Shown one piece after another: positions 1-64,000 of a DNA stretch of 64,000 nucleotides. The stretch comes from Xestospongia muta. Lineage: Eukaryota; Porifera; Demospongiae; Haplosclerida; Petrosiidae. Below the pieces are notes generated by a model. That model saw only the letters and a list, made by a program, of their open reading frames with translations. It had not been told where the DNA came from and searched no databases. The stretch lies in NCBI GenBank assembly GCA_963693285.1, contig OY848920.1, positions 6,151,135-6,215,134 on the forward strand, given 5' to 3'. Within the stretch, counting starts at the first letter, position 1; every line of letters begins with the position of its first letter. Made by a program: the position numbers and the translations under genes.

Positions 1-219
1 ATTACACTACTTAACATCGTAAATATCTTAAACATACAATTAAAATAACTTGGACCTTCACACATTACATTATTATGTTTTCTAATTTCATTTACTTTGT
101 ATATTGGCACAACATATACTAAAAATGTCACTCATATATGTAATATGATGTAGGAACATTAGTACATAATATTCTCGATGTGTTGTATGGTGACATAACG
201 TCTGCAGATATGATGTCAT

Positions 220-360
220 TATTCCCAATATGACATAGAGGAAGTAAGCTCATATACTGAAGTAAGGTCAACATTAACTTAACTATTATGATGTAGCTTT
301 CTTGATATACACTTGGGACAACCCCAGGCTGGCATTCTGTACCTACTTGTACTCATAGGC
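220..360. repeat. Degenerate dispersed repeat, copy 1
   Basis: This stretch begins TATTCCCAATATGACATA and runs to about CATAGGCAAAG. A diverged version lies in the same orientation at about 1115-1246, sharing the start TATTCCCAATATG, a middle TTATGATGTA block and the GGCATTCT/AGACATTCT...GCTACTTAC end. Substitutions and short indels are frequent, so the pair is old. No coding potential is seen. The rest of 1-1826 shows no recognisable gene; the open frame at 758-1003 has no domain and no splice context. Confidence 0.5.
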
Positions 361-384
361 AAAGTTGGAGCTAAGGACAAACTA

Positions 385-838
385 TAAAAATTGATTGGTT
401 GATTTAACCATTCCCTACTAGTCACTTTTGTTACAAAAGATGAGATACCAAGAACACCACATTGTTCTCGTTAATAATAAACTAATTTCAAGTCATGTAG
501 TTTCATGTAGCAGTAATTGGTTAATTGTTGACAGACCTGTGAGATTCTGTGTAAATGTCTCATTATTTTAGTTAGGCCACAGCTACCATTTGTATGTACA
601 GTGTAGTCTATCTCTTTAATCTATGCTATTCTGTTTGCTCTATAATAGGGCATCTGTTGCATCCTCTTGAGAGGGATGTGTGTATTGTTGTCTACTACAT
701 GTTTACACCTTGTTATATTAGTAAGCATCAGTAGTATATTAGTAATATAAGAACATTTTGGTGTTTATTATTTCTCTATGTCTCATCATTATTATGTGCT
801 CCAAAAAAGGCCATGAATTGGTTAAATCAACCAATCCG
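385..838. mobile_element. Possible MITE with short inverted ends
   Basis: The left end holds AAAAATTGATTGGTTG followed by ATTTAACCA (386-410). The right end near 818-838 carries the reverse complement of the core GATTGGTTGATTTAACCA. The same core bounds the better preserved element at 3169-3406, so the two probably belong to one family. No target-site duplication could be fixed, so the limits are approximate. Confidence 0.35.
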
Positions 839-1114
839 TATTACAGTGGGGGTTTCACTCCACCCCTTGTTAATTTTATGGTGGCTACGGTCCTCCCAAC
901 TTTTACGAGTATATGCAGTACTGATACGATAATCGTGAAAGGAACAATGAATGAATGTACTAGTAGTTCATCCATGACAATAAAGTGCTATGGCAAGAAT
1001 TAGTCATTGTAATGAATTATGTTAAACTGTATCTAAATCCACTTCCTTTCTGTAATTGCTGTGTCAACTTCAAAAAGATTCCTACCCTTATATGGTTTCA
1101 AGTAACATAATATA

Positions 1115-1246
1115 TTATTCCCAATATGTCATATGAAGGAAGTAATCTGTCAATCACTTGACAAGATCAACCTTAACTTGTTATGATGTAAGAGCTGGGA
1201 CAATTCTAGGCAGACATTCTATAGCTACTTACATTATAGGCATAAT
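1115..1246. repeat. Degenerate dispersed repeat, copy 2
   Basis: Second copy of the repeat at 220-360, same orientation, diverged by substitutions and small indels. Family unknown. Confidence 0.5.
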
Positions 1247-1826
1247 TATAGTTTATGGTATTTTATAGTAGTTTATAGTATTCAATATTCATATAGTAAT
1301 TGTATACTTATGTTGCTTAGTCACAGGGTATGTCCATGTTGTGTATTTACATATGTCTACATGTATGATTTATGAATTCATTACAAAAATGTTATATCTG
1401 AATTGTTGTAAGGTAGTGGTGTTTTTTGGTCCGTATATACACGCTAACTTCATTTTCTACTTCTTCTTTATTTATTTTAAAAGCATTGTTTGAGTGCATA
1501 ATTTTTTATATATTATATACTATTTGGTAAAATTTAGGGAACAGGTTGGGTAGACTTATTAATGATCAATTGATTGTTTCAAGTAACTAATATTATGCTC
1601 ATATTAATTTAAAGTGATGACAAAAAATTGATTGTATAATCAAGTCAAGTTGATATTGCATAAAAAGTAAAAATATATATTTTTAAATACATGTCATATA
1701 TGTGATAGATTAAAATGATATTAGTTATAAGACATACAAGACATTTATTTGTTACAAACATGGAATTTCATGATAGGATAAAAACCAATATTTAAAAGGT
1801 TATTATATTGTGCATGGCTGTAAGAT

Positions 1827-2611
1827 TTATACACGGACAGCATCTGATCTTAATAAAAAGTCTCCTCTTGCCAAAAATATAGTACATAGAGAGTTTGCGA
1901 CAATCAATAAACCAGAAAGGCATGCAAATACCTGTTGAAAATGTTAAAGCAGTATACAATAATGACTTAAAGTTACTATCTTTATATTAAGATTTACGTA
2001 CTGTTGATCCTGTAATCTGCCTAAGGTAGTTGACATTGCAATCCATGTTCATGCTTCTTCTGAAAAACAAAATGACTAGTTAAAGTTTTGTCAAAAAAGT
2101 CGAAGCACAGCAGTATTTGGTCTTACAAATATCACACCTACAATGAATAACAAGTAATTGTCCATCCTGAAGTGATCACTACAGCACCAGCTAAGGCAAA
2201 TGCAACACAAATCAGCAAAATAACAAACTCAGCAATCCAAAAGAGTACTAAGAGGATAGTATTCCTGAATGATTTGAACAGAACATAATAACAGAATATT
2301 TTATTTTGGATATAGTAGAATATATAAGCTTACTGTTTTATTATATTATAGGTCTTTGCTATAATTATGACAACCAAGATTAACACACCTACTCCTGCAA
2401 ACACTTCACCACAGATTGAAAAAATGCAGGCAGCGTTCGTAGGGGAGGGATTATTGCTACTATAATATAAAGGACACTCATTCCCTGGTATAAGATGGTT
2501 TGGACGAGAATAGGCATTGTAAATCATGCCTGCAGCTACAAAAAGAAAACTTGCTGTTAAGGCATGAAGAACAAGTACAACTTTCTGCAATATAGTCGTT
2601 GTTTTTGCCAT
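1827..2611 (-). CDS. Four-transmembrane TMEM179-like protein (paralog 1)
   Basis: Four exons on the minus strand: 2611-2334, 2264-2142, 2059-2002 and 1931-1827 (TAA). All junctions are GT-AG and the phases agree, giving about 187 residues. The start is the ATG opening MAKTTTILQK. Membrane segments fall at about residues 9-28, 65-87, 94-120 and 153-172. Visible marks are an extracellular CPLYY, a later Cys before TM2, SGWTITC just after TM3 and another Cys before TM4. This order (short N-terminus, C-x-LY loop, TM2-TM3, Cys-rich loop, TM4) matches animal TMEM179/TMEM179B. That assignment is from recalled family layout, not alignment. Exon structure is identical to the paralog at 5741-6818, transcribed in the opposite direction, which strongly supports both models. 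Function of the family is poorly known; a generic MARVEL-type four-span protein is the alternative. Confidence 0.62.
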
Positions 2612-3168
2612 TGTGTATACACTTTTAATTTAATCAAATCAGACAAAGAGCAATTACGTGTACTGATCAAGAGATCAACGTTTCTTTCTTTATAACTGCA
2701 TGTTATGAGAAATTAAAGTGCGATATTGTACTTATATATAATTAATATTACCAACGCCCACTCATAAACTTTCCCTTCGGTCATCCCTAGTCATAACATA
2801 ATATAAACAAAGCCGTTGAAAGTTTTAGTAAATATTAATAGTTAGGAATTCGAAGAGATATGTAAAGAAACATAACATGCAAGGTAAGGTTTATTCGCTA
2901 ATTGTACCATACGTAATATGTTAGGTAAACTCATTCACTAATTATACCATCTGTGAGAGATCTATGATGTTTCAGACAAAGGCTTCATGTGCACACCAGC
3001 TTATGCAGCCAACAAGAGATGGAGTAGATGTTGACAAGAGAATATGATGGAAACCATAAGAATATTTTCAACATAGTGATATGGGTAAGACCATTTTGTC
3101 ATACATTTCTGTTGTCGCCATGCATGCATGGGTGTTGACATATCAAATTTGTTCACAATTAAATATCC

Positions 3169-3406
3169 CTGTAAAAACTGGTTGATTGATTTAACCAACA
3201 CATGATTATACAGATATCGCGATTCAAACTGAAAGTAAATATAATACTGTTTTGATAACTAGTTGCGCCCTATAGCTATGGATTTGAATGTTTACAAAGT
3301 AATGTTTATATTATTTTTAAATCATCACTAGTTTTAACATTTTATAAACAGTTTGCATCATGCAATCACAATTATACTGCTAAAATCAACCAATCAGTTT
3401 TTACAG
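3169..3406. mobile_element. MITE-like element with about 28-bp inverted ends
   Basis: The left end reads CTGTAAAAACTGGTTGATTG then ATTTAACC; the right end, read as its reverse complement, gives CTGTAAAAACTGATTGGTTG then ATTTTA. The element is 238 bp with no coding capacity. Flanks AATATCC and ATGCATG show no clear target duplication. It shares its terminal core with the sequences at about 391 and 818, so a small non-autonomous DNA transposon family is likely. Confidence 0.55.
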
Positions 3407-5740
3407 ATGCATGAAGAGATGTCATCAAACAGCAATGTTAATATTCTGTAGAAGGTGGCCTGTCACAGGTTGACTGTAAATATTGTGTGTCCATAGAGCA
3501 CCCTTTTTCACCCTTGCACTCCATCAGCCTCTGGCTCTATTGCTATTTCTATGTCAGATACTAACAACTCACGAATTTTTTGGTGGTGCTGAGCGGGTTG
3601 CTGATAATGACTTCTTCATCTCAGCACATTATTAGATACAATGTTAGTACTGTTATGCTAAAAATTTCAAAATCTATTACTTACTTTAATGTGTTTATTA
3701 CTGGAAGAGTGACTACAATGATATTGCTTGGAATACCTTTTACCATAAATAATGTAATTATAGTGCTTTTAATGATGGACACAAACAGCCATTTTCTCCT
3801 TGTTGATTTCCACAATTTTTTATTGAGAGAGCAACTGCTAGAATAAATGATGTGGTGTGTTGCCATTATGGTCAAAAAGATCAATGGACATGTTGAGCTT
3901 ATTAAAATAGTAGGTGCTTGTGATTGAACTGCCTGCAACTTGTGGAACCTACTGGTGAGTCCTGCCATGTAACGTATAAGGGATGATGGGCAGAGAGTGT
4001 GTTTCTAATTTGAGGAACTCTTAGGATAGAACAATTTAAATTTTCTTGTATTATTACTCCTTCCACCAGTACACATTTGTACTAGATTACTCTAACGTTT
4101 TAACACATGTGAATGATTGCGTTTTAACACGTGTGAATGATTGCCTTAGTGTATTGATTATGAAAGCTGCTTTGATGTTAAATGGACAGAAAGTTGATTC
4201 AATTTTTCCCAAACACTCTAGTATATACAAATATTCTGAGAATCAATTATAAACATTTTTTTTTAAATTTGTGCAAGCTGGTTTTACTAATCAAAACAGC
4301 ATGATCTGTTTGTATAAAAATTTCTTTGATGCCATAAGTCCTTTGTACGTGTGTCAAAACACCATTTTATTGTTACTGATATATAATGTAAAAGACTCAG
4401 ATAGTGTTGAGTATTTATTGCTGTCAAACATAGAACGTTTATATGATGACCAGTAGTAGAGTGATCATCTGTACAATTGGAAAATTTTAATCAAATTATT
4501 GGAGCATTTCTTAAATGGCCAATTATCTTTTTTGATGTTTCTTTGCCATGAAGATATACAGAAATGTCTGAATGAAGGTAGATATCAATTATTAAATTAC
4601 AGTTACTCATACTAAGGATATTACATCATTTACAGTTACTTATACTAAGGAAATAAATGACATCATTGCTTATTGCTTTATCAAACGTATTCTAATACTA
4701 TTAGTACACAGACTTCCCTTTACATTTGTTTGACAACAGTATGTGTCATATCTGAATACATTCCTTATTGATTGAAAAAACCTAATTACATTATAGCATT
4801 TATTGGCTTATACAATAGCTCAGGTATATCATTGAAACATATGTGAACAAGTAGTCTTTACAATTTTGCAAAAATGTTAGTAACAGCAAATATAATTGCT
4901 TTTTAGATATTGCCCTTAACATTTCAGTATTTATCAATTTTTGTTTATCAGAATAAAATAGACATTAAAGAATATAGATATTTAAGTAAAAAAGTTGTAT
5001 ATAAACCAGTGATTGGTAGTGTATTGCAAGGGTTAAGTTTATAGCTGTTGCTGTAAGAATACTGATTGCTTCTCAGTAAAATGTCAGAAATCATCGATAA
5101 ATAATCAGATTTAATATGAAAGGTATTTTCAAGAAGTTGTTATCAAAACAAAGGTTGAACCACTATATCTTGATGACAACTTGTTCAAAGTCCTTCTCAC
5201 ACTTGTTCATCACTAGATATATTTCAATTTTTGTCATTTTTGACCCCTTAAAATGACCACAACACCAGCTGCTTCATCTTTCTGCAGTAAAATTGATGCA
5301 AATATCACATCTAAAGTTAGGTTATAAATGATCATGCAAACAGGCCATAAGTATGGTGTAAGGCAACTTGAGTAGAATTATTGTATTTTGCTAATAAGAA
5401 ATTACTCAAACATATATAGACAAATTATATGTTAGACACATTATACTTAAGAGTAGGCATATTTTTTAGTTTACTTCAAGATTAATTGTACAGGGTAAAT
5501 TTTTTGTCTCAAATGATATTACTGGCTTTCAAAAATAATTATTTTACCTTAATTTCTCTACTACCTCTACATAGCAAACATAGGAAACAGGTGCACACAA
5601 GTCTGATACAATAAGACATTTTTTTCTTATTTAAAATTAATTTTTCTTAATAACCTTCCTTATTCTGACTGTAACACAGGAAAAAGACCTAAAACAAACT
5701 GCAAACTCATAGTACATGTAAGGCAAACTGTACAAAGAAA
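3407..5740. other. Intergenic region, no recognised gene
   Basis: Several open frames of 60-95 codons occur on both strands (for example 3580-3846, 4046-4252 and 4271-4456), but none shows a recognisable domain or splice context with its neighbours. A possible decayed mobile element cannot be excluded. An ACAGTTACT(C/T)ATACTAAGGA-type block is repeated at about 4601 and 4633. Confidence 0.4.
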
Positions 5741-6818
5741 ATGGAGTCATTTTGTAAATGCAAGCGTGAAAAGAGCAGTAAACATATTATTGTTTTACAA
5801 CTCCTTCTGATAGTTTTATATTTTCTGTCTTTGGCATTAGTAGTGACAGCTGCTGGTCTATTTGGTAATGCACATTATCGCTTGGAAGACAAGTGGGAGC
5901 AAACTGGCTATTATACTTGTGTTTTGTATTTCAGTGAAAGCAATCTCCAACCCAGTGAGTCCATCTGTCAATTTTGTATTTGGGGAGAAGCTGTTGCTGG
6001 TTTTGGTCTCGCCATTTTAATGATTGTGGGTTTCATCAAGATTGCCGTTGGGTTTATGAAGTAAGTGAATTGTATGTAGTATCAATTATTTGCATTATTT
6101 CAGAGTGGTTTATTTATATCTGACTATTTATTAGTTATGATAATGCTTAAGACAATGCGAAATGTAATACCGCATGTATAATTGCACACATGAATTTGGT
6201 CAGGCAAAACCAGCTGTACTGTTACTCATTTGTAATGATTATGATTAACCTCTTGTCCTTTTATCCATGCAGCAACAACTTGCTACTGATAGTGGACATT
6301 ATATTTCTAGTAGTCACTACAGCATTTGCACTTGTTGTTGCAATTATGATAAGTTCTGGATGGGGTGTTACCTGTGATACTGTTGGGTAATTATATAAAT
6401 CTTTATTTGCCTTTGGTTTACTAATAGATTTATAATTTCTATTTCTTGCATTTTTTCAGTTCTGATAATTGCAACACTGATTTCTTGACTCAAATTACTG
6501 GAGCAGTTGTGAGTTATTTTGAGTAGTTCAATTGTTTACAGATAATGAATATTTGTACTGCTTCAATCAGCATAACATTTATACAAACCATTGATAATAT
6601 TTAAGGCTATTAGAAAGAAGTCTGTAGAATATTCATAGCATAATATATAGTTCAGTCAACCTATAACCATCAGCATCTAGTCATGTTTATTTTATACAAT
6701 TCTTTAGGTATGTGCATGTGTTGCTGTTGCTGTGATTACTGGAAGTATAATTGTTTATGCATTTATTGCTGTGATTAGTCGAGTATATAAAGTGGAAAAC
6801 CTGCTTTTTAATATCTAA
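5741..6818 (+). CDS. Four-transmembrane TMEM179-like protein (paralog 2)
   Basis: Four exons: 5741-6060, 6273-6386, 6460-6508 and 6708-6818 (TAA), all GT-AG and phase-consistent, about 197 residues. The start is the ATG opening MESFCKCKREK, a Cys/Lys-rich cytosolic tip that could be lipid-modified. TM1 lies at about residues 20-42, TM2 at about 83-105, TM3 at about 110-134 and TM4 at about 160-180. Family marks are CVLYF in the first outer loop, a CQFCIWGE segment entering TM2, SGWGVTC after TM3 and a DNC...ITG stretch before TM4. The paralog at 1827-2611 has the same four-exon plan, with matching QITG and SGW-x-x-TC motifs. Cellular role unknown; likely a plasma or vesicle membrane protein. 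The TMEM179 assignment rests on cysteine and membrane layout. Confidence 0.65.
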
Positions 6819-8115
6819 TTTGATAAAGAAATTTAAAATATTAAAAGGATATAATTAGAACTAAAACTTGTGAATGTAGGTCATTAGCAATGTTGTTCCT
6901 TATTGATACTACTTATGACTGTCTTAGATCATTATAAATGGATGTGCTCTTTGTTGTGATGATAATATAAATTTTATTTGCATTTATTTCACTTATTATA
7001 TTAAGTAAATGACACATCTGATATAAGCCCAAAAGGACTTCTTTACTTTCAGCAAGTTTAATTAAGTGGGATATCTCAATGATATCTAAACAAATGAACA
7101 TAGCGTTGTTGGTAAACCCACCACTGTTTTAATGACATTACAAAACGCACAATGCTTGTGTTCTAAGTCTACATTGTATAACAATTTGTTCAGCACTTGT
7201 TTATAACATCATGTGTGGTAGATATCAGAAAGGTATGAATATAAAGTGTGAGTGACAGCTTACACATCTGCACATTTTCAAATAGTTAGTACAGTCAGAT
7301 GTCTTAAAGTAACTCTAATATGCTAAATTGTTACAGAAATTGAATAGTCAGATATTCTACTCTAGTTTGATTGTCCAGACATGTAAGTGCATATAAGCAA
7401 CCTGCCGCACAATACGTGTAATGTATATTTATGTGTAGTAGTGCTAGGATGTATTGACTTTAATTAACCTACAGCCTTAACAATCAATAATTATTGTAAG
7501 GATAGTATACAACAGCAACGTTTGCAAGTGCTATGTCTAACTTTCATCTTTTAATTGCTCTATGCCTATTCTAGCAACTGCATTCTTTTTTGATAGAAAC
7601 AGAAAGAATAGTGACAGCTTATTAGTTAGCTTTATTTAAAGCACATAATATCATTTGTGTTGCCAAAAGAGTAGTGCAAACTTTAGTGTTAGCCATAAAA
7701 ACTGACTAGACTACTAGAAACCTGACACAGATTTAAGTCAAACTGAGACACTTTAATTATGGAGATCTAACATGTTATCATAACATATCTATTCCAAAAC
7801 AAGGCTGGGTAAGCTGGACATGTGTCCTACAAAGTACCCTCCATCTCAATACTTCATATTGACCACATCATATTGTAATCATTTAACTCAGGTATTGTTC
7901 CAATCAATCTTGTTGACTTGTCCTAGTTCAGAGGGTCATTCTATGTCATTGATAGGTGTTTGTGGTGGTGTCTTATGCCATTGTTTTCTAGTTTTTAAAA
8001 GCTGCTCAACTTCAATGTGAATGAAAATCTTAATGGATAACAGCTAGTTTCGTACAAGAATCACTTACAAAAACAATACATTGACAAAAATGTATGTTCT
8101 GTGAAATGTTGAACT
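6819..8115. other. Intergenic region, nothing recognised
   Basis: AT-rich sequence after the TMEM179-like gene. Open frames at 6913-7101 (minus) and 7820-8020 (plus) show no domain, no plausible splice partners and no repeats. Confidence 0.4.
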
Positions 8116-8119
8116 TACA

Positions 8120-9100
8120 TATATCCAGAACTAACTCATGATCTAACTGCTTTTTTACAATCATCCAGAAGATCATTCTTTGGTGCTTCATCTAATGCCT
8201 AAATGTTATGCATTGAAATAATTTATATAATAATTTCATGAAGTATTACTCACAGGTATAGGTAGGTTCTTTGCTAAAATGTAAATAGCACTCTGACCTG
8301 CTAAACTCACTACTTGTTGAGCATTCCATTGAAAGTGAGTGGAGACATTGAGAGCAGAAAGAACTTTAGCACCACCACTTGTACCAGTACTTTGTAGTAG
8401 GATATAAATGGAAAGTCTGGTTCGAAGTTCATTACTTTATCAAACACAGATTGCACTTAAGAGAAATTATCTTATTTTGTCTATCAATCCACGCATAGCT
8501 AGTACTGTATGTTTTTTCCTTTTGGAATTGCTATAGATGTGTCAGCATATGCTGTAGGAAGACAAACCATGTCTTGTCCCATGTTTTTATTTTTGTTCAT
8601 TTTGACGAGCTGGTACCTGCACTTGTGGAGCCTTGACGTTTACGTAGAAATGACTGAAGTGAAGTAGTACTACTTCTACAGTAGATATAGCAGATAGACA
8701 ACATAACAATAAGTTTACAATATTTGGCATAATAATAAAATTATATAAGTGTCGAGACTGTGTCATGCATTTGTTCTCATTGCTTCCAGTGTGTTTCGTA
8801 AGTCATATACATATAATAGCTTGTAAAGATTAGATTTATGCCATTTGCAGGCATAAAATGGTAAACAAACCTTGATTGTGAGGTAGAATTTGAAGAGACA
8901 GGACACCTCAGGCATGGCAGTTAACCTGGGGGATGAGTGCTAGCATCAGATCTAGAAGATTGTCCTTCGTCTTGATTGTCTTGTGTGGTTGAACTGCTGC
9001 CAAAATGAGACATAGCTGAAACTATGGCAGCAGACACTGCATTGGCAATAACTTGAATGTTGTTTTCCTTGTAGACATTAACTTGTGTACGTACCACATA
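8120..9100 (-). CDS. Candidate exons of an unrecognised minus-strand gene
   Basis: Several stretches on the minus strand read like exons. About 9100-8930 gives an A/S/T-rich frame containing VIANAVSAAIVSAMSHFGSS, ending in ...STHPPG. About 8672-8603 gives a frame with SLQSFLRKRQGSTSAGTSSS. About 8440-8253 gives a frame with FQWNAQQVVSLAGQSAIYIL that ends at a GTGAGT donor. About 8204-8125 gives ALDEAPKNDLLDDCKKAV. Acceptor-like and donor-like sites surround some of them, but phases were not reconciled across the set. No family was recognised. It could be a real low-expression gene or a decayed transposon-borne gene; the neighbouring region is repeat-rich. Confidence 0.25.
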
Positions 9101-9179
9101 ATTTGAAGAGACGTAAGAGGAAAGGAAAAGTACTTTGACTGAGCTCCTGCAAAACAGTGTTGAATAGGTTGAGACTCAC

Positions 9180-11690
9180 AATTGTAATTTTACATTTGAG
9201 GACAAAATTTGGACTTTTTATTAGGAATTTAGGACATGGGAGGGAAACATTGGGACCTTGCACTAGGACACCAGAATAAGGCAATATTGGAAGTTACATT
9301 ACAGTATAAGGTAACATCGAGACATTATTAAGACACAGAACAGGGAAACATTAACAATAATAGGTTAAAACTCTAAAATAAACTGTTAAGAGCTTTTTGA
9401 AAGTTAAAAAATTTAGAAATTAACTATCAAAACTGCTTAAATAAGCTGAATTAAAGAGTTTAGTAAGTTTATTTGTCTTAAATATTCTGATAAAGTAGTC
9501 TAAATAGGTTAAAACTCTAACTGTCAAAACTGCTTAAATAAACTGATCTAAACAGTTTAGTAAATTTATCTGTAATAAATATTCTGATAAAGTAGTCTAA
9601 ACAGGTTAAAACTCTAAAATAAACTGTTTAGAGCTTTTTGAAAGTTAAAAAAGTTTAGAAATTAGCACTCACAATAGGGTAACAATATGAGTTACATCAG
9701 GACACAGTATAGGGTAACATTGGGATGTTAAATTAGGACAAAGTCAGGATAATATCATGATGTTACATTAGAATAGGGTAACTTTGGGATGTTACATTAG
9801 GACTCAGAATAAAGTAATATTGGGACAGTATATTAGGATACAAAAGAGGATAAGATTGGAATGTTACATTAGGTCACAGAATATGGAAAACTTTGGACAT
9901 TGTATTAGGACACAGGAGAGGGCAAGATTGGTTTATTACATTAAGACACCAAAGAAGGTAACATTGGGACATTAGCACTCATAATAAAGTAACATCAGGA
10001 AATTACATTAGGACACAAATAAGGTGAAATTTGGACATTATATTAGGACACAAAAGAGGGTAACATGACTAGTACTCATAACAGGGTTACATTTGGAAGT
10101 CACATTAAGACAAAGGATAGAGCAACATTGGGATGTTGCATTGTTCCATTAGAACACAGAATAGGGAAACATTGGAAGTTATGTTAGGCCACAGTCAATT
10201 GCAAGATTACATTGTGATATTAGATGAAGACACAAAATAGGGATTAGATTAGGACATTAAAAAGGGCAACATTGGTATGCCACATTAATACACAGAAAAA
10301 AGTAAGATTGGGATGCTGCATTAGGACAAAGAATAGGACAAAACCAATACGTTATATTAGGACATAGTACAGTGTAATATTGGGACTTTATATTAGGATA
10401 CAAAAGAGGGCAATGATAGAACATTAGCACTAATAATAGGGTAACATTGTGAAGTTACATTAGGACACAGGATAGAGCAACATTGGGAAGTTGCATTAGA
10501 ACACAGAATTGGGCAACATTAGAAGTTATATTATGACACAGTCAGGATTAAATCGTGATGTTACATCAAGACACAGAATAAGGATTACATTAAGACATTG
10601 AAAAGGGCAACATTGGTATGTTGTATTATTACATAGAAGATGATAATGTTGGGACAATGCATTTAGGACAAAAAATATGGCAACATCAACAGAAGAGTAC
10701 AGGGTAATATTGGAACTTTACAGAAGAGGGAAATGATAGAACATTAGCACTCATAATAGGCTAACAATGGGAAGTTACATTAGGACACAATATAGGGTAA
10801 CATTGGAATATTAGCATTCATAATACAGTAACATTTGAAGTTACACAGAATAGGGAACATTGGTATGTTACATTAGTACATAGACGAAGGTAACGAGACA
10901 TTAGCACTCATAACAATGTAACTTTGGCAAAAGTCACATTAGCACACAGAAAGGACAACATTGGTAAGTTACATTAGTGGACATTATAAGATAACATTGG
11001 CACATTTATTAGGACATAGAAGAGGGCAACATTGGTAGATAATGTAAGATTGGGACATTAGGACTCATAATACGCTAATATGGGAAGTTACATTAGGACA
11101 CAGATTAGGGAACATTGGTATGTTACATTAGTACACAGAATAAGGTAACATTGAGACATTACCATTCATAATAAAGTAACATTGGGAAGACAATTTAAGA
11201 CACAGAATAGGACAACATTAGAATAAGGTAACATTGGCAAATTTATTAGGACACAGAAGAGGGTAAAGTTGGAACATTACAACTCAAAATAACGTAATAT
11301 TGGAAAATTACATTAAGACACAGAAGAGGGTAAATTTGGTAAGCTATATTAGGACACAGTATAGGGTAATATTTGGACTTTAGGACTTACAATAAGGTAA
11401 CATTAGGACATTATATTATTACCTAGAAAAGAGTAAGTTTAGGACGTTAGATTAGCACATAGAATAGTCAAAATTTGGACATTACATTAGGACACAGAAG
11501 AGGGCAGCATTAGTACGTTAGCACTCATAATAGGGTAACATTGGGATGTTACATTAGGATGCAGTATAGGGCAACATTTGGAAGTTGCATTAACACACAA
11601 AATAGGGTAACATTGGGACATTACATCAGGACAGAGAAAAGGATAAGATTGGAATGTTATATTAGAAGAGAGAATCGGGCAGCAAAAGGA
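9180..11690. repeat. Degenerate minisatellite, about 36-bp theme
   Basis: About 2.5 kb built from diverged repeats of the theme TTACATTAGGACACAGAAT / AGGGTAACATTGGGA, with unit spacing usually 30-40 bp and many indels. The GGACACAG core is the same as in the arrays at 21655-23475 and 24960-26380, which indicates one related family at separate loci. Spurious open frames occur here because the repeat is rich in RTQ/YIR-type codons; they are not genes. Confidence 0.75.
9361..9664. repeat. Tandem repeat nested in the minisatellite
   Basis: The phrase AGGTTAAAACTCTAA occurs at 9362, 9505 and 9603, with shared intervening blocks such as TCAAAACTGCTTAAATAA and ATATTCTGATAAAGTAGTC. Spacing is uneven (143 and 98 bp). 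It interrupts the GGACACAG-type array and is a different repeat. Confidence 0.6.
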
Positions 11691-12529
11691 GTGATTAATG
11701 TAGTAAGAGGTTGTGATTGCTCATCTAGAGGTATCTGCCAAAACCTGCAGTTTGGATCTAGTTTACTGAATACAATTGCTCCGGCCAATTGTGCAAGGGT
11801 TTCCTCTGCTGTTGGTAGAGAATGAGTCTCTCTTTCAACACTTTCATTTAGTGGACGGAAGTCTACACAAATTCTTATGTCACCTGACTTCTTTGGGATA
11901 ACCACCATCTGGTGCACCAGTCTGTGGGTGTGTTCACTTTGGTGATGACTCCCAATTACTCCATTCTATGTAACTCCTTCCGCACTTTCTTTTGAAGAGG
12001 TAAAGGCACATTACGAGGAACAAACAGAGAGAATGGCCTGGAGTTGGGTCTCAACTTTATTGAGTATCCCTTATCAAATATTCCTAGACCTGTAAAGAGA
12101 GATGAATATTGCTCAACTATTGGTTGTGTGACTGTGTACAAATTATGCGTTAGAGTTAGGATACGCAGATTCTGAACAGTTTATAGTAATAAACTGTTCA
12201 ATAGATTCCCCTTTACCTTGGCACCTGAGGTTAAATCAGGCACACTCAAAGATAATGTTCTTTCGAACTTTAAAAAATTCGCCAAACTTTTCAATGACTT
12301 TGGCATATACTTTGTGGTCCACTTCTGTAATGTTGGTAGAAGTCAGTGTTTCTTCTGCATCTTCACCCATACTGTATAAAAGCGTGCTTATTTGCCATTT
12401 GTCTGATTCTGTGGAAAGTCCCGATGCCAATTGGTATTGGTTGAATTGCTTTCTCCACTGCTGCCACTGGTCTGCGACCTTGAACGGGAATGGAGCTGGA
12501 GGCTCCATTTGAATATTTAGCACTGCCAT
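11657..12529 (-). pseudogene. Ty3/gypsy-type retrotransposon remnant (gag and RT pieces)
   Basis: Three minus-strand pieces in element order. 12529-12236 reads as a gag-like capsid region (PPAPFPFKVADQWQQW ... ISTLLYSMGEDAEE). 12141-11956 is the segment just before reverse transcriptase (SSLFTGLGIF ... PRNVPLPLQKKVRKEL). 11917-11657 is the start of reverse transcriptase, with VVIPKKSGDIRICVDFRPLN, LPTAEETLAQL and FSKLD. The stretch between the gag and pre-RT pieces joins a gag motif (ESIEQFITI) to pre-RT sequence, so the nucleocapsid-protease part has been deleted. RT stops short of the YxDD region, and stops and frameshifts separate the pieces. No LTRs were found. It is a dead, internally deleted copy bordering the minisatellite. 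Confidence 0.8.
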
Positions 12530-12599
12530 TCAGTCTCTCAGTAGGGTAACACTCCTGACACCATGTAATATCGTCTAACCACTCAATATTCTTACAAAT

Positions 12600-13500
12600 C
12601 ATTCCATATATATAGTAATAAAGACATGAATAAACATGATTGAATATTAATAAACATAGTGAATATTAATGATCAAACTCAGTCATTACAATGTATACTT
12701 AGAATGATGCAATATAGCCTCATAACACACTTATGGTAAATTATAAATATTATTTGTGGTCTATAATTTGTCTGTGCTCTAATAACACACCTGCCACAAT
12801 GACATATACAACCTCTTAGCACTTTATGTTCTTGTAATTTATAGCATAGTATTGTAAGTATAACTGGACAAAGGGCTTAATGTAGTTATATGAATGGGCA
12901 GTATGGATAAGTGACTGCAGAAAATTATTTGTCATAGTTTGTGACCTTAAAAATTATCAGGCCTATATAAGTACCTAATTTTCATTATCCAATGTTTTAG
13001 GTTATTAAAGCTTTTCAGTGTTAATAAAAAATTATTTTAAAATTAATAGAATGGCAAATTACTTATCAAACAAGCTTTTCATATTTCTCTTTTATTTAGT
13101 ACTTCATAAGTGCTAATATTCATAATTTAACATTACAAATTCATATTTGACAAAAGAAATAGACAATTAGCTATATCAGCAGTTTCTAGATGCTATTTCC
13201 AGAGTCAGTGCTTTATTTATTGATAATAATAATTCCTGTTTACTAATTTTAATAACTAGCAAATAACTAGTCAACTGTATCAGCACATATATAGAAAGGA
13301 ATAACAAAATGAATTTATGAATGACAATGCAAGTACTTATGTTAACCAAATTTGTGTGCACTGTCATTTATAGATGTTTATTCTCTTTTAAAAATGTTTT
13401 ATATTATGTTACATAATGAATATCAAAGGTTCAACCAATATCAATTCTTCCCTTTGTTTTTTACATAAACTCATTATGCTAATATATATAAATGAGTTCT
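12600..13500. other. Intergenic region, nothing recognised
   Basis: AT-rich, no credible open frame or repeat seen on either strand. Confidence 0.4.
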
Positions 13501-13526
13501 ATTTATCTGTTCTTAATATTGTGTAG

Positions 13527-13868
13527 ATGGTGGTTCTGCATTGAACTCTGATGTCATGAAGAAAGCTCTAGTTCAATGTGTTGATCTGATTATTGAATCA
13601 ACAATATCCTAATACTTTAGCTAGAAAACTTAACGCAAGAGAAGTTATGTCTGAGATAGAACACAAAAGAGTATAAGACAATAGAACAAGACATTCTGAA
13701 GAGAAACTTTGTGAAATAATTCTTGATTACGTTAAAGACCGTATCAAGCATAATGCTGATATTTTTTACAACTTTTTTGGAGTATCAAAAAGTCTAAGTT
13801 GAGATGACCTAGCTGACAAAATTATGGCAAATATAAAAATGCTGAATTATTTTATTACTAGTATGTAA
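13527..13868 (+). pseudogene. Death-fold (CARD-like) exon, decayed
   Basis: After an acceptor (TTGTGTAG) the frame reads GGSALNSDVMKKALVQCVDL, shifts frame within the next 15 codons, then continues NTLARKLNAREVMSEIE. After an in-frame stop comes EEKLCEIILDYVKDRIKHNA and FYNFFGV, and another stop precedes DDLADKIM. The pattern of short amphipathic helices with PNTLARKL...IEHKR and LLD/ILDYV-KDRI-x(5)-F-x-x-F resembles the CARD/death-fold domains that are abundant in sponge proteins; this is inference from recalled sequences. At least one frameshift and two stops make it a pseudogene. No flanking exons were found. Confidence 0.5.
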
Positions 13869-13899
13869 TCAGATCCATTTCATTTAGTGTTGATCCAGA

Positions 13900-15200
13900 G
13901 TACACAGTAAGAAGTCAAAAGTTTACCTGTAATAAAGATTACTACATATAATTACTAAAATAGACAAAGTTATATCTGTATAACATTCTTAACTCTTCTA
14001 GTCAATATTTAATATAGTAAAGCCAAAAGAACTAAAACTTAAATTAAAGGATATACCACATGTAGTTCTTAATTCCTCTATTGAAGTTCAACAGATTTAC
14101 TCATGTACATAAGGCAAATAATGAAGTTCCATCACCTGTGGTTATGAAAGATCAATGATACATTAATGTCCTTTAATTATAATACAAGTCACAAACTGAA
14201 TATATCACTGTAGTCTTGTTTACTTCAATAAAAGTTTAAGCATTGCGATTATTATGGCTGCTTGCTTCTTTGAAAGGCAACTAACAGGTGCGTGTATATG
14301 GTACAGTGGGTACATAATCAATACCATTCTCTGTCACATATTATATATATATATATATATACATACATACACATATATGTATATATATAGTTTTGCTTAT
14401 GTTCTAAGTCAGGGACTGCCCTAAACATGGTGATTTGTGAAAGTAGGCATGTCTCTTGAATCTGATATAAAATTACTTTATTTCAAAGTACAGTATAAGA
14501 GTAGGAAGATGAATTAGATTCTGAGGACAAGATAGCATTGGATTGTACTAGGTGTTAAGCAATTGTTAATGGTTGGTATGTTCAATAAATGAAATGATTT
14601 TGTAGACATCCCTACTCAACTTGAATGTGACAATCACTTACAAATATAATAGGGGTGCTTACCCCCTTCCCTACTGTTACTACTCCACTGAATATGAATA
14701 AATCATAAATACTAACCAGTCATAGCTTCATATATATATATATAATCTTCATATATCAATATTATACTGTCTTGTAGCTCTCAAATCATGAAGTAAACGT
14801 CTTCTCAAGGCAGAGTGTTCAGCTTTTCATCAATCAAGAACAGATATACATGGTGTCAGCATATACTGCTAGATCTACTCTAGGCAATCCTAAATGTTGT
14901 GTCCCCAAATCAAACTATTTGTAGTTCTAGCATAGGTAATAAGATCTTTTAGTAGAGGCCATTGATCAAAGAACTGGTCAAACAAAGCAAAGCAATATAT
15001 ATTATATATAATATTAAAAACACCAGTGGTTTTCTGTATTCTATAACACCCACTATTTAATAATTATTGCTAAATACCACAAATAAAATTTAAAAGAACA
15101 AACAGTATACTAGAGAAGAATTAGTGATGTGCACAGTAAACTATAATAACCATGTACTAGTACATACAGGTACATATATAATTAGTTAACAAGTAGGCAG
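13900..15200. other. Intergenic region with AT microsatellite
   Basis: No gene recognised. A (TA)n/(CATA)n microsatellite occupies about 14339-14392, and shorter TA runs occur near 14733 and 15000. Confidence 0.45.
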
Positions 15201-15244
15201 TTACTTGTAATAAGTAGTGCTATCAGTTTCATTTTTTGTTTTAG

Positions 15245-16417
15245 ATCAGTTACAAGAAACACTCTTCTATGATATTGAGGTTTGTATCTGTGGTATAGCA
15301 CTGGTAGCTTTTGTCATAGCGTTAAATCTAACTGTGTCAGTGGGTACCATCAATGGGCTTATATTCTATCCTAATACTGTCAAAATTTACGAACCTATTT
15401 TCTTTCCAATTTTTAGTCAATTATTTTCCTGGCTCAATCTAGATCTGGGGATTAAGACTTGTTTCTATCATAATATGAATTCTTGTAGTAAGACATGCCT
15501 ACAGTTTATCTTTCCAGCCTATGTTTGGTTTATTCTAATACTTATCATGATATTCCAGCAAAATGGTTCGACTTGTGGGAAGACAAGCAATTCCAGTATT
15601 AGCAACTATGATACTTCTCACTTATACCAAAAATTAATACTTAACTGTCTTTCAGACCCTTTATTTTACCAATATTCAGTGTAATGGTAACACAATCCAG
15701 AGATGGACTATTAATGCTAATATTCAATAGGTAGGAGGTTGTCATATACCATTGTTCCTGTTTTCACTGGCTGTACTCATTTTATTAATTGATCCATACA
15801 CCTTCTACCTTCTCACTATACCATGATTTGAAGGACCTCTATCAAAGTACATATGCTCCTGCCAAAAGATGTCAACATATATGAAGCCTTTCTTTGATGC
15901 ATATGGAGGTCTATATAAGGACAAGTGTCATTTTTGGACTGGATTTTTACTACTAGTTCGTGTTATCTTAGCACTAGTTGTGTATCTAGACACTGATGAT
16001 AATGTAAGCTTGGATGTGTTAACATCTTTTTTAATTGTTATTATCATCATGTATCTTCTATTGGAGGGAGTATATTGACATTTCCCTTTGCTTTGTCTGG
16101 AAGAATTTTTCATTCTCAACCTTATATTAATTGTTCACGTGAACCTACAAACCTCTGAAAAATCCAAACGACAAGCTTAGTATCATTTTAACATCTTTGT
16201 CATTTGTTGTATTCTGTGGTATTATATTTATCATGTCTGGGATCATCTGTTAAAGTCTCATTCGGAAAAACCAATTGCAAAAGTCAAGAAAATATTTAAG
16301 ATACTACCACCACCTTCACGTTCTGATGATTTTGAGTTTCCTTCAGCACGTCCAGGATCTCCCAGTGTTGAAAGTAAACCTGCCACAACATCAGTGTTGT
16401 CAATGAGTACAATATGA
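15245..16417 (+). pseudogene. Multi-span receptor C-terminal membrane region, broken
   Basis: An exon opening after TTTTGTTTTAG reads through a block with LTVSVGTINGLIFYPNTV, FSWLNLDLGIKTCFYHNM and LQFIFPAYVWFILILIM. These are the conserved membrane-region phrases of a large family of sponge and cnidarian receptor-like proteins with long Cys-rich ectodomains (recalled family, no formal name). The homology continues in other frames: DPYTFYLLTIP, then KPFFDAYGGLYKDKCHFWTG with VRVILALVVYLD, then a Ser/Pro-rich tail ending at TGA 16415-16417. At least three frameshifts or stops separate the pieces (for example after 15683 and after 16076), and the extracellular exons are missing, so this is a decaying 3' fragment. 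Protein role in the family: membrane anchor of a presumed receptor. Confidence 0.72.
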
Positions 16418-16901
16418 GAATCACTGTTGCTTGAAAATGATGACTATAAATAGTGCTGCTAAATCTGACAACAGTTGCTGATTAAATGTCACTCATATTA
16501 ATCATGTCATATATATAATAGTAGTGTAGTAACAATAATAATACTTTACAATTTTTTTAATCAAGTGCTACAATATTCCCTTAATTCTGTTTTTATTAGC
16601 TGATAAGGAAGTTACATTTCCTATTGTAACAATATTAAATGTTTAGATACATCTAGTGACAGATTACTTGACAATAATGATTACAAATAGTGTCCAGATC
16701 ATTTCTCACCACATGACTGCTTATCACAACAGATACAACAAAAAACATTTAAATATATATGATTAATAGTAGATCTATAGACTATATGATTAGTAACTTT
16801 TGTATTTAATGTAGACTTGTAGTTGTCTTAGTGACTAGTGACTTAGATCTTAAGTCCGTGTACGATACAGTAAAAGTATGCTAAAATCTGTGCCAGTGTT
16901 A
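16418..16901. other. Intergenic region, nothing recognised
   Basis: AT-rich spacer between two genes that converge; no coding or repeat signal beyond a short GA run near 16931-16942. Confidence 0.4.
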
Positions 16902-18116
16902 TCACTGTGCTTTATTGTTAAGCTTCAAAAGAGAGAGAGAGAATATATGTATTCTTTGTGAACCTGTAGCAGCCTCATTTCTACTTTCATCAGGTAAGTC
17001 AGAGGTAATTTTATCATCCGAATCATAAACTAGTTCAAGGGAAGATGACTTGAATGAGCTGACAGGACATCATGCAACATAAGGAGACTTACTAATAGGC
17101 GTGTCACAATGCCTTAATTGCTTATGAATAATCAATAAGATGTAAAATTTCGTGCGCACCCCCCTATTACAAATTCCTAGTGATAACACTGATCTTTGCA
17201 TTAAAGTTTTGACTGAGAAAAGTCTTAAACCAAAATAACATCAAAATAATTATAATTTTCTTTAGTAGTGATATATAGTAGTAGGATTAAAGCAAGTATA
17301 TACAGAGTTTTTATCATTTACGAGTGTAAAAGAAAAGAGATTACCCAATAAAACTCATACTATACAAATCATAACTAATCCCATTAATAAGATGCTCCTT
17401 TGCGAGTACACATATACCCTAGCCATCCACGAACATGAAAGTATTGTTTAACGTACACACATACATTATCATGAGTTCATAGCCCACAGATTTTGTTGGT
17501 TTTAAATAATGTATAATATATACCATTTAAATTGTATTTTGCAAGTAATAAGCTTTTGGAACTACCTTATATAGATTATGAGGAAACATTTTACAATTAT
17601 ATTTATAGCCAATTGTTAAAAATCAGTCTGATCTGAAGTTGGGCAACTGACCTGATGAAGATTCCAATTTGTATCTAAATGGTTGTCATCATGAGAATTA
17701 CTCACTTCCCCTTTAGTGTCTATAAAGTGAGTAGAAATTAATGTGAATTAACTGATATCTAGAAAACCTTTGAATTTCTTTTCTTTTGTTAAAGGTGGCA
17801 ATGGACTAGTTCTTTTGTGTAGTCTCTCTTTATCACAACAATCTACATTGTCACAATCAGTACTCAAAAACCGTTTTTCTGCTATAGGTTTTGTGGCATC
17901 ACCTTTCTTTTTATGGGACCTCCCACTTGCAGGATTGTTACCACATCTACTGCAATTGTTATTTAATGATTTTGTATCATTATCCAGTGATATTAGCTTG
18001 TCATTAGAATTACATTTACTGGACGGAATGTCTTCATCAGACTGATCAGATGAAGTATGTTCTATACTTTTATCTTTAAAAAAGCTATTGCAATAATGAC
18101 AAATTAACATTTCCAT
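16902..18116 (-). CDS. Cys/Ser-rich protein of unknown function
   Basis: Three exons on the minus strand: 18116-17753, 17719-17652 and 17048-16902 (TGA), GT-AG with compatible phases, about 192 residues. The ATG follows an in-frame stop directly. Near the N-terminus a CHYC pair precedes a run of acidic/Ser residues, and a CSRCGNNPASGRSHKKKG segment at about residues 56-73 supplies a second Cys pair plus basic residues. Two more Cys pairs (DCDNVDCCDKE) follow. The last exon is Ser/Asp-rich. The Cys pairs suggest metal binding but match no finger I recognise. No signal peptide or membrane segment. It sits tail-to-tail with the receptor pseudogene and just left of the duplicated block. It may be a partial gene whose 5' exons are elsewhere. 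Confidence 0.4.
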
Positions 18117-18430
18117 TAATTAAGCAATAAATAAAAGGACTAGCCAAAACTGATTGTAACAGCAATGAAATTACTTTTGAGGTCAGAGGCAAATCAATGT
18201 CTCCACTACTACTTTACTGTTAAGATAAATTACATAACAACCACACTCAGACACAGATGTGAGCCTTCTTAGCAACCTCTATTTATTTAGATGGGTGTGT
18301 AGGTTAGACATAAACCATATTGATTACTAAATAGTTGTGAATAATCTATTAACATATTGTTACAGCAAAAGTTAGCATACAAGAAAAGACCAAAATGTTG
18401 CAAAAAATTAATATTTCAGACTGCACGTCT

Positions 18431-18858
18431 TTACTCAGTGGTATGTAGAGGTAGGCCCACATGTTTACTTATCTCATTAGCTTTTTTCTTGTTATTAACT
18501 AAACTGTTTTCCATTGTTGAGATCACTGTCTCCCATATAAAAGGTAATGATTGAGTTGTATTCCACTCATCAATTACTTTTGAAAGCCTAATCTTATCAT
18601 CATTTGAAGATGTTTCTATACTTTCCAAAGTATTAGTAGGGACTTTAAAAGATTTACCAATAACTTACCAACTACAACATGTATCAGCCAGTATTTTAAG
18701 CAGATCATGTTCATCAGGAGGGCTCTTTAAAATATCTAAGAAATATAAGATTATGACAAGTACAAGAATGCAGATAAATGTAATCCCTTTATTACTAAGT
18801 ATATCCTCCATGTATCTAGCAATGTCAACAGTAAAAACAAAAGGAAATGTAGAAAAGC
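18431..18858 (-). pseudogene. Membrane-anchored death-domain protein, nonsense-disrupted (copy A)
   Basis: On the minus strand an acceptor (ATAACTTAG at about 18859) opens a frame. A hydrophobic segment (GITFICILVLVIILYFL) is followed by a death domain: PPDEHDLLKILADTCCSW, then VIGKSFKVPTNTLESI, KVIDEWNTTQ, WETVIS and a C-terminal KKKANEISKHVGLP. One TAA falls directly after the conserved Trp (CCSW-stop-VIGK) in an otherwise unbroken frame. Splicing it out as a 28-bp intron would remove the core W-x-x-IG helix. Death domains make homotypic contacts in apoptosis and innate signalling; this one would sit on the cytosolic side of a membrane. The same TAA is in copy B, so it predates the duplication. 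A possible signal-peptide exon lies upstream at 19109-19360. Confidence 0.7.
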
Positions 18859-19108
18859 CTAAGTTATGAACCACATATAATTAACAAATGGTCATTCTTG
18901 TGATTAATAGGAAGGATACTAAATTCTATTATACAATATATGAATATTGTAGAAACATAGAAAGTATTAACAAATGCATTTTACATAATTCAACAGAAGA
19001 CTACAGCCCATTCAAGTGATTAATTCCTCCTTCACACTTGAAGACTAACAATACAAATACTTATTGATAGTTGTGAAAAGAAATTTGCGGCAAGCTGCAT
19101 TGTAATTA

Positions 19109-19360
19109 TCATGATGAAGAGACAAAAGGCATATAAAATAATGAGGTTCTATAATGGTCTAACATAGTAAGTTGAAATGTGCTAGTTAAATTGTCCAATG
19201 AAGTAGAAGACACATTTCCTTTGGGCATTTTCTCATATAGATATGATAAAACACTGTACCATGGTTTATTAGCCAGGCTACTGAAAGTCAGCCTAGAAAA
19301 CAGTAAGAAAGCAAACGGTAACAAACATCTATGATATTGAACAGACTTTGTTCTTGTCAA
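19109..19360 (-). CDS. Short signal-peptide-like open frame (copy A)
   Basis: 83 codons beginning MTRTKSVQYHRCLLPFAFLL, a basic start followed by a hydrophobic stretch that resembles a signal peptide, then a polar tail with YLYEKMPKGNVSSTSLD. It lies on the same strand and 250 bp upstream of the membrane-death-domain exon, so it could be that gene's first exon. No splice pair joining them in phase was fixed. The copy B counterpart (51666-51917) keeps the frame with three amino-acid changes. May be non-coding. Confidence 0.25.
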   Translation of the reverse strand: MTRTKSVQYHRCLLPFAFLLFSRLTFSSLANKPWYSVLSYLYEKMPKGNVSSTSLDNLTSTFQLTMLDHYRTSLFYMPFVSSS

Positions 19361-19560
19361 TATATATCTCTTTTATACAACATTTTGATGATGGTAAAGT
19401 TAATGGAAAAACATAGCAACTGAAAAAACTGATATAAATTAATAATAGATAACAAAGACTTATATACATACATGTAGCCATGAATTTTTTGAAAGCGACT
19501 ACTTCTGTGCAAAATGTTTCATATACTTTTAGAGTGTTCATACCACGCAAACTATTTCTG

Positions 19561-21266
19561 CACTAGTCACAACATTTACTTGGGTCTAATATCTCTACAC
19601 TTAAAGTTGTGAGGCAAGCAAATACATTCATAGTAAACATAGTATCTACTTCACACCAGTTAAACAATGTTCCTCAAAGCATACTTGTATTTGCATGACA
19701 CTTGCAACACAAAGTTTAGGCATCTCTGCACATGTATATTCTGAGCTATTAGCTTATAGGTAATTGATTTATAAAATGAATATTATTATACAACTAATTG
19801 TCTTAATGTTTCAAATGTTCAAACAGAATTGCACAATAATAAACAAAATAATATTAAAGTAGTTGACACATTGTTATGTCTTACATGACAAGTAACATAT
19901 TTTCTTCACTTGTTTTAGAATTTTTGTTATCAGTAGTAGACAATCTCCTTTTCTTTATGGTATGTCTTTTGTCTACATAGAAATGAACAATATAATGAAT
20001 TGACTACATTGTCATGAGAAGGTTTAAATCTTTGAGTGCCTGAAAAAGGTTCTGGTATAAAATATTAGACTTTGTCTGCATATTTTATTCACTAAAGCAT
20101 AGAGGAGCTTATAGCCTTGCAAATGAAGGAGGGGATACAAGTCCCACTTGAAAGCTGCACAGCTAAGTATTTGATAATTATGAATCCAATAACTCAAAAA
20201 TAATTTTGTACACCAGGCAGGCTAATCATAACATTACTATGAATTAAATATAACAAATTTGTGTATTGTAGACTATAGGTTGTCTTCATAATCTTGTACA
20301 TGTACTCCTAATTTAAATTTACCTTAAAAAAAGTTGCTGATGTAAACTACTTGTATAAGCATTAACTAGAGGTCTCAAGGCAATGTGCTGATTTAGCAGC
20401 AACAAGTCAGATATCGTGACTGCTTCTTATCAATTATATGAGCACAGTGCTCTAAATAAACAGCAATTAGTTTGACGAAATCAGAGGACCTGGATATAGA
20501 TGTGAATCACAAACAGCACTGATAAGTTTGTTACCTTCAGAAAACTTATTGTACATTGTACCGCACACATCTTAAGCAGTTACTTCATATAAATAATCTG
20601 TTAGTGTGATGATCTCAATAGGAATAACAAGTGTTAACCAACATACATCTAGGGATAACTTGTGCTCTTTAACAATTTCACTAATCCTGACAAAGAAAGA
20701 ATGTATTAAATATATTATGAAAGAATGTATCATTATATTATTATTACTAATCTATTATACAAGGAAAAGTTATTGTACCTTTTATGAAAACTTGCTGATG
20801 TAGTCAAACTCTATTGCACTACTGTCATAACTCGTCACCACCAGTTTTGAAACGTAACCTCATTTGGTAAAATGTTATAGAAAATATTAGTACTATATTA
20901 CATTTATACATATAATATATATACTCCATTCAGATAGAATTTGACATTTGCCTCAATATGGTTTTAATTATTTAACATACTTTGAAATAGTGTTTAAATA
21001 TCCCAAAACTCAGGTTTGTCTCATAAATATACAACACATCATTAACAAGCATTTGGACATACATTCTCCAATTATAACAGAAGTTATACAAACTATTAAA
21101 AAAGGACAAAAAAGCAAACTAATTAAAAGAAGGCTTTAGTGTAATTGTAAAAATCACTAAAGTTGTGAGGCTGGCCACATATGGTATGTTATTGATGGAA
21201 CCTTTTGCTACAACACTTTCAAACTCTAAAATCTACTAAGAATGTGCTACTATATCTAAACAGTTC
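19561..21266. other. Non-coding part of copy A
   Basis: No recognised gene. Short open frames at 20606-20803 and 20948-21139 are not supported by domain or splice evidence. The same sequence recurs in copy B at about 52120-53828. Confidence 0.4.
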
Positions 21267-21400
21267 AAAAAAGAATGAGCCGAGGATCAACAGTACTCTT
21301 AGTACATCATAGCTAGCACACCTATGATGTTCCAGACGACACCACGTGGAGGTGGTACTGTATTGCCGTCCCCCCACCCTACCACCTCTCATTCTTTTTT
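21267..21400. mobile_element. 134-bp MITE (copy A)
   Basis: Ends AAAAAAGAATGAG and CTCATTCTTTTTT are exact 13-bp inverted repeats. Inside, GAGGTGGTA and TACCACCTC form a second inverted pair, and CCACGTGG is palindromic. GC-rich interior against AT-rich flanks. The duplicate copy is at 53829-53962. Confidence 0.65.
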
Positions 21401-21655
21401 AATGGCCTAATATGCTCAAAAAATATTTTTAATGGCCTAATATGCTTAAATATTTTTAATAGACTAATATGCTCAAAAAATATTTTTAATGGCCTATTAT
21501 ACTCAAAATATATTTTTATTGGCCTAATATGCTTAAATATTTTTAATAGACTAATATGCTCAAAAAATATTTTTAATGGCCCATTATGCTCAAAATATAT
21601 TTTTAATGGCCTAATATGCTAAATATTTTTAATGGCCTATCATGCTCAAAATAAA
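21401..21655. repeat. About 30-bp AT-rich tandem array (copy A)
   Basis: About nine units of TTTTTAATGGCCTAATATGC / TCAAAAAATA, with A/T-run length differences and a TTAATAGACTAATATGCTC variant. Starts exactly at the MITE's right end, so the first unit may derive from its flank. Confidence 0.8.
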
Positions 21656-23475
21656 AATCTCTGGGACTGTTGCATTAGGACACAGTAGATGGGACTGTTA
21701 CATTGGGACACAGTAGACATGTGAATTACGTTATGACACCGTAGTGTTACATTAGGACACAGTAGATGGGATTGTTACAATATGACACAGTAGACAGGGA
21801 GTTATGTTATGACACAGTAGATGGGACTGTTACATTTGGACACAGTAGACATGTGAGTTACGTTATGACACAGTAGTGTTACATTAGGACACAGTATACA
21901 GGTGAGTTACATTAGGACACAGTAGGTGGGACTGTTACAATATGACACAGTAGACAGGGAGTTATGTTATGACACAGTAGATGGGACTGTTACATTATGA
22001 CACAATAGACAGTTGAGTTCAATCTTTATGACACAGTAGATTGAACTGTTACATTAGGACACGGTAGACAGGTGAGTTACATTAGGACACAGTAGAAGGG
22101 ACTGTTATATCAGGACACAGTAGACAGGTTAGTTACGTTATGACACAGTAGTGTTACATTAGGACACAGTAGACAAGTGAGTTATGTTATCACACAATAG
22201 TGTTACATTAGGACACAGTATACAGGTGAGTTACATTAGGACACAGTAGATTGGACTGTTATATCAGGACACAGTAGACAGGTGAGTTACGTTATGACAC
22301 AGTAGTGTTACATTAGGACACAGTAGACAAGTGAGTTATGTTATGACACAGTAGTGTTACATTAGGACACAGTATACAGGTGAGTTACATTAGGACACAG
22401 TAGATTGGACTGTTATATCAGGACACAGTAGACAGGTGAGTTATGTTATGACACAGTAGTGTTACATTAGGACACAGTATACAAGTGAGTTACGTTATGA
22501 CACAGTAGTGTTACATTAGGACACAGTAGATGGGACTGTTACATGAGGACACAGTAGACAGGTTAGTTACGTTATGACACAATAGTGTTACATTAGGACA
22601 CAGTATACAGGTGAGTTATATTAGGACACAGTAGATTGGACTGTTATATCAGGACACAGTAGACAGGTTAGTTACGTTATGACACAGTAGGGTTACATTA
22701 GGACACAATAGACAAGTGAGTTATGTTATGACACAATAGTGTTACATTAGGACACAGTATACAGGTGAGTTACATTAGGACACAGTAGATGGGACTGTTA
22801 CAATATGACACAGTAGACAGGTGAGTTACGTTATGACACAGTAGTGTTACATTAGGACACAGTATACAGTTCAGTTACATTAGGACACAGTAGATGGGAC
22901 TGTTACATGAGGACACAGTAGACAGTTTAGTTACGTTATGACACAATAGTGTTACATTAAGACACAGTATACAGGTGAGATACATTAGGACACAGTAGAT
23001 TGGACTGTTATATCAGGACACAGTAGACAGGTTAGTTACGTTATGACACAGTAGTGTTACATTAGGACACAGTAGACAAATGAGTTATGTTATGACACAG
23101 TATTGTTACATTAGGACACAGTATACAGGTGAGTTACATTAGGACACAGTAGGTAGATGGGACTGTTACAATATGACACAGTAGACAGGTTAGTTATGTT
23201 ATGACACAGTAGTGTTACATTAGGACACAGTATACAGGTGAGTTACATTAGGACACAGTAGATGGGACTGTTACATGAGGACACAGTAGACAGGTTAGTT
23301 ACGTTAAGACACAGTAGTGTTACATTAGGACACAGTATACAGGTGAGTTACATTAGGACACAGTAGATGGGACTTTTACAATATGACACAGTAGACAGGT
23401 GAGTTATGTTATGACACAGTAGTGTTACATTAGGACACAGTATACAGGTGAGTTACATTATGACACAGTAGATCA
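21655..23475. repeat. GGACACAGTA minisatellite (copy A)
   Basis: About 1.8 kb of repeats alternating GTTACATTAGGACACAGTA, TAGACAGGTGAGTTACG, TTATGACACAGTAGT and GATGGGACTGTTA modules. Higher-order units of about 60-90 bp are visible. It belongs to the same family as 9180-11690 and 24960-26380. No coding content. Confidence 0.9.
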
Positions 23476-23625
23476 GACTGGCTCTAATCTAATAATTGAA
23501 AACAAAATATTAGCTAGGTACTCTTGTACATTTTATATAGAGGATGCTATTAGGTTATAGGTTAGTTAACTCTTGCTCACTGAGTGATCTCTAAAGGCCA
23601 GGTTCTATACAGTACATGCACCAGA

Positions 23626-24069
23626 CCTATGCTATAGGCTTTTAATAGGAATGTTAAGTCATCGAATTATATGTGCACTTCAAGGCTCATTCCATATTCT
23701 AAGCATGTAAACTTCTCTCCTTTTCATATGTAGTAGCCTATGCTATAGGCTTTTAATAGGAATGTTAAGTCATCATATTATATGCGCACTTCAAGGCTCA
23801 TTCCATATTCTAAGCATGTGAACTTCTCTCCTTTTCATATGCAGTAACCTATGCTATAGGCTTTTAATAGGAATGTTAAGTCATCATATTATATGTGCAC
23901 TTCAAGGCTCATTCCATATTCTAAGCATGTAAACTTCTCTCCTTTTCATATGCAGTAACCTATGCTATAGGCTTTTAATAGGAATGCTAAGTCATCAAAT
24001 TATATATGCACTTCAAGGCTTATTCCATATTCTAAGCATGTAAACGTCTCTCCTTTTCATAGGCAGTAT
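23626..24069. repeat. 111-bp tandem repeat, four units (copy A)
   Basis: Units begin CCTATGCTATAGGCTTTTAA at 23626, 23737, 23848 and 23959, exactly 111 bp apart, and include TTCAAGGCTCATTCCATATT and CTTCTCTCCTTTTCATA. The start contains the palindrome CCTATGCTATAGG (imperfect). Confidence 0.9.
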
Positions 24070-24955
24070 AACTTTGTTTCTGCTGGCATCTTTTGGCACT
24101 AAACATCCTATCAGAACTTCAGTAATTGATACACCTATATTATAATAATAGAGAGCTCATAATTAATAACAACTGCATCTACAACAATGAACTTACATCT
24201 ACAACAATGAACTTACAAACTGTTACCAGAAAATGTTGTCAGGTATCTGACTACCATTTTTGTTGTTGTGGAAGTTTAAAAGATGTTGGTGAGACTGAAA
24301 GACTCCAGGGAGACAGATGATCCATGATATAGAGCACCAACCATAGAAAAGAAAGAAAATACATTATTCCTCCCAACTCACCACCAAAAGAAATATCTTC
24401 AGCATATATATATATATGCCTAAAACACAATAAATCTATAATATACTAACATTTGTTATCAGGTATAACTTACAAGTAGTCAGTGTTTTTTTACATATAT
24501 ATAGATCTCACAGATCACCAGGAATATGTTAACCTAATAATTATAAAGAAAAGAGAAGTGATTATTACTGCATGCACAACATATCAAACTTACAAGGTAA
24601 CAGTTACCAGAGAATATGATCAGATCATCTTAGATAGTAACTATATAACTACACAATGGAATATAGTGTTGGCTAACATTGGTTAAAATGTTATATACAC
24701 AACTCATAACCAGTTTAGCATGACTAGAAATATAACATCACAAAGCACAGTAATAGGCAAATGATCATGTATTTAGTAAGCAAACAGTTAACTGAATTGA
24801 GGCAATTAAAGTAAAATCAGAAAAGGCTGAGTATTCATGCATAATAACAATATATAAGCATAAATAATTCTAGGAAACAACACGAAACCAGTTCATTTAA
24901 TACAATACAGCAAGTCTGAACAAAACCACGATTGTGGGGGTTTATGCTACCAACA
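24070..24955. other. Non-coding spacer (copy A)
   Basis: No recognised gene. The open frames at 24126-24320 and 24483-24686 recur in copy B, but the copies are too alike for that to show selection. Confidence 0.4.
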
Positions 24956-24959
24956 ATAC

Positions 24960-26380
24960 ACAAGGGAATAATAGAACACAGTTAAATTATGTAAGGACAT
25001 AGTGAACTGTACAGTTATATTAAAACACAGGGACACATTAGCACACCGTAGGAAGTACATTTACATTAGGACACAGTAGACAGGATTGTTACATTAGTAG
25101 GACATAGTAAACAGGACACAGGATATAGCAGACAGGATGGTTACATTTGGACACAGCAGAGAGGAAACAGAACATAGCAGACAGGATGGTTATCAGAACA
25201 GTACAAGGATATTTACATTAGACACAGTAGACAAGACGGTCACATCAGGACACAGTAGACAGGATACAGGACATAGCAGACAGGGTGATTACATTAGAAC
25301 ACATTAGAGAGGAAAATTAAACTAGGACACAGTAGACTGGACAGTATATTATGACACTGTAGACAAGATGGTTGACAGTAGACAGGACAGTTACGTTAAA
25401 AGACAGTAGACAGGGTAGTAAGAATGAAAGACAGTAGACAGTAGAGTTACATTAAAAGACAGTAGAGTTACATTAAAAGACAATAGAGGTACACTAAAAG
25501 ACAGTATACAGGACAGGTACATTAAAAGACAGTAGACAAGACAGGTACATTAAAAGACAGTAGACAAGACAGGTACATAAAAAGACAGTAGACAGGACAT
25601 GTACATTAAAAGACAGTAGACAGGTAAGGTACATTAAATGACAGTAGACAGGACATTAAAATTAAAGACAGTGGACAGGACATGTACATTAAAAGACAGT
25701 AGACAGGACATGTACATTAAAAGACTGTAGACAGGACATGTACATTAAAAGACAGTAGACAGGACATGTACATTAAAAGACAGTAGACAGGACATGTACA
25801 TTAAAAGACTGTAGACAGGACATGTACATTAAAAGACAGTAGACAGGACATGTACATTAAAAGACAGTAGACAGGACATGTACATTAAAAGACAGTAGAC
25901 AGGACATGTACATTAAAAGACAGTAGACAGGAAAGGTACATTAAATGACAGTAGACAGGACATTAAAATTAAAGACAGTGGACAGGACATGTACATTAAA
26001 AGACAGTAGACAGGACATGTACATTATAAGACAGTAGACAGGACATGTACATTAAAAGACAGTAGACAGGACATGTACATTAAAAGACAGTAGACAGGAC
26101 ATGTACATTAAAAGACAGTAGACAGGACACGTACATTAAATGACAGTAGACAGGACATTAAAATTAAAGACAATGGACAGGAGAGTTAATTAGGAGATTG
26201 TAGACAGGAAAATTACATTAGGATACAGTGGGCAGGAGTTATATTAGATGACAGTAGACAGGACAGTTAAAATTACAACACAGTAAACATTACAGTTACA
26301 TTAAAACACAGACAGAAAAGTTACAATGGGATGCTGTAAACTAAACAAACATTAAGGAGACAGGGTAAATTAGGAGGACC
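24960..26380. repeat. 28-bp GACAGTAGACAGGACATG minisatellite (copy A)
   Basis: Edges are GGACACAGTAGACAGG-type repeats; the core (about 25490-26170) is a regular 28-bp unit, ACATTAAAAGACAGTAGA / CAGGACATGT, in more than 20 copies. Related by the ACAGTAGACAGG core to the array at 21655. A higher-order block ending GACATTAAAATTAAAGACAG recurs. Confidence 0.9.
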
Positions 26381-26784
26381 AAATTAAATCCAGTCAATCA
26401 ACTGATGCTCAATATGAAAGGATAATAGGCTATAAATATAATGAGAGATCTATTATGTTGTAATGCTCTACACACAACAAGTGCAAGAGAAGAGGAATTG
26501 TCTGAACATCACAAGCTAATACTAATACAAATGTAGACCCAAGGAGGATAAACAGGCTTGTACTAAATAAAGAGACTTGACTATTTTATTCAGACTTGCT
26601 ACATTGTACTAAAAATATACTGGTTTCAAAAGTCTATAATGTTACAGGGAAAAATGCCAGGCTTAGTTAGGATACCAATGCACTAAATAAAGGCTAAATG
26701 AAGAAGAAACTAAAACTGACTAAAGCTCACTGAATACAAAAGTTAAATGGGACAAACTAGCTATACTAACACACATGGAGTACT

Positions 26785-27470
26785 GTTACTCTGACCGTAT
26801 TTGTTACTACTGTCTTCCACTTTCTTTGTAGCCAAGAACAGCTTTGTCTCAGTATTTACTGCAGAGAACACTATCAGAACCACTCGACAACATGACTCCA
26901 AATTTTTTTTCTTGTCTTGCGCTAACAGCCCTGCCGAAGAAACGTCCTGACAAAGAGGTTACTCTGACCGTATTTGTTACTACTGTCTTTCACTTTGTCT
27001 GTAGCCAGGAACAGCTTTGTCTCAGTATTTACTGCAGAGAACACTATCAGAACCACTCGACAACATGACTCCAGGTCTTTTTTCTTGTCTTGCGCTAACA
27101 GCCCTGCCGAAGTAACGTCCTGACAGAGAGATGGCTAAAATGAAGTAACACTTTTTTGTAGCCAGGAACAGCTTTGTCTCAGTATTTACTGCAGAGAACA
27201 CTATCAGAACCACTCGACAACATGACTCCAGGTCTTTTTTCTTGTCTTGCGCTAACAGCCCTGCCGAAGTAACGTCCTGACAGAGAGATGGCTAAAATGA
27301 AGTAACACTTTTTTGTAGCCAGACACAGCTTTGTCTCAGTATTTACTGCAGAGAACACTATCAGAATCACCGACAACATGACTCCAGGTCTTTCTTCTTG
27401 TCTTGCGCTAACTGCCCTGCCGAAGTAACGTCCAGACAGAGAGGTGGCTAAAATGAAGTAAGGGCCTCTA
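26785..27470. repeat. 157-173-bp tandem repeat, four units (copy A)
   Basis: GTAGCC(A)AGGAACAGCTTTG starts at 26828, 27001, 27158 and 27315. The units are more GC-rich than their surroundings and contain GCGCTAACAGCCCTGCCGAA and ACGTCCTGACAGAGAG. On the minus strand a long frame runs through them with repeated SGRYFGRAVSARQE, an open-frame by-product of the repeat. A GC-richer, palindrome-bearing segment follows (GAGCATGCTC at 27521-27530). Confidence 0.85.
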
Positions 27471-28157
27471 AGTTTAATATTTTCTAGTAAAAAATTGGCG
27501 CTACTAGGCCCGCTAGTCGAACTGAGCATGCTCAGTTGATCATCGTGATCGCGCCATGATAGTAACGACTATGTAACTTCCTATATATTATCTAGTACAC
27601 AATGAACATTGTCTTTCTGAATGTAAGTTTATTAATCACACATATATGAAGCCCTGTCCTTTTATTGCAGCATGTCATCATCTTGTTACAATGGGTGGAG
27701 TTACTGCCTAGTATTTGGACCAATTGAGGAACTAGGCCAGCAGACCATATCGTTTATTAAGTATCCTTCTCAATAAACAATATAAACATTTATCCATAAC
27801 ATTAGTTGAAATAGTAAATATATAAAATCACATCATTACAACAAGATACTGATTAATATTAACATAAATAAAATCAAAAGTTATAAATCGGTATCATTGA
27901 TGTAGACTTTTCTAATGTCTATATTTTACAGTTATCTTCGTAGAATGTGCAGTAGTCAATGACCAAGATCGCCACATATTAAGTCTATGAAGTTGACTTT
28001 CTTTAGCCTATATATACAATCTAGGTTGAGCTATGACGGTATCATACCCAGACCTACAATGTTTCCTGTTGTTTGTAGGGCTGGATATGAGACAGTGAAG
28101 TCTGACTTCGGGTCTGGTCATTTTCACAAATTCAATAATAAGTAATCTACTTTATTT
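27471..28157. other. Shared segment left of the STK40 interval
   Basis: No gene recognised with confidence. A frame at 27671-27769 (MSSSCYNGWSYCLVFGPIEE...) follows a TTATTGCAG acceptor, and a second short frame follows TATTTTACAG at 27931. They could be 5' exons of the STK40-like gene, but neither matches the family convincingly. The segment recurs in copy B at 59701-60395. Confidence 0.3.
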
Positions 28158-28526
28158 CATCTTTTGGTTTCTCTGATGTTGCTACAATAATAATCAGAAT
28201 TCTTATATTGTACTAACTAGTACAGCATGCACGTTTGATTACATGAGTGTGTATAGATAGTAATTCACACTATAAATGTATTCTTGTTATGTAATTATTC
28301 ATAACTTCAAAGTGAAGACTATGTTGCTTTCATTTATTATAAATATTCCTTATATGTTGTGTGCATAATACTAGTATACATAGCTATACTTATTTTATGT
28401 AGATGTGTGGATTTTAAGACTATTTTTGCTATGCAATATTGAGCTTGAAATTGAATAATATTAAAAGTATTTTTGATTTTAGAATAACTAATTACATGTG
28501 AACTCTTTTTACTCTTTTCCTAATAG

Positions 28527-31440
28527 AAAAACATTGTACACAGAGATCTCAAATTAGGCAATGTTGTATTAAATAGAAGGTAAGAAAGAAAATGGATTTT
28601 TAAATGTATACTATGTGAGTAGTTTAGTTTGTCATCTGTTCTCTTTGTACAGTAGCAATATAAACAGTACTACTTTGTCTATAAATGCACATAGCTTGTC
28701 AGAATGTACATCAAACTATTTTATGGATGTTTAAAACATTTTACATGAATGTGTGTTCAGACTCCGATATGTATATTCTCTTGTTCCGTTTGATAATCAA
28801 CTAATTATCCACAAATAGCCCAAATATTTTATGTCTTCTAACATCAAAGACTGGGATTGTATGCAGTGTGGCCTCATGGTCTGGTCAAGTTTCAAGACAT
28901 CATTTTGTGCATGCACCCAAGGCTACGTAGTGGTTATAGTTAGGCTTATGTTTACCGCACTACCTTATAAATTTACCTTGTCAAGTTCATATACTTGTAG
29001 CTCCCAGTAGTAGAGAACTTGTGTCTTATTAACACTGAAGAAGCTTTATAGTATAAGTTGTCACTAATCTCTCATTCATCATAGCCTGTTCAACATAGAA
29101 AGTAACACTTTAATTTACCTTTTATTAAGGCCAAATTTTTTGTGAAGCTTATTTAGACCTCATCAGTCATATTTGCTATAAAGATGTGTCATGATAACTT
29201 ATCATTGTTGCCTTTGGTATAAATGGTTGGTACATACTCACATGTACAGCTGTTGGTCAGATTATATCATTTTTGACTTTTCCTGGGGCATCCACATTAT
29301 GCTTTAAATGTACTGCAAGTATTCATCTGTCTTTCATTGTAATAAGATTCATGTATTATGGTTTTATTCATATAATGTTTATAGAACTAACGAGATCACT
29401 TTAATAAATTTCGCTCTTGGGAAACATTTAGTTCGTGAAGACGATCTACTTTCTGATCAGAGAGGTAGTCTAGCATATGTTAGCCCAGATGTACTAAGTG
29501 GTAAGTCATCACAATGTATGCCTTAAATTAGAACACCGCACAGTTAGATAGGAGATATGTAAACCAATTTTGTAAACCACGCCTATTTTGTTTAAAAATT
29601 TTGATGCATTTACTCTGTCATTTGGTGCAGACTGCTTTAGCAAACTTTGTGTCTACAACAACCAATTTTGAGGTACATGGCTATCAAATTTGGTAAACAG
29701 TCTTTACCAAATGACCACATAATATATGGTAATGTTTGTTTGATGTTTCATACATTGTACCTCAACATTGTTACTTTTGTTTGTCACTGAATGTTGGTTG
29801 ACTTGGACAAAGTAATGTTGAGTAGGAGAACTGTTATGATCATATTGTTTAGGTGAACCATATCCAGGCAAACCTAGTGATATGTGGTCTCTTCGTATAC
29901 TTCTCTATACTATGATATATGGCCAGTTCCCTTTCTATGACAGTATTCCACAAGAACTGTTTAAGAAAATAAAGACTGGTAAATTTAGTCTACCGAGGTA
30001 TGTTTGCTGTAGTACATTACTCTTATAATAAGAAAACTTGTTATTGTTATATGACTGACAATATAATAGATAGATAAAGATGGCAATGCATGAATTAAGT
30101 CTCAACCATTTAAGGCTTTTCATAGTTTAATCAATTCAATTACACTCTCACGTGACTTAACTGTAGAGAGCCTCTATTACAATATATTTGTTAATAAACT
30201 ATTTTTACACATAGGATAAAATGTACAGTGTTAGTGGTTTTGGTTATTATCTGTACAAAATAACTAACATTGATTTTGTCTTTGTTTAGGGATCATCCAG
30301 TTTCTATGGAAACCACACTTCTTTTAAGACAGCTCATTGAGTTAGATCCTCGAAAGAGACTAACTGCTATAGCTGCAAGTGATGCTGTTCAAAGCATAAT
30401 ATCAAGACTGTAAGTTGCCTACCTCTGTTTGATAGATAGCATGAACAATGAAAGGAACTAACACCATTGTCATAATTAGGTTTTAAGTAATATCAAATTA
30501 TTCATATAAATGATTGCCAGGATAGCACACAGACACAAAATACATGGTTCTCATGTTTATATTCCACAGGACCTTTACTCTTGTTCGTGAGCCTGTTCAA
30601 ATTGTTCCAGAAATAGACTCTTCTCAACCAACTGAATGTATTGTTCCTGACCAATGTATCATAGGTCAACATGGTACATCTACCTCTAGTGTTAATGTTA
30701 TAGAACTCACAGCCCCACGACTTCATCTCCATCCTTTTATGGACCTTAACAATGCACACAATACCAATAGATGGATACAGGCAACATCTCCTGGTGGTAT
30801 TGTTCATAGTCCCATGTCACCAACTATGTTGCCACAATTTGTGTTTCCAGATTCTCCTCGTTCACAATTCCTAAACTCAGGAAGTGGCAATCCATTTCTA
30901 TCCTCTTCACCTAATAATCCTTCCTTACTCCCTCTCACCTTTCAAGCATCTAACAGCTACTCTACAACTCAAAGCTTACCTGCCTCTATTTATACTTATC
31001 ACATATTGCCACATTCTACCAACCTACTAACTGATACTATACAAGAACCTCATTCCGCAACATGGACACCAACAGATATGTCACACCCACATTTACATCC
31101 ATCCAGTGCAATACACAGACATAGCTTTTCAGAAGGAGACCCAAACAATAGTATATGGATAAGACGACTTCTTACTGGACCTTCCTCGTCTACTGTGCAT
31201 GGTAGACGGAGCCTTGGCTCTATGCTAGGTGGTGGTCACCATGGTGAAGTAACACGTCATGGAGAACTTGCACGTCATCGACGTAATTCTCACTCGTATA
31301 CTTTGGGTCTTACTGATGGTCCTCGAGTTAGACGAAGATCACATGAGCCAAGGGATAATGAGAGAGAGATATTACAAAGTTTACAAGCTGTTAGAAGAAA
31401 CAGTGTAAATGGTCGTCCTCATAGTGCTGAAACTTCTTAA
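28527..31440 (+). CDS. STK40: STK40-like (SHIK) pseudokinase, C-lobe exons
   Basis: Exons 28527-28579, 29385-29500, 29853-29997, 30290-30409 and 30570-31440 (TAA), all GT-AG with matching phases. The protein begins with the catalytic loop KNIVHRDLKLGNVVLN, then NFALGKH in place of DFG, QRGSLAYVSPDVLSG (activation/APE region), GKPSDMWSL, TMIYGQFPFYDSIPQELFKK and ELDPRKRLT-like LDPRKRL. These phrases match human STK40, where NFCLGKH also replaces DFG, so the product is expected to be catalytically dead and to act as a scaffold, as STK40 does with the COP1 ubiquitin ligase (family knowledge). The last exon adds about 290 residues, Ser/Pro/His-rich with an Arg-rich end, longer than the human tail. 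The ATP-binding N-lobe exons were not found within 28158-28526; they may lie further upstream or be lost. Present only in copy A. Confidence 0.85.
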
Positions 31441-32821
31441 GTGTTTGAAAAAGACATTTTTTATCTTGTAAAAGTTAATTTTTTGCATCATTGTCTTGAT
31501 GTTCAACCCTTCTTACAATATTTGCATTAAATGTATGTTAATTTTGCTTTTTAATGCTACTAATTTATTTTGCTTGTGTACAGTTTGATAGATAAAGTTT
31601 TTGATGTTTGATTTCTTTATTAGTCAATTAAATGTGTAAGATATTGTAGTGGCTATTATTACATGTAACATGTAACATCATAGATATGTTTAGGGCAACA
31701 TGAGGTATTCTATAACATTAAAATTACTGATTGGTGACTCTTCAGCAAAAGTAAGTTATTGTGAATAGTGTGCAGATTATGTTTAACACCACTTGCTGAC
31801 ACATGCATAGTGACAGGACAAACCAAGCAGAAACTAGTCTAGTTCATGGATGAAAAATAATATGTGCTATTGCATGTTATTAGTAAGTTGTGTACATAAT
31901 TTAGTTAATTGACCTTACAAATGAAACAATTTTTTCTCACTATGCCTATATACATCTCTTTTTGATTTATGTCATATTACCTACACAACTAAACCCTAAA
32001 CCCTACAAGATTATAGGCTAAGTGATACTTGTAAGCTAAGTGAGAGTAGGCAAAGAGAGAAGCATCCAATGAAACATATAAACTTGCTATATGTAGCAAA
32101 GACATTTACATTTAGACAAGTATATTAGCTAGTTGTGATAATAGCAATTCTACTGCTTCAACTATGAATATTGTTTATATGTGTGTCATATACAGGTATA
32201 TATGGTTTTTGCCTTGTCTTATTATTGTTATCATTACAAACACACTATAAGTATTTGATGACTTTTTTGATATGACTCTTGTATCATGTTTAATCTAGCT
32301 TATAGACAATTAAAGTTGTCTTGTATGTTAAATATCTAATAGAATGGACACTCATTTACACTTACATGTACATAGTCAGAGCAGTAAAATTACTGAGTGG
32401 TTATCACAGCTATATAACTGTATACTGGTCTAAGTGTTTCATTTGGAATATGAATTAATTAAATGCTGTAAATGTTGTTATGCTGGAAAAAAAGTGAATA
32501 CAAAAAAAATAGTACACAAAAGGCAGTTGCTATTTGTCCATACTTTGTTGTGTATTATGACACTAAACCCTTACTCTCTAAACACTTAACGATGACTATG
32601 TCCAATATACTGTATGAGTGAGCAGGAAAATAGTGAACACAACTTAATTACAATTAAAATACTAGTTTATCAATGCATTCTTCAATTTCTACACTTTCAA
32701 GCAGCATTGAAGATACATTTATGATAAAATTTACACCAAGAATCTACTCATTAAAATGGATATTCCAGGTATGACTTGGCCACTATTGTCTTTTAACTTA
32801 GAGAAATTCTAAAAATTAATA
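31441..32821. other. STK40 3' flank and intergenic region
   Basis: AT-rich sequence with no recognised gene. The short CTAAACCCTAAACCCTA near 31990 resembles a plant telomere repeat but is only two units. The region belongs to the 4.7 kb absent from copy B. Confidence 0.45.
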
Positions 32822-34070
32822 TTATAAAATTAATAATATAACAAAAAAATAATATTTATTCCTTGTAAGCTTCTTAACTATATGTTCAACTAAACTATAT
32901 TTGCATTTATGGGGTTTACTTAAAATGTCAAGAATTGTGTTCCATTTAAAAGGTGGCTGCCCAATATCTTCCCACAGTTTAAATAAAGCTTGATAGCATT
33001 CATAACAATCACCTCTGTACTGGACGTTTATACCTTCAAGTTGTTGGCAAAGCTGAAGAGAAGATCCAACCATTTTCCATTTGCTAAGAGCATATGGTGC
33101 AACCATTTCCATCAAATCTGTAATTGTGAGTTCGACCTCAATAGGTGGTATTACTGGAGGAAGTACGGGGAGACCTATGTGAAGTAATTTTAATTTAATT
33201 TTGCTAAACATTTTTACCAGATATCTAGTTAACGTATATAATGCATTGGTAAATCAACTATAAAACCTATGCTACTATTATCTGTTACTATCATACTTTT
33301 AAAAGGTTTTTATGATTAGAGAGAAGGTATATACTTCATTAGTGAAATGAAAATGGAAACACAAGAGAGTGAAGATAATTTTTTGGTAGGTTTTAGTTAT
33401 CATTTAACAAGAAACTCAAGCAGTAACTGAAATCAATGTTTTGTTAAAATGTTTTTGACCACATGTTATGTATGTAACTGGATATGTTTATTTTCATCAT
33501 TTTAATATAAGTATTGTTGCATTGACTTTTGAAAGAAACAAATGAAATTAAACTGCATCCTTTAACTGCTGATACATATAGCACCATGAATGTTATTAAC
33601 ATTAACCACAAGCAGTATGGTCACTATGATGATGGGTGTGACTGACAATGTTTGAAGCTTCTTGCTAGCTTGCTTCTTTGCTCTAGTATTCTATAGTTAG
33701 GGTTATAGTCTTTCACAGACTACATGGAAGTTAATTATTCAATCTTTAATAAATGTTTCACTGTGAAGCTAGTATCTTTTAAAACAAATATATGATGGTT
33801 TTTCAATCATAATCTTGTTTAAACGTTTTACAGTGATACCTACTTAGCTTACTTCAAGTTAAAATTCTATCAGAACTTAAGCATCGTTTTACAATAAAAT
33901 AGTATATGATTTATTAACAGGGTGTAATAGGTACATTTAGTGTTTTCTTATGTAGTCCAAAGTTATGGCATGCAAATATATATAATATAGCTCCATACCT
34001 TCCTGTTGTTCACAAGAGTCGACTGTAATTCTGCTATGTTCATGCATAAGTAAATTTTCCTCATAAGTGT
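32822..34070 (-). CDS. Death-domain protein, 3' exons only (copy A)
   Basis: Minus-strand exons 34070-33999 and 33174-32822. The second encodes a proline lead (LPVLPPVIPPIEVELT) and a death domain: ITDLMEMVAPYALSKWKMVG, then DCYECYQALFKLWED, PFKWNTILDIL and LVEHIVKKLT. Junction phases agree (CAG GAA G / GT CTC). The copy differs from copy B by a longer C-terminus (reads on after NKYY instead of stopping at NKY). The upstream exon known from copy B (63124-63675) is missing because the duplication ends at 34499, so copy A is a 5'-truncated partial gene. Confidence 0.75.
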
Positions 34071-34499
34071 CTACAATTGTGATAAAACAACAATTATTAT
34101 ATTTTACATAAGTGAGGACACTAATTTCCATCAAACACCCAGTGTAAATAAACAAGCACATTCCCTTAAATAGCTACTTTTGTTATTCTACTTCTCTTTC
34201 TAAAGTTAGTTAAAGACCTCAATGTCATTGCCAGTTAACTCTTCCTAAAATCAATATGTTCAAATGTCACAAATTTACCACTGATATGAGTTAACCTTAA
34301 CTTAGATCTATAATCAAACTGTCTACATTACAGTACCAACCATTTTTGAATTACACAGTTGCCTAGGTATACTTACCTGAGTCTACTTGGCTGATGGATC
34401 TCCTTATAATTTGAGTGCTTCTTTTAAAAGTCAAAACTATAATTAGAAAAGAAATTATTTCATTAATAACATGTAAGTAATATTATAAATATACAGAAG

Positions 34500-34868
34500 A
34501 TTAGTGCGCAATGAATATAAGAGTTACACTGAAAAATAATAGATAGGAAAATGAAAACAACTGAAGGTCTCCTCATATCAGGACATAAAACAGATATTAC
34601 TACAGAAATAAAATATTGTTTGTCAGATTGAGGAAATAAGTAGTGGCATTCAGTAAATGTGCTAATTAGTTAGTAGCCAAATTGTAATATGATCACTGCA
34701 GGGGGATACACAAAATATATTCGAGATGTAACTGTGCTATGAAAATGATGACTTAGTAAGCTGAAGAAACTGTTATCTTTTCGACTATGAGTTTTGATGA
34801 GGTAAGATGTTAATTTGATAATTCTAGTTTAATTAGTGAATATTGTACACTAGCCTATGGTATATGTA
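34500..34868. other. Junction filler between duplication copies
   Basis: 369 bp with no counterpart elsewhere in the window and no coding signal. It separates the right breakpoint of copy A from the left breakpoint of copy B. Confidence 0.6.
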
Positions 34869-34991
34869 GAGATCACTGTCTCCCATATAAAAGGTAATGA
34901 TTGAGTTGTATTCCACTCATCAATTACTTTCAAAAGCCTAATTTTATCATCATTTGAAGATGTTTCTATACTTTCCAAAGTATTAGTAGGG
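34869..34991 (-). pseudogene. Membrane-death-domain gene, 3' part (copy B, split)
   Basis: Death-domain residues TLESIETSSNDDKIRLLKVI through WETVIS, left of the transposon, then lost at the duplication breakpoint 34869 (frame continues into TYTIG and a stop). Its other half is at 51189-51415. Confidence 0.75.
34986..34991. other. Target-site duplication, left (GTAGGG)
   Basis: GTAGGG directly precedes TATGGAATAC. The same six bases follow the element at 51189-51194, while the unoccupied site in copy A (near 18632-18637) has one GTAGGG in AGTATTAGTAGGGAC. Confidence 0.92.
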
Positions 34992-35520
34992 TATGGAATA
35001 CAAACCACGACAAAAATAGGCATCAAATTCACGATTATTGAACACTCAAAATTCACGATTTTCCAGTAATTCACGATTATTGCACACTCAAAACACATGA
35101 CACTACCCGGAAATTCACGATTATCATATTTCACAATTCACGATTTTACTGTGAATTCGCGATTATTCCACTTCTCAATTCACGTTTTTACCGAGAGTTC
35201 ACGATTATTGCAATTCGTGAATTCACGATTTTATGGTGAATTTGCAATTCAAAATTTTAGTTATTCAACTAGCAATCTTCAATTTTGGTAAGTCTCGATA
35301 CTCTATCATACTAGAAATTCTCTCTATTTCAGTATTTAAGATGGGGGTCAATTAGGGGTCAAAATGGGCGTGGCAACGAACAGAATGGTTCTCTTCTTAT
35401 TATATGAAGGTACTTGGTAAGGTGATATTCTCAAGATACTATCTACTTTCTGTTCTCATTGACCTATGTTTAACTCATCAGATTATAATTATTATTATAA
35501 TTATTATTGTTATTATTATT

Positions 35521-35552
<32 letters not shown>

Positions 35553-35575
35553 CGTTGTTGTTGGTTGTTGTTGTT
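34992..35575. repeat. Left terminal inverted repeat with AATCGTGAAT motifs
   Basis: About 580 bp matching the right end (about 50563-51188) in inverse orientation. The first 250 bp hold roughly ten copies of TTCACGATT (variants TTCGCGATT, TTCACGTTT), spaced 15-30 bp and in both directions: likely transposase-binding sites. Further in comes a (ATT)n/(TTG)n microsatellite (about 35484-35580). Confidence 0.85.
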
Positions 35576-35639
35576 GCTGTTATTATCATTATTATGATCA
35601 TGACCATTATTGTTATTGTTATTTTTATTAACATTATTA

Positions 35640-35990
35640 CTAATATTGTTAGTATTAGTATTAGTTTTGTAGTAGTAGTATAGTTATTGTTATAAGTTGT
35701 TTCTAAATTTTATAATAATTTGAAGTTCACTATTGGTTTCTCCATATTGTTTTAGTAGTAGTATAGTTATTTTAAATAATTGTTGTTGGTTATGTGTGAA
35801 ACTAATTTAATTTTTGATACTGTTATTAATTGGTACTGAAAGTATAAATGCTCTCTCTCAAGCAGTACTGAAGCACACTATAAATATTTAAGATATTGTA
35901 TTGTATCCTCTATTATATGTGCCAAAAATATGTTCCTAATCTTATTCCTCATACAATGGAGTTCTGCAAATATATTAAATGTTTAATAAA
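35640..35990. other. AT-rich spacer, related to 46855-47040
   Basis: After the microsatellite comes a block with TATAATAATTTGAAGTTCAC and TTGGTTATGTGTGAAA that resembles, in direct orientation, the block after the (ATT)n run at 46805-46850. No coding signal. Confidence 0.4.
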
Positions 35991-35999
35991 ATATTAACC

Positions 36000-36836
36000 A
36001 GCTGTTCCCAACCTTATATTTATAGAAGTTTAACGCCTGACGTTGATATAGTTAATGCATTACTGACTAACTTAATTGCATTATTTTTCAATGATCAACT
36101 TCCACCTCTGCCTCATACCTGTAAAGATTCTTGTCCCCTACTGATAGCCCTGTGCATAGTCTCATCTCTGAACTGTTTATCATTTAATTTTATTTCATGA
36201 ATTAAAAAAATCATCTGATTCAGACAAAATTACAGTTAAAATGTTTGAGACTATGGCTGTCTCTATCACACCTACTACTACAAACTATTCATTATGTCTA
36301 TACCTAACAGTTTAGCTCCTTCATCTTAGAAGGTAGTATTTGCTGTACCTATAACAAAGGTAAATGGACCTCAATCTGTTGATAGGTTTTGTCCTAGTTC
36401 TCTGTCACCCATTATTGATAAGCTACTTGAAAAGAATATTTCATGATATTAAGCAACAACTTCCAGGGGTCTTGTTCCTTTTTAAATAATTAATAAATTT
36501 TTCTCCCAAAAACATCAACTATCTCAACTCAACTTCTATTCGAGATGATTGGTATAAATTGTGAACAAGATATCTTCAATTTGCCCAGCTTTCTTTGAAA
36601 AAAAAATGCTTTCTTAGTGTGCCACATAAAATATTGCTACTAAAATTAGAAAATATGGGGATTGGTAACTTTTCTACTGATATGGATTTGTAACGATTAA
36701 TCTGGTAGTGTATAATATATGTTATCACAATGGCGTTCATTTAATAGAACTACCAGTCATTTCAGGAATACTTCAAGAGTCAGTACTAGGTCACTTGCTA
36801 TTTCTAATTTACACAGATTATATTACTCCAGCTGAA
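36000..36836 (+). pseudogene. LINE reverse-transcriptase fragment (left arm)
   Basis: Decayed reading frames carry non-LTR retrotransposon marks: a region like the CR1/Rex1 linker with DSDKITVKMFETMAVSITP, then VISGILQESVLGHLLFLIYT, which corresponds to the RT motif around V-P-Q-G-S-V-L-G-P-L-L-F. Many stops. Ends abruptly after TTACACAGATTATATTACT, where the PARP fragment begins. The inverted counterpart in the right arm continues past this point. Confidence 0.7.
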
Positions 36837-37118
36837 TACACAGATTACTTTGCAACTGATGCAAAATATTCCAATTCCTATGCCCATTGGCTACCTAACA
36901 GGCACAGACAAGTGTTTATAGCCAATGTACTGACTGCACGCCTGCCGAACAATTCACTAAGAACGCCACCAGTGAAGACAATGGAGTCGTCACCAGATGT
37001 TAATTTTAAACAAGTCTGCTACAATTCTGTAACTGGTTTAAGTGGAGATTATATCATTTACATGACTTATGACAATTTGAAGGCACATTCAGCCTATCTT
37101 ATCATTTATTCTGTTTAA
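36837..37118 (+). pseudogene. PARP catalytic-domain C-terminal fragment
   Basis: An open frame reading YFATDAKYSNSYAHW, RQVFIANVLTARLPNNSLRT, PPVK, then CYNSV and DYIIYMTYDNLKAHSAYLII to a TAA at 37116-37118. These correspond to the PARP14/15-type catalytic end: YFA-x-DA-x-YS, the V-L-T-G strand, R-x-PP, YDSV and the final F-x-D-x-x-AYPEYLI. The G-x-YFA glycine and the N-terminal half (HG...G loop) are missing, so no ADP-ribosyl transfer is expected. It directly abuts LINE sequence, and no counterpart exists in the right arm. Captured or leftover host gene piece inside the transposon. Confidence 0.55.
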
Positions 37119-37879
37119 ATCATTTTAAACATTAACAAAAATGATAGAATAAAAGAAAGAGAAAGTATTATCTGTGTTGTCATGAATACACTAATTGTTA
37201 GTAGACATACATCAAATTTGAACAAGTCTGTATATTTTGTTTCCATGCGAACTATAAAAGTGCACTAACGTTTGTCTTGTTAGTAGTCCAACATGTGGGA
37301 TCGATTATGTTTCTCTATTCAGTGTCCCAATGAAGAGCTCAGTATATAATACTATGAGTCCTAAACCCAGACTAATATAACAGAGTAGTAATAGTTACAG
37401 TCTTATTTTATTGTTACTGTATTATTGCATGTTCTAATTCTCATCTACACGCTTTTGATTTAATTAGCAATAATTAGTGCAGACTAACATGACACGTGTT
37501 CGTGCACATTCGCAATATTACATCACTGCACGTTGCCTTGTGGTTTCGAAAGCTAAAGAGAAAGCCTTCTGTTGCTTTTTGTGTGTTGACTCGCTTGTTG
37601 GGAGTCGCTAAGTATGTTCTTTACTTGAATACATATTTTTTCGCCAGTAACTAAGCAAATTGCCTACTCTCACTAAGAACTATGTTGTCTCAGCTGTTGT
37701 TTTTCTGGTAAGAGTATTTACTTTTTAAATTGTTGATAATTCACAATACTATCGTTTTTCTAGACCAAACCATGTTCTCCTTCTCATTCGGTTTTCTTGC
37801 AACATATTTGCAAGTTCATGGGATCCTGGTTTATGTAAGCGTATTATATATATATATATACATATATATATATGTATAC

Positions 37880-37931
<52 letters not shown>

Positions 37932-37939
37932 ATACATAC

Positions 37940-37974
<35 letters not shown>

Positions 37975-37975
37975 C

Positions 37976-38030
<55 letters not shown>

Positions 38031-39105
38031 ATTTTATACATATATATATATACATATATATACATATATATATGTAAAGTGTACTTACAATGTATCAATT
38101 ACTTTCCTGCTACTTTTCATTCCTGTTAGGATTTTTAGTGAGCAACTACTAAATTTAGAACCCAACCAGTCTAAATTGCATACAAGGCATCGAGCTTTAC
38201 CTATGTGATAATTATATGAGTCTTTGCATGCTCCATTCAGGCATGTGGTATAATAATTTTGTGGTTTTACAATGACTGTTTTTGCCTTTGTTACCAAGAA
38301 ATGTTCCAACACCTCTCACTTGACCCTTTTTAGGACAGCTTTAGATTGGTAATAGTTTAGACCCGCTGGTTTTTTGAATGCATTGTTGCCTTAGTTGTCA
38401 AATTATATGAACACTTTACTCTTTTCAGAATTATTGTGTTAGGATTGACCTCTCAGAACTCTTGTGTTAGAGTTGGAAATTCAATGATTCTTCAGAGTTC
38501 AGAGCTCTCGTGTTAGAGTTAAGCATTCAAGCTGAAGTACTTGTTCTCCTTTGGTCTTCTACGCAATCTGAGTTATCACAAGTTTCTTGTGTCCAGACTC
38601 AGGTGAGTTATTATATACAAATGTACTTAAAATTAATCAGTTGCATCTTATGACTAGACATATGCCTGTATTTTGTTGCTGTAGTTTACTCTAGGTACAG
38701 TCTTACAGGCTCACAAGCCTAAAACACACGAGGGCTAATAACCTTAGTTGACCTGTGTGATAAATAAACATACAGACATGTAACCAAAATAATTATTGAT
38801 CTTACATGTTAAGGGCATGTGTTAGTTGTACACAAGGCGTGTTCAACACCTTTCACTTAACCTCATTTTAGGACAATCTTGCTGACTAATTTTTGACATT
38901 GTCTTCTAATAGAGTTGCTGTCTTCTGGTAAGTGTAATATAGTAATAGTTGGTTGTTTCATGTGCCATCATCTTTCTAGACAAAAAACTTTTTCTTGTTC
39001 TCTCCATTGGCTGTCATAGAACATTATGAGAAGTCTATTAATTCCTGGTTTAGGTGAGCTATTATATATAAATTCACTTACAATTAAATTGGACTTACAA
39101 GAAAG
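37119..39105. other. Left-arm spacer with TA/CATA microsatellite
   Basis: No gene recognised. 37847-38075 is a (TA)n/(CATA)n microsatellite that produces meaningless YIYI frames on both strands. Two blocks recur at about 37700-37840 and 38930-39070 (TCTGGTAAG ... TCCTGGTTTA), as do 38302-38345 and 38840-38880 (AACACCT(C/T)TCACTT ... TTTTAGGACA), suggesting an old internal duplication of about 0.5-1.2 kb. Confidence 0.5.
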
Positions 39106-39107
39106 TA

Positions 39108-41817
39108 TCTAGAAAGAATAAATGAACGTCTTGCTACTGTTTGCTCAGTCTTTATGTGGTGTGAAGATAAGTTTGAAGTTTGAGAGAGCACTTTTAGTTG
39201 CCTGTAAGTATTAACTGTCAAATGTTTATGTTTTGTCAATGAGGTTAACTTATTTAACTAGGGCAGTTTCAACATGGCAGGTTTAATATCACAGGATGAT
39301 GTTGAAAAGGCCCATTCTCATCCCTATCTCATTGTCAGTATCTCATGACCCAGGACTAGCTCTGGTGAGACTGAATTGTGTATGTATACTGTACATGCAT
39401 ACCAATTATATCTAGTCACTTGCATTCAAGAGCACAATCGTGTGTACAGATCAGTAGACATATTTTATTTGTGTAGTTACTGCTATCACAGTCTCTAGTA
39501 CACATCTGCATGCAGGTATATAGGTTGAGAAATGACCTTTCATATATGTCTACCTATGTATAGATAATGCAGGTGCTACAGTTCAACAAACATGTGATGT
39601 TCCACTGAGCAATCTCCAAAGAGCCAGAGAAAGGCTCACTGCTAGAGCTCGAGAATCTAAAAATGAAAGTTCTTTTAGCAGGGAATTCACTCGAACATCA
39701 TCTTTCTTAGGACAGAAGAGAAGTTCTGTGAAACTATTGGGCAAAGCAACCTTGTAAACGTGCAGCGAGAACATGGGCGCACAAATTTGTTTGTTTAAGT
39801 CGTTGTGCCCAAGACATCATACCAACTACTGATAGTGAGAAAGATGCTTTGTTGGAAGCTGGGCTTGGGGAGAAGAAGATTGTCATTGAAGATGTTGACT
39901 GCTCAGGGGAAGAGTTTCGTGAACTATTGCATGCAGCATTTCCAAAATTAAAAGATTCTGGTGGCTTCATATTTGCAAAGTGCAAGTGTAATTCACGGTT
40001 TTTAGAACCACTCTCATCTATGTGCTTAACCTCACCAAGACGTTTACAAGAAAGAATTGGTAACTCTAGAACATACATCATCCCATTGCAGAGAGATTTA
40101 GACTTGACACCCTGTCAACTTTCACCTGGGGTAAGGCTTGCAGATTATTAATCTGAACATATTTATCATACATGTACACATAGCCTGTGGAGAAGTGCCT
40201 ATCATGTGCTGAGGACGTCCCTGTAACAGTGTTATGTCAGCATTTGTTATCTTGTATAGAGCCAAAGACTGTTTTAAAATTGTCAACAATTGTGACTTTT
40301 CTCCCACTAAACTTATGCACAAGTTATATTTTGACATAAACAGGACTTTCGTTGATAGGTTTTCTTCAAAGGAGGAGAACAGGGTGAAGATGGTGGAGGA
40401 CTAAGAAGAGTACTTTGGCATCTTTTCTTATTACAACTGAAAGAATGTTACTTTGAGGGTGAAGAGAATAAGAAAGTAGTTCGACATGATATTCTTGGTC
40501 TTCAAGTAAATGTGAAATTGTTTGAATGATATTGATGGTTTTAAATGTATGAAATCTGTTGCTGCTAATTATTTTCTCTCAACTCCATTGTAGACAAATG
40601 TTTTTTTACAAAATTGGCTGTTTGATGTCTGTACCTCTTAGTCAAGGAGGATCAGGCTATCCTTATATCTGTAAGGAGGTTTATGATTACCTTTGTGGCA
40701 AGGAGCTTAACGAAATCACTATTGACTACACTATTATACATGATTATGACATCAAGCTATTAGTAAGCAAGGTAAATAAGTCATGATGACAACATTATAA
40801 TTACTTCTAATTTAAGAGTGTATTCATGTGAGACTTACTGAATTAATCTAATTCTGTTGTGTAGTTTCTTTATTTTATGTGTTAAAAAGAATGACAGTAC
40901 TGTATTGTTTATAGACTCGTTAATTGTTGTCTTAGATTATAGATGCTGTCAGCAACGAGGAGATCCAAGCCCTATCAATGGATGCAATAGAAGTACTGTC
41001 CAACTGTGGGTTCAACAAGGGTCCCACAACTTTGACACTTGAAGATCGTTCTACTTTGGTCCATAGTATCACAATGTACTATACAATACTTCGATCAAAA
41101 GCCGAGCTTGATCAACAATGGAACGGACTTGGAACACTTGGTGTGGCAGATGCCACGAAGTCTCACCAGAATAGTCTAGAATCCCTTTTCACTGCTCCTT
41201 CACACCCTACTGAATTGACTCCAGATATCAAGTAGTACATGTACTCTCTGGCAATGTGTTTTTCATTTATTCCTAATAGTTATTATCAAGTCACTGTTTC
41301 AAAACAGAGCTCGCTACTCTGAAAATTCAAGTCATAGAAAAGAGAAAGAGATGGCAACATATGTACTTTTTGGTGACTATTTAGAGGATTGCAAAGGTAA
41401 GTAGTTCAGAAATTCTAACTAAAAGGCGACTTGTATCTACCAATAATGTTAAGACTTTCTCATGATGAGGTTGGTCTTGTGGTTTAGCACTCTAAGTAAT
41501 TACACAATTAAATAAGTTTACAGCCTCCACTGTTTAAGTGGTTTCTTTGATGTCATTCATTAGTTACTTCATGTATACATTCACTAAGATTGGTTATAAG
41601 ACTTGAATACACTGTTTTTATGTACTTTCACATTCCTTACAGGTTAGTGTAATAAAGTTTCCTTGAAGGATGTTCTCAGTTTTTTACTGGTTCATCAGCT
41701 GTACCTCCACTTGGGTTTGATATAGGTCCAACTATGTCGTTCAGCCACAATGCAGTCTATCCAACAGCCTCTACATGTGTTTTCTCACTCACTTTACCTA
41801 CAAGATACTACAATGAC
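39108..41817. repeat. Long inverted repeat, left arm (HECT gene)
   Basis: About 2.7 kb mirrored at 44005-46731 with only scattered differences, the largest a deletion in exon 1 of the left copy. The two arms enclose 41818-44004 with the transposase. Confidence 0.92.
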
Positions 41818-41883
41818 TACAATCAATTTAAGCTCAAAACGAATCAGCCGTTTACTTGTCATGGTGGGTTTGGCTTAGTTTGA
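39274..41883 (+). pseudogene. HECT-type E3 ubiquitin-ligase-like gene (left copy)
   Basis: Exons: 39274-39364, 39573-40130, 40359-40505, 40594-40771, 40936-41231, 41308-41396, 41658-41883 (TGA). Marks: an Arg/Ser-rich N-terminal part (LQRARERLTARARES), KDALLEAGLGEKKIVIED, the HECT N-lobe VFFKGGEQGEDGGGLRRVLW, IGCLMSVPLSQGGSGYPYIC, then the C-lobe FFTGSSAVPPLGF and YPTASTCVFSLTLPTRYY with the presumed thioester Cys, ending GFGLV. Layout matches G2E3-like HECT proteins of animals (ubiquitin transfer through Cys). Breaks: exon 1 has a deletion after DDVEKA; one frameshift lies before KRAARTWAHKF; two lie in T-runs at 40601-40607 and about 41681-41686. The catalytic end is complete here, unlike the right copy. 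Confidence 0.75.
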
Positions 41884-42073
41884 TTAATGTTATGCTCAAT
41901 ATTATGCTCTTGATGAAACTATGTCAATCAATAATATATCTTATCCTCATTGTATTCATTTTATGTTCAATTTATTTGTTTTCCTTGTATACTCTTGATG
42001 ATGAGATTTTGGTAAAATGTTTTGTCAATCAATCTTTTTTTGGAAGAAATCTTTTCAAAAAAGTGAAAAATGT
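41884..42073. other. Spacer between the HECT left copy and the transposase
   Basis: Short AT-rich gap between the convergent HECT and transposase stop codons; the hydrophobic frame starting at 41856 is an overlap product, not a gene. Confidence 0.5.
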
Positions 42074-43708
42074 TTATGTAACTGTTTGTGTAACTGTTTT
42101 TGGAGGAGAGTGGCAGTTTGATAGGAAGGCTCTTGCTAAGAAATAGTGTTCTACACCAAATTTTGTCTCGGGGTACTTTTGAAGTTCTTCTGCTAATAGG
42201 ATTCTTTGATGTTCAGTTAAGAAATTAGAGGGAAGATCAGGTACAATAACAGTATTACTATCATCATCAGTACTCACTGGTCCACTACAATCAAGGCCAT
42301 AGTCACAATCCTACAAATAAAAGCACCTGATAAGTAATACTTTCATTTCTTTCTAAATAGTACTCACAACAGTATGCTAATCTAACTTTACACATGGTAT
42401 AATGTTACAGACTTAAAATCTGCTATGCTTTGTAAACTACAGAGGCTAACATACATACTGTATAACATGACACTGATTACAAAATATACATACTTCAGTA
42501 GTTCCTGTAACTCCTAGTACTGCCGTACTTGTTGGTGTTTCCATCCTAGCTTGAGTCATTCCCAGAATCCATAGCTGATGTGGTGTTTGGTTATGTGCTG
42601 TACGTTGAGGATGGTTACACCATACCTCACGAAACATGTCCACTTGAGATTGTATAATTGGTAAATAAACATAATGAAGGGCACATAGATCAACTTCACT
42701 AGCTGGATCTAATAGACCGACTTCTTCCAGCAAATAGAATAGGAAGTAATAGAAACTAATGCAACCTTGATAAAGATCTCTCCATAAACGTTCTATCCTT
42801 TGGTTGTGGACACTTCTACCACAGATGAAACTTCTTTCTGGACCTCTCTCGGAATGATCGAGCATGAAGCGTCCAACTAGAACATTTTCTCCTCCATTGT
42901 CTGAACGTACACAAGATGGTAATCCATAACTCTCGACAGCTTGCAGAAACACATTAAAAACAGTCATAGCTTTGTTATTAGAGGCTACTTTTAAGTAAAC
43001 TGGAACTCGGCTATATCCATCTATACCTCCATGTATTACTAACCGCCACCTTATAAGCTTGTGATATCCATCAATGTGCCACAATGCATTGGGGCTTGCA
43101 ACGTTATATTCCCAACGATGAAGAGTGCTATGTAGCCTAGTTTCCAGTCCCAAGGGGTCAACACGACGAATTGACTCTCTCACTCTTTCTCTTTGCAATA
43201 TCACACCATTAACCTTAAGCAGAGTCTGTATTGATCGTGTGCCACAAGCAGGTAAGCGTGTTACAATCTCCTTAACTAGGTCATCCAAATCTTGATTAGT
43301 TATTTCACTGAATCGATTGAATTCTATCCCAAACTCCTTTAGTTTTCTTTGAATCGTACCTATCGAGCAACCAATCAGGATAGCAATTTCAGTTTCTTTA
43401 AATCCATTTTCAACCAAGAATCTAACTTGATCCTCACATATGTCTAAAGGTCGTCTCACACCCGAAGTAATCACCTCTATCTCATAGTCAGTATTTAATT
43501 GCACAATCAGTTGTTGGACTACTCTAGTCACAGCAGTGAAGTCGTGACGATTAGGAACCAGCAGTTCCAGCTGTACACATGCTTCCAATAAACGGTCAGC
43601 TCCCTCAATAAGAGCCTCCTTAGCTTCTATAGAACTCGAGGAATAGATTCTCTTAATCATCTTTATTCTTTCTTCAAGTTTGTCTATGCTCTCAATCCAA
43701 CCGTCCAT
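42074..43708 (-). CDS. DD35E integrase-core transposase
   Basis: Two exons: 43708-42494 and 42310-42074, joined GT-AG in phase 0 (TGTTE / DCDYG), 483 residues, no stop. The N-terminus has a helical region (about 1-75), then a helix-turn-helix-like stretch [12 protein letters not shown]...[13 protein letters not shown] (about 92-124). The RNase H-fold core shows Asp213 in [10 protein letters not shown], Asp270 in [10 protein letters not shown] and Glu306 in [11 protein letters not shown], 35 residues apart, the IS3/retroviral-integrase spacing. The sequence type is the 'integrase core domain' protein common in fish, cnidarian and sponge genomes. It catalyses strand transfer of element ends. 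The only apparently intact gene in the transposon, so the element could be active or recently so. The promoter side (43709-43930) carries four TGATGWCATCA palindromes. Confidence 0.88.
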
Positions 43709-43781
43709 CTTTATGGGTGCTTCTTGGTGTGACTTGACTGATGATGTAACAAACTAACAACTCAACATGTGGCATGTCCTT

Positions 43782-43892
43782 TGATGACATCACAATGTGT
43801 CATAAAGTTAATAATGTTAGGTTTGGTTTAGGGTTTAGGTGATGTCATCAATATGATGACATCACTATACGTATTTCATTATGATGTCATCA
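43782..43892. promoter_or_regulatory. Four TGATGWCATCA palindromes upstream of the transposase
   Basis: TGATGACATCA at 43782-43792 and 43854-43864; TGATGTCATCA at 43840-43850 and 43882-43892. The two forms are reverse complements of one another. All lie 74-184 bp upstream of the transposase ATG. The core TGACATCA resembles ATF/CREB or bZIP half-site pairs; a role in promoter control or as internal transposase sites is inference. Confidence 0.5.
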
Positions 43893-43912
43893 TAGTCAAG
43901 TTTCACCAAGAA

Positions 43913-43929
43913 CCCCCCCCCCCCCCCCC
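43913..43929. repeat. Poly-C run (17 C)
   Basis: An uninterrupted run of C upstream of the transposase. Such runs are prone to length error in sequencing and may not be exactly 17. Confidence 0.9.
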
Positions 43930-44004
43930 ATCTTTATGGAGCATACACAGATATAAACTTTTTATTATCTGAATAATTAAAATAAAAAGAGAATTAAGAA
44001 GTCA

Positions 44005-46565
44005 TATCGTGTGGGTAGAGTGAGTGAGAAAACACATGTAGAGGCTGTTGGATAAACTGCATTGTGGCTGAACGACATAGTTGGACCTATATCAAACCCA
44101 AGTGGAGGTACAGCTGATGAACCAGTAAAAAACTGAGAACATCCTTCAAGGAAACTTTATTACACTAACCTGTAAGGAATGTGAAAGTACATAAAAACAG
44201 TGTATTCAAGTCTTATAACCAATCTTAGTGAATGTATACATGAAGTAACTAATGAATGACATCAAAGAAACCACTTAAACAGTGGAGGCTGTAAACTTAT
44301 TTAATTGTGTAATTACTTAGAGTGCTAAACCACAAGACCAACCTCATCATGAGAAAGTCTTAACATTATTGGTAGATACAAGTCGCCTTTTAGTTAGAAT
44401 TTCTGAACTACTTACCTTTGCAATCCTCTAAATAGTCACCAAAAAGTACATATGTTGCCATCTCTTTCTCTTTTCTATGACTTGAATTTTCAGAGTAGCG
44501 AGCTCTGTTTTGAAACAGTGACTTGATAATAACTATTAGGAATAAATGAAAAACACATTGCCAGAGAGTACATGTACTACTTGATATCTGGAGTCAATTC
44601 AGTAGGGTGTGAAGGAGCAGTGAAAAGGGATTCTAGACTATTCTGGTGAGACTTCGTGGCATCTGCCACACCAAGTGTTCCAAGTCCGTTCCATTGTTGA
44701 TCAAGCTCGGCTTTTGATCGAAGTATTGTATAGTACATTGTGATACTATGGACCAAAGTAGAACGATCTTCAAGTGTCAAAGTTGTGGGACCCTTGTTGA
44801 ACCCACAGTTGGACAGTACTTCTATTGCATCCATTGATAGGGCTTGGATCTCCTCGTTGCTGACAGCATCTATAATCTAAGACAACAATTAACGAGTCTA
44901 TAAACAATACAGTACTGTCATTCTTTTTAACACATAAAATAAAGAAACTACACAACAGAATTAGATTAATTCAGTAAGTCTCACATGAATACACTCTTAA
45001 ATTAGAAGTAATTATAATGTTGTCATCATGACTTATTTACCTTGCTTACTAATAGCTTGATGTCATAATCATGTATAATAGTGTAGTCAATAGTGATTTC
45101 GTTAAGCTCCTTGCCACAAAGGTAATCATAAACCTCCTTACAGATATAAGGATAGCCTGATCCTCCTTGACTAAGAGGTACAGACATCAAACAGCCAATT
45201 TTGTAAAAAAACATTTGTCTACAATGGAGTTGAGAGAAAATAATTAGCAGCAACAGATTTCATACATTTAAAACCATCAATATCATTCAAACAATTTCAC
45301 ATTTACTTGAAGACCAAGAATATCATGTCGAACTACTTTCTTATTCTCTTCACCCTCAAAGTAACATTCTTTCAGTTGTAATAAGAAAAGATGCCAAAGT
45401 ACTCTTCTTAGTCCTCCACCATCTTCACCCTGTTCTCCTCCTTTGAAGAAAACCTATCAACGAAAGTCCTGTTTATGTCAAAATATAACTTGTGCATAAG
45501 TTTAGTGGGAGAAAAGTCACAATTGTTGACAATTTTAAAACAGTCTTTGGCTCTATACAAGATAACAAATGCTGACATAACACTGTTACAGGGACGTCCT
45601 CAGCACATGATAGGCACTTCTCCACAGGCTATGTGTACATGTATGATAAATATGTTCAGATTATTAATCTGCAAGCCTTACCCCAGGTGAAAGTTGACAG
45701 GGTGTCAAGTCCAAATCTCTCTGTAATGGGATGATGTATGTTCTAGAGTTACCAATTCTTTCTTGTAAACGTCTTGGTGAGGTTAAGCACATAGATGAAA
45801 GTGGTTCTAAAAACCGTGAATTACACTTGCACTTTGCAAATATGAAGCCACCAGAATCTTTTAATTTTGGAAATGCTGCATGCAATAGTTCACGAAACTC
45901 TTCCCCTGAGCAGTCAACATCTTCAATGACAATCTTCTTCTCCCCAAGCCCAGCTTCCAACAAAGCATCTTTCTCACTATCAGTAGTTGGTATGATGTCT
46001 TGGGCACAACGACTTAAACAAATGAATTTGTGTGCCCATGTTCTCGCTGCACATTTACAAGGTTGCTTTGCCCAATAGTTTCACAGAACTTCTCTTCTGT
46101 CCTAAGAAAGATGATGTTCGAGTGAATTCCCTGCTAAAAGAACTTTCATTTTTAGATTCTCAAGCACTAGCAGTGAGCCTTTTTCTGGCTCTTTGGAGAT
46201 TGCTCAGTGGAACATCACATGTTTGTTGAACTGTAGCACCTGCATTATCTATACATAGGTAGACATATATGAAAGGTCATTTCTCAACCTATATACCTGC
46301 ATGCAGATGTGTACTAGAGACTGTGATAGCAGTAACTACACAAATAAATTATGTCTACTGATCTGTACACACGATTGTGCTCTTGAATGCAAGTGACTAG
46401 ATATACTTGGTATGCATGTACTGTATACATACACAATTCAGTCTCACCAGAGCTAGTGCTAGGGCCATGAGCTGCTGACAATGAGATAGGGAAAGGAATT
46501 GACCGCAGAATTCTTAGTGCCTCTTGGGCCTTTTCAACATCATCCTGTGATAATAAACCTGCCAT
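44005..46565 (-). pseudogene. HECT-type E3 ubiquitin-ligase-like gene (right copy)
   Basis: Mirror of the left copy. Exon 1 is intact here: the ATG at 46565 opens MAGLLSQDDVEKAQEALRIL and runs to a GTGAGA donor. The later exons repeat the HECT N-lobe, QGGSGYPYIC, the long exon with LSNCGFNKGPTTLTLEDRS and the C-lobe. The same three frameshift positions as in the left copy are present (before the CAARTWAHKF segment and in both T-runs), so they predate or were equalised between the arms. The sequence leaves the inverted repeat after the catalytic TASTC and LTLPTR, so the C-terminal tail is lost. Minus strand, in the same direction as the transposase. Confidence 0.72.
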
Positions 46566-46731
46566 GTTGAAACCGCCCTAGTTAAAGAAGTTAACTTCAT
46601 TGACAGAACATAAACATTTGACAGTCAATACTTACAGACAACCAAAAGTGCTCTCTCAAACTTCACATTTATCTTCACACCGCATAAAGACCGAGCAAAC
46701 AGTAGCAAGGCGTCCGTTTATACTTTCTAGA
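44005..46731. repeat. Long inverted repeat, right arm (HECT gene)
   Basis: Reverse complement of 39108-41817. Its inner end falls inside the last HECT exon, just after ...LTLPTR, so this copy loses the last 25-30 codons. Confidence 0.92.
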
Positions 46732-46802
46732 TCCTTTTTTGGCGGTACAACGAGGACGAACTTTGACACAGCAAAATCTGATTGGTCACTGAACTCTTAC
46801 TC

Positions 46803-46842
<40 letters not shown>

Positions 46843-47290
46843 ATTATTATTAAGTAGTGTTTATATTTTAAATAATTTGAGGTTCACTGTCGTTCTCTTA
46901 TCACATCTACAAAATGTCCATATTAGTTCTTTCGATTATTTGTCATTGGTTATGTTTGAAAATAATTTTATATTTATATAAAATTTAAGACAAATAGTAA
47001 GCCAACAGGTACTGATAAGCCATTTAGACATTTACCCTTTATTCAACTAAAAGAACCATGTTTGAGAACATTGCTTGAATTGTTGTGTATGTACTTGTCT
47101 CAATATACTGCAGTTAGCAATAGTTTGTACTAATAGCTTCTAATTTTTTCTTTAATTTTCTACTCTCTTGACTGTGAGCAGACAGTAGTTACTTTAGCAA
47201 GATGTTCGTTCTACTTTCTACTTACTTTTATGGCAATACAATAAGAACAGATGTTTGACACAACAAAATCTGATCGGTCACTGAACTACA
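46700..47290. repeat. Duplicated HECT 5' flank and (ATT)n
   Basis: 46700-46805 (CAGTAGCAAGGCGTCC ... CTGATTGGTCACTGAACTC) recurs in direct orientation at about 47180-47290 (CAGTAGTTACTTTAGCAAG ... CTGATCGGTCACTGAACT). A (ATT)n microsatellite occupies 46805-46850. The block is upstream of the right HECT ATG; CTGATTGGTC contains an inverted CCAAT box, so it may be promoter sequence. Confidence 0.5.
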
Positions 47291-47775
47291 ACTCAATCAA
47301 ACATGACCTTTACCCTCTCTTCTTTATAACAAGATAATGAATGATAACTAATATTCATTACTATATGAACTTGACCAGTATTTATCATGTCAGTACTCAA
47401 TGCTAGCTTGGCTACATCAGGTCATGCTCATTGATACTAATATAGTAGACACTAATGGTTATTCACAAATACTATATAGATCTATATAGATCTACTCACT
47501 CATAAATAATGATATATATATTTATAGCTATAATAATGTGATGGATTACTAATCAAAACTCATAGATACTTATGATAGTCATTGATACTAATAGCATGTA
47601 CAACTATCTATCAGTATCTAGACTACAAGAACTCATGTATGTCATATATTATGTATATATGAGATTATGACAATGAATTGCTAGCTAAGATTGATGGAGA
47701 TAGATATGGATAGATAGATCGACAAATGGCTAGGTGGCCGAGTGCAAAAGGACCAATGAATGGTTAGACAGATTG

Positions 47776-48165
47776 GTAATAGGTGTATACATGTATGATA
47801 AGATAGGATATAATGTTATGTCAGTACAGGCTGTAACACCTGTTGCTAGAAAGGTCATCCAATAAAACAATGATGCCTGAATACACAGTTAGTACAAAAT
47901 TTATATGTATGACTTCGAAATTGATTTGTAAGCCAACAGTTATGCACAGAATGATTTCAACTGCCATAATGTCTTTGACAGTGCTGTACTAACTGCTTAT
48001 ATAAGAAAGTAGTAAGATGTACATGTATGCATGTGAAGTACAGACTCGTAATAGGTGTATACATGGATATGTATGATAAGATAGGATATAATGTTATGTC
48101 AGTACAGGCTGTAACACCTGTTGGAATGGTAGAAAAGTCATTCAATAAAGCAATGATTATAGCCC
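47776..48165. repeat. Direct repeat pair of about 105 bp
   Basis: 47776-47876 and 48048-48160 share TAATAGGTGTATACATG, GATAAGATAGGATATAATG and CAGTACAGGCTGTAACACC. The second has a few-base insertion. No coding signal. Confidence 0.75.
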
Positions 48166-48199
48166 CATACATTAACACACATTAAACAATTATGCCTGA

Positions 48200-49560
48200 A
48201 TTAAAATATAATTCATGCCGTATTTATTCACTTAATGATAGTCACTTTACAAAGATAGATATCTTGTGCCAAAACTTCAGTATCCATTCCATTGGCCAAT
48301 TTGACTCAAAGAAATTAGACTTTAAGGGTTGCCATAGAGATCTTAAAGACTTTATGTTACCAATTAGGCTGTAAGTCCATTGTAATCACACCAGTTAGGA
48401 TAATGTCATTTTTCTCATAAATATCTCGTGCCAAAACTCCAGTATATATTCCCTTTTATATTTGTACTCACATTAATTTTGGTCATGTAAATTTGTTACT
48501 AACATCATTTTACAAAGCTATCTTGTGCCAAAACTTTATTATGTACTCCATTAGCCATTTTCACTCATAGAAGTTAGGGTTGAAGGACTGTCATAGAGAT
48601 CTTAAGACTTTATGTTTGGCGAATAGGGTTTAAGGGCCTTTGTAATCATGCCTATTAAGATGATGTTGTTTTTCAAAGATGAATTGGTTATTAATGTGAC
48701 TTTCCAAATTAATCCTGTGCCAAAGCTTGAGTATCTACTTCATTGGCAATTTGACTCTTAGAGATCAGACTTTAAGGGATGCTCTACCCATCTCAAAGCT
48801 TTATGTTTAATAATAGTTTTAAGGCCACTGTAATCATGCACATTAGAATGATGTCATTTCTCTCAAGTGAATTGGTTACTAATGCCACTATATATATGAA
48901 CATATCTTGTGCCAAAATTTCAGTATCTACTCCATTGATGATTTTCATTGATATAAATTATGGTTTAAGGACTGCAATAGAGACCTTCACATTTGGCATG
49001 TTAGGGTTAAAGGCCATTGTACTCATACCAATTAGTATGATGACATTTTTCTCATGTGAAATTATTGCTAATGTCTTTCCAAACACATCTTGTGCAAAAG
49101 GTTCAATGTATACTACATTGACCATTTCCTCTTATAGAAATTAGGGTTTAGAAATTTCCATAGACATCTTAGGGCTTTACATTTGCCAATTAGGGTACAA
49201 GACCATTGCAATTTTACCATTTCAGATATGTCATTTTTTTATGAATTGGTTACTAATGTCATTATATGAAGATATATTGTGCCAAAACTTCAATATCTAC
49301 TCCATTGATGACTTTAACTTGTAGAAATTAGCTGTTTAAGATCTGTCATAGATATTTTGAGACTTTATGTTAGGTAATTAGGTTTTAGGGCCTTTCTAAT
49401 CATAATAATTAGGATGATGTAATTTTTGTCATGTGAAATGGTTACTAGTAGACTTCTCAAACATATCTTGTGCCAAAACCTCATCATCTACTACATTGAC
49501 TATTTCCACTCATAGAAATTTGGGTTTAAAGACTCATGCACAGATGTTAAGGCTTTTGGC
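48200..49560. repeat. About 190-bp degenerate satellite in the right arm
   Basis: Seven or eight diverged units, each with CTTGTGCCAAAACTT, CTACTCCATTG, CATAGAAATTAGGGTTTAA, GTCATAGAGATCTTA and AATTAGGATGATGTCATTTT. The CTTGTGCC marks occur near 48263, 48425, 48522, 48714, 48906, 49090, 49277 and 49467, mostly 184-192 bp apart. Found only in the transposon's right arm. Open frames inside (for example 48779-49144) are incidental. Confidence 0.8.
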
Positions 49561-49990
49561 ATGAAACATCTATTGAAATAACAGGCAGAGTTTGTGGAAG
49601 ATAACAGTTTTGAGGAATAACCTCCTTACTTTTAATAGTCGATGATTTAAGGAACATAACATATCATTATAACTATGACTTGTGTGTCAATTTGATATAC
49701 ATAGTTTGACTCAAAGCTCAATGCCATTTTCTGGTTAGGGGTTTTAAAAAGTAGCGTAATCTAAGTACTGTCCCACGTAAAAAATATATATAGCCTTTTA
49801 AAAGTGTGTTTGTCAGTAATATTTATAAAAATGTATAAAAGTCAAAACCAAGTAGTGGCCTACTTTTGTTATATACTGTATTAATATAGAGTGCAGTAAG
49901 TTCATTAGTTAAAAGTACATCAAGAATAGTTCATGTTGCTGATGTCTTCTAATTATAAGATAATTTTATTTAAACAGAGACTGATTGAAA
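49561..49990. other. Right-arm spacer, nothing recognised
   Basis: AT-rich, without coding or repeat signal. Confidence 0.4.
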
Positions 49991-50560
49991 TGTTCAAGGG
50001 TACTCTACATTAATGTGAAATTCAACTTCGATTTAGAAGGGTTTAGACTAAAGTAATTTTCTTGAACCCAATTATTAATAAGGTTAATATCATTTGAAGA
50101 TGGTATAGTCTTCTGGGACTCTCTAATTTCTTTCAATAAAACTATACGATCAGCATAGAGATATCTAAAGAGAAGAAAAGATTAGTAATATAATCTGTGT
50201 AAATTAGAAATAGCAAGTGACCTAGTACTGACTCTTGAAGTATTCCTGAAATGACTGGTAGTTCTATTAAATGAACGCCATTGTGATAACATATTATACA
50301 CTACCAGATTAATCATTACAAATTCATCTCAGTAGAAAAGTTACCAATCCCCATATTTTCTAATTTTAGTAGCAATATTTTATGTGGCACACTAAGAAAG
50401 CATTTTTTAGTCAAAGAAAGCTGGGCAAATTGAAGATATCTTGTTCAAAATTTATACCAATCATCTCGAATAGAAGTTGAGTTGAGATAGTTGATGTTTT
50501 TGGGAGAAAAACTTATTAATTATTTAAAAAGGAACAAGACTCCTGGAAGTTGCCATGATC
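49990..50560 (-). pseudogene. LINE reverse-transcriptase fragment (right arm)
   Basis: Inverse counterpart of the left-arm LINE piece (about 36468-36836), then extending further: after LLFLIYTDYIT the minus strand continues ADRIVLLKEIRES, INLINNWVQENYFSLNPSKS, the RT thumb-side region after the (degenerate) A-D-D box. Multiple stops. On the outer side the LINE joins the TTG microsatellite directly, so about 0.87 kb present in the left arm is missing here. Confidence 0.7.
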
Positions 50561-50562
50561 AC

Positions 50563-51188
50563 AATAATGATGATAATAACAGCAACAACAACAACCAACA
50601 ACAACAACAACAATAATAATAATAACAATAATAATAATTATAATAATAATTATAATCTGATGAGTTAAACATAGGTCAATGAGAACAGAAAGTAGATAGT
50701 ATCTTGAGAATATCACCTTACCAAGTACCTTCATATAATAAGAAGAGAACCATTCTGTTCGTTGCCACGCCCATTTTGACCCCTAATTGACCCCCATCTT
50801 AAATACTGAAATAGAGAGAATTTCTAGTATGATAGAGTATCGAGACTTACCAAAATTGAAGATTGCTAGTTGAATAACTAAAATTTTGAATTGCAAATTC
50901 ACCATAAAATCGTGAATTCACGAATTGCAATAATCGTGAACTCTCGGTAAAAACGTGAATTGAGAAGTGGAATAATCGCGAATTCACAGTAAAATCGTGA
51001 ATTGTGAAATATGATAATCGTGAATTTCCGGGTAGTGTCATGTGTTTTGAGTGTGCAATAATCGTGAATTACTGGAAAATCGTGAATTTTGAGCGTTCAA
51101 TAATCGTGAATTACTGGAAAATCGTGAATTTTGAGTGTTCAATAATCGTGAATTTGATGCCTATTTTTGTCGTGGTTTGTATTCCATA
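50563..51188. repeat. Right terminal inverted repeat with AATCGTGAAT motifs
   Basis: Mirror of the left end. It has one additional unit of the motif block (about 51062-51140, containing AATCGTGAATTACTGGAAAA twice), so the two ends differ in repeat number. The (ATT)n/(TTG)n microsatellite is shorter here. Confidence 0.85.
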
Positions 51189-51194
51189 GTAGGG
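51189..51194. other. Target-site duplication, right (GTAGGG)
   Basis: GTAGGG follows ...GTATTCCATA. Together with 34986-34991 it defines a 6-bp duplication, checked against the empty site in copy A. Confidence 0.92.
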
Positions 51195-51415
51195 ACCTTA
51201 AAAGATTTACCAATAACTTACCAACTACAACATGTATCAGCCAGTATTTTAAGCAGATCATGTTCATCAGGAGGGCTCTTTAAAATATCTAAGAAATATA
51301 AGATTATGACAAGTACATACAAGAATGCAGATAAATGTAATCCCTTTGTTGCTAAGTACATCCTCCATGTATCTAGCAATGTCAGCAGTAAAAACAAAAG
51401 GAAATCTAGAAAAGC
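51189..51415 (-). pseudogene. Membrane-death-domain gene, 5' part (copy B, split)
   Basis: Copy B version of 18637-18858. The transposon cuts it within the death domain after the (W-stop-VIGK) turn; the remainder lies at 34869-34991. A 4-bp insertion (TACATACAAG against TACAAG, near 51321) shifts the frame within the membrane segment, and the shared in-frame TAA is present. Thus it is inactivated three ways. Confidence 0.75.
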
Positions 51416-51665
51416 CTAAGTTATGAACCACATATAATTAACAAATGGACATTCTTGTGATTAATAGGAAGGATAATAAATTCTATTATACAATATATGA
51501 ATATTGTAGAAACATAGAAAGTATTAACAAATGCATTTTACATAATTCAACAGAAGACTATAGCACATTGAAGTGATTAATTCCTCCTTCACACTTGAAG
51601 ACTAACAATACAAATACTTATTGATAGTTGTGAAAAAAAAATTGCTGCAAGCTGCATTGTAATTA

Positions 51666-51917
51666 TCATGATGAAGAGACAAAAGGCATATAAAATAACG
51701 AGGTTCTATAATGGTCTAACATAGTAAATTGAAATGTGCTAGTTGAATTGTCCAATGAAGTAGAAGACACATTTCCTTTGGGCATTTTCTCATATAGATA
51801 TGATAAAACACTGTACCATGGTTTATTAGCCAGGCTACCGAAAGTCAGCCTAGAAAACAGTAAGAAAGCAAATGGTAACAAACATCTATGATATTGAACA
51901 GACTTTGTCCTTGTCAA
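51666..51917 (-). CDS. Short signal-peptide-like open frame (copy B)
   Basis: Counterpart of 19109-19360; 83 codons with MTRTKSVQYHRCLLPFAFLL and three amino-acid replacements relative to copy A. Coding status uncertain. Confidence 0.22.
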   Translation of the reverse strand: MTRTKSVQYHRCLLPFAFLLFSRLTFGSLANKPWYSVLSYLYEKMPKGNVSSTSLDNSTSTFQFTMLDHYRTSLFYMPFVSSS

Positions 51918-52119
51918 TATATATCTCTTTTATACAACATTTTGATGATGGTAAAGTTAATGGAAAAACATAGCAACTGAAAAAATTGATATAATTTAAT
52001 AATAGATAACAAAGACTTATATACATACATGTAGCCATGAATTTTTTGAAAGCGACTACTTCTGTGCAAAACGTTTCATATACTTTTAGAGTGTTCATAC
52101 CACGCAAGCTATTTCTGCA

Positions 52120-53828
52120 CTAGTCACAACATTTACTTGGGTCTAATATCTCTACACTTAAAGCTGTGAGGCAAGCAAATACATTCATAGTAAACATAGT
52201 ATCTACTTCACACCAGTTAAACAATGTTCCTCAAAGCATACTTGTATTTACATGACACTTGCAACACAAAGTTTAGGCATCTCTGCACACGTATATTCTG
52301 AACTATCAGCTTATAGATAATTGATTTATACAATGAATATTATTACACAACTAATTGTCTTTAATGTTTCAAATGTTCAAACAGAATTGAACAATAATAA
52401 AAAAAATAATATTAAAGTAGTTGACACATTGTTATGTCTTACATGACAAGTAACATATCTTCTTTACTTGATTTAGAATTTTTGTTATCAGTACTAGACA
52501 ATCTCCTTTTCTTTATGGTATGTCTTTTGTCTACATAGAAATGAACAATAAATATAATGAATTGACTACATTGTAATGACAAGGTTTAAATCTCTGAGTG
52601 CCTGAAAAAGGTTCTGGAATAAAATATTAGACTTTGTCTGCACATTGTATTCACTAAAGCATAGAGGAGCTTATAGCCTTCAAATGAGGGAGGGGATACA
52701 AGTCCCACTTGAAAGCTGCACAGCTAAGTATTTGACAATTATGAATCCAATAACTCAAAAATAATTTGTACACCACGCAGGCTAATCATAACATTACTAT
52801 GAATTTAATATAACAAATTTGTGTATTGTAGACTATAGGTTGTCTTCATAATCTTGTACATGTACTCCTAATTTAAATTTACCTTAAAAAAGTTGCTGAC
52901 GTAAACTACTTGTATAAACATTAACTAGAGGTCTCAAGGTAATGTGCTGATTTAGCAACAACAAGTCAGATATCGTGACTGCTTCTTATCAATTATATGA
53001 GCATAGTGCTCTAAATAAACAGCAATTAGTTTGACGAAACCAGAGGACCTGGATATAGATGTGAATCACAACAGCACTGACAAGTTGGTTACCTTCAGAA
53101 AACTTGTACCACACACATCTTAAGCAGTTACTTCATATAAAGAATCTGTTGGTGTGATGATCTCAATAGGAATAACAAGTGTTAAACCACATACATCTAG
53201 GGATAACTTGTGCTCTTTAACAATTTCACTAATCCTAACAAAGAAAGAATGTATTAAATATATTATGAAAGAATGTATCATTATATTATTATTACTAATC
53301 TATTATACAAGAAAAAGTTATTGTACCTTTTATGAAAACTTGCTGACGTAGTCAAACTCTATTGCACTACTGTCATAACTCGTCACCACCAGCTTTGAGA
53401 GTAACCTCATTTGGTAAAATGTTATAGAAAATACTAGTACTATATTACATTTATACATAATTATAATATATATACTCCATTCAGATAGAATTTGACATTT
53501 GACTTAATATTTTTTTAATATGGTTTTAATTATTTAACATACTTGGAAATAGTGTTTAAATATCTCAAAACTCAGGTTTGTCTCATAAGTATACAACATA
53601 TCATTAACAAGCATTTGGACATACATTCTCCAATTATAACAGAAGTTATACAAACTATTAAAAAAGGACAAAAAAGCAAACCAATTAAAAGAAGGCTTTA
53701 GTGTAATTGTAAAAATCACTAAAGTTGTGAGGCTGGTTACATATGGTATGTTATTGATGGAACCTTTTGCTACAACACTTTCAAACTCTAAAATCTACTA
53801 ATAATGTGCTACTATATCTAAACAGTTC
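52120..53828. other. Non-coding part of copy B
   Basis: Matches 19561-21266 with small indels; nothing recognised. Confidence 0.4.
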
Positions 53829-53962
53829 AAAAAAGAATGAGCCGAGGATCAACAGTACTCTTAGTACATCATAGCTAGCACACCTATGATGCTCCAGACG
53901 ACACCACGTGGAGGTGGTACTGTATTGCCGTCCCCCCACCCTACCACCTCTCATTCTTTTTT
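53829..53962. mobile_element. 134-bp MITE (copy B)
   Basis: Same 13-bp inverted ends and interior as 21267-21400, with a single visible substitution (GATGTTCC to GATGCTCC). Confidence 0.65.
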
Positions 53963-54215
53963 AATGGCCTATTATGCTCAAAATATATTTTTAATGGCCT
54001 AATATGCTTAAATATTTTTTAATGGCCTAATATGCTCAAAAAATATTTTTAATGGCCTATTATGCTCAAAATATATTTTTAATGGCCTAATATGCTTAAA
54101 TATTTTAAATAGACTAATATGCTCAAAAATATTTATAATGGCCTATTATGCTCAAAATATATTTTTAATGGCCTAATATGCTAAATATTTTTAATGGCCT
54201 ATCATGCTCAAAATA
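53963..54215. repeat. About 30-bp AT-rich tandem array (copy B)
   Basis: Counterpart of 21401-21655, with a different order of the GGCCTA and AGACTA variants. Confidence 0.8.
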
Positions 54216-54217
54216 AA

Positions 54218-55893
54218 AATCTCTGGGACTGTTGCATTAGGACACAGTAGATGGGACTGTTACATTGGGACACAGTAGACATGTGAGTTACGTTATGACA
54301 CAGTAGTGTTACATTAGGACACAGTAGATGGGATTGTTACAATATGACACAGTAGACAGGGAGTTATGTTATGACACAGTAGATGGGACTGTTACATTTG
54401 GACACAGTAGACATGTGAGTTACGTTATGACACAGTAGTGTTACATTAGGACACAGTATACAGGTGAGTTACATTAGGACACAGTAGGTGGGACTGTTAC
54501 AATATGACACAGTAGACAGGGAGTTATGTTATGACACAGTAGATGGGACTGTTACATTATGACACAATAGACAGGTGAGTTCAATCTTTATGACACAGTA
54601 GATTGAACTGTTACATTAGGACACGGTAGACAGGTGAGTTACATTATGACACAGTAGTGTTACATTAGGACACAGTATACAGGTGAGTTACATTAGGACA
54701 CAGTAGAAGGGACTGTTATATCAGGACACAGTAGACAGGTTAGTTACGTTATGACACAGTAGTGTTACATTAGGACACAGTAGACAAGTGAGTTAAGTTA
54801 TGACACAATAGTGTTACATTAGGACACAGTATACAAGTGAATTACATTAGGACACAGTAGATTGGACTGTTATATCGGGACACAGTATACAGGTGAGTTA
54901 CGTTATGACACAGTAGTGTTACATTAAGACACAGTATACAGGAGAGTTACATTAGGACACAGTAGATTGGACTGTTATATCAGGACACAGTAGACAGGTG
55001 AGTTACGTTATGACACAGTAGTGTTATATTAAGACACAGTATACAGGTGAGTTACGTTATGACACAGTAGTGTTACATTAGGACACAGTAGATGGGACTG
55101 TTACATGAGGACACAGTAGACAGGTTAGTTACGTTATGACACAATAGTGTTACATTAGGACACAGTATACAGGTGAGTTACATTAGGACACAGTAGATTG
55201 GACTGTTATATCAGGACACAGTAGACAGGTTAGTTACGTTATGACACAGTAGTGTTACATTAGGACACAGTAGACAAATGAGTTATGTTATGACACAATA
55301 GTGTTACATTAGGACACAGTATACAGGTGAGTTACATTAGGACACAGTAGATGGGACTGTTACATGAGGACACAGTAGACAGTTTAGTTACGTTATGACA
55401 CAATAGTGTTACATTAAGACACAGTATACAGGTGAGATACATTAGGACACAGTAGATTGGACTGTTATATCAAGACACAGTAGACAGGTTAGTTACGTTA
55501 TGACACAGTAGTGTTACATTAGGACACAGTAGACAAATGAGTTATGTTATGACACAGTAGTGTTACATTAGGACACAGTAGTGTTACATTAGGACACAGT
55601 ATACAGGTGAGTTAAATTAGGACACAGTGGATTGGACTGTTACATGAGGACACAGTAGACAGGTTAGTTACGTTAAGACACAGTAGTGTTGCATTAGGAC
55701 ACAGTATACAGGTGAGTTACATTAGGACACAGTAGATGGGACTTTTACAATATGACACAGTAGACAGGTGAGTTATGTTATGACACAGTAGTGTTACATT
55801 AGGACACAGTATACAGGTTAGTTACGTTATGACACAGTAGTGTTACATTAGGACACAGTATACAGGTGAGTTACATTATGACACAGTAGATCA
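54218..55893. repeat. GGACACAGTA minisatellite (copy B)
   Basis: Counterpart of 21655-23475, about 150 bp shorter, with modules gained and lost. Confidence 0.9.
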
Positions 55894-56043
55894 GACTGGC
55901 TCTAATCTAATAATTTAAAACAAAATATTAGCTAGGTACTCTTGTACATTTTATATAGAGGATGCTATTAGGTTATAGATTAGTTAACTCTTGCTCACTG
56001 AGTGATCTCTAAAGGCCAGGTTCTATACAGTACATGCACCAGA

Positions 56044-56380
56044 CCTATGCTATAGGCTTTTAATAGGAATGCTAAGTCATCGAATTATATGTGCACTTCA
56101 AGGCTCATTCCATATTCTAAGCATGTAAACTTCTCTCGTTTTCATATACCTATGCTATAGGCTTTTAATAGGAATGTTAAGTCATCATATTATATGCGCA
56201 CTTCAAGGCTCATTCCATATTCCAAGCATGTAAACTTCTCTCTTTTTCACTCCTTTTTATATGCAGTAACCTATGCTATAGGCTTTTAATAGGAATGCTA
56301 AGTCATCAAATTATATGTGCACTTCAAGGATTATTCCATATTCTAAGCATGTAAACGTCTCTCCTTTTCATAGGCAGTAT
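56044..56380. repeat. 111-bp tandem repeat, three units (copy B)
   Basis: Units start at 56044, 56149 and 56270; one internal unit shorter and one longer through small indels. One unit fewer than copy A. Confidence 0.9.
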
Positions 56381-57285
56381 AGCTTTGTTTCTGCTGGCAT
56401 CTTTTGGCACTAAACATCCTATCAGAACTTCAGTAATTGATACACCTATATTATAATAATAGAGAGCTCATAATTAATAACTGCATCTACAACAATGAAC
56501 TTACATCTACAACAATGAACTTACAAACTGTTACCAGAAAATGTTGTCAGGTATCAGACTACCATTTTTGTTGTTGTGAAAGTTTAAAAGATGTTGGTGA
56601 GACTGAAAGACTCCAGGGAGATAGATGATCCATAATATAGAGCACCAACCATAGAAAAGAAAGAAAATACATTATTCCTCCCAACTCACCACCAAAAGAA
56701 ATATCTTCAGCATATATATATATGCCTAAAACACAATAAATCTATAATATACTAACATTTGTTATCAGGTATAACTTACAAGTAGTCAGTGTTTTTTTAC
56801 ATATATATAGATCTCACAGATCACCAGGAATATGTTAACCTAATAATTATAAAGAAAAGAGAAGTGATTATTACTGCATGCACAACATATCAAACTTACA
56901 AGGTAACAGTTACCAGAGAATATGATCAGATCATCTTAGATAGTAACTATATAACTACACAATGGAATATAGTGTTGGCTAACATTGGTTAAAATGTTAT
57001 ATACACAACTCATAACCAGTTTAGCATGACTAGAAATATAACATCACAAAGCACAGTAATAGGCAAATGATCATGTATTTAGTAAGCAAACAGTTAACTG
57101 AATTGAGGCAATTAAAGTAAAATCAGAAAAGGCTGAGTATTCATGCATAATAACAATATATAAGCATAAATAATTCTAGGAAACAACACGAAACCAGTTC
57201 ATTTAATACAATACAGCAAGTCTGAACAAAACCACGATTGTGGGGGTTTATGCTACCTACAATACACAAGGGAATAATAGAACAC
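56381..57285. other. Non-coding spacer (copy B)
   Basis: Matches 24070-24955; nothing recognised. Confidence 0.4.
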
Positions 57286-57289
57286 AGTT

Positions 57290-58745
57290 AAATTATGTAA
57301 GGACATAGTGAACTGTACAGTTATATTAAAACACAGGGACACATTAGCACACAGTAGGAAGTACATTTACATTAGGACACAGTAGACAGGATTGTTACAT
57401 TAGTAGGACATAGTAAACAGAACACAGGATATAGCAGACAGGATGGTTACATTTGGACACAGCAGACAGGAAACAGAACATAGCAGACAGGATGGTTATC
57501 AGAACAGTACAAGGATATTTACATTAGACACAGTAGACAAGACGGTCACATCAGGACACAGTAGACAGGACACAGCACATAGCAGACAGGGTGATTACAT
57601 TAGAACACATTAGACAGGAAAATTAAACTAGGACACAGTAGACTGGAGAGTATATTATGACACCGTAGACAAGATGGTTGACAGTAGACAGGACAGTTAC
57701 GTTAAAAGACAGTAGACAGGGTAGTAAGAATGAAAGACAGTAGACAGTAGAGTTACATTAAAAGACAATAGAGGTACACTAAAAGACAGTATACAGGACA
57801 GGTACATTAAAAGACAGTAGACAAGACAGGTACATTAAAAGACAGTAGACAAGACAGGTACATAAAAAGACAGTAGACAGGACAGGTACATTAAAAGACA
57901 GTAGACAGGACATGTACATTAAAAGACAGTAGACAGGAAAGGTACATTAAATGACAGTAGACAGGACATTAAAATTAAAGACAGTGGACAGGACATGTAC
58001 ATTAAAAGACAGTAGACAGGACATGTACATTAAAAGACAGTAGACAGGACATGTACATTAAAAGACTGTAGACAGGACATGTACATTAAAAGACAGTAAA
58101 CAAGACATGTACATTAAAAGACAGTAGACAGGACATTAAAATTAAAGACAGTGGACAGGACATGTACATTAAAAGACAGTAGACAGGACATGTACATTGA
58201 AAGACAGTAGACAGGACATGTACATTAAAAGACAGTAGACAGGAAAGGTACATTAAATGACAGTAGACAGGACATTAAAATTAAAGACAGTGGACAGGAC
58301 ATGTACATTAAAAGACAGTAGACAGGACAAGTACATTAAAAGACAGTAGACAGGACATGTACATTAAAAGACTGTAGACAGGACATGTACATTAAAAGAC
58401 TGTAGACAGGGCATGTACATTATAAGACAGTAGACAGGACATGTACATTAAAAGACAGTAGACAGGACATGTACATTAAAAGACAGTGGACAGGACACGT
58501 ACATTAAAAGACAGTAGACAGGACAGGTACATTAAATGACAGTAGACAGGACATTAAAATTAAAGACAATGGACAGGAGAGTTAATTAGGAGATTGTAGA
58601 CAGGAAAATTACATTAGGATACAGTGGGCAGGAGTTATATTAGATGACAGTAGACAGGACAGTTAACATTACAACAGAGCAAACATTACAGTTACATTAA
58701 AACACAGACAGGAAGTTACAATGGGATGCTGTAAACTAAACAACA
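57290..58745. repeat. 28-bp GACAGTAGACAGGACATG minisatellite (copy B)
   Basis: Counterpart of 24960-26380, with the number and order of 28-bp units rearranged. Confidence 0.9.
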
Positions 58746-59179
58746 ATTAAGGAGACAGGGTAAATTAGGAGGACCAAATTAAATCCAGTCAATCAACTGA
58801 TGCTCAATATGAAAGGATAATAGGCTATAAATATAATGAGAGATCTATTATGCTGTAATGCTCTACACACAACAAGTGCAAGAGAAGAGGAATTGTCTGA
58901 ACATCACAAGCTAATACTAATACAAATGTAGACCCAAGGAGGATAAATAGGCTTGTACTAAATAAAGAGACTGGACTATTTTATTCAGACTTGCTACATT
59001 GTACTAAAAATATACTGGTTTCAAAAGTCTATAATGTTACAGGGAAAAATGCCAGGCTTAGTTAGGATACCAATGCACTAAATAAAGGCTAAATGAAGAA
59101 GAAACTAAAACTGACTAAAGCTCACTGAATACAAAAGTTAAATGGGACAAACTAGCTATACTAACACACATGGAGTACT

Positions 59180-59700
59180 GTTACTCTGACCGTATTTGTT
59201 ACTACTGTCTTCCACTTTCTTTGTAGCCAAGAACAGCTTTGTCTCAGTATTTACTGCAGAGAACACTATCAGAACCACTCGACAACATGACTCCAGACTT
59301 TTTTTTCTTGTCTTGCGCTAACAGCCCTGCCGAAGAAACGTCCTGACAAAGAGGTTACTCTGACCGTATTTGTTACTACTGTCTTCCACTTTGTCTGTAG
59401 CCAGGAACAGCTTTGTCTCAGTATTTACTGCAGAGACTATCAGAACCACTCGACAACATGACTCCAGGTCTTTTTTTTTTGTCTTGCGCTAACAGCCCTG
59501 CCGAAGTAACGTCCTGACAGAGAGATGGCTAAAATGAAGTAACACTTTTTTGTAGCCAGGAACAGCTCTGTCTCAGTATTTACTGCAGAGAACACTATCA
59601 GAATCACGCGACAACATGACTCCAGGTCTTTCTTCTTGTCTTGCGCTAACTGCCCTGCCGAAGTAACGTCCAGACAGAGAGGTGGCTAAAATGAAGTAAA
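59180..59700. repeat. 157-173-bp tandem repeat, three units (copy B)
   Basis: Counterpart of 26785-27470 with one unit fewer; unit starts near 59224, 59397 and 59552. Confidence 0.85.
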
Positions 59701-60395
59701 GGCCTCTAAGTTTAATATTTTCTAGTAAAAAATTGGCGCTACTAGGGCCGCTAGTCGAACTGAGCATGCTCAGTTGATCATCGTGATCGCGCCATGATAG
59801 TAACGACTATGTAACTTCCTATATATTATCTAGTACACAATGAACATTGTCTTTCTGAATGTAAGTTTATTAATCACACATATATGAAGCCCTGTCCTTT
59901 TATTGCAGCATGTCATCATCTTGTTACAATGGGTGGAGTTACTGCCTAGTATTTGGACCAATTGAGGAACTAGGCCAGCAGACCATATCGTTTATTAAGT
60001 ATCCTTCTCAATAAACAAGATAAACATTTATCCATAACATTAGTTGAAATAGTAAATATATAAAATCACATCATTACAACAAGATACTGATTAATATTAA
60101 CATAAATAAAATCAAAAGTTATAAATCGGTATCATTGATGTAGACATTTCTAATGTCTATATTTTACAGTTATCTTCGTAGAATGTGCAGTAGTCAATGA
60201 CCAAGATCACCACATATTAAGTCTATGAAGTTGACTTTCTTTAGCCTATATATACAATCTAGGTTGAGCTATGAAGGTATCATACCCAGACCTACAATGT
60301 TTCCTGTTGTTTGTATGGCTGGATATGAGACAGTGAAGTCTGACTTCGGGTCTTGTCATTTTCACAAATTCAATAATAAGTAATCTACTTTATTT
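59701..60395. other. Shared segment, copy B, ending at the STK40 breakpoint
   Basis: Matches 27471-28157 up to TAATCTACTTTATTT, where the copies part. Confidence 0.6.
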
Positions 60396-60826
60396 GAGGA
60401 TTGATAATTAGAGAGAATCAGTATGAAAGTGTATATCAATCACTTTATATTTTACAGTACATTAAGTTGTGTGTGACTTGTTCTTTTATTCATTTGGACT
60501 AGTTCAATGCGATATCTAAGTACAACATTACCAAAAGGAGCAGCTCCACAACAATGTTAAGGTAATTGTCTGAAATATCTGTGATCGTTGGTATAATATT
60601 GGTCAACATTTTCATGAGCAATCATCTCAATGAAGAGTATTTAATTCGGTTCTGTTAATAAGTAATTACATGCAGTATGTGGTCTTGCTTTTAAGCCAGC
60701 AACTTTATCTTGTTTATGTAAATTACCAAAATTATTGTAATTAGATTTTACCCTAAAATTGATAAAATCATATATTAATAGCGTTACCAGACATACACAG
60801 GTATACATATAAGACAACTTTTTCTA
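60396..60826. other. 431-bp segment replacing the STK40 interval in copy B
   Basis: No similarity seen to the 4.7 kb at the same place in copy A. A TATTTTACAG acceptor near 60460 and a GGTAATTG donor near 60562 flank about 100 bp, but no frame is convincing. It may be remnant STK40 intron sequence or DNA inserted during a rearrangement. Confidence 0.5.
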
Positions 60827-60836
60827 TAACAAAAAA

Positions 60837-63675
60837 CTAATATTTATTCCTTGTAAGCTTCTTAACTATATGTTCAACTAAACTATATTTGCATTTATGG
60901 GGTTTACTTAAAATGTCAAGAATTGTGTTCCATTTAAAAGGTGGCTGCCCAATATCTTTCCACAGTTTAAATAAAGCTTGATAGCATTCATAACAATCAC
61001 CTCTGTACTGGACGTCTATACCTTCAAGTTGTTGGCAAAGCTGAAGAGAAGATCCAACCATTTTCCATTTGCTAAGAGCATATGGTGCAACCATTTCCAT
61101 CAAATCTGTAATTGTGAGTTCGACCTCAATAGGTGGTATTACTGGAGGAAGTACGGGGAGACCTATGTGAAGTAATTTTAATTAATTTTGCTAAACATTT
61201 TTACCAGATGTCTAGTTAACATATGTAATGCATTGGTAAATCAACTATAAAACCTATGCTACTATTATCTGTTACTATCATACTTTTAAAACGTTTTTAA
61301 GATTAGAGAGAAGGTATATACTTCATTAGTGAAATGAAAATGGAAAACACAAGAGAGTGAAGATAATTTTTTGATAGGTTTTTAGTTATCATTAAACAAG
61401 AAACTCAAGCAGTAACTGAAATCAATGTTTTGTTAAAATGTTTTTGACCACATGTTATGTATGTAACTGGATATGTTTATTTTCATCATTTTAATATAAG
61501 TATTGTTGCATTGACTTTTGAAAGAAACAAATGAAATTAAACTGCATCCTTTAACTGCTGATACATATAGCACCATGAATGTTATTAACCTTAACCACAA
61601 GCAGCATGATCACCATGATGATGGGTGTGACTGACAATGTTTGAAGCTTCTTGCTAGCTTGCTTCTTTGCTCTAGTATTCTATAGTTAGGGTTATAGTCT
61701 TTCACAGACTACATGGAAGTTAATTATTCAATCTTTAATCAATGTTTCACTGTGAAGCTAGTATCTTTCAAAACAAATATATGATGGTTTTTCAATCATA
61801 GTCTTGTTTAAATGTTTTACAGTGACACCTACTTAGCTTACTTCAAGTTAAAATTCTATCAGAACTTAAGCATTGTTTTAAAATAAAATAGTATATGATT
61901 TATTAACAGGGTGTAATAGGTACATTTAGTGTTTTCTTATGTAGTCCAAAGTTATGGCATGCAAATATATATAATATAGCTTCATACCTTCCTGTTGTTC
62001 ACAAGAGTCGACTGTAATTCTGCTATGTTCATGCATAAGAAAATTTTCCTCATAAGTGTCTACAATTGTGATAAAACAACAATTATTATATTTTACATAA
62101 GTGAGGACACTAATTTCCATCAAACACCCAGTGTAAATAAACAAGCACATTCCGTTAAATAGCTACTTTTGTTATTCTACTTCTCTTTCTAAAGGTAGTT
62201 AAAGACCTCAATGCCATTTCTAGTTAACTCTTTCTAAAATCAATATGTTGAAATGTCACAAATTACTACTAATATAGGTTAACCTTAATTTAGATCTATA
62301 TACAATCAAACTGTCTACATTACAGTACCAACCATTTTTTAATTACAGTTGCCTAGGTATACTTACCTGAGTCTACTTGGCTGATAGATCTCCTTATAAT
62401 TTGAGTGCTTCTTTTAGAAGTCAAAACTATTATTATAAAATAAATTATTTCATTAATAACATGTAAGTAATATCATAAATATAAAGAAGTGTCAATCTAT
62501 AAATACTACTCAATCATTGTGAGAATGGGAATAAAAATTGTACTGAATTTTATAACACGAATTGAAGGAAAGGAATGAATCTGATTGTTTCATTCCTGCT
62601 GATACCAACATGCAAGAATTAATAATTAATGACAATTGATCAAAGGGCAATAAATCATGTGTATATAATATAGCACAGAGTTGGCAAGCGACAGTCCTAT
62701 TTAGTTTTGCTTGTCAAGCAGTTATCTATTCTTGTTACTACACCTGGCACCAATGGTTGAATGTAGAGTTACCAAGTAATTTCTTATTTAAGCATAGCTT
62801 TATGTTTTAAGTTATAGTGCACTAGCTAAATATAAGAATTAAAGAAATTATGATTAATCTGTAGATAAGCATTCATTAAGTATATATGATGTTTATATCA
62901 TATTATTTTGGAACATAATTTGGTAGGTCAATAATATTAGGCCTGATATACTGTATACTGGGATATTACTATACACATACCACACCTATATATTACCCAA
63001 GAATTGGCAAAATTTATTTTTGTGAATGGCTTTCGTTTACAAAATTAGAAAAAGTATTCCTCCTAAAAATTTTTCCCAGTATACAGTAATAGTAAAACTA
63101 TAACAATGTAATCAAATGTATACCTCTGTGTCCAATTTTGGCTAAAAAACGATGTTTAGAAGATTCACAATAAAATGATTCCTGTGTTGCCCCACAAATG
63201 AAGTGATCAGAGCATGAAGGAAGTGGACTAGCCAAGTGTCTACCAAACTGCTGACATGCTTCTTGCTCACAACAATACTTGATACAGCATTGCTTCTGTG
63301 CTAAGATGGTATCGATACCATGAGTGATAGATACTGCTACCTCTTGAAGAATCTTTTCATCTATGCAGGAAACATAGCATTCTATTTTAGTTTTCTTTGG
63401 CCATGGAGCATAAAGTATCACCTTTGCAGGAATATCACTTCGATAAATTCTCACTACATTACAACAGTTCTTTATCGCTGTAAACTGCTGGGATAACTGC
63501 CTCCATTCTCTACCTGCTTATTTTATGAAATCATGAATAAGGTGAAAACCACTGTGAGCATACTCCACAACAAAGCAACAAATATTTGATTGCAGTTCTC
63601 TATAGATTAAAACCTCAGCTTCTTGCCAAAAAAGAATTTTGTCTCCACTACATCCATAAGTGCATTTTATAGATC
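60837..63675 (-). CDS. Death-domain protein with upstream Cys-rich COR-like region
   Basis: Minus-strand exons 63675-63124, 62059-61988 and 61162-60837 (TAG), GT-AG, phases agree throughout; upstream exons probably lie beyond or were not found. The first gives about 184 residues: DKILFWQEAEVLIYRELQSN, GFHLIHDFIK, (stop) AGREWRQLSQQF, YAPWPKKTKIECYVSCIDEK, VAVSITHGIDTILA, then many Cys (QKQCCIKYCCEQEACQQF). This resembles the C-terminal part of a ROCO-type COR region, but only loosely. The last exon is a death domain (MEMVAPYALSKWKMVGSSLQ, CYECYQALFKLW, PFKWNTILDIL, LVEHIVKKLT). DAPK1 is a known ROC-COR-death-domain precedent. One TAA (expected CAA) interrupts exon one. Signalling role inferred. 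Confidence 0.6.
62490..63123. other. Intron of the COR-like/death-domain gene
   Basis: No coding or repeat signal. The right breakpoint of the duplication (62489) falls in this intron. Confidence 0.5.
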
Positions 63676-63739
63676 CTATATCATGAAAAACAAAGGATAT
63701 AATAGAACAGAAATGCGTGTGCATACAAACACACATATA

Positions 63740-63990
63740 CTCTAATGGATTCATAAATTTTGAATAAAGTACCAGCAAGATATTATTAATATGTATGTGT
63801 ATGTATGTATACATATGTGCACAGACAGATACAGACACATATCAGTGGATTCATAGCTCATACACTTTAAGTAAAGTGTCAGCAACACACACACACACAC
63901 ATGCACACGTGCACACACACACACATGCACACTAATAAATTCATAGCTCATACATTTTAAATAAAGTGTTAGTAAGAAATCAATCTTTAA
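63740..63990. repeat. About 95-bp tandem repeat with (CA)n
   Basis: Three units start near 63746, 63846 and 63937 with (T)TCATA(GCTCATACA)TTTTAAATAAAGT-type sequence; (CA)n runs lie at about 63884-63925. The array may continue past the window end. Confidence 0.65.
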
Positions 63991-64000
63991 TTGATGATTG

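Follow-up and report, generated by a model that had tools for sequence, protein, structure and literature searches.

A near-palindromic 16-kb IS3EU-like transposon with a HECT-type gene in each arm in the sponge Xestospongia muta

In the excerpts of the literature drawn on here, IS3EU/GingerRoot DNA transposons are characterized by TA..TA termini, a target-site duplication of usually 6 bp and an integrase-type DDE transposase without an HHCC finger (PMC10045372). Rust-fungus IS3EU families have TAYGG..CCRTA ends and a 6-bp duplication, and TET/JBP and alpha-kinase genes travel as passengers in IS3EU elements of fungi (PMC12730594). The element described here lies in a 64,000-nucleotide stretch of the Xestospongia muta genome (the window, to which positions refer unless another contig is named). 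It shares with IS3EU/GingerRoot the TA..TA ends, the 6-bp duplication and the integrase-type DDE transposase with no HHCC finger, while its near-palindromic 16-kb body with two HECT-type copies is not described in the excerpt of that account (PMC10045372). Like the TET-bearing IS3EU elements of rust fungi and truffle, it has passengers beside the transposase, and it resembles the rust families in ends and duplication, whereas the passengers there are a TET/JBP dioxygenase and an alpha-kinase and here a HECT-type gene, mirrored twice (PMC12730594). Composite-like KolobokP transposons, DNA transposons of animals too, likewise combine repeated arms with an additional enzyme, but their long repeats are direct and not inverted, their transposase is a different one and a homing endonuclease takes the place of HECT (PMC9587614).

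The element, its ends and its insertion site comprise the following features.

34992..51188, no strand assigned: whole transposon, 16,197 bp
34986..34991, plus strand: left target-site duplication, GTAGGG
51189..51194, plus strand: right target-site duplication, GTAGGG
18636..18641, plus strand: unoccupied site with a single GTAGGG, in the tandem unit
34992..35562, plus strand: left terminal inverted repeat, tip of 91 bp identical, then 98.5% over 538 columns
50575..51188, minus strand: right terminal inverted repeat, with one 42-bp unit more than the left end
35026..35230, plus strand: subterminal array of the motif AATTCACGATT, with 9 plus-strand motifs when up to 1 mismatch is allowed
50908..51154, minus strand: mirror-image counterpart of this array at the right end, with 11 minus-strand AATTCACGATT motifs

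The left end starts with TATGGAATACAAACC... and the right end closes with ...GGTTTGTATTCCATA; the termini match as TATGG...CCATA, with the outermost 91 bp identical at both ends. When the flanks were joined with one GTAGGG and aligned to the empty site, identity was 96.7% over 827 columns with the junction spanned, the homology on the left side extending for just 127 bp, up to the start of the tandem unit. The original prediction of exact inverted ends, a 6-bp GTAGGG duplication and an empty site in the tandem copy near 18632 was borne out at these positions. The AATTCACGATT motif is absent from both strands of the 47.8 kb of the window outside the element, and the subterminal arrays are likely candidates for transposase-binding arrays.

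Between the two inverted arms lies the transposase gene.

42446..43708, minus strand: transposase of 420 aa with a DD35E integrase core; its 435-aa stop-to-stop frame matches PF24764 (rva_4) at E 5e-78

Its frame is unbroken, as had been predicted, the 420 aa being counted from the ATG. D213, D270 and E306 are invariant across 46 aligned sequences, and the last two are separated by 35 residues, hence DD35E. Besides the match to PF24764, PF00665 fell slightly below its cut-off, and none of the 8 Pfam matches was an integrase zinc-finger family. Fold comparison matched the transposase to retroviral integrases and IstA/TnsB; the closest prokaryotic models were IS481 (1e-13) and IS3 (4e-8), both below cut-off. 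A search of solved structures returned no integrase and two marginal matches (T32-15-1 and F4132-2), and no relative turned up when viral contigs were scanned for transposases of this kind. Full-length transposase occurs at 8 places in the genome, 6 of them without a stop. Its pN/pS ranged from 0.29 to 3.69 in six comparisons, values too noisy to compare, and a seventh comparison had no synonymous change. Together, the ends, the duplication length and the integrase-type transposase fit a placement with the IS3EU superfamily, and the earlier suggestion that TAY ends and 6-bp duplications suit this group is well supported by the ends and duplications of the other copies and by the DD35E enzyme. 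Two other groups were considered and rejected. IS481EU elements end in TNT..AYA and duplicate about 4, 15 or 25 bp (PMC10045372), as against 6 bp and TATGG..CCATA here, and Ginger1 has an HHCC-bearing integrase and a 4-bp duplication (PMC10045372), as against 6-bp duplications and no zinc-finger match.

The inverted repeat extends beyond the termini and recurs further inward.

36457..36827, plus strand: middle inverted-repeat block, left arm
50184..50552, minus strand: middle inverted-repeat block, right arm, 97.3% identical to the left
39098..41807, plus strand: inner inverted arm, left, with HECT copy 1
44005..46741, minus strand: inner inverted arm, right, with HECT copy 2, 97.6% identical to the left
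39560..41880, plus strand: left copy of the HECT-type E3 ligase gene, split into exon-like pieces, the C-terminal one complete and bearing the TASTC motif
44005..46565, minus strand: right copy of the HECT-type gene, its final coding piece truncated at the arm boundary and its second interrupted by an in-frame stop

A large share of the element's length is one half duplicated in inverse, with unmatched stretches in each arm. These internal repeats had been overlooked in the original prediction, which described a very large element with unusual cargo and needs amending there: a good part of the length is inverted duplication, and the recognizable cargo is one HECT-type gene per arm. This multi-exon gene of HECT (E3 ubiquitin ligase) type points inward in both arms of 10/10 copies of the element, and in eight of the ten the right copy breaks off at one shared point, residue 51 of the 75 in its last piece. 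Laid end to end, the HECT pieces of the window scored 22.7 bits against PF00632 (E 9.2e-5; cut-off 23.9), and those of a sister family scored 24.3, above the cut-off. Within the STC/NTC motif of the C-lobe, all five sequences compared share the T and the C, and we take this C to be the catalytic cysteine. A HECT-domain protein of Halichondria panicea (LOC135337323, P0121) has a similar C-lobe with the conserved STC cysteine and differs in that identity is about 30% over 61% of the query; a solved-structure search with the HECT pieces gave no match. As far as can be read from the sequence, both HECT copies of the window look broken or decayed. HECT pieces across the 16-kb family have pN/pS of 0.42 to 1.05 in nine comparisons with the window's left copy, which indicates weak constraint, so a role for HECT in this family stays speculative.

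The original prediction had proposed looking for further copies by their ends, and a search of the 158-Mb genome gave at least 59 matches, with 40 of 73 candidates scored. Nine further two-ended copies were fetched, making ten with the window element (A–J). TATGG..CCATA is present at both ends in nine of them, the left tip of J being TATGA (one base changed). Six carry a perfect 6-bp duplication, each of another sequence, and no other duplication length was found; copies D, G, I and J have both ends and no recognizable duplication of any kind, and among these four no 6-bp flanks match as they would after a recombinational swap. Leaving indels aside, copies E and F are separated by 7 substitutions across 16,351 aligned positions, and they have different flanks and duplications; such near-identity at unrelated sites points to a very recent jump and suggests that transposition may be continuing in this species.

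Several copies, not all, have homogenized arms. Over 1,043 bp the two arms of copy A show 0 differences, as against 0.5 and 0.7% to the closest arms in C and B, and arm-to-arm identity is 99.8% over 3,731 columns in D, 99.8% over 4,736 columns in H and 99.7% over 5,920 columns in I. In the 1,043-bp test, an element's own two arms were nearest relatives in only 4/10 elements (A, D, G and J); those of B, C, E, F, H and I were not, which counts against homogenization.

In this genome HECT is not a chance passenger. Of 39 merged HECT loci, 30 have a merged locus of related transposase no more than 6 kb away, and widening the distance to 10 kb, at which about 0.2 would be expected, adds none. Families present in many copies are counted repeatedly, so the independent cases come to about three groups; nine HECT loci and 14 transposase loci stand unpaired. 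A non-palindromic sister family of 6,362 bp has the same HECT and transposase pair and TATGG..CCATA ends, with a 6-bp duplication in one of two copies. A diverged relative on C14, read in part, has a transposase 80% identical over residues 12–290 and a single complete HECT C-terminus convergent with it, a layout that matches the arrangement expected before arm duplication. Compared with this relative, one HECT piece has 8 synonymous and 19 other changes, and part of the transposase 38 and 65. In a weak test for the pairing beyond this genome, by way of gene models fused to HECT, PF00632 was found in 0/113 long relatives of the transposase. The literature searched contained no paper naming both HECT and IS3EU, and none joining long terminal inverted repeats, palindrome, gene conversion and DNA transposon.

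We consider it very probable that the element is an IS3EU-type cut-and-paste DNA transposon turned near-palindromic by inverted copying of one arm. Its transposase would bind the subterminal AATTCACGATT arrays, cut at the ends and join them to a target cleaved with a stagger of 6 bp. As the anatomy suggests, an ancestor with one HECT-type gene adjoining the transposase would have had its HECT-bearing arm copied once, inverted, onto the opposite end, with loss of the final 24 codons of the HECT copy, and the near-palindromic form with the clipped copy would then have spread. Later arm-to-arm overwriting most likely occurred by gene conversion or by template switching during the filling of excision gaps. 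The HECT protein probably served the element, and might speculatively have acted on a host silencing factor or on transposase turnover.

A different origin, as a composite of two elements lying side by side in opposite orientation and now mobile together through their outer ends, appears improbable. Some bacterial composite elements show such mirror-arm anatomy, and each arm here does hold a HECT gene, but the central cluster of end motifs is absent (internal AATTCACGATT, at up to one mismatch, is confined to a mirrored pair of lone sites within the HECT arms), truncation of the right HECT copy falls at one shared residue in 8/10 copies, and the C14 relative partly shows a single-arm anatomy with the same outer ends. 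The inner ends of a composite could have been deleted. That misjoined reads made the palindrome or the junctions is very improbable: copy I contains 200 N and four copies lack a duplication, but a perfect duplication of its own flanks each of six copies inserted at unrelated places, the inner boundary is identical in 8/10 copies and the window itself contains the empty site. Polinton/Maverick elements, 15–20 kb long, have DNA polymerase B, virus-like genes, long terminal repeats and an integrase. They likewise make 6-bp duplications (PMC10045372). Size, duplication and integrase-type enzyme agree with such an element, but this is the least probable reading, since the ends are TA..TA, no viral-type domain was found among 8 frames tested with Pfam, and no frame other than that of the transposase exceeds 145 aa, too short for an unbroken DNA polymerase B.

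Beyond inverted copying of one arm, we hold a broader view only tentatively and think it rather unlikely: that HECT is a standing second gene across the animal IS3EU branch, for counter-silencing or transposase control, and that one family became a palindrome correcting itself by gene conversion. If HECT acts for the element, ubiquitin ligation would be a further activity brought along by passengers of cut-and-paste transposons, next to that of the TET/JBP genes in fungal IS3EU. Homogenization of palindrome arms has mostly been studied in sex-chromosome palindromes; copies of differing age offer a natural series in which that of a mobile palindrome can be traced copy by copy.

Another diverged relative (C2:1271705-1282991) gave no HECT match, no transposase match and no duplication. 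Its ends are 84 and 80% identical to those of the element, with the first base of the left tip different, local alignments reach 85–90%, and its longer frames presumably resemble retroelement pieces.

The element in the window lies in the second unit of a tandem duplication (about 18515-34864 and 34865-62489 less the element; unit about 16.35 kb) whose long matches are 91-97% identical. Its claimed exact ends, the 6-bp GTAGGG duplication and the empty site in the neighbouring unit were all recovered, the last as a single GTAGGG without insertion, and when the flanks were fused with one GTAGGG they aligned across that junction at 96.7% over 827 columns. Since the units differ by several percent and the GTAGGG duplication is perfect, the insertion probably postdates the tandem duplication, as judged from divergence. 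Three pairs of minisatellite arrays are also matched between the units.

34992-51188: element, left end TATGGAATACAAACC, right end its complement, GTAGGG on both sides
18636-18641: single GTAGGG of the unoccupied site
36457-36827, mirrored by 50184-50552: outer block, 97.3%
39098-41807, mirrored by 44005-46741: inner arms, 97.6%
21664-23472 and 54226-55890: minisatellite, 28-bp units, one array per tandem unit
25374-26311 and 57680-58707: minisatellite, 28- or 56-bp units, one array per tandem unit
26785-27445 and 59180-59699: minisatellite, about 157-bp units, one array per tandem unit

The element is a near-palindrome, with mirror blocks inward of its ends as well, separated by longer stretches that show no match between the arms. 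The transposase lies between the inner arms, and within each of these arms are the exon-like pieces of a single HECT-type E3 ubiquitin ligase gene oriented toward the element centre. Joined end to end, the pieces of the left copy matched HECT (PF00632) at E 9.2e-5, slightly under the curated cut-off, which the pieces of a sister family (compact relatives carrying HECT and transposase) exceeded. All four proteins retrieved with the left-copy pieces have a HECT domain, and the STC cysteine is unchanged across all five sequences; the best protein match, from the sponge Halichondria panicea, has 30% identity. The gene presumably resembles G2/M-phase-specific E3 ligases. The left copy has a degraded first piece and its second and third pieces in different frames; in the right copy a stop interrupts the second piece and the arm boundary cuts off the end. 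The HECT gene in the window is probably not working, judging by its reading frames. Within the element family its substitution pattern indicates little constraint, and the second and third pieces form one open frame in copy H (right arm, 226 aa) and in copy I (205 aa), two copies outside the window. The searched HECT piece is stop-free in 18 of 19 more distant loci (57 to 41 bits); two of these 19 loci have no detected transposase nearby. Single-arm features include a diverged tandem repeat of about 189 bp (48231-49580, right arm only; roughly 6-7 units, about 60-80% alike) and a 145-aa open frame without a Pfam match (36681-37118, left arm), which we take to resemble a decayed reverse-transcriptase piece.

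The 435-aa transposase frame matched Pfam rva_4 (E 5e-78) and rve (5e-7, slightly under cut-off), and an integrase zinc finger was absent among its eight Pfam matches; the NCBIfam IS481 and IS3 models matched weakly, under cut-off. The unbroken DD35E core of the original prediction is borne out by D213, D270 and E306 (420-aa protein numbering), which are invariant in 46 aligned sequences. The predicted structure (mean pLDDT 83, pTM 0.50, best of five models) retrieved retroviral integrases and IstA/TnsB transposases at E about 1e-6, with a low TM-score of about 0.3 over the whole chain and 0.75 over one integrase core domain. Full-length transposase occurs at eight genome loci, six of them stop-free. 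Relatives in the protein collection numbered 3,400 at E <=0.001 among 7,223 candidates, and a separate search named fishes, corals, molluscs, lancelets, sea cucumbers and basidiomycete fungi, among others, as hosts. IS3EU elements are described as having TA..TA ends and, usually, 6-bp duplications, and those of rust fungi have TAYGG..CCRTA ends and carry TET/JBP and alpha-kinase genes (PMC10045372, PMC12730594). The proposed fit to IS3EU holds for ends of the TA..TA type and a 6-bp duplication, and on these features the element is a candidate member of that group. No publication in the literature searched combines 'HECT' and 'IS3EU', and on the features tested the HECT-bearing palindromic element would be a new form of a known type.

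In the 158-Mb genome (28 contigs), the first 309 bp of the element found at least 59 matches; scoring covered only 40 of the 73 candidates, so the true number may be higher. Nine two-ended copies were retrieved beyond the window, which with the window copy (A) makes ten (A to J) of 14.5 to 24.8 kb. Further copies were expected to show 6-bp duplications, and six of the ten have perfect and distinct ones (A GTAGGG, B AATATG, C GTAACT, E CACTTC, F CTTATG, H CTCCTA), and none was found in D, G, I and J, where both ends are present. The flanks of these four were compared with one another and gave no match of the kind that simple recombination between pairs of them would leave. Across 16,351 aligned positions, with indels left out of the count, 7 substitutions separate copies E and F, which have different flanks and duplications, and this near-identity indicates, at the level of sequence, that the family has been mobile very recently. 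An 11.3-kb diverged relative (C2:1271705-1282991) has similar ends and an interior of other sequence, in which neither a transposase nor a HECT match was found. Short loci matching the element's end, known by position, lie at C13:1976573-1976963, C2:5206940-5207357, C8:6619564-6623520 and C10:1182337-1184390, and are possibly non-autonomous derivatives.

The pairing of HECT with transposase extends beyond this family. After merging (54 HECT-piece matches into 39 loci, 79 transposase matches into 44), 30 of the 39 HECT loci had a transposase locus no more than 6 kb away, against a chance expectation of about 0.2 even at 10 kb. Members of one family do not count as independent cases, which reduces these loci to about three groups keeping the pair. 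Nine HECT loci lacked a detected transposase and fourteen transposase loci a detected HECT piece. The one sister family read fully is 6,362 bp long, with 240-bp terminal repeats and ends TATGGGGTGT..ACACCCCATA; HECT gene and transposase follow in that order on the same strand, the element is not palindromic, and of the two copies one is flanked by a 6-bp duplication (AAATCA) and the other is not. In another group, known by position, the two genes are on opposite strands. Six HECT-piece matches across 180 kb (C2:15783082-15966210, by position), with no transposase detected nearby, are possibly a host gene array.

The right HECT copy is truncated at the identical residue, 51 of 75 in the last piece, in eight of the ten copies, which points to a single event behind the palindrome. 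Two nested elements could also yield mirrored arms, and the lack of a second set of end motifs (the subterminal arrays) near the element centre counts against them. For a duplicated arm, one arm may have been copied onto the opposite end while an excision gap was repaired. A diverged relative on contig C14 would have the layout expected before arm duplication: the part of the locus read contains a single HECT C-terminus, complete and convergent with a transposase whose match spans residues 12-290, and no second HECT match was found near that HECT.

The arms appear to have been homogenised since. Over 1,043 bp of the HECT region the arms of copy A are identical, and their closest counterparts, arms of C and B, differ from them by 0.5 and 0.7%. 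In four of the ten elements (A, D, G, J) an element's own two arms are mutually nearest, and in the remaining six they are not; to this count E and F, as near-duplicates, contribute little. Longer homogenised runs occur in D (3,731 columns, 99.8%), H (4,736, 99.8%) and I (5,920, 99.7%), with the right-arm type on both sides in H and the left-arm type in I. The 371-bp outer block of A, B and C clusters by side and not by element, which indicates that overwriting, as read from these alignments, is patchy. At a point in the HECT gene corresponding to about 40266 and 45546 (element positions about 5275 and 10555), the other copies compared carry an insertion of about 400 bp in one arm or in both. 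This insertion, absent from both arms of the window copy, is a possible marker of arm exchange.
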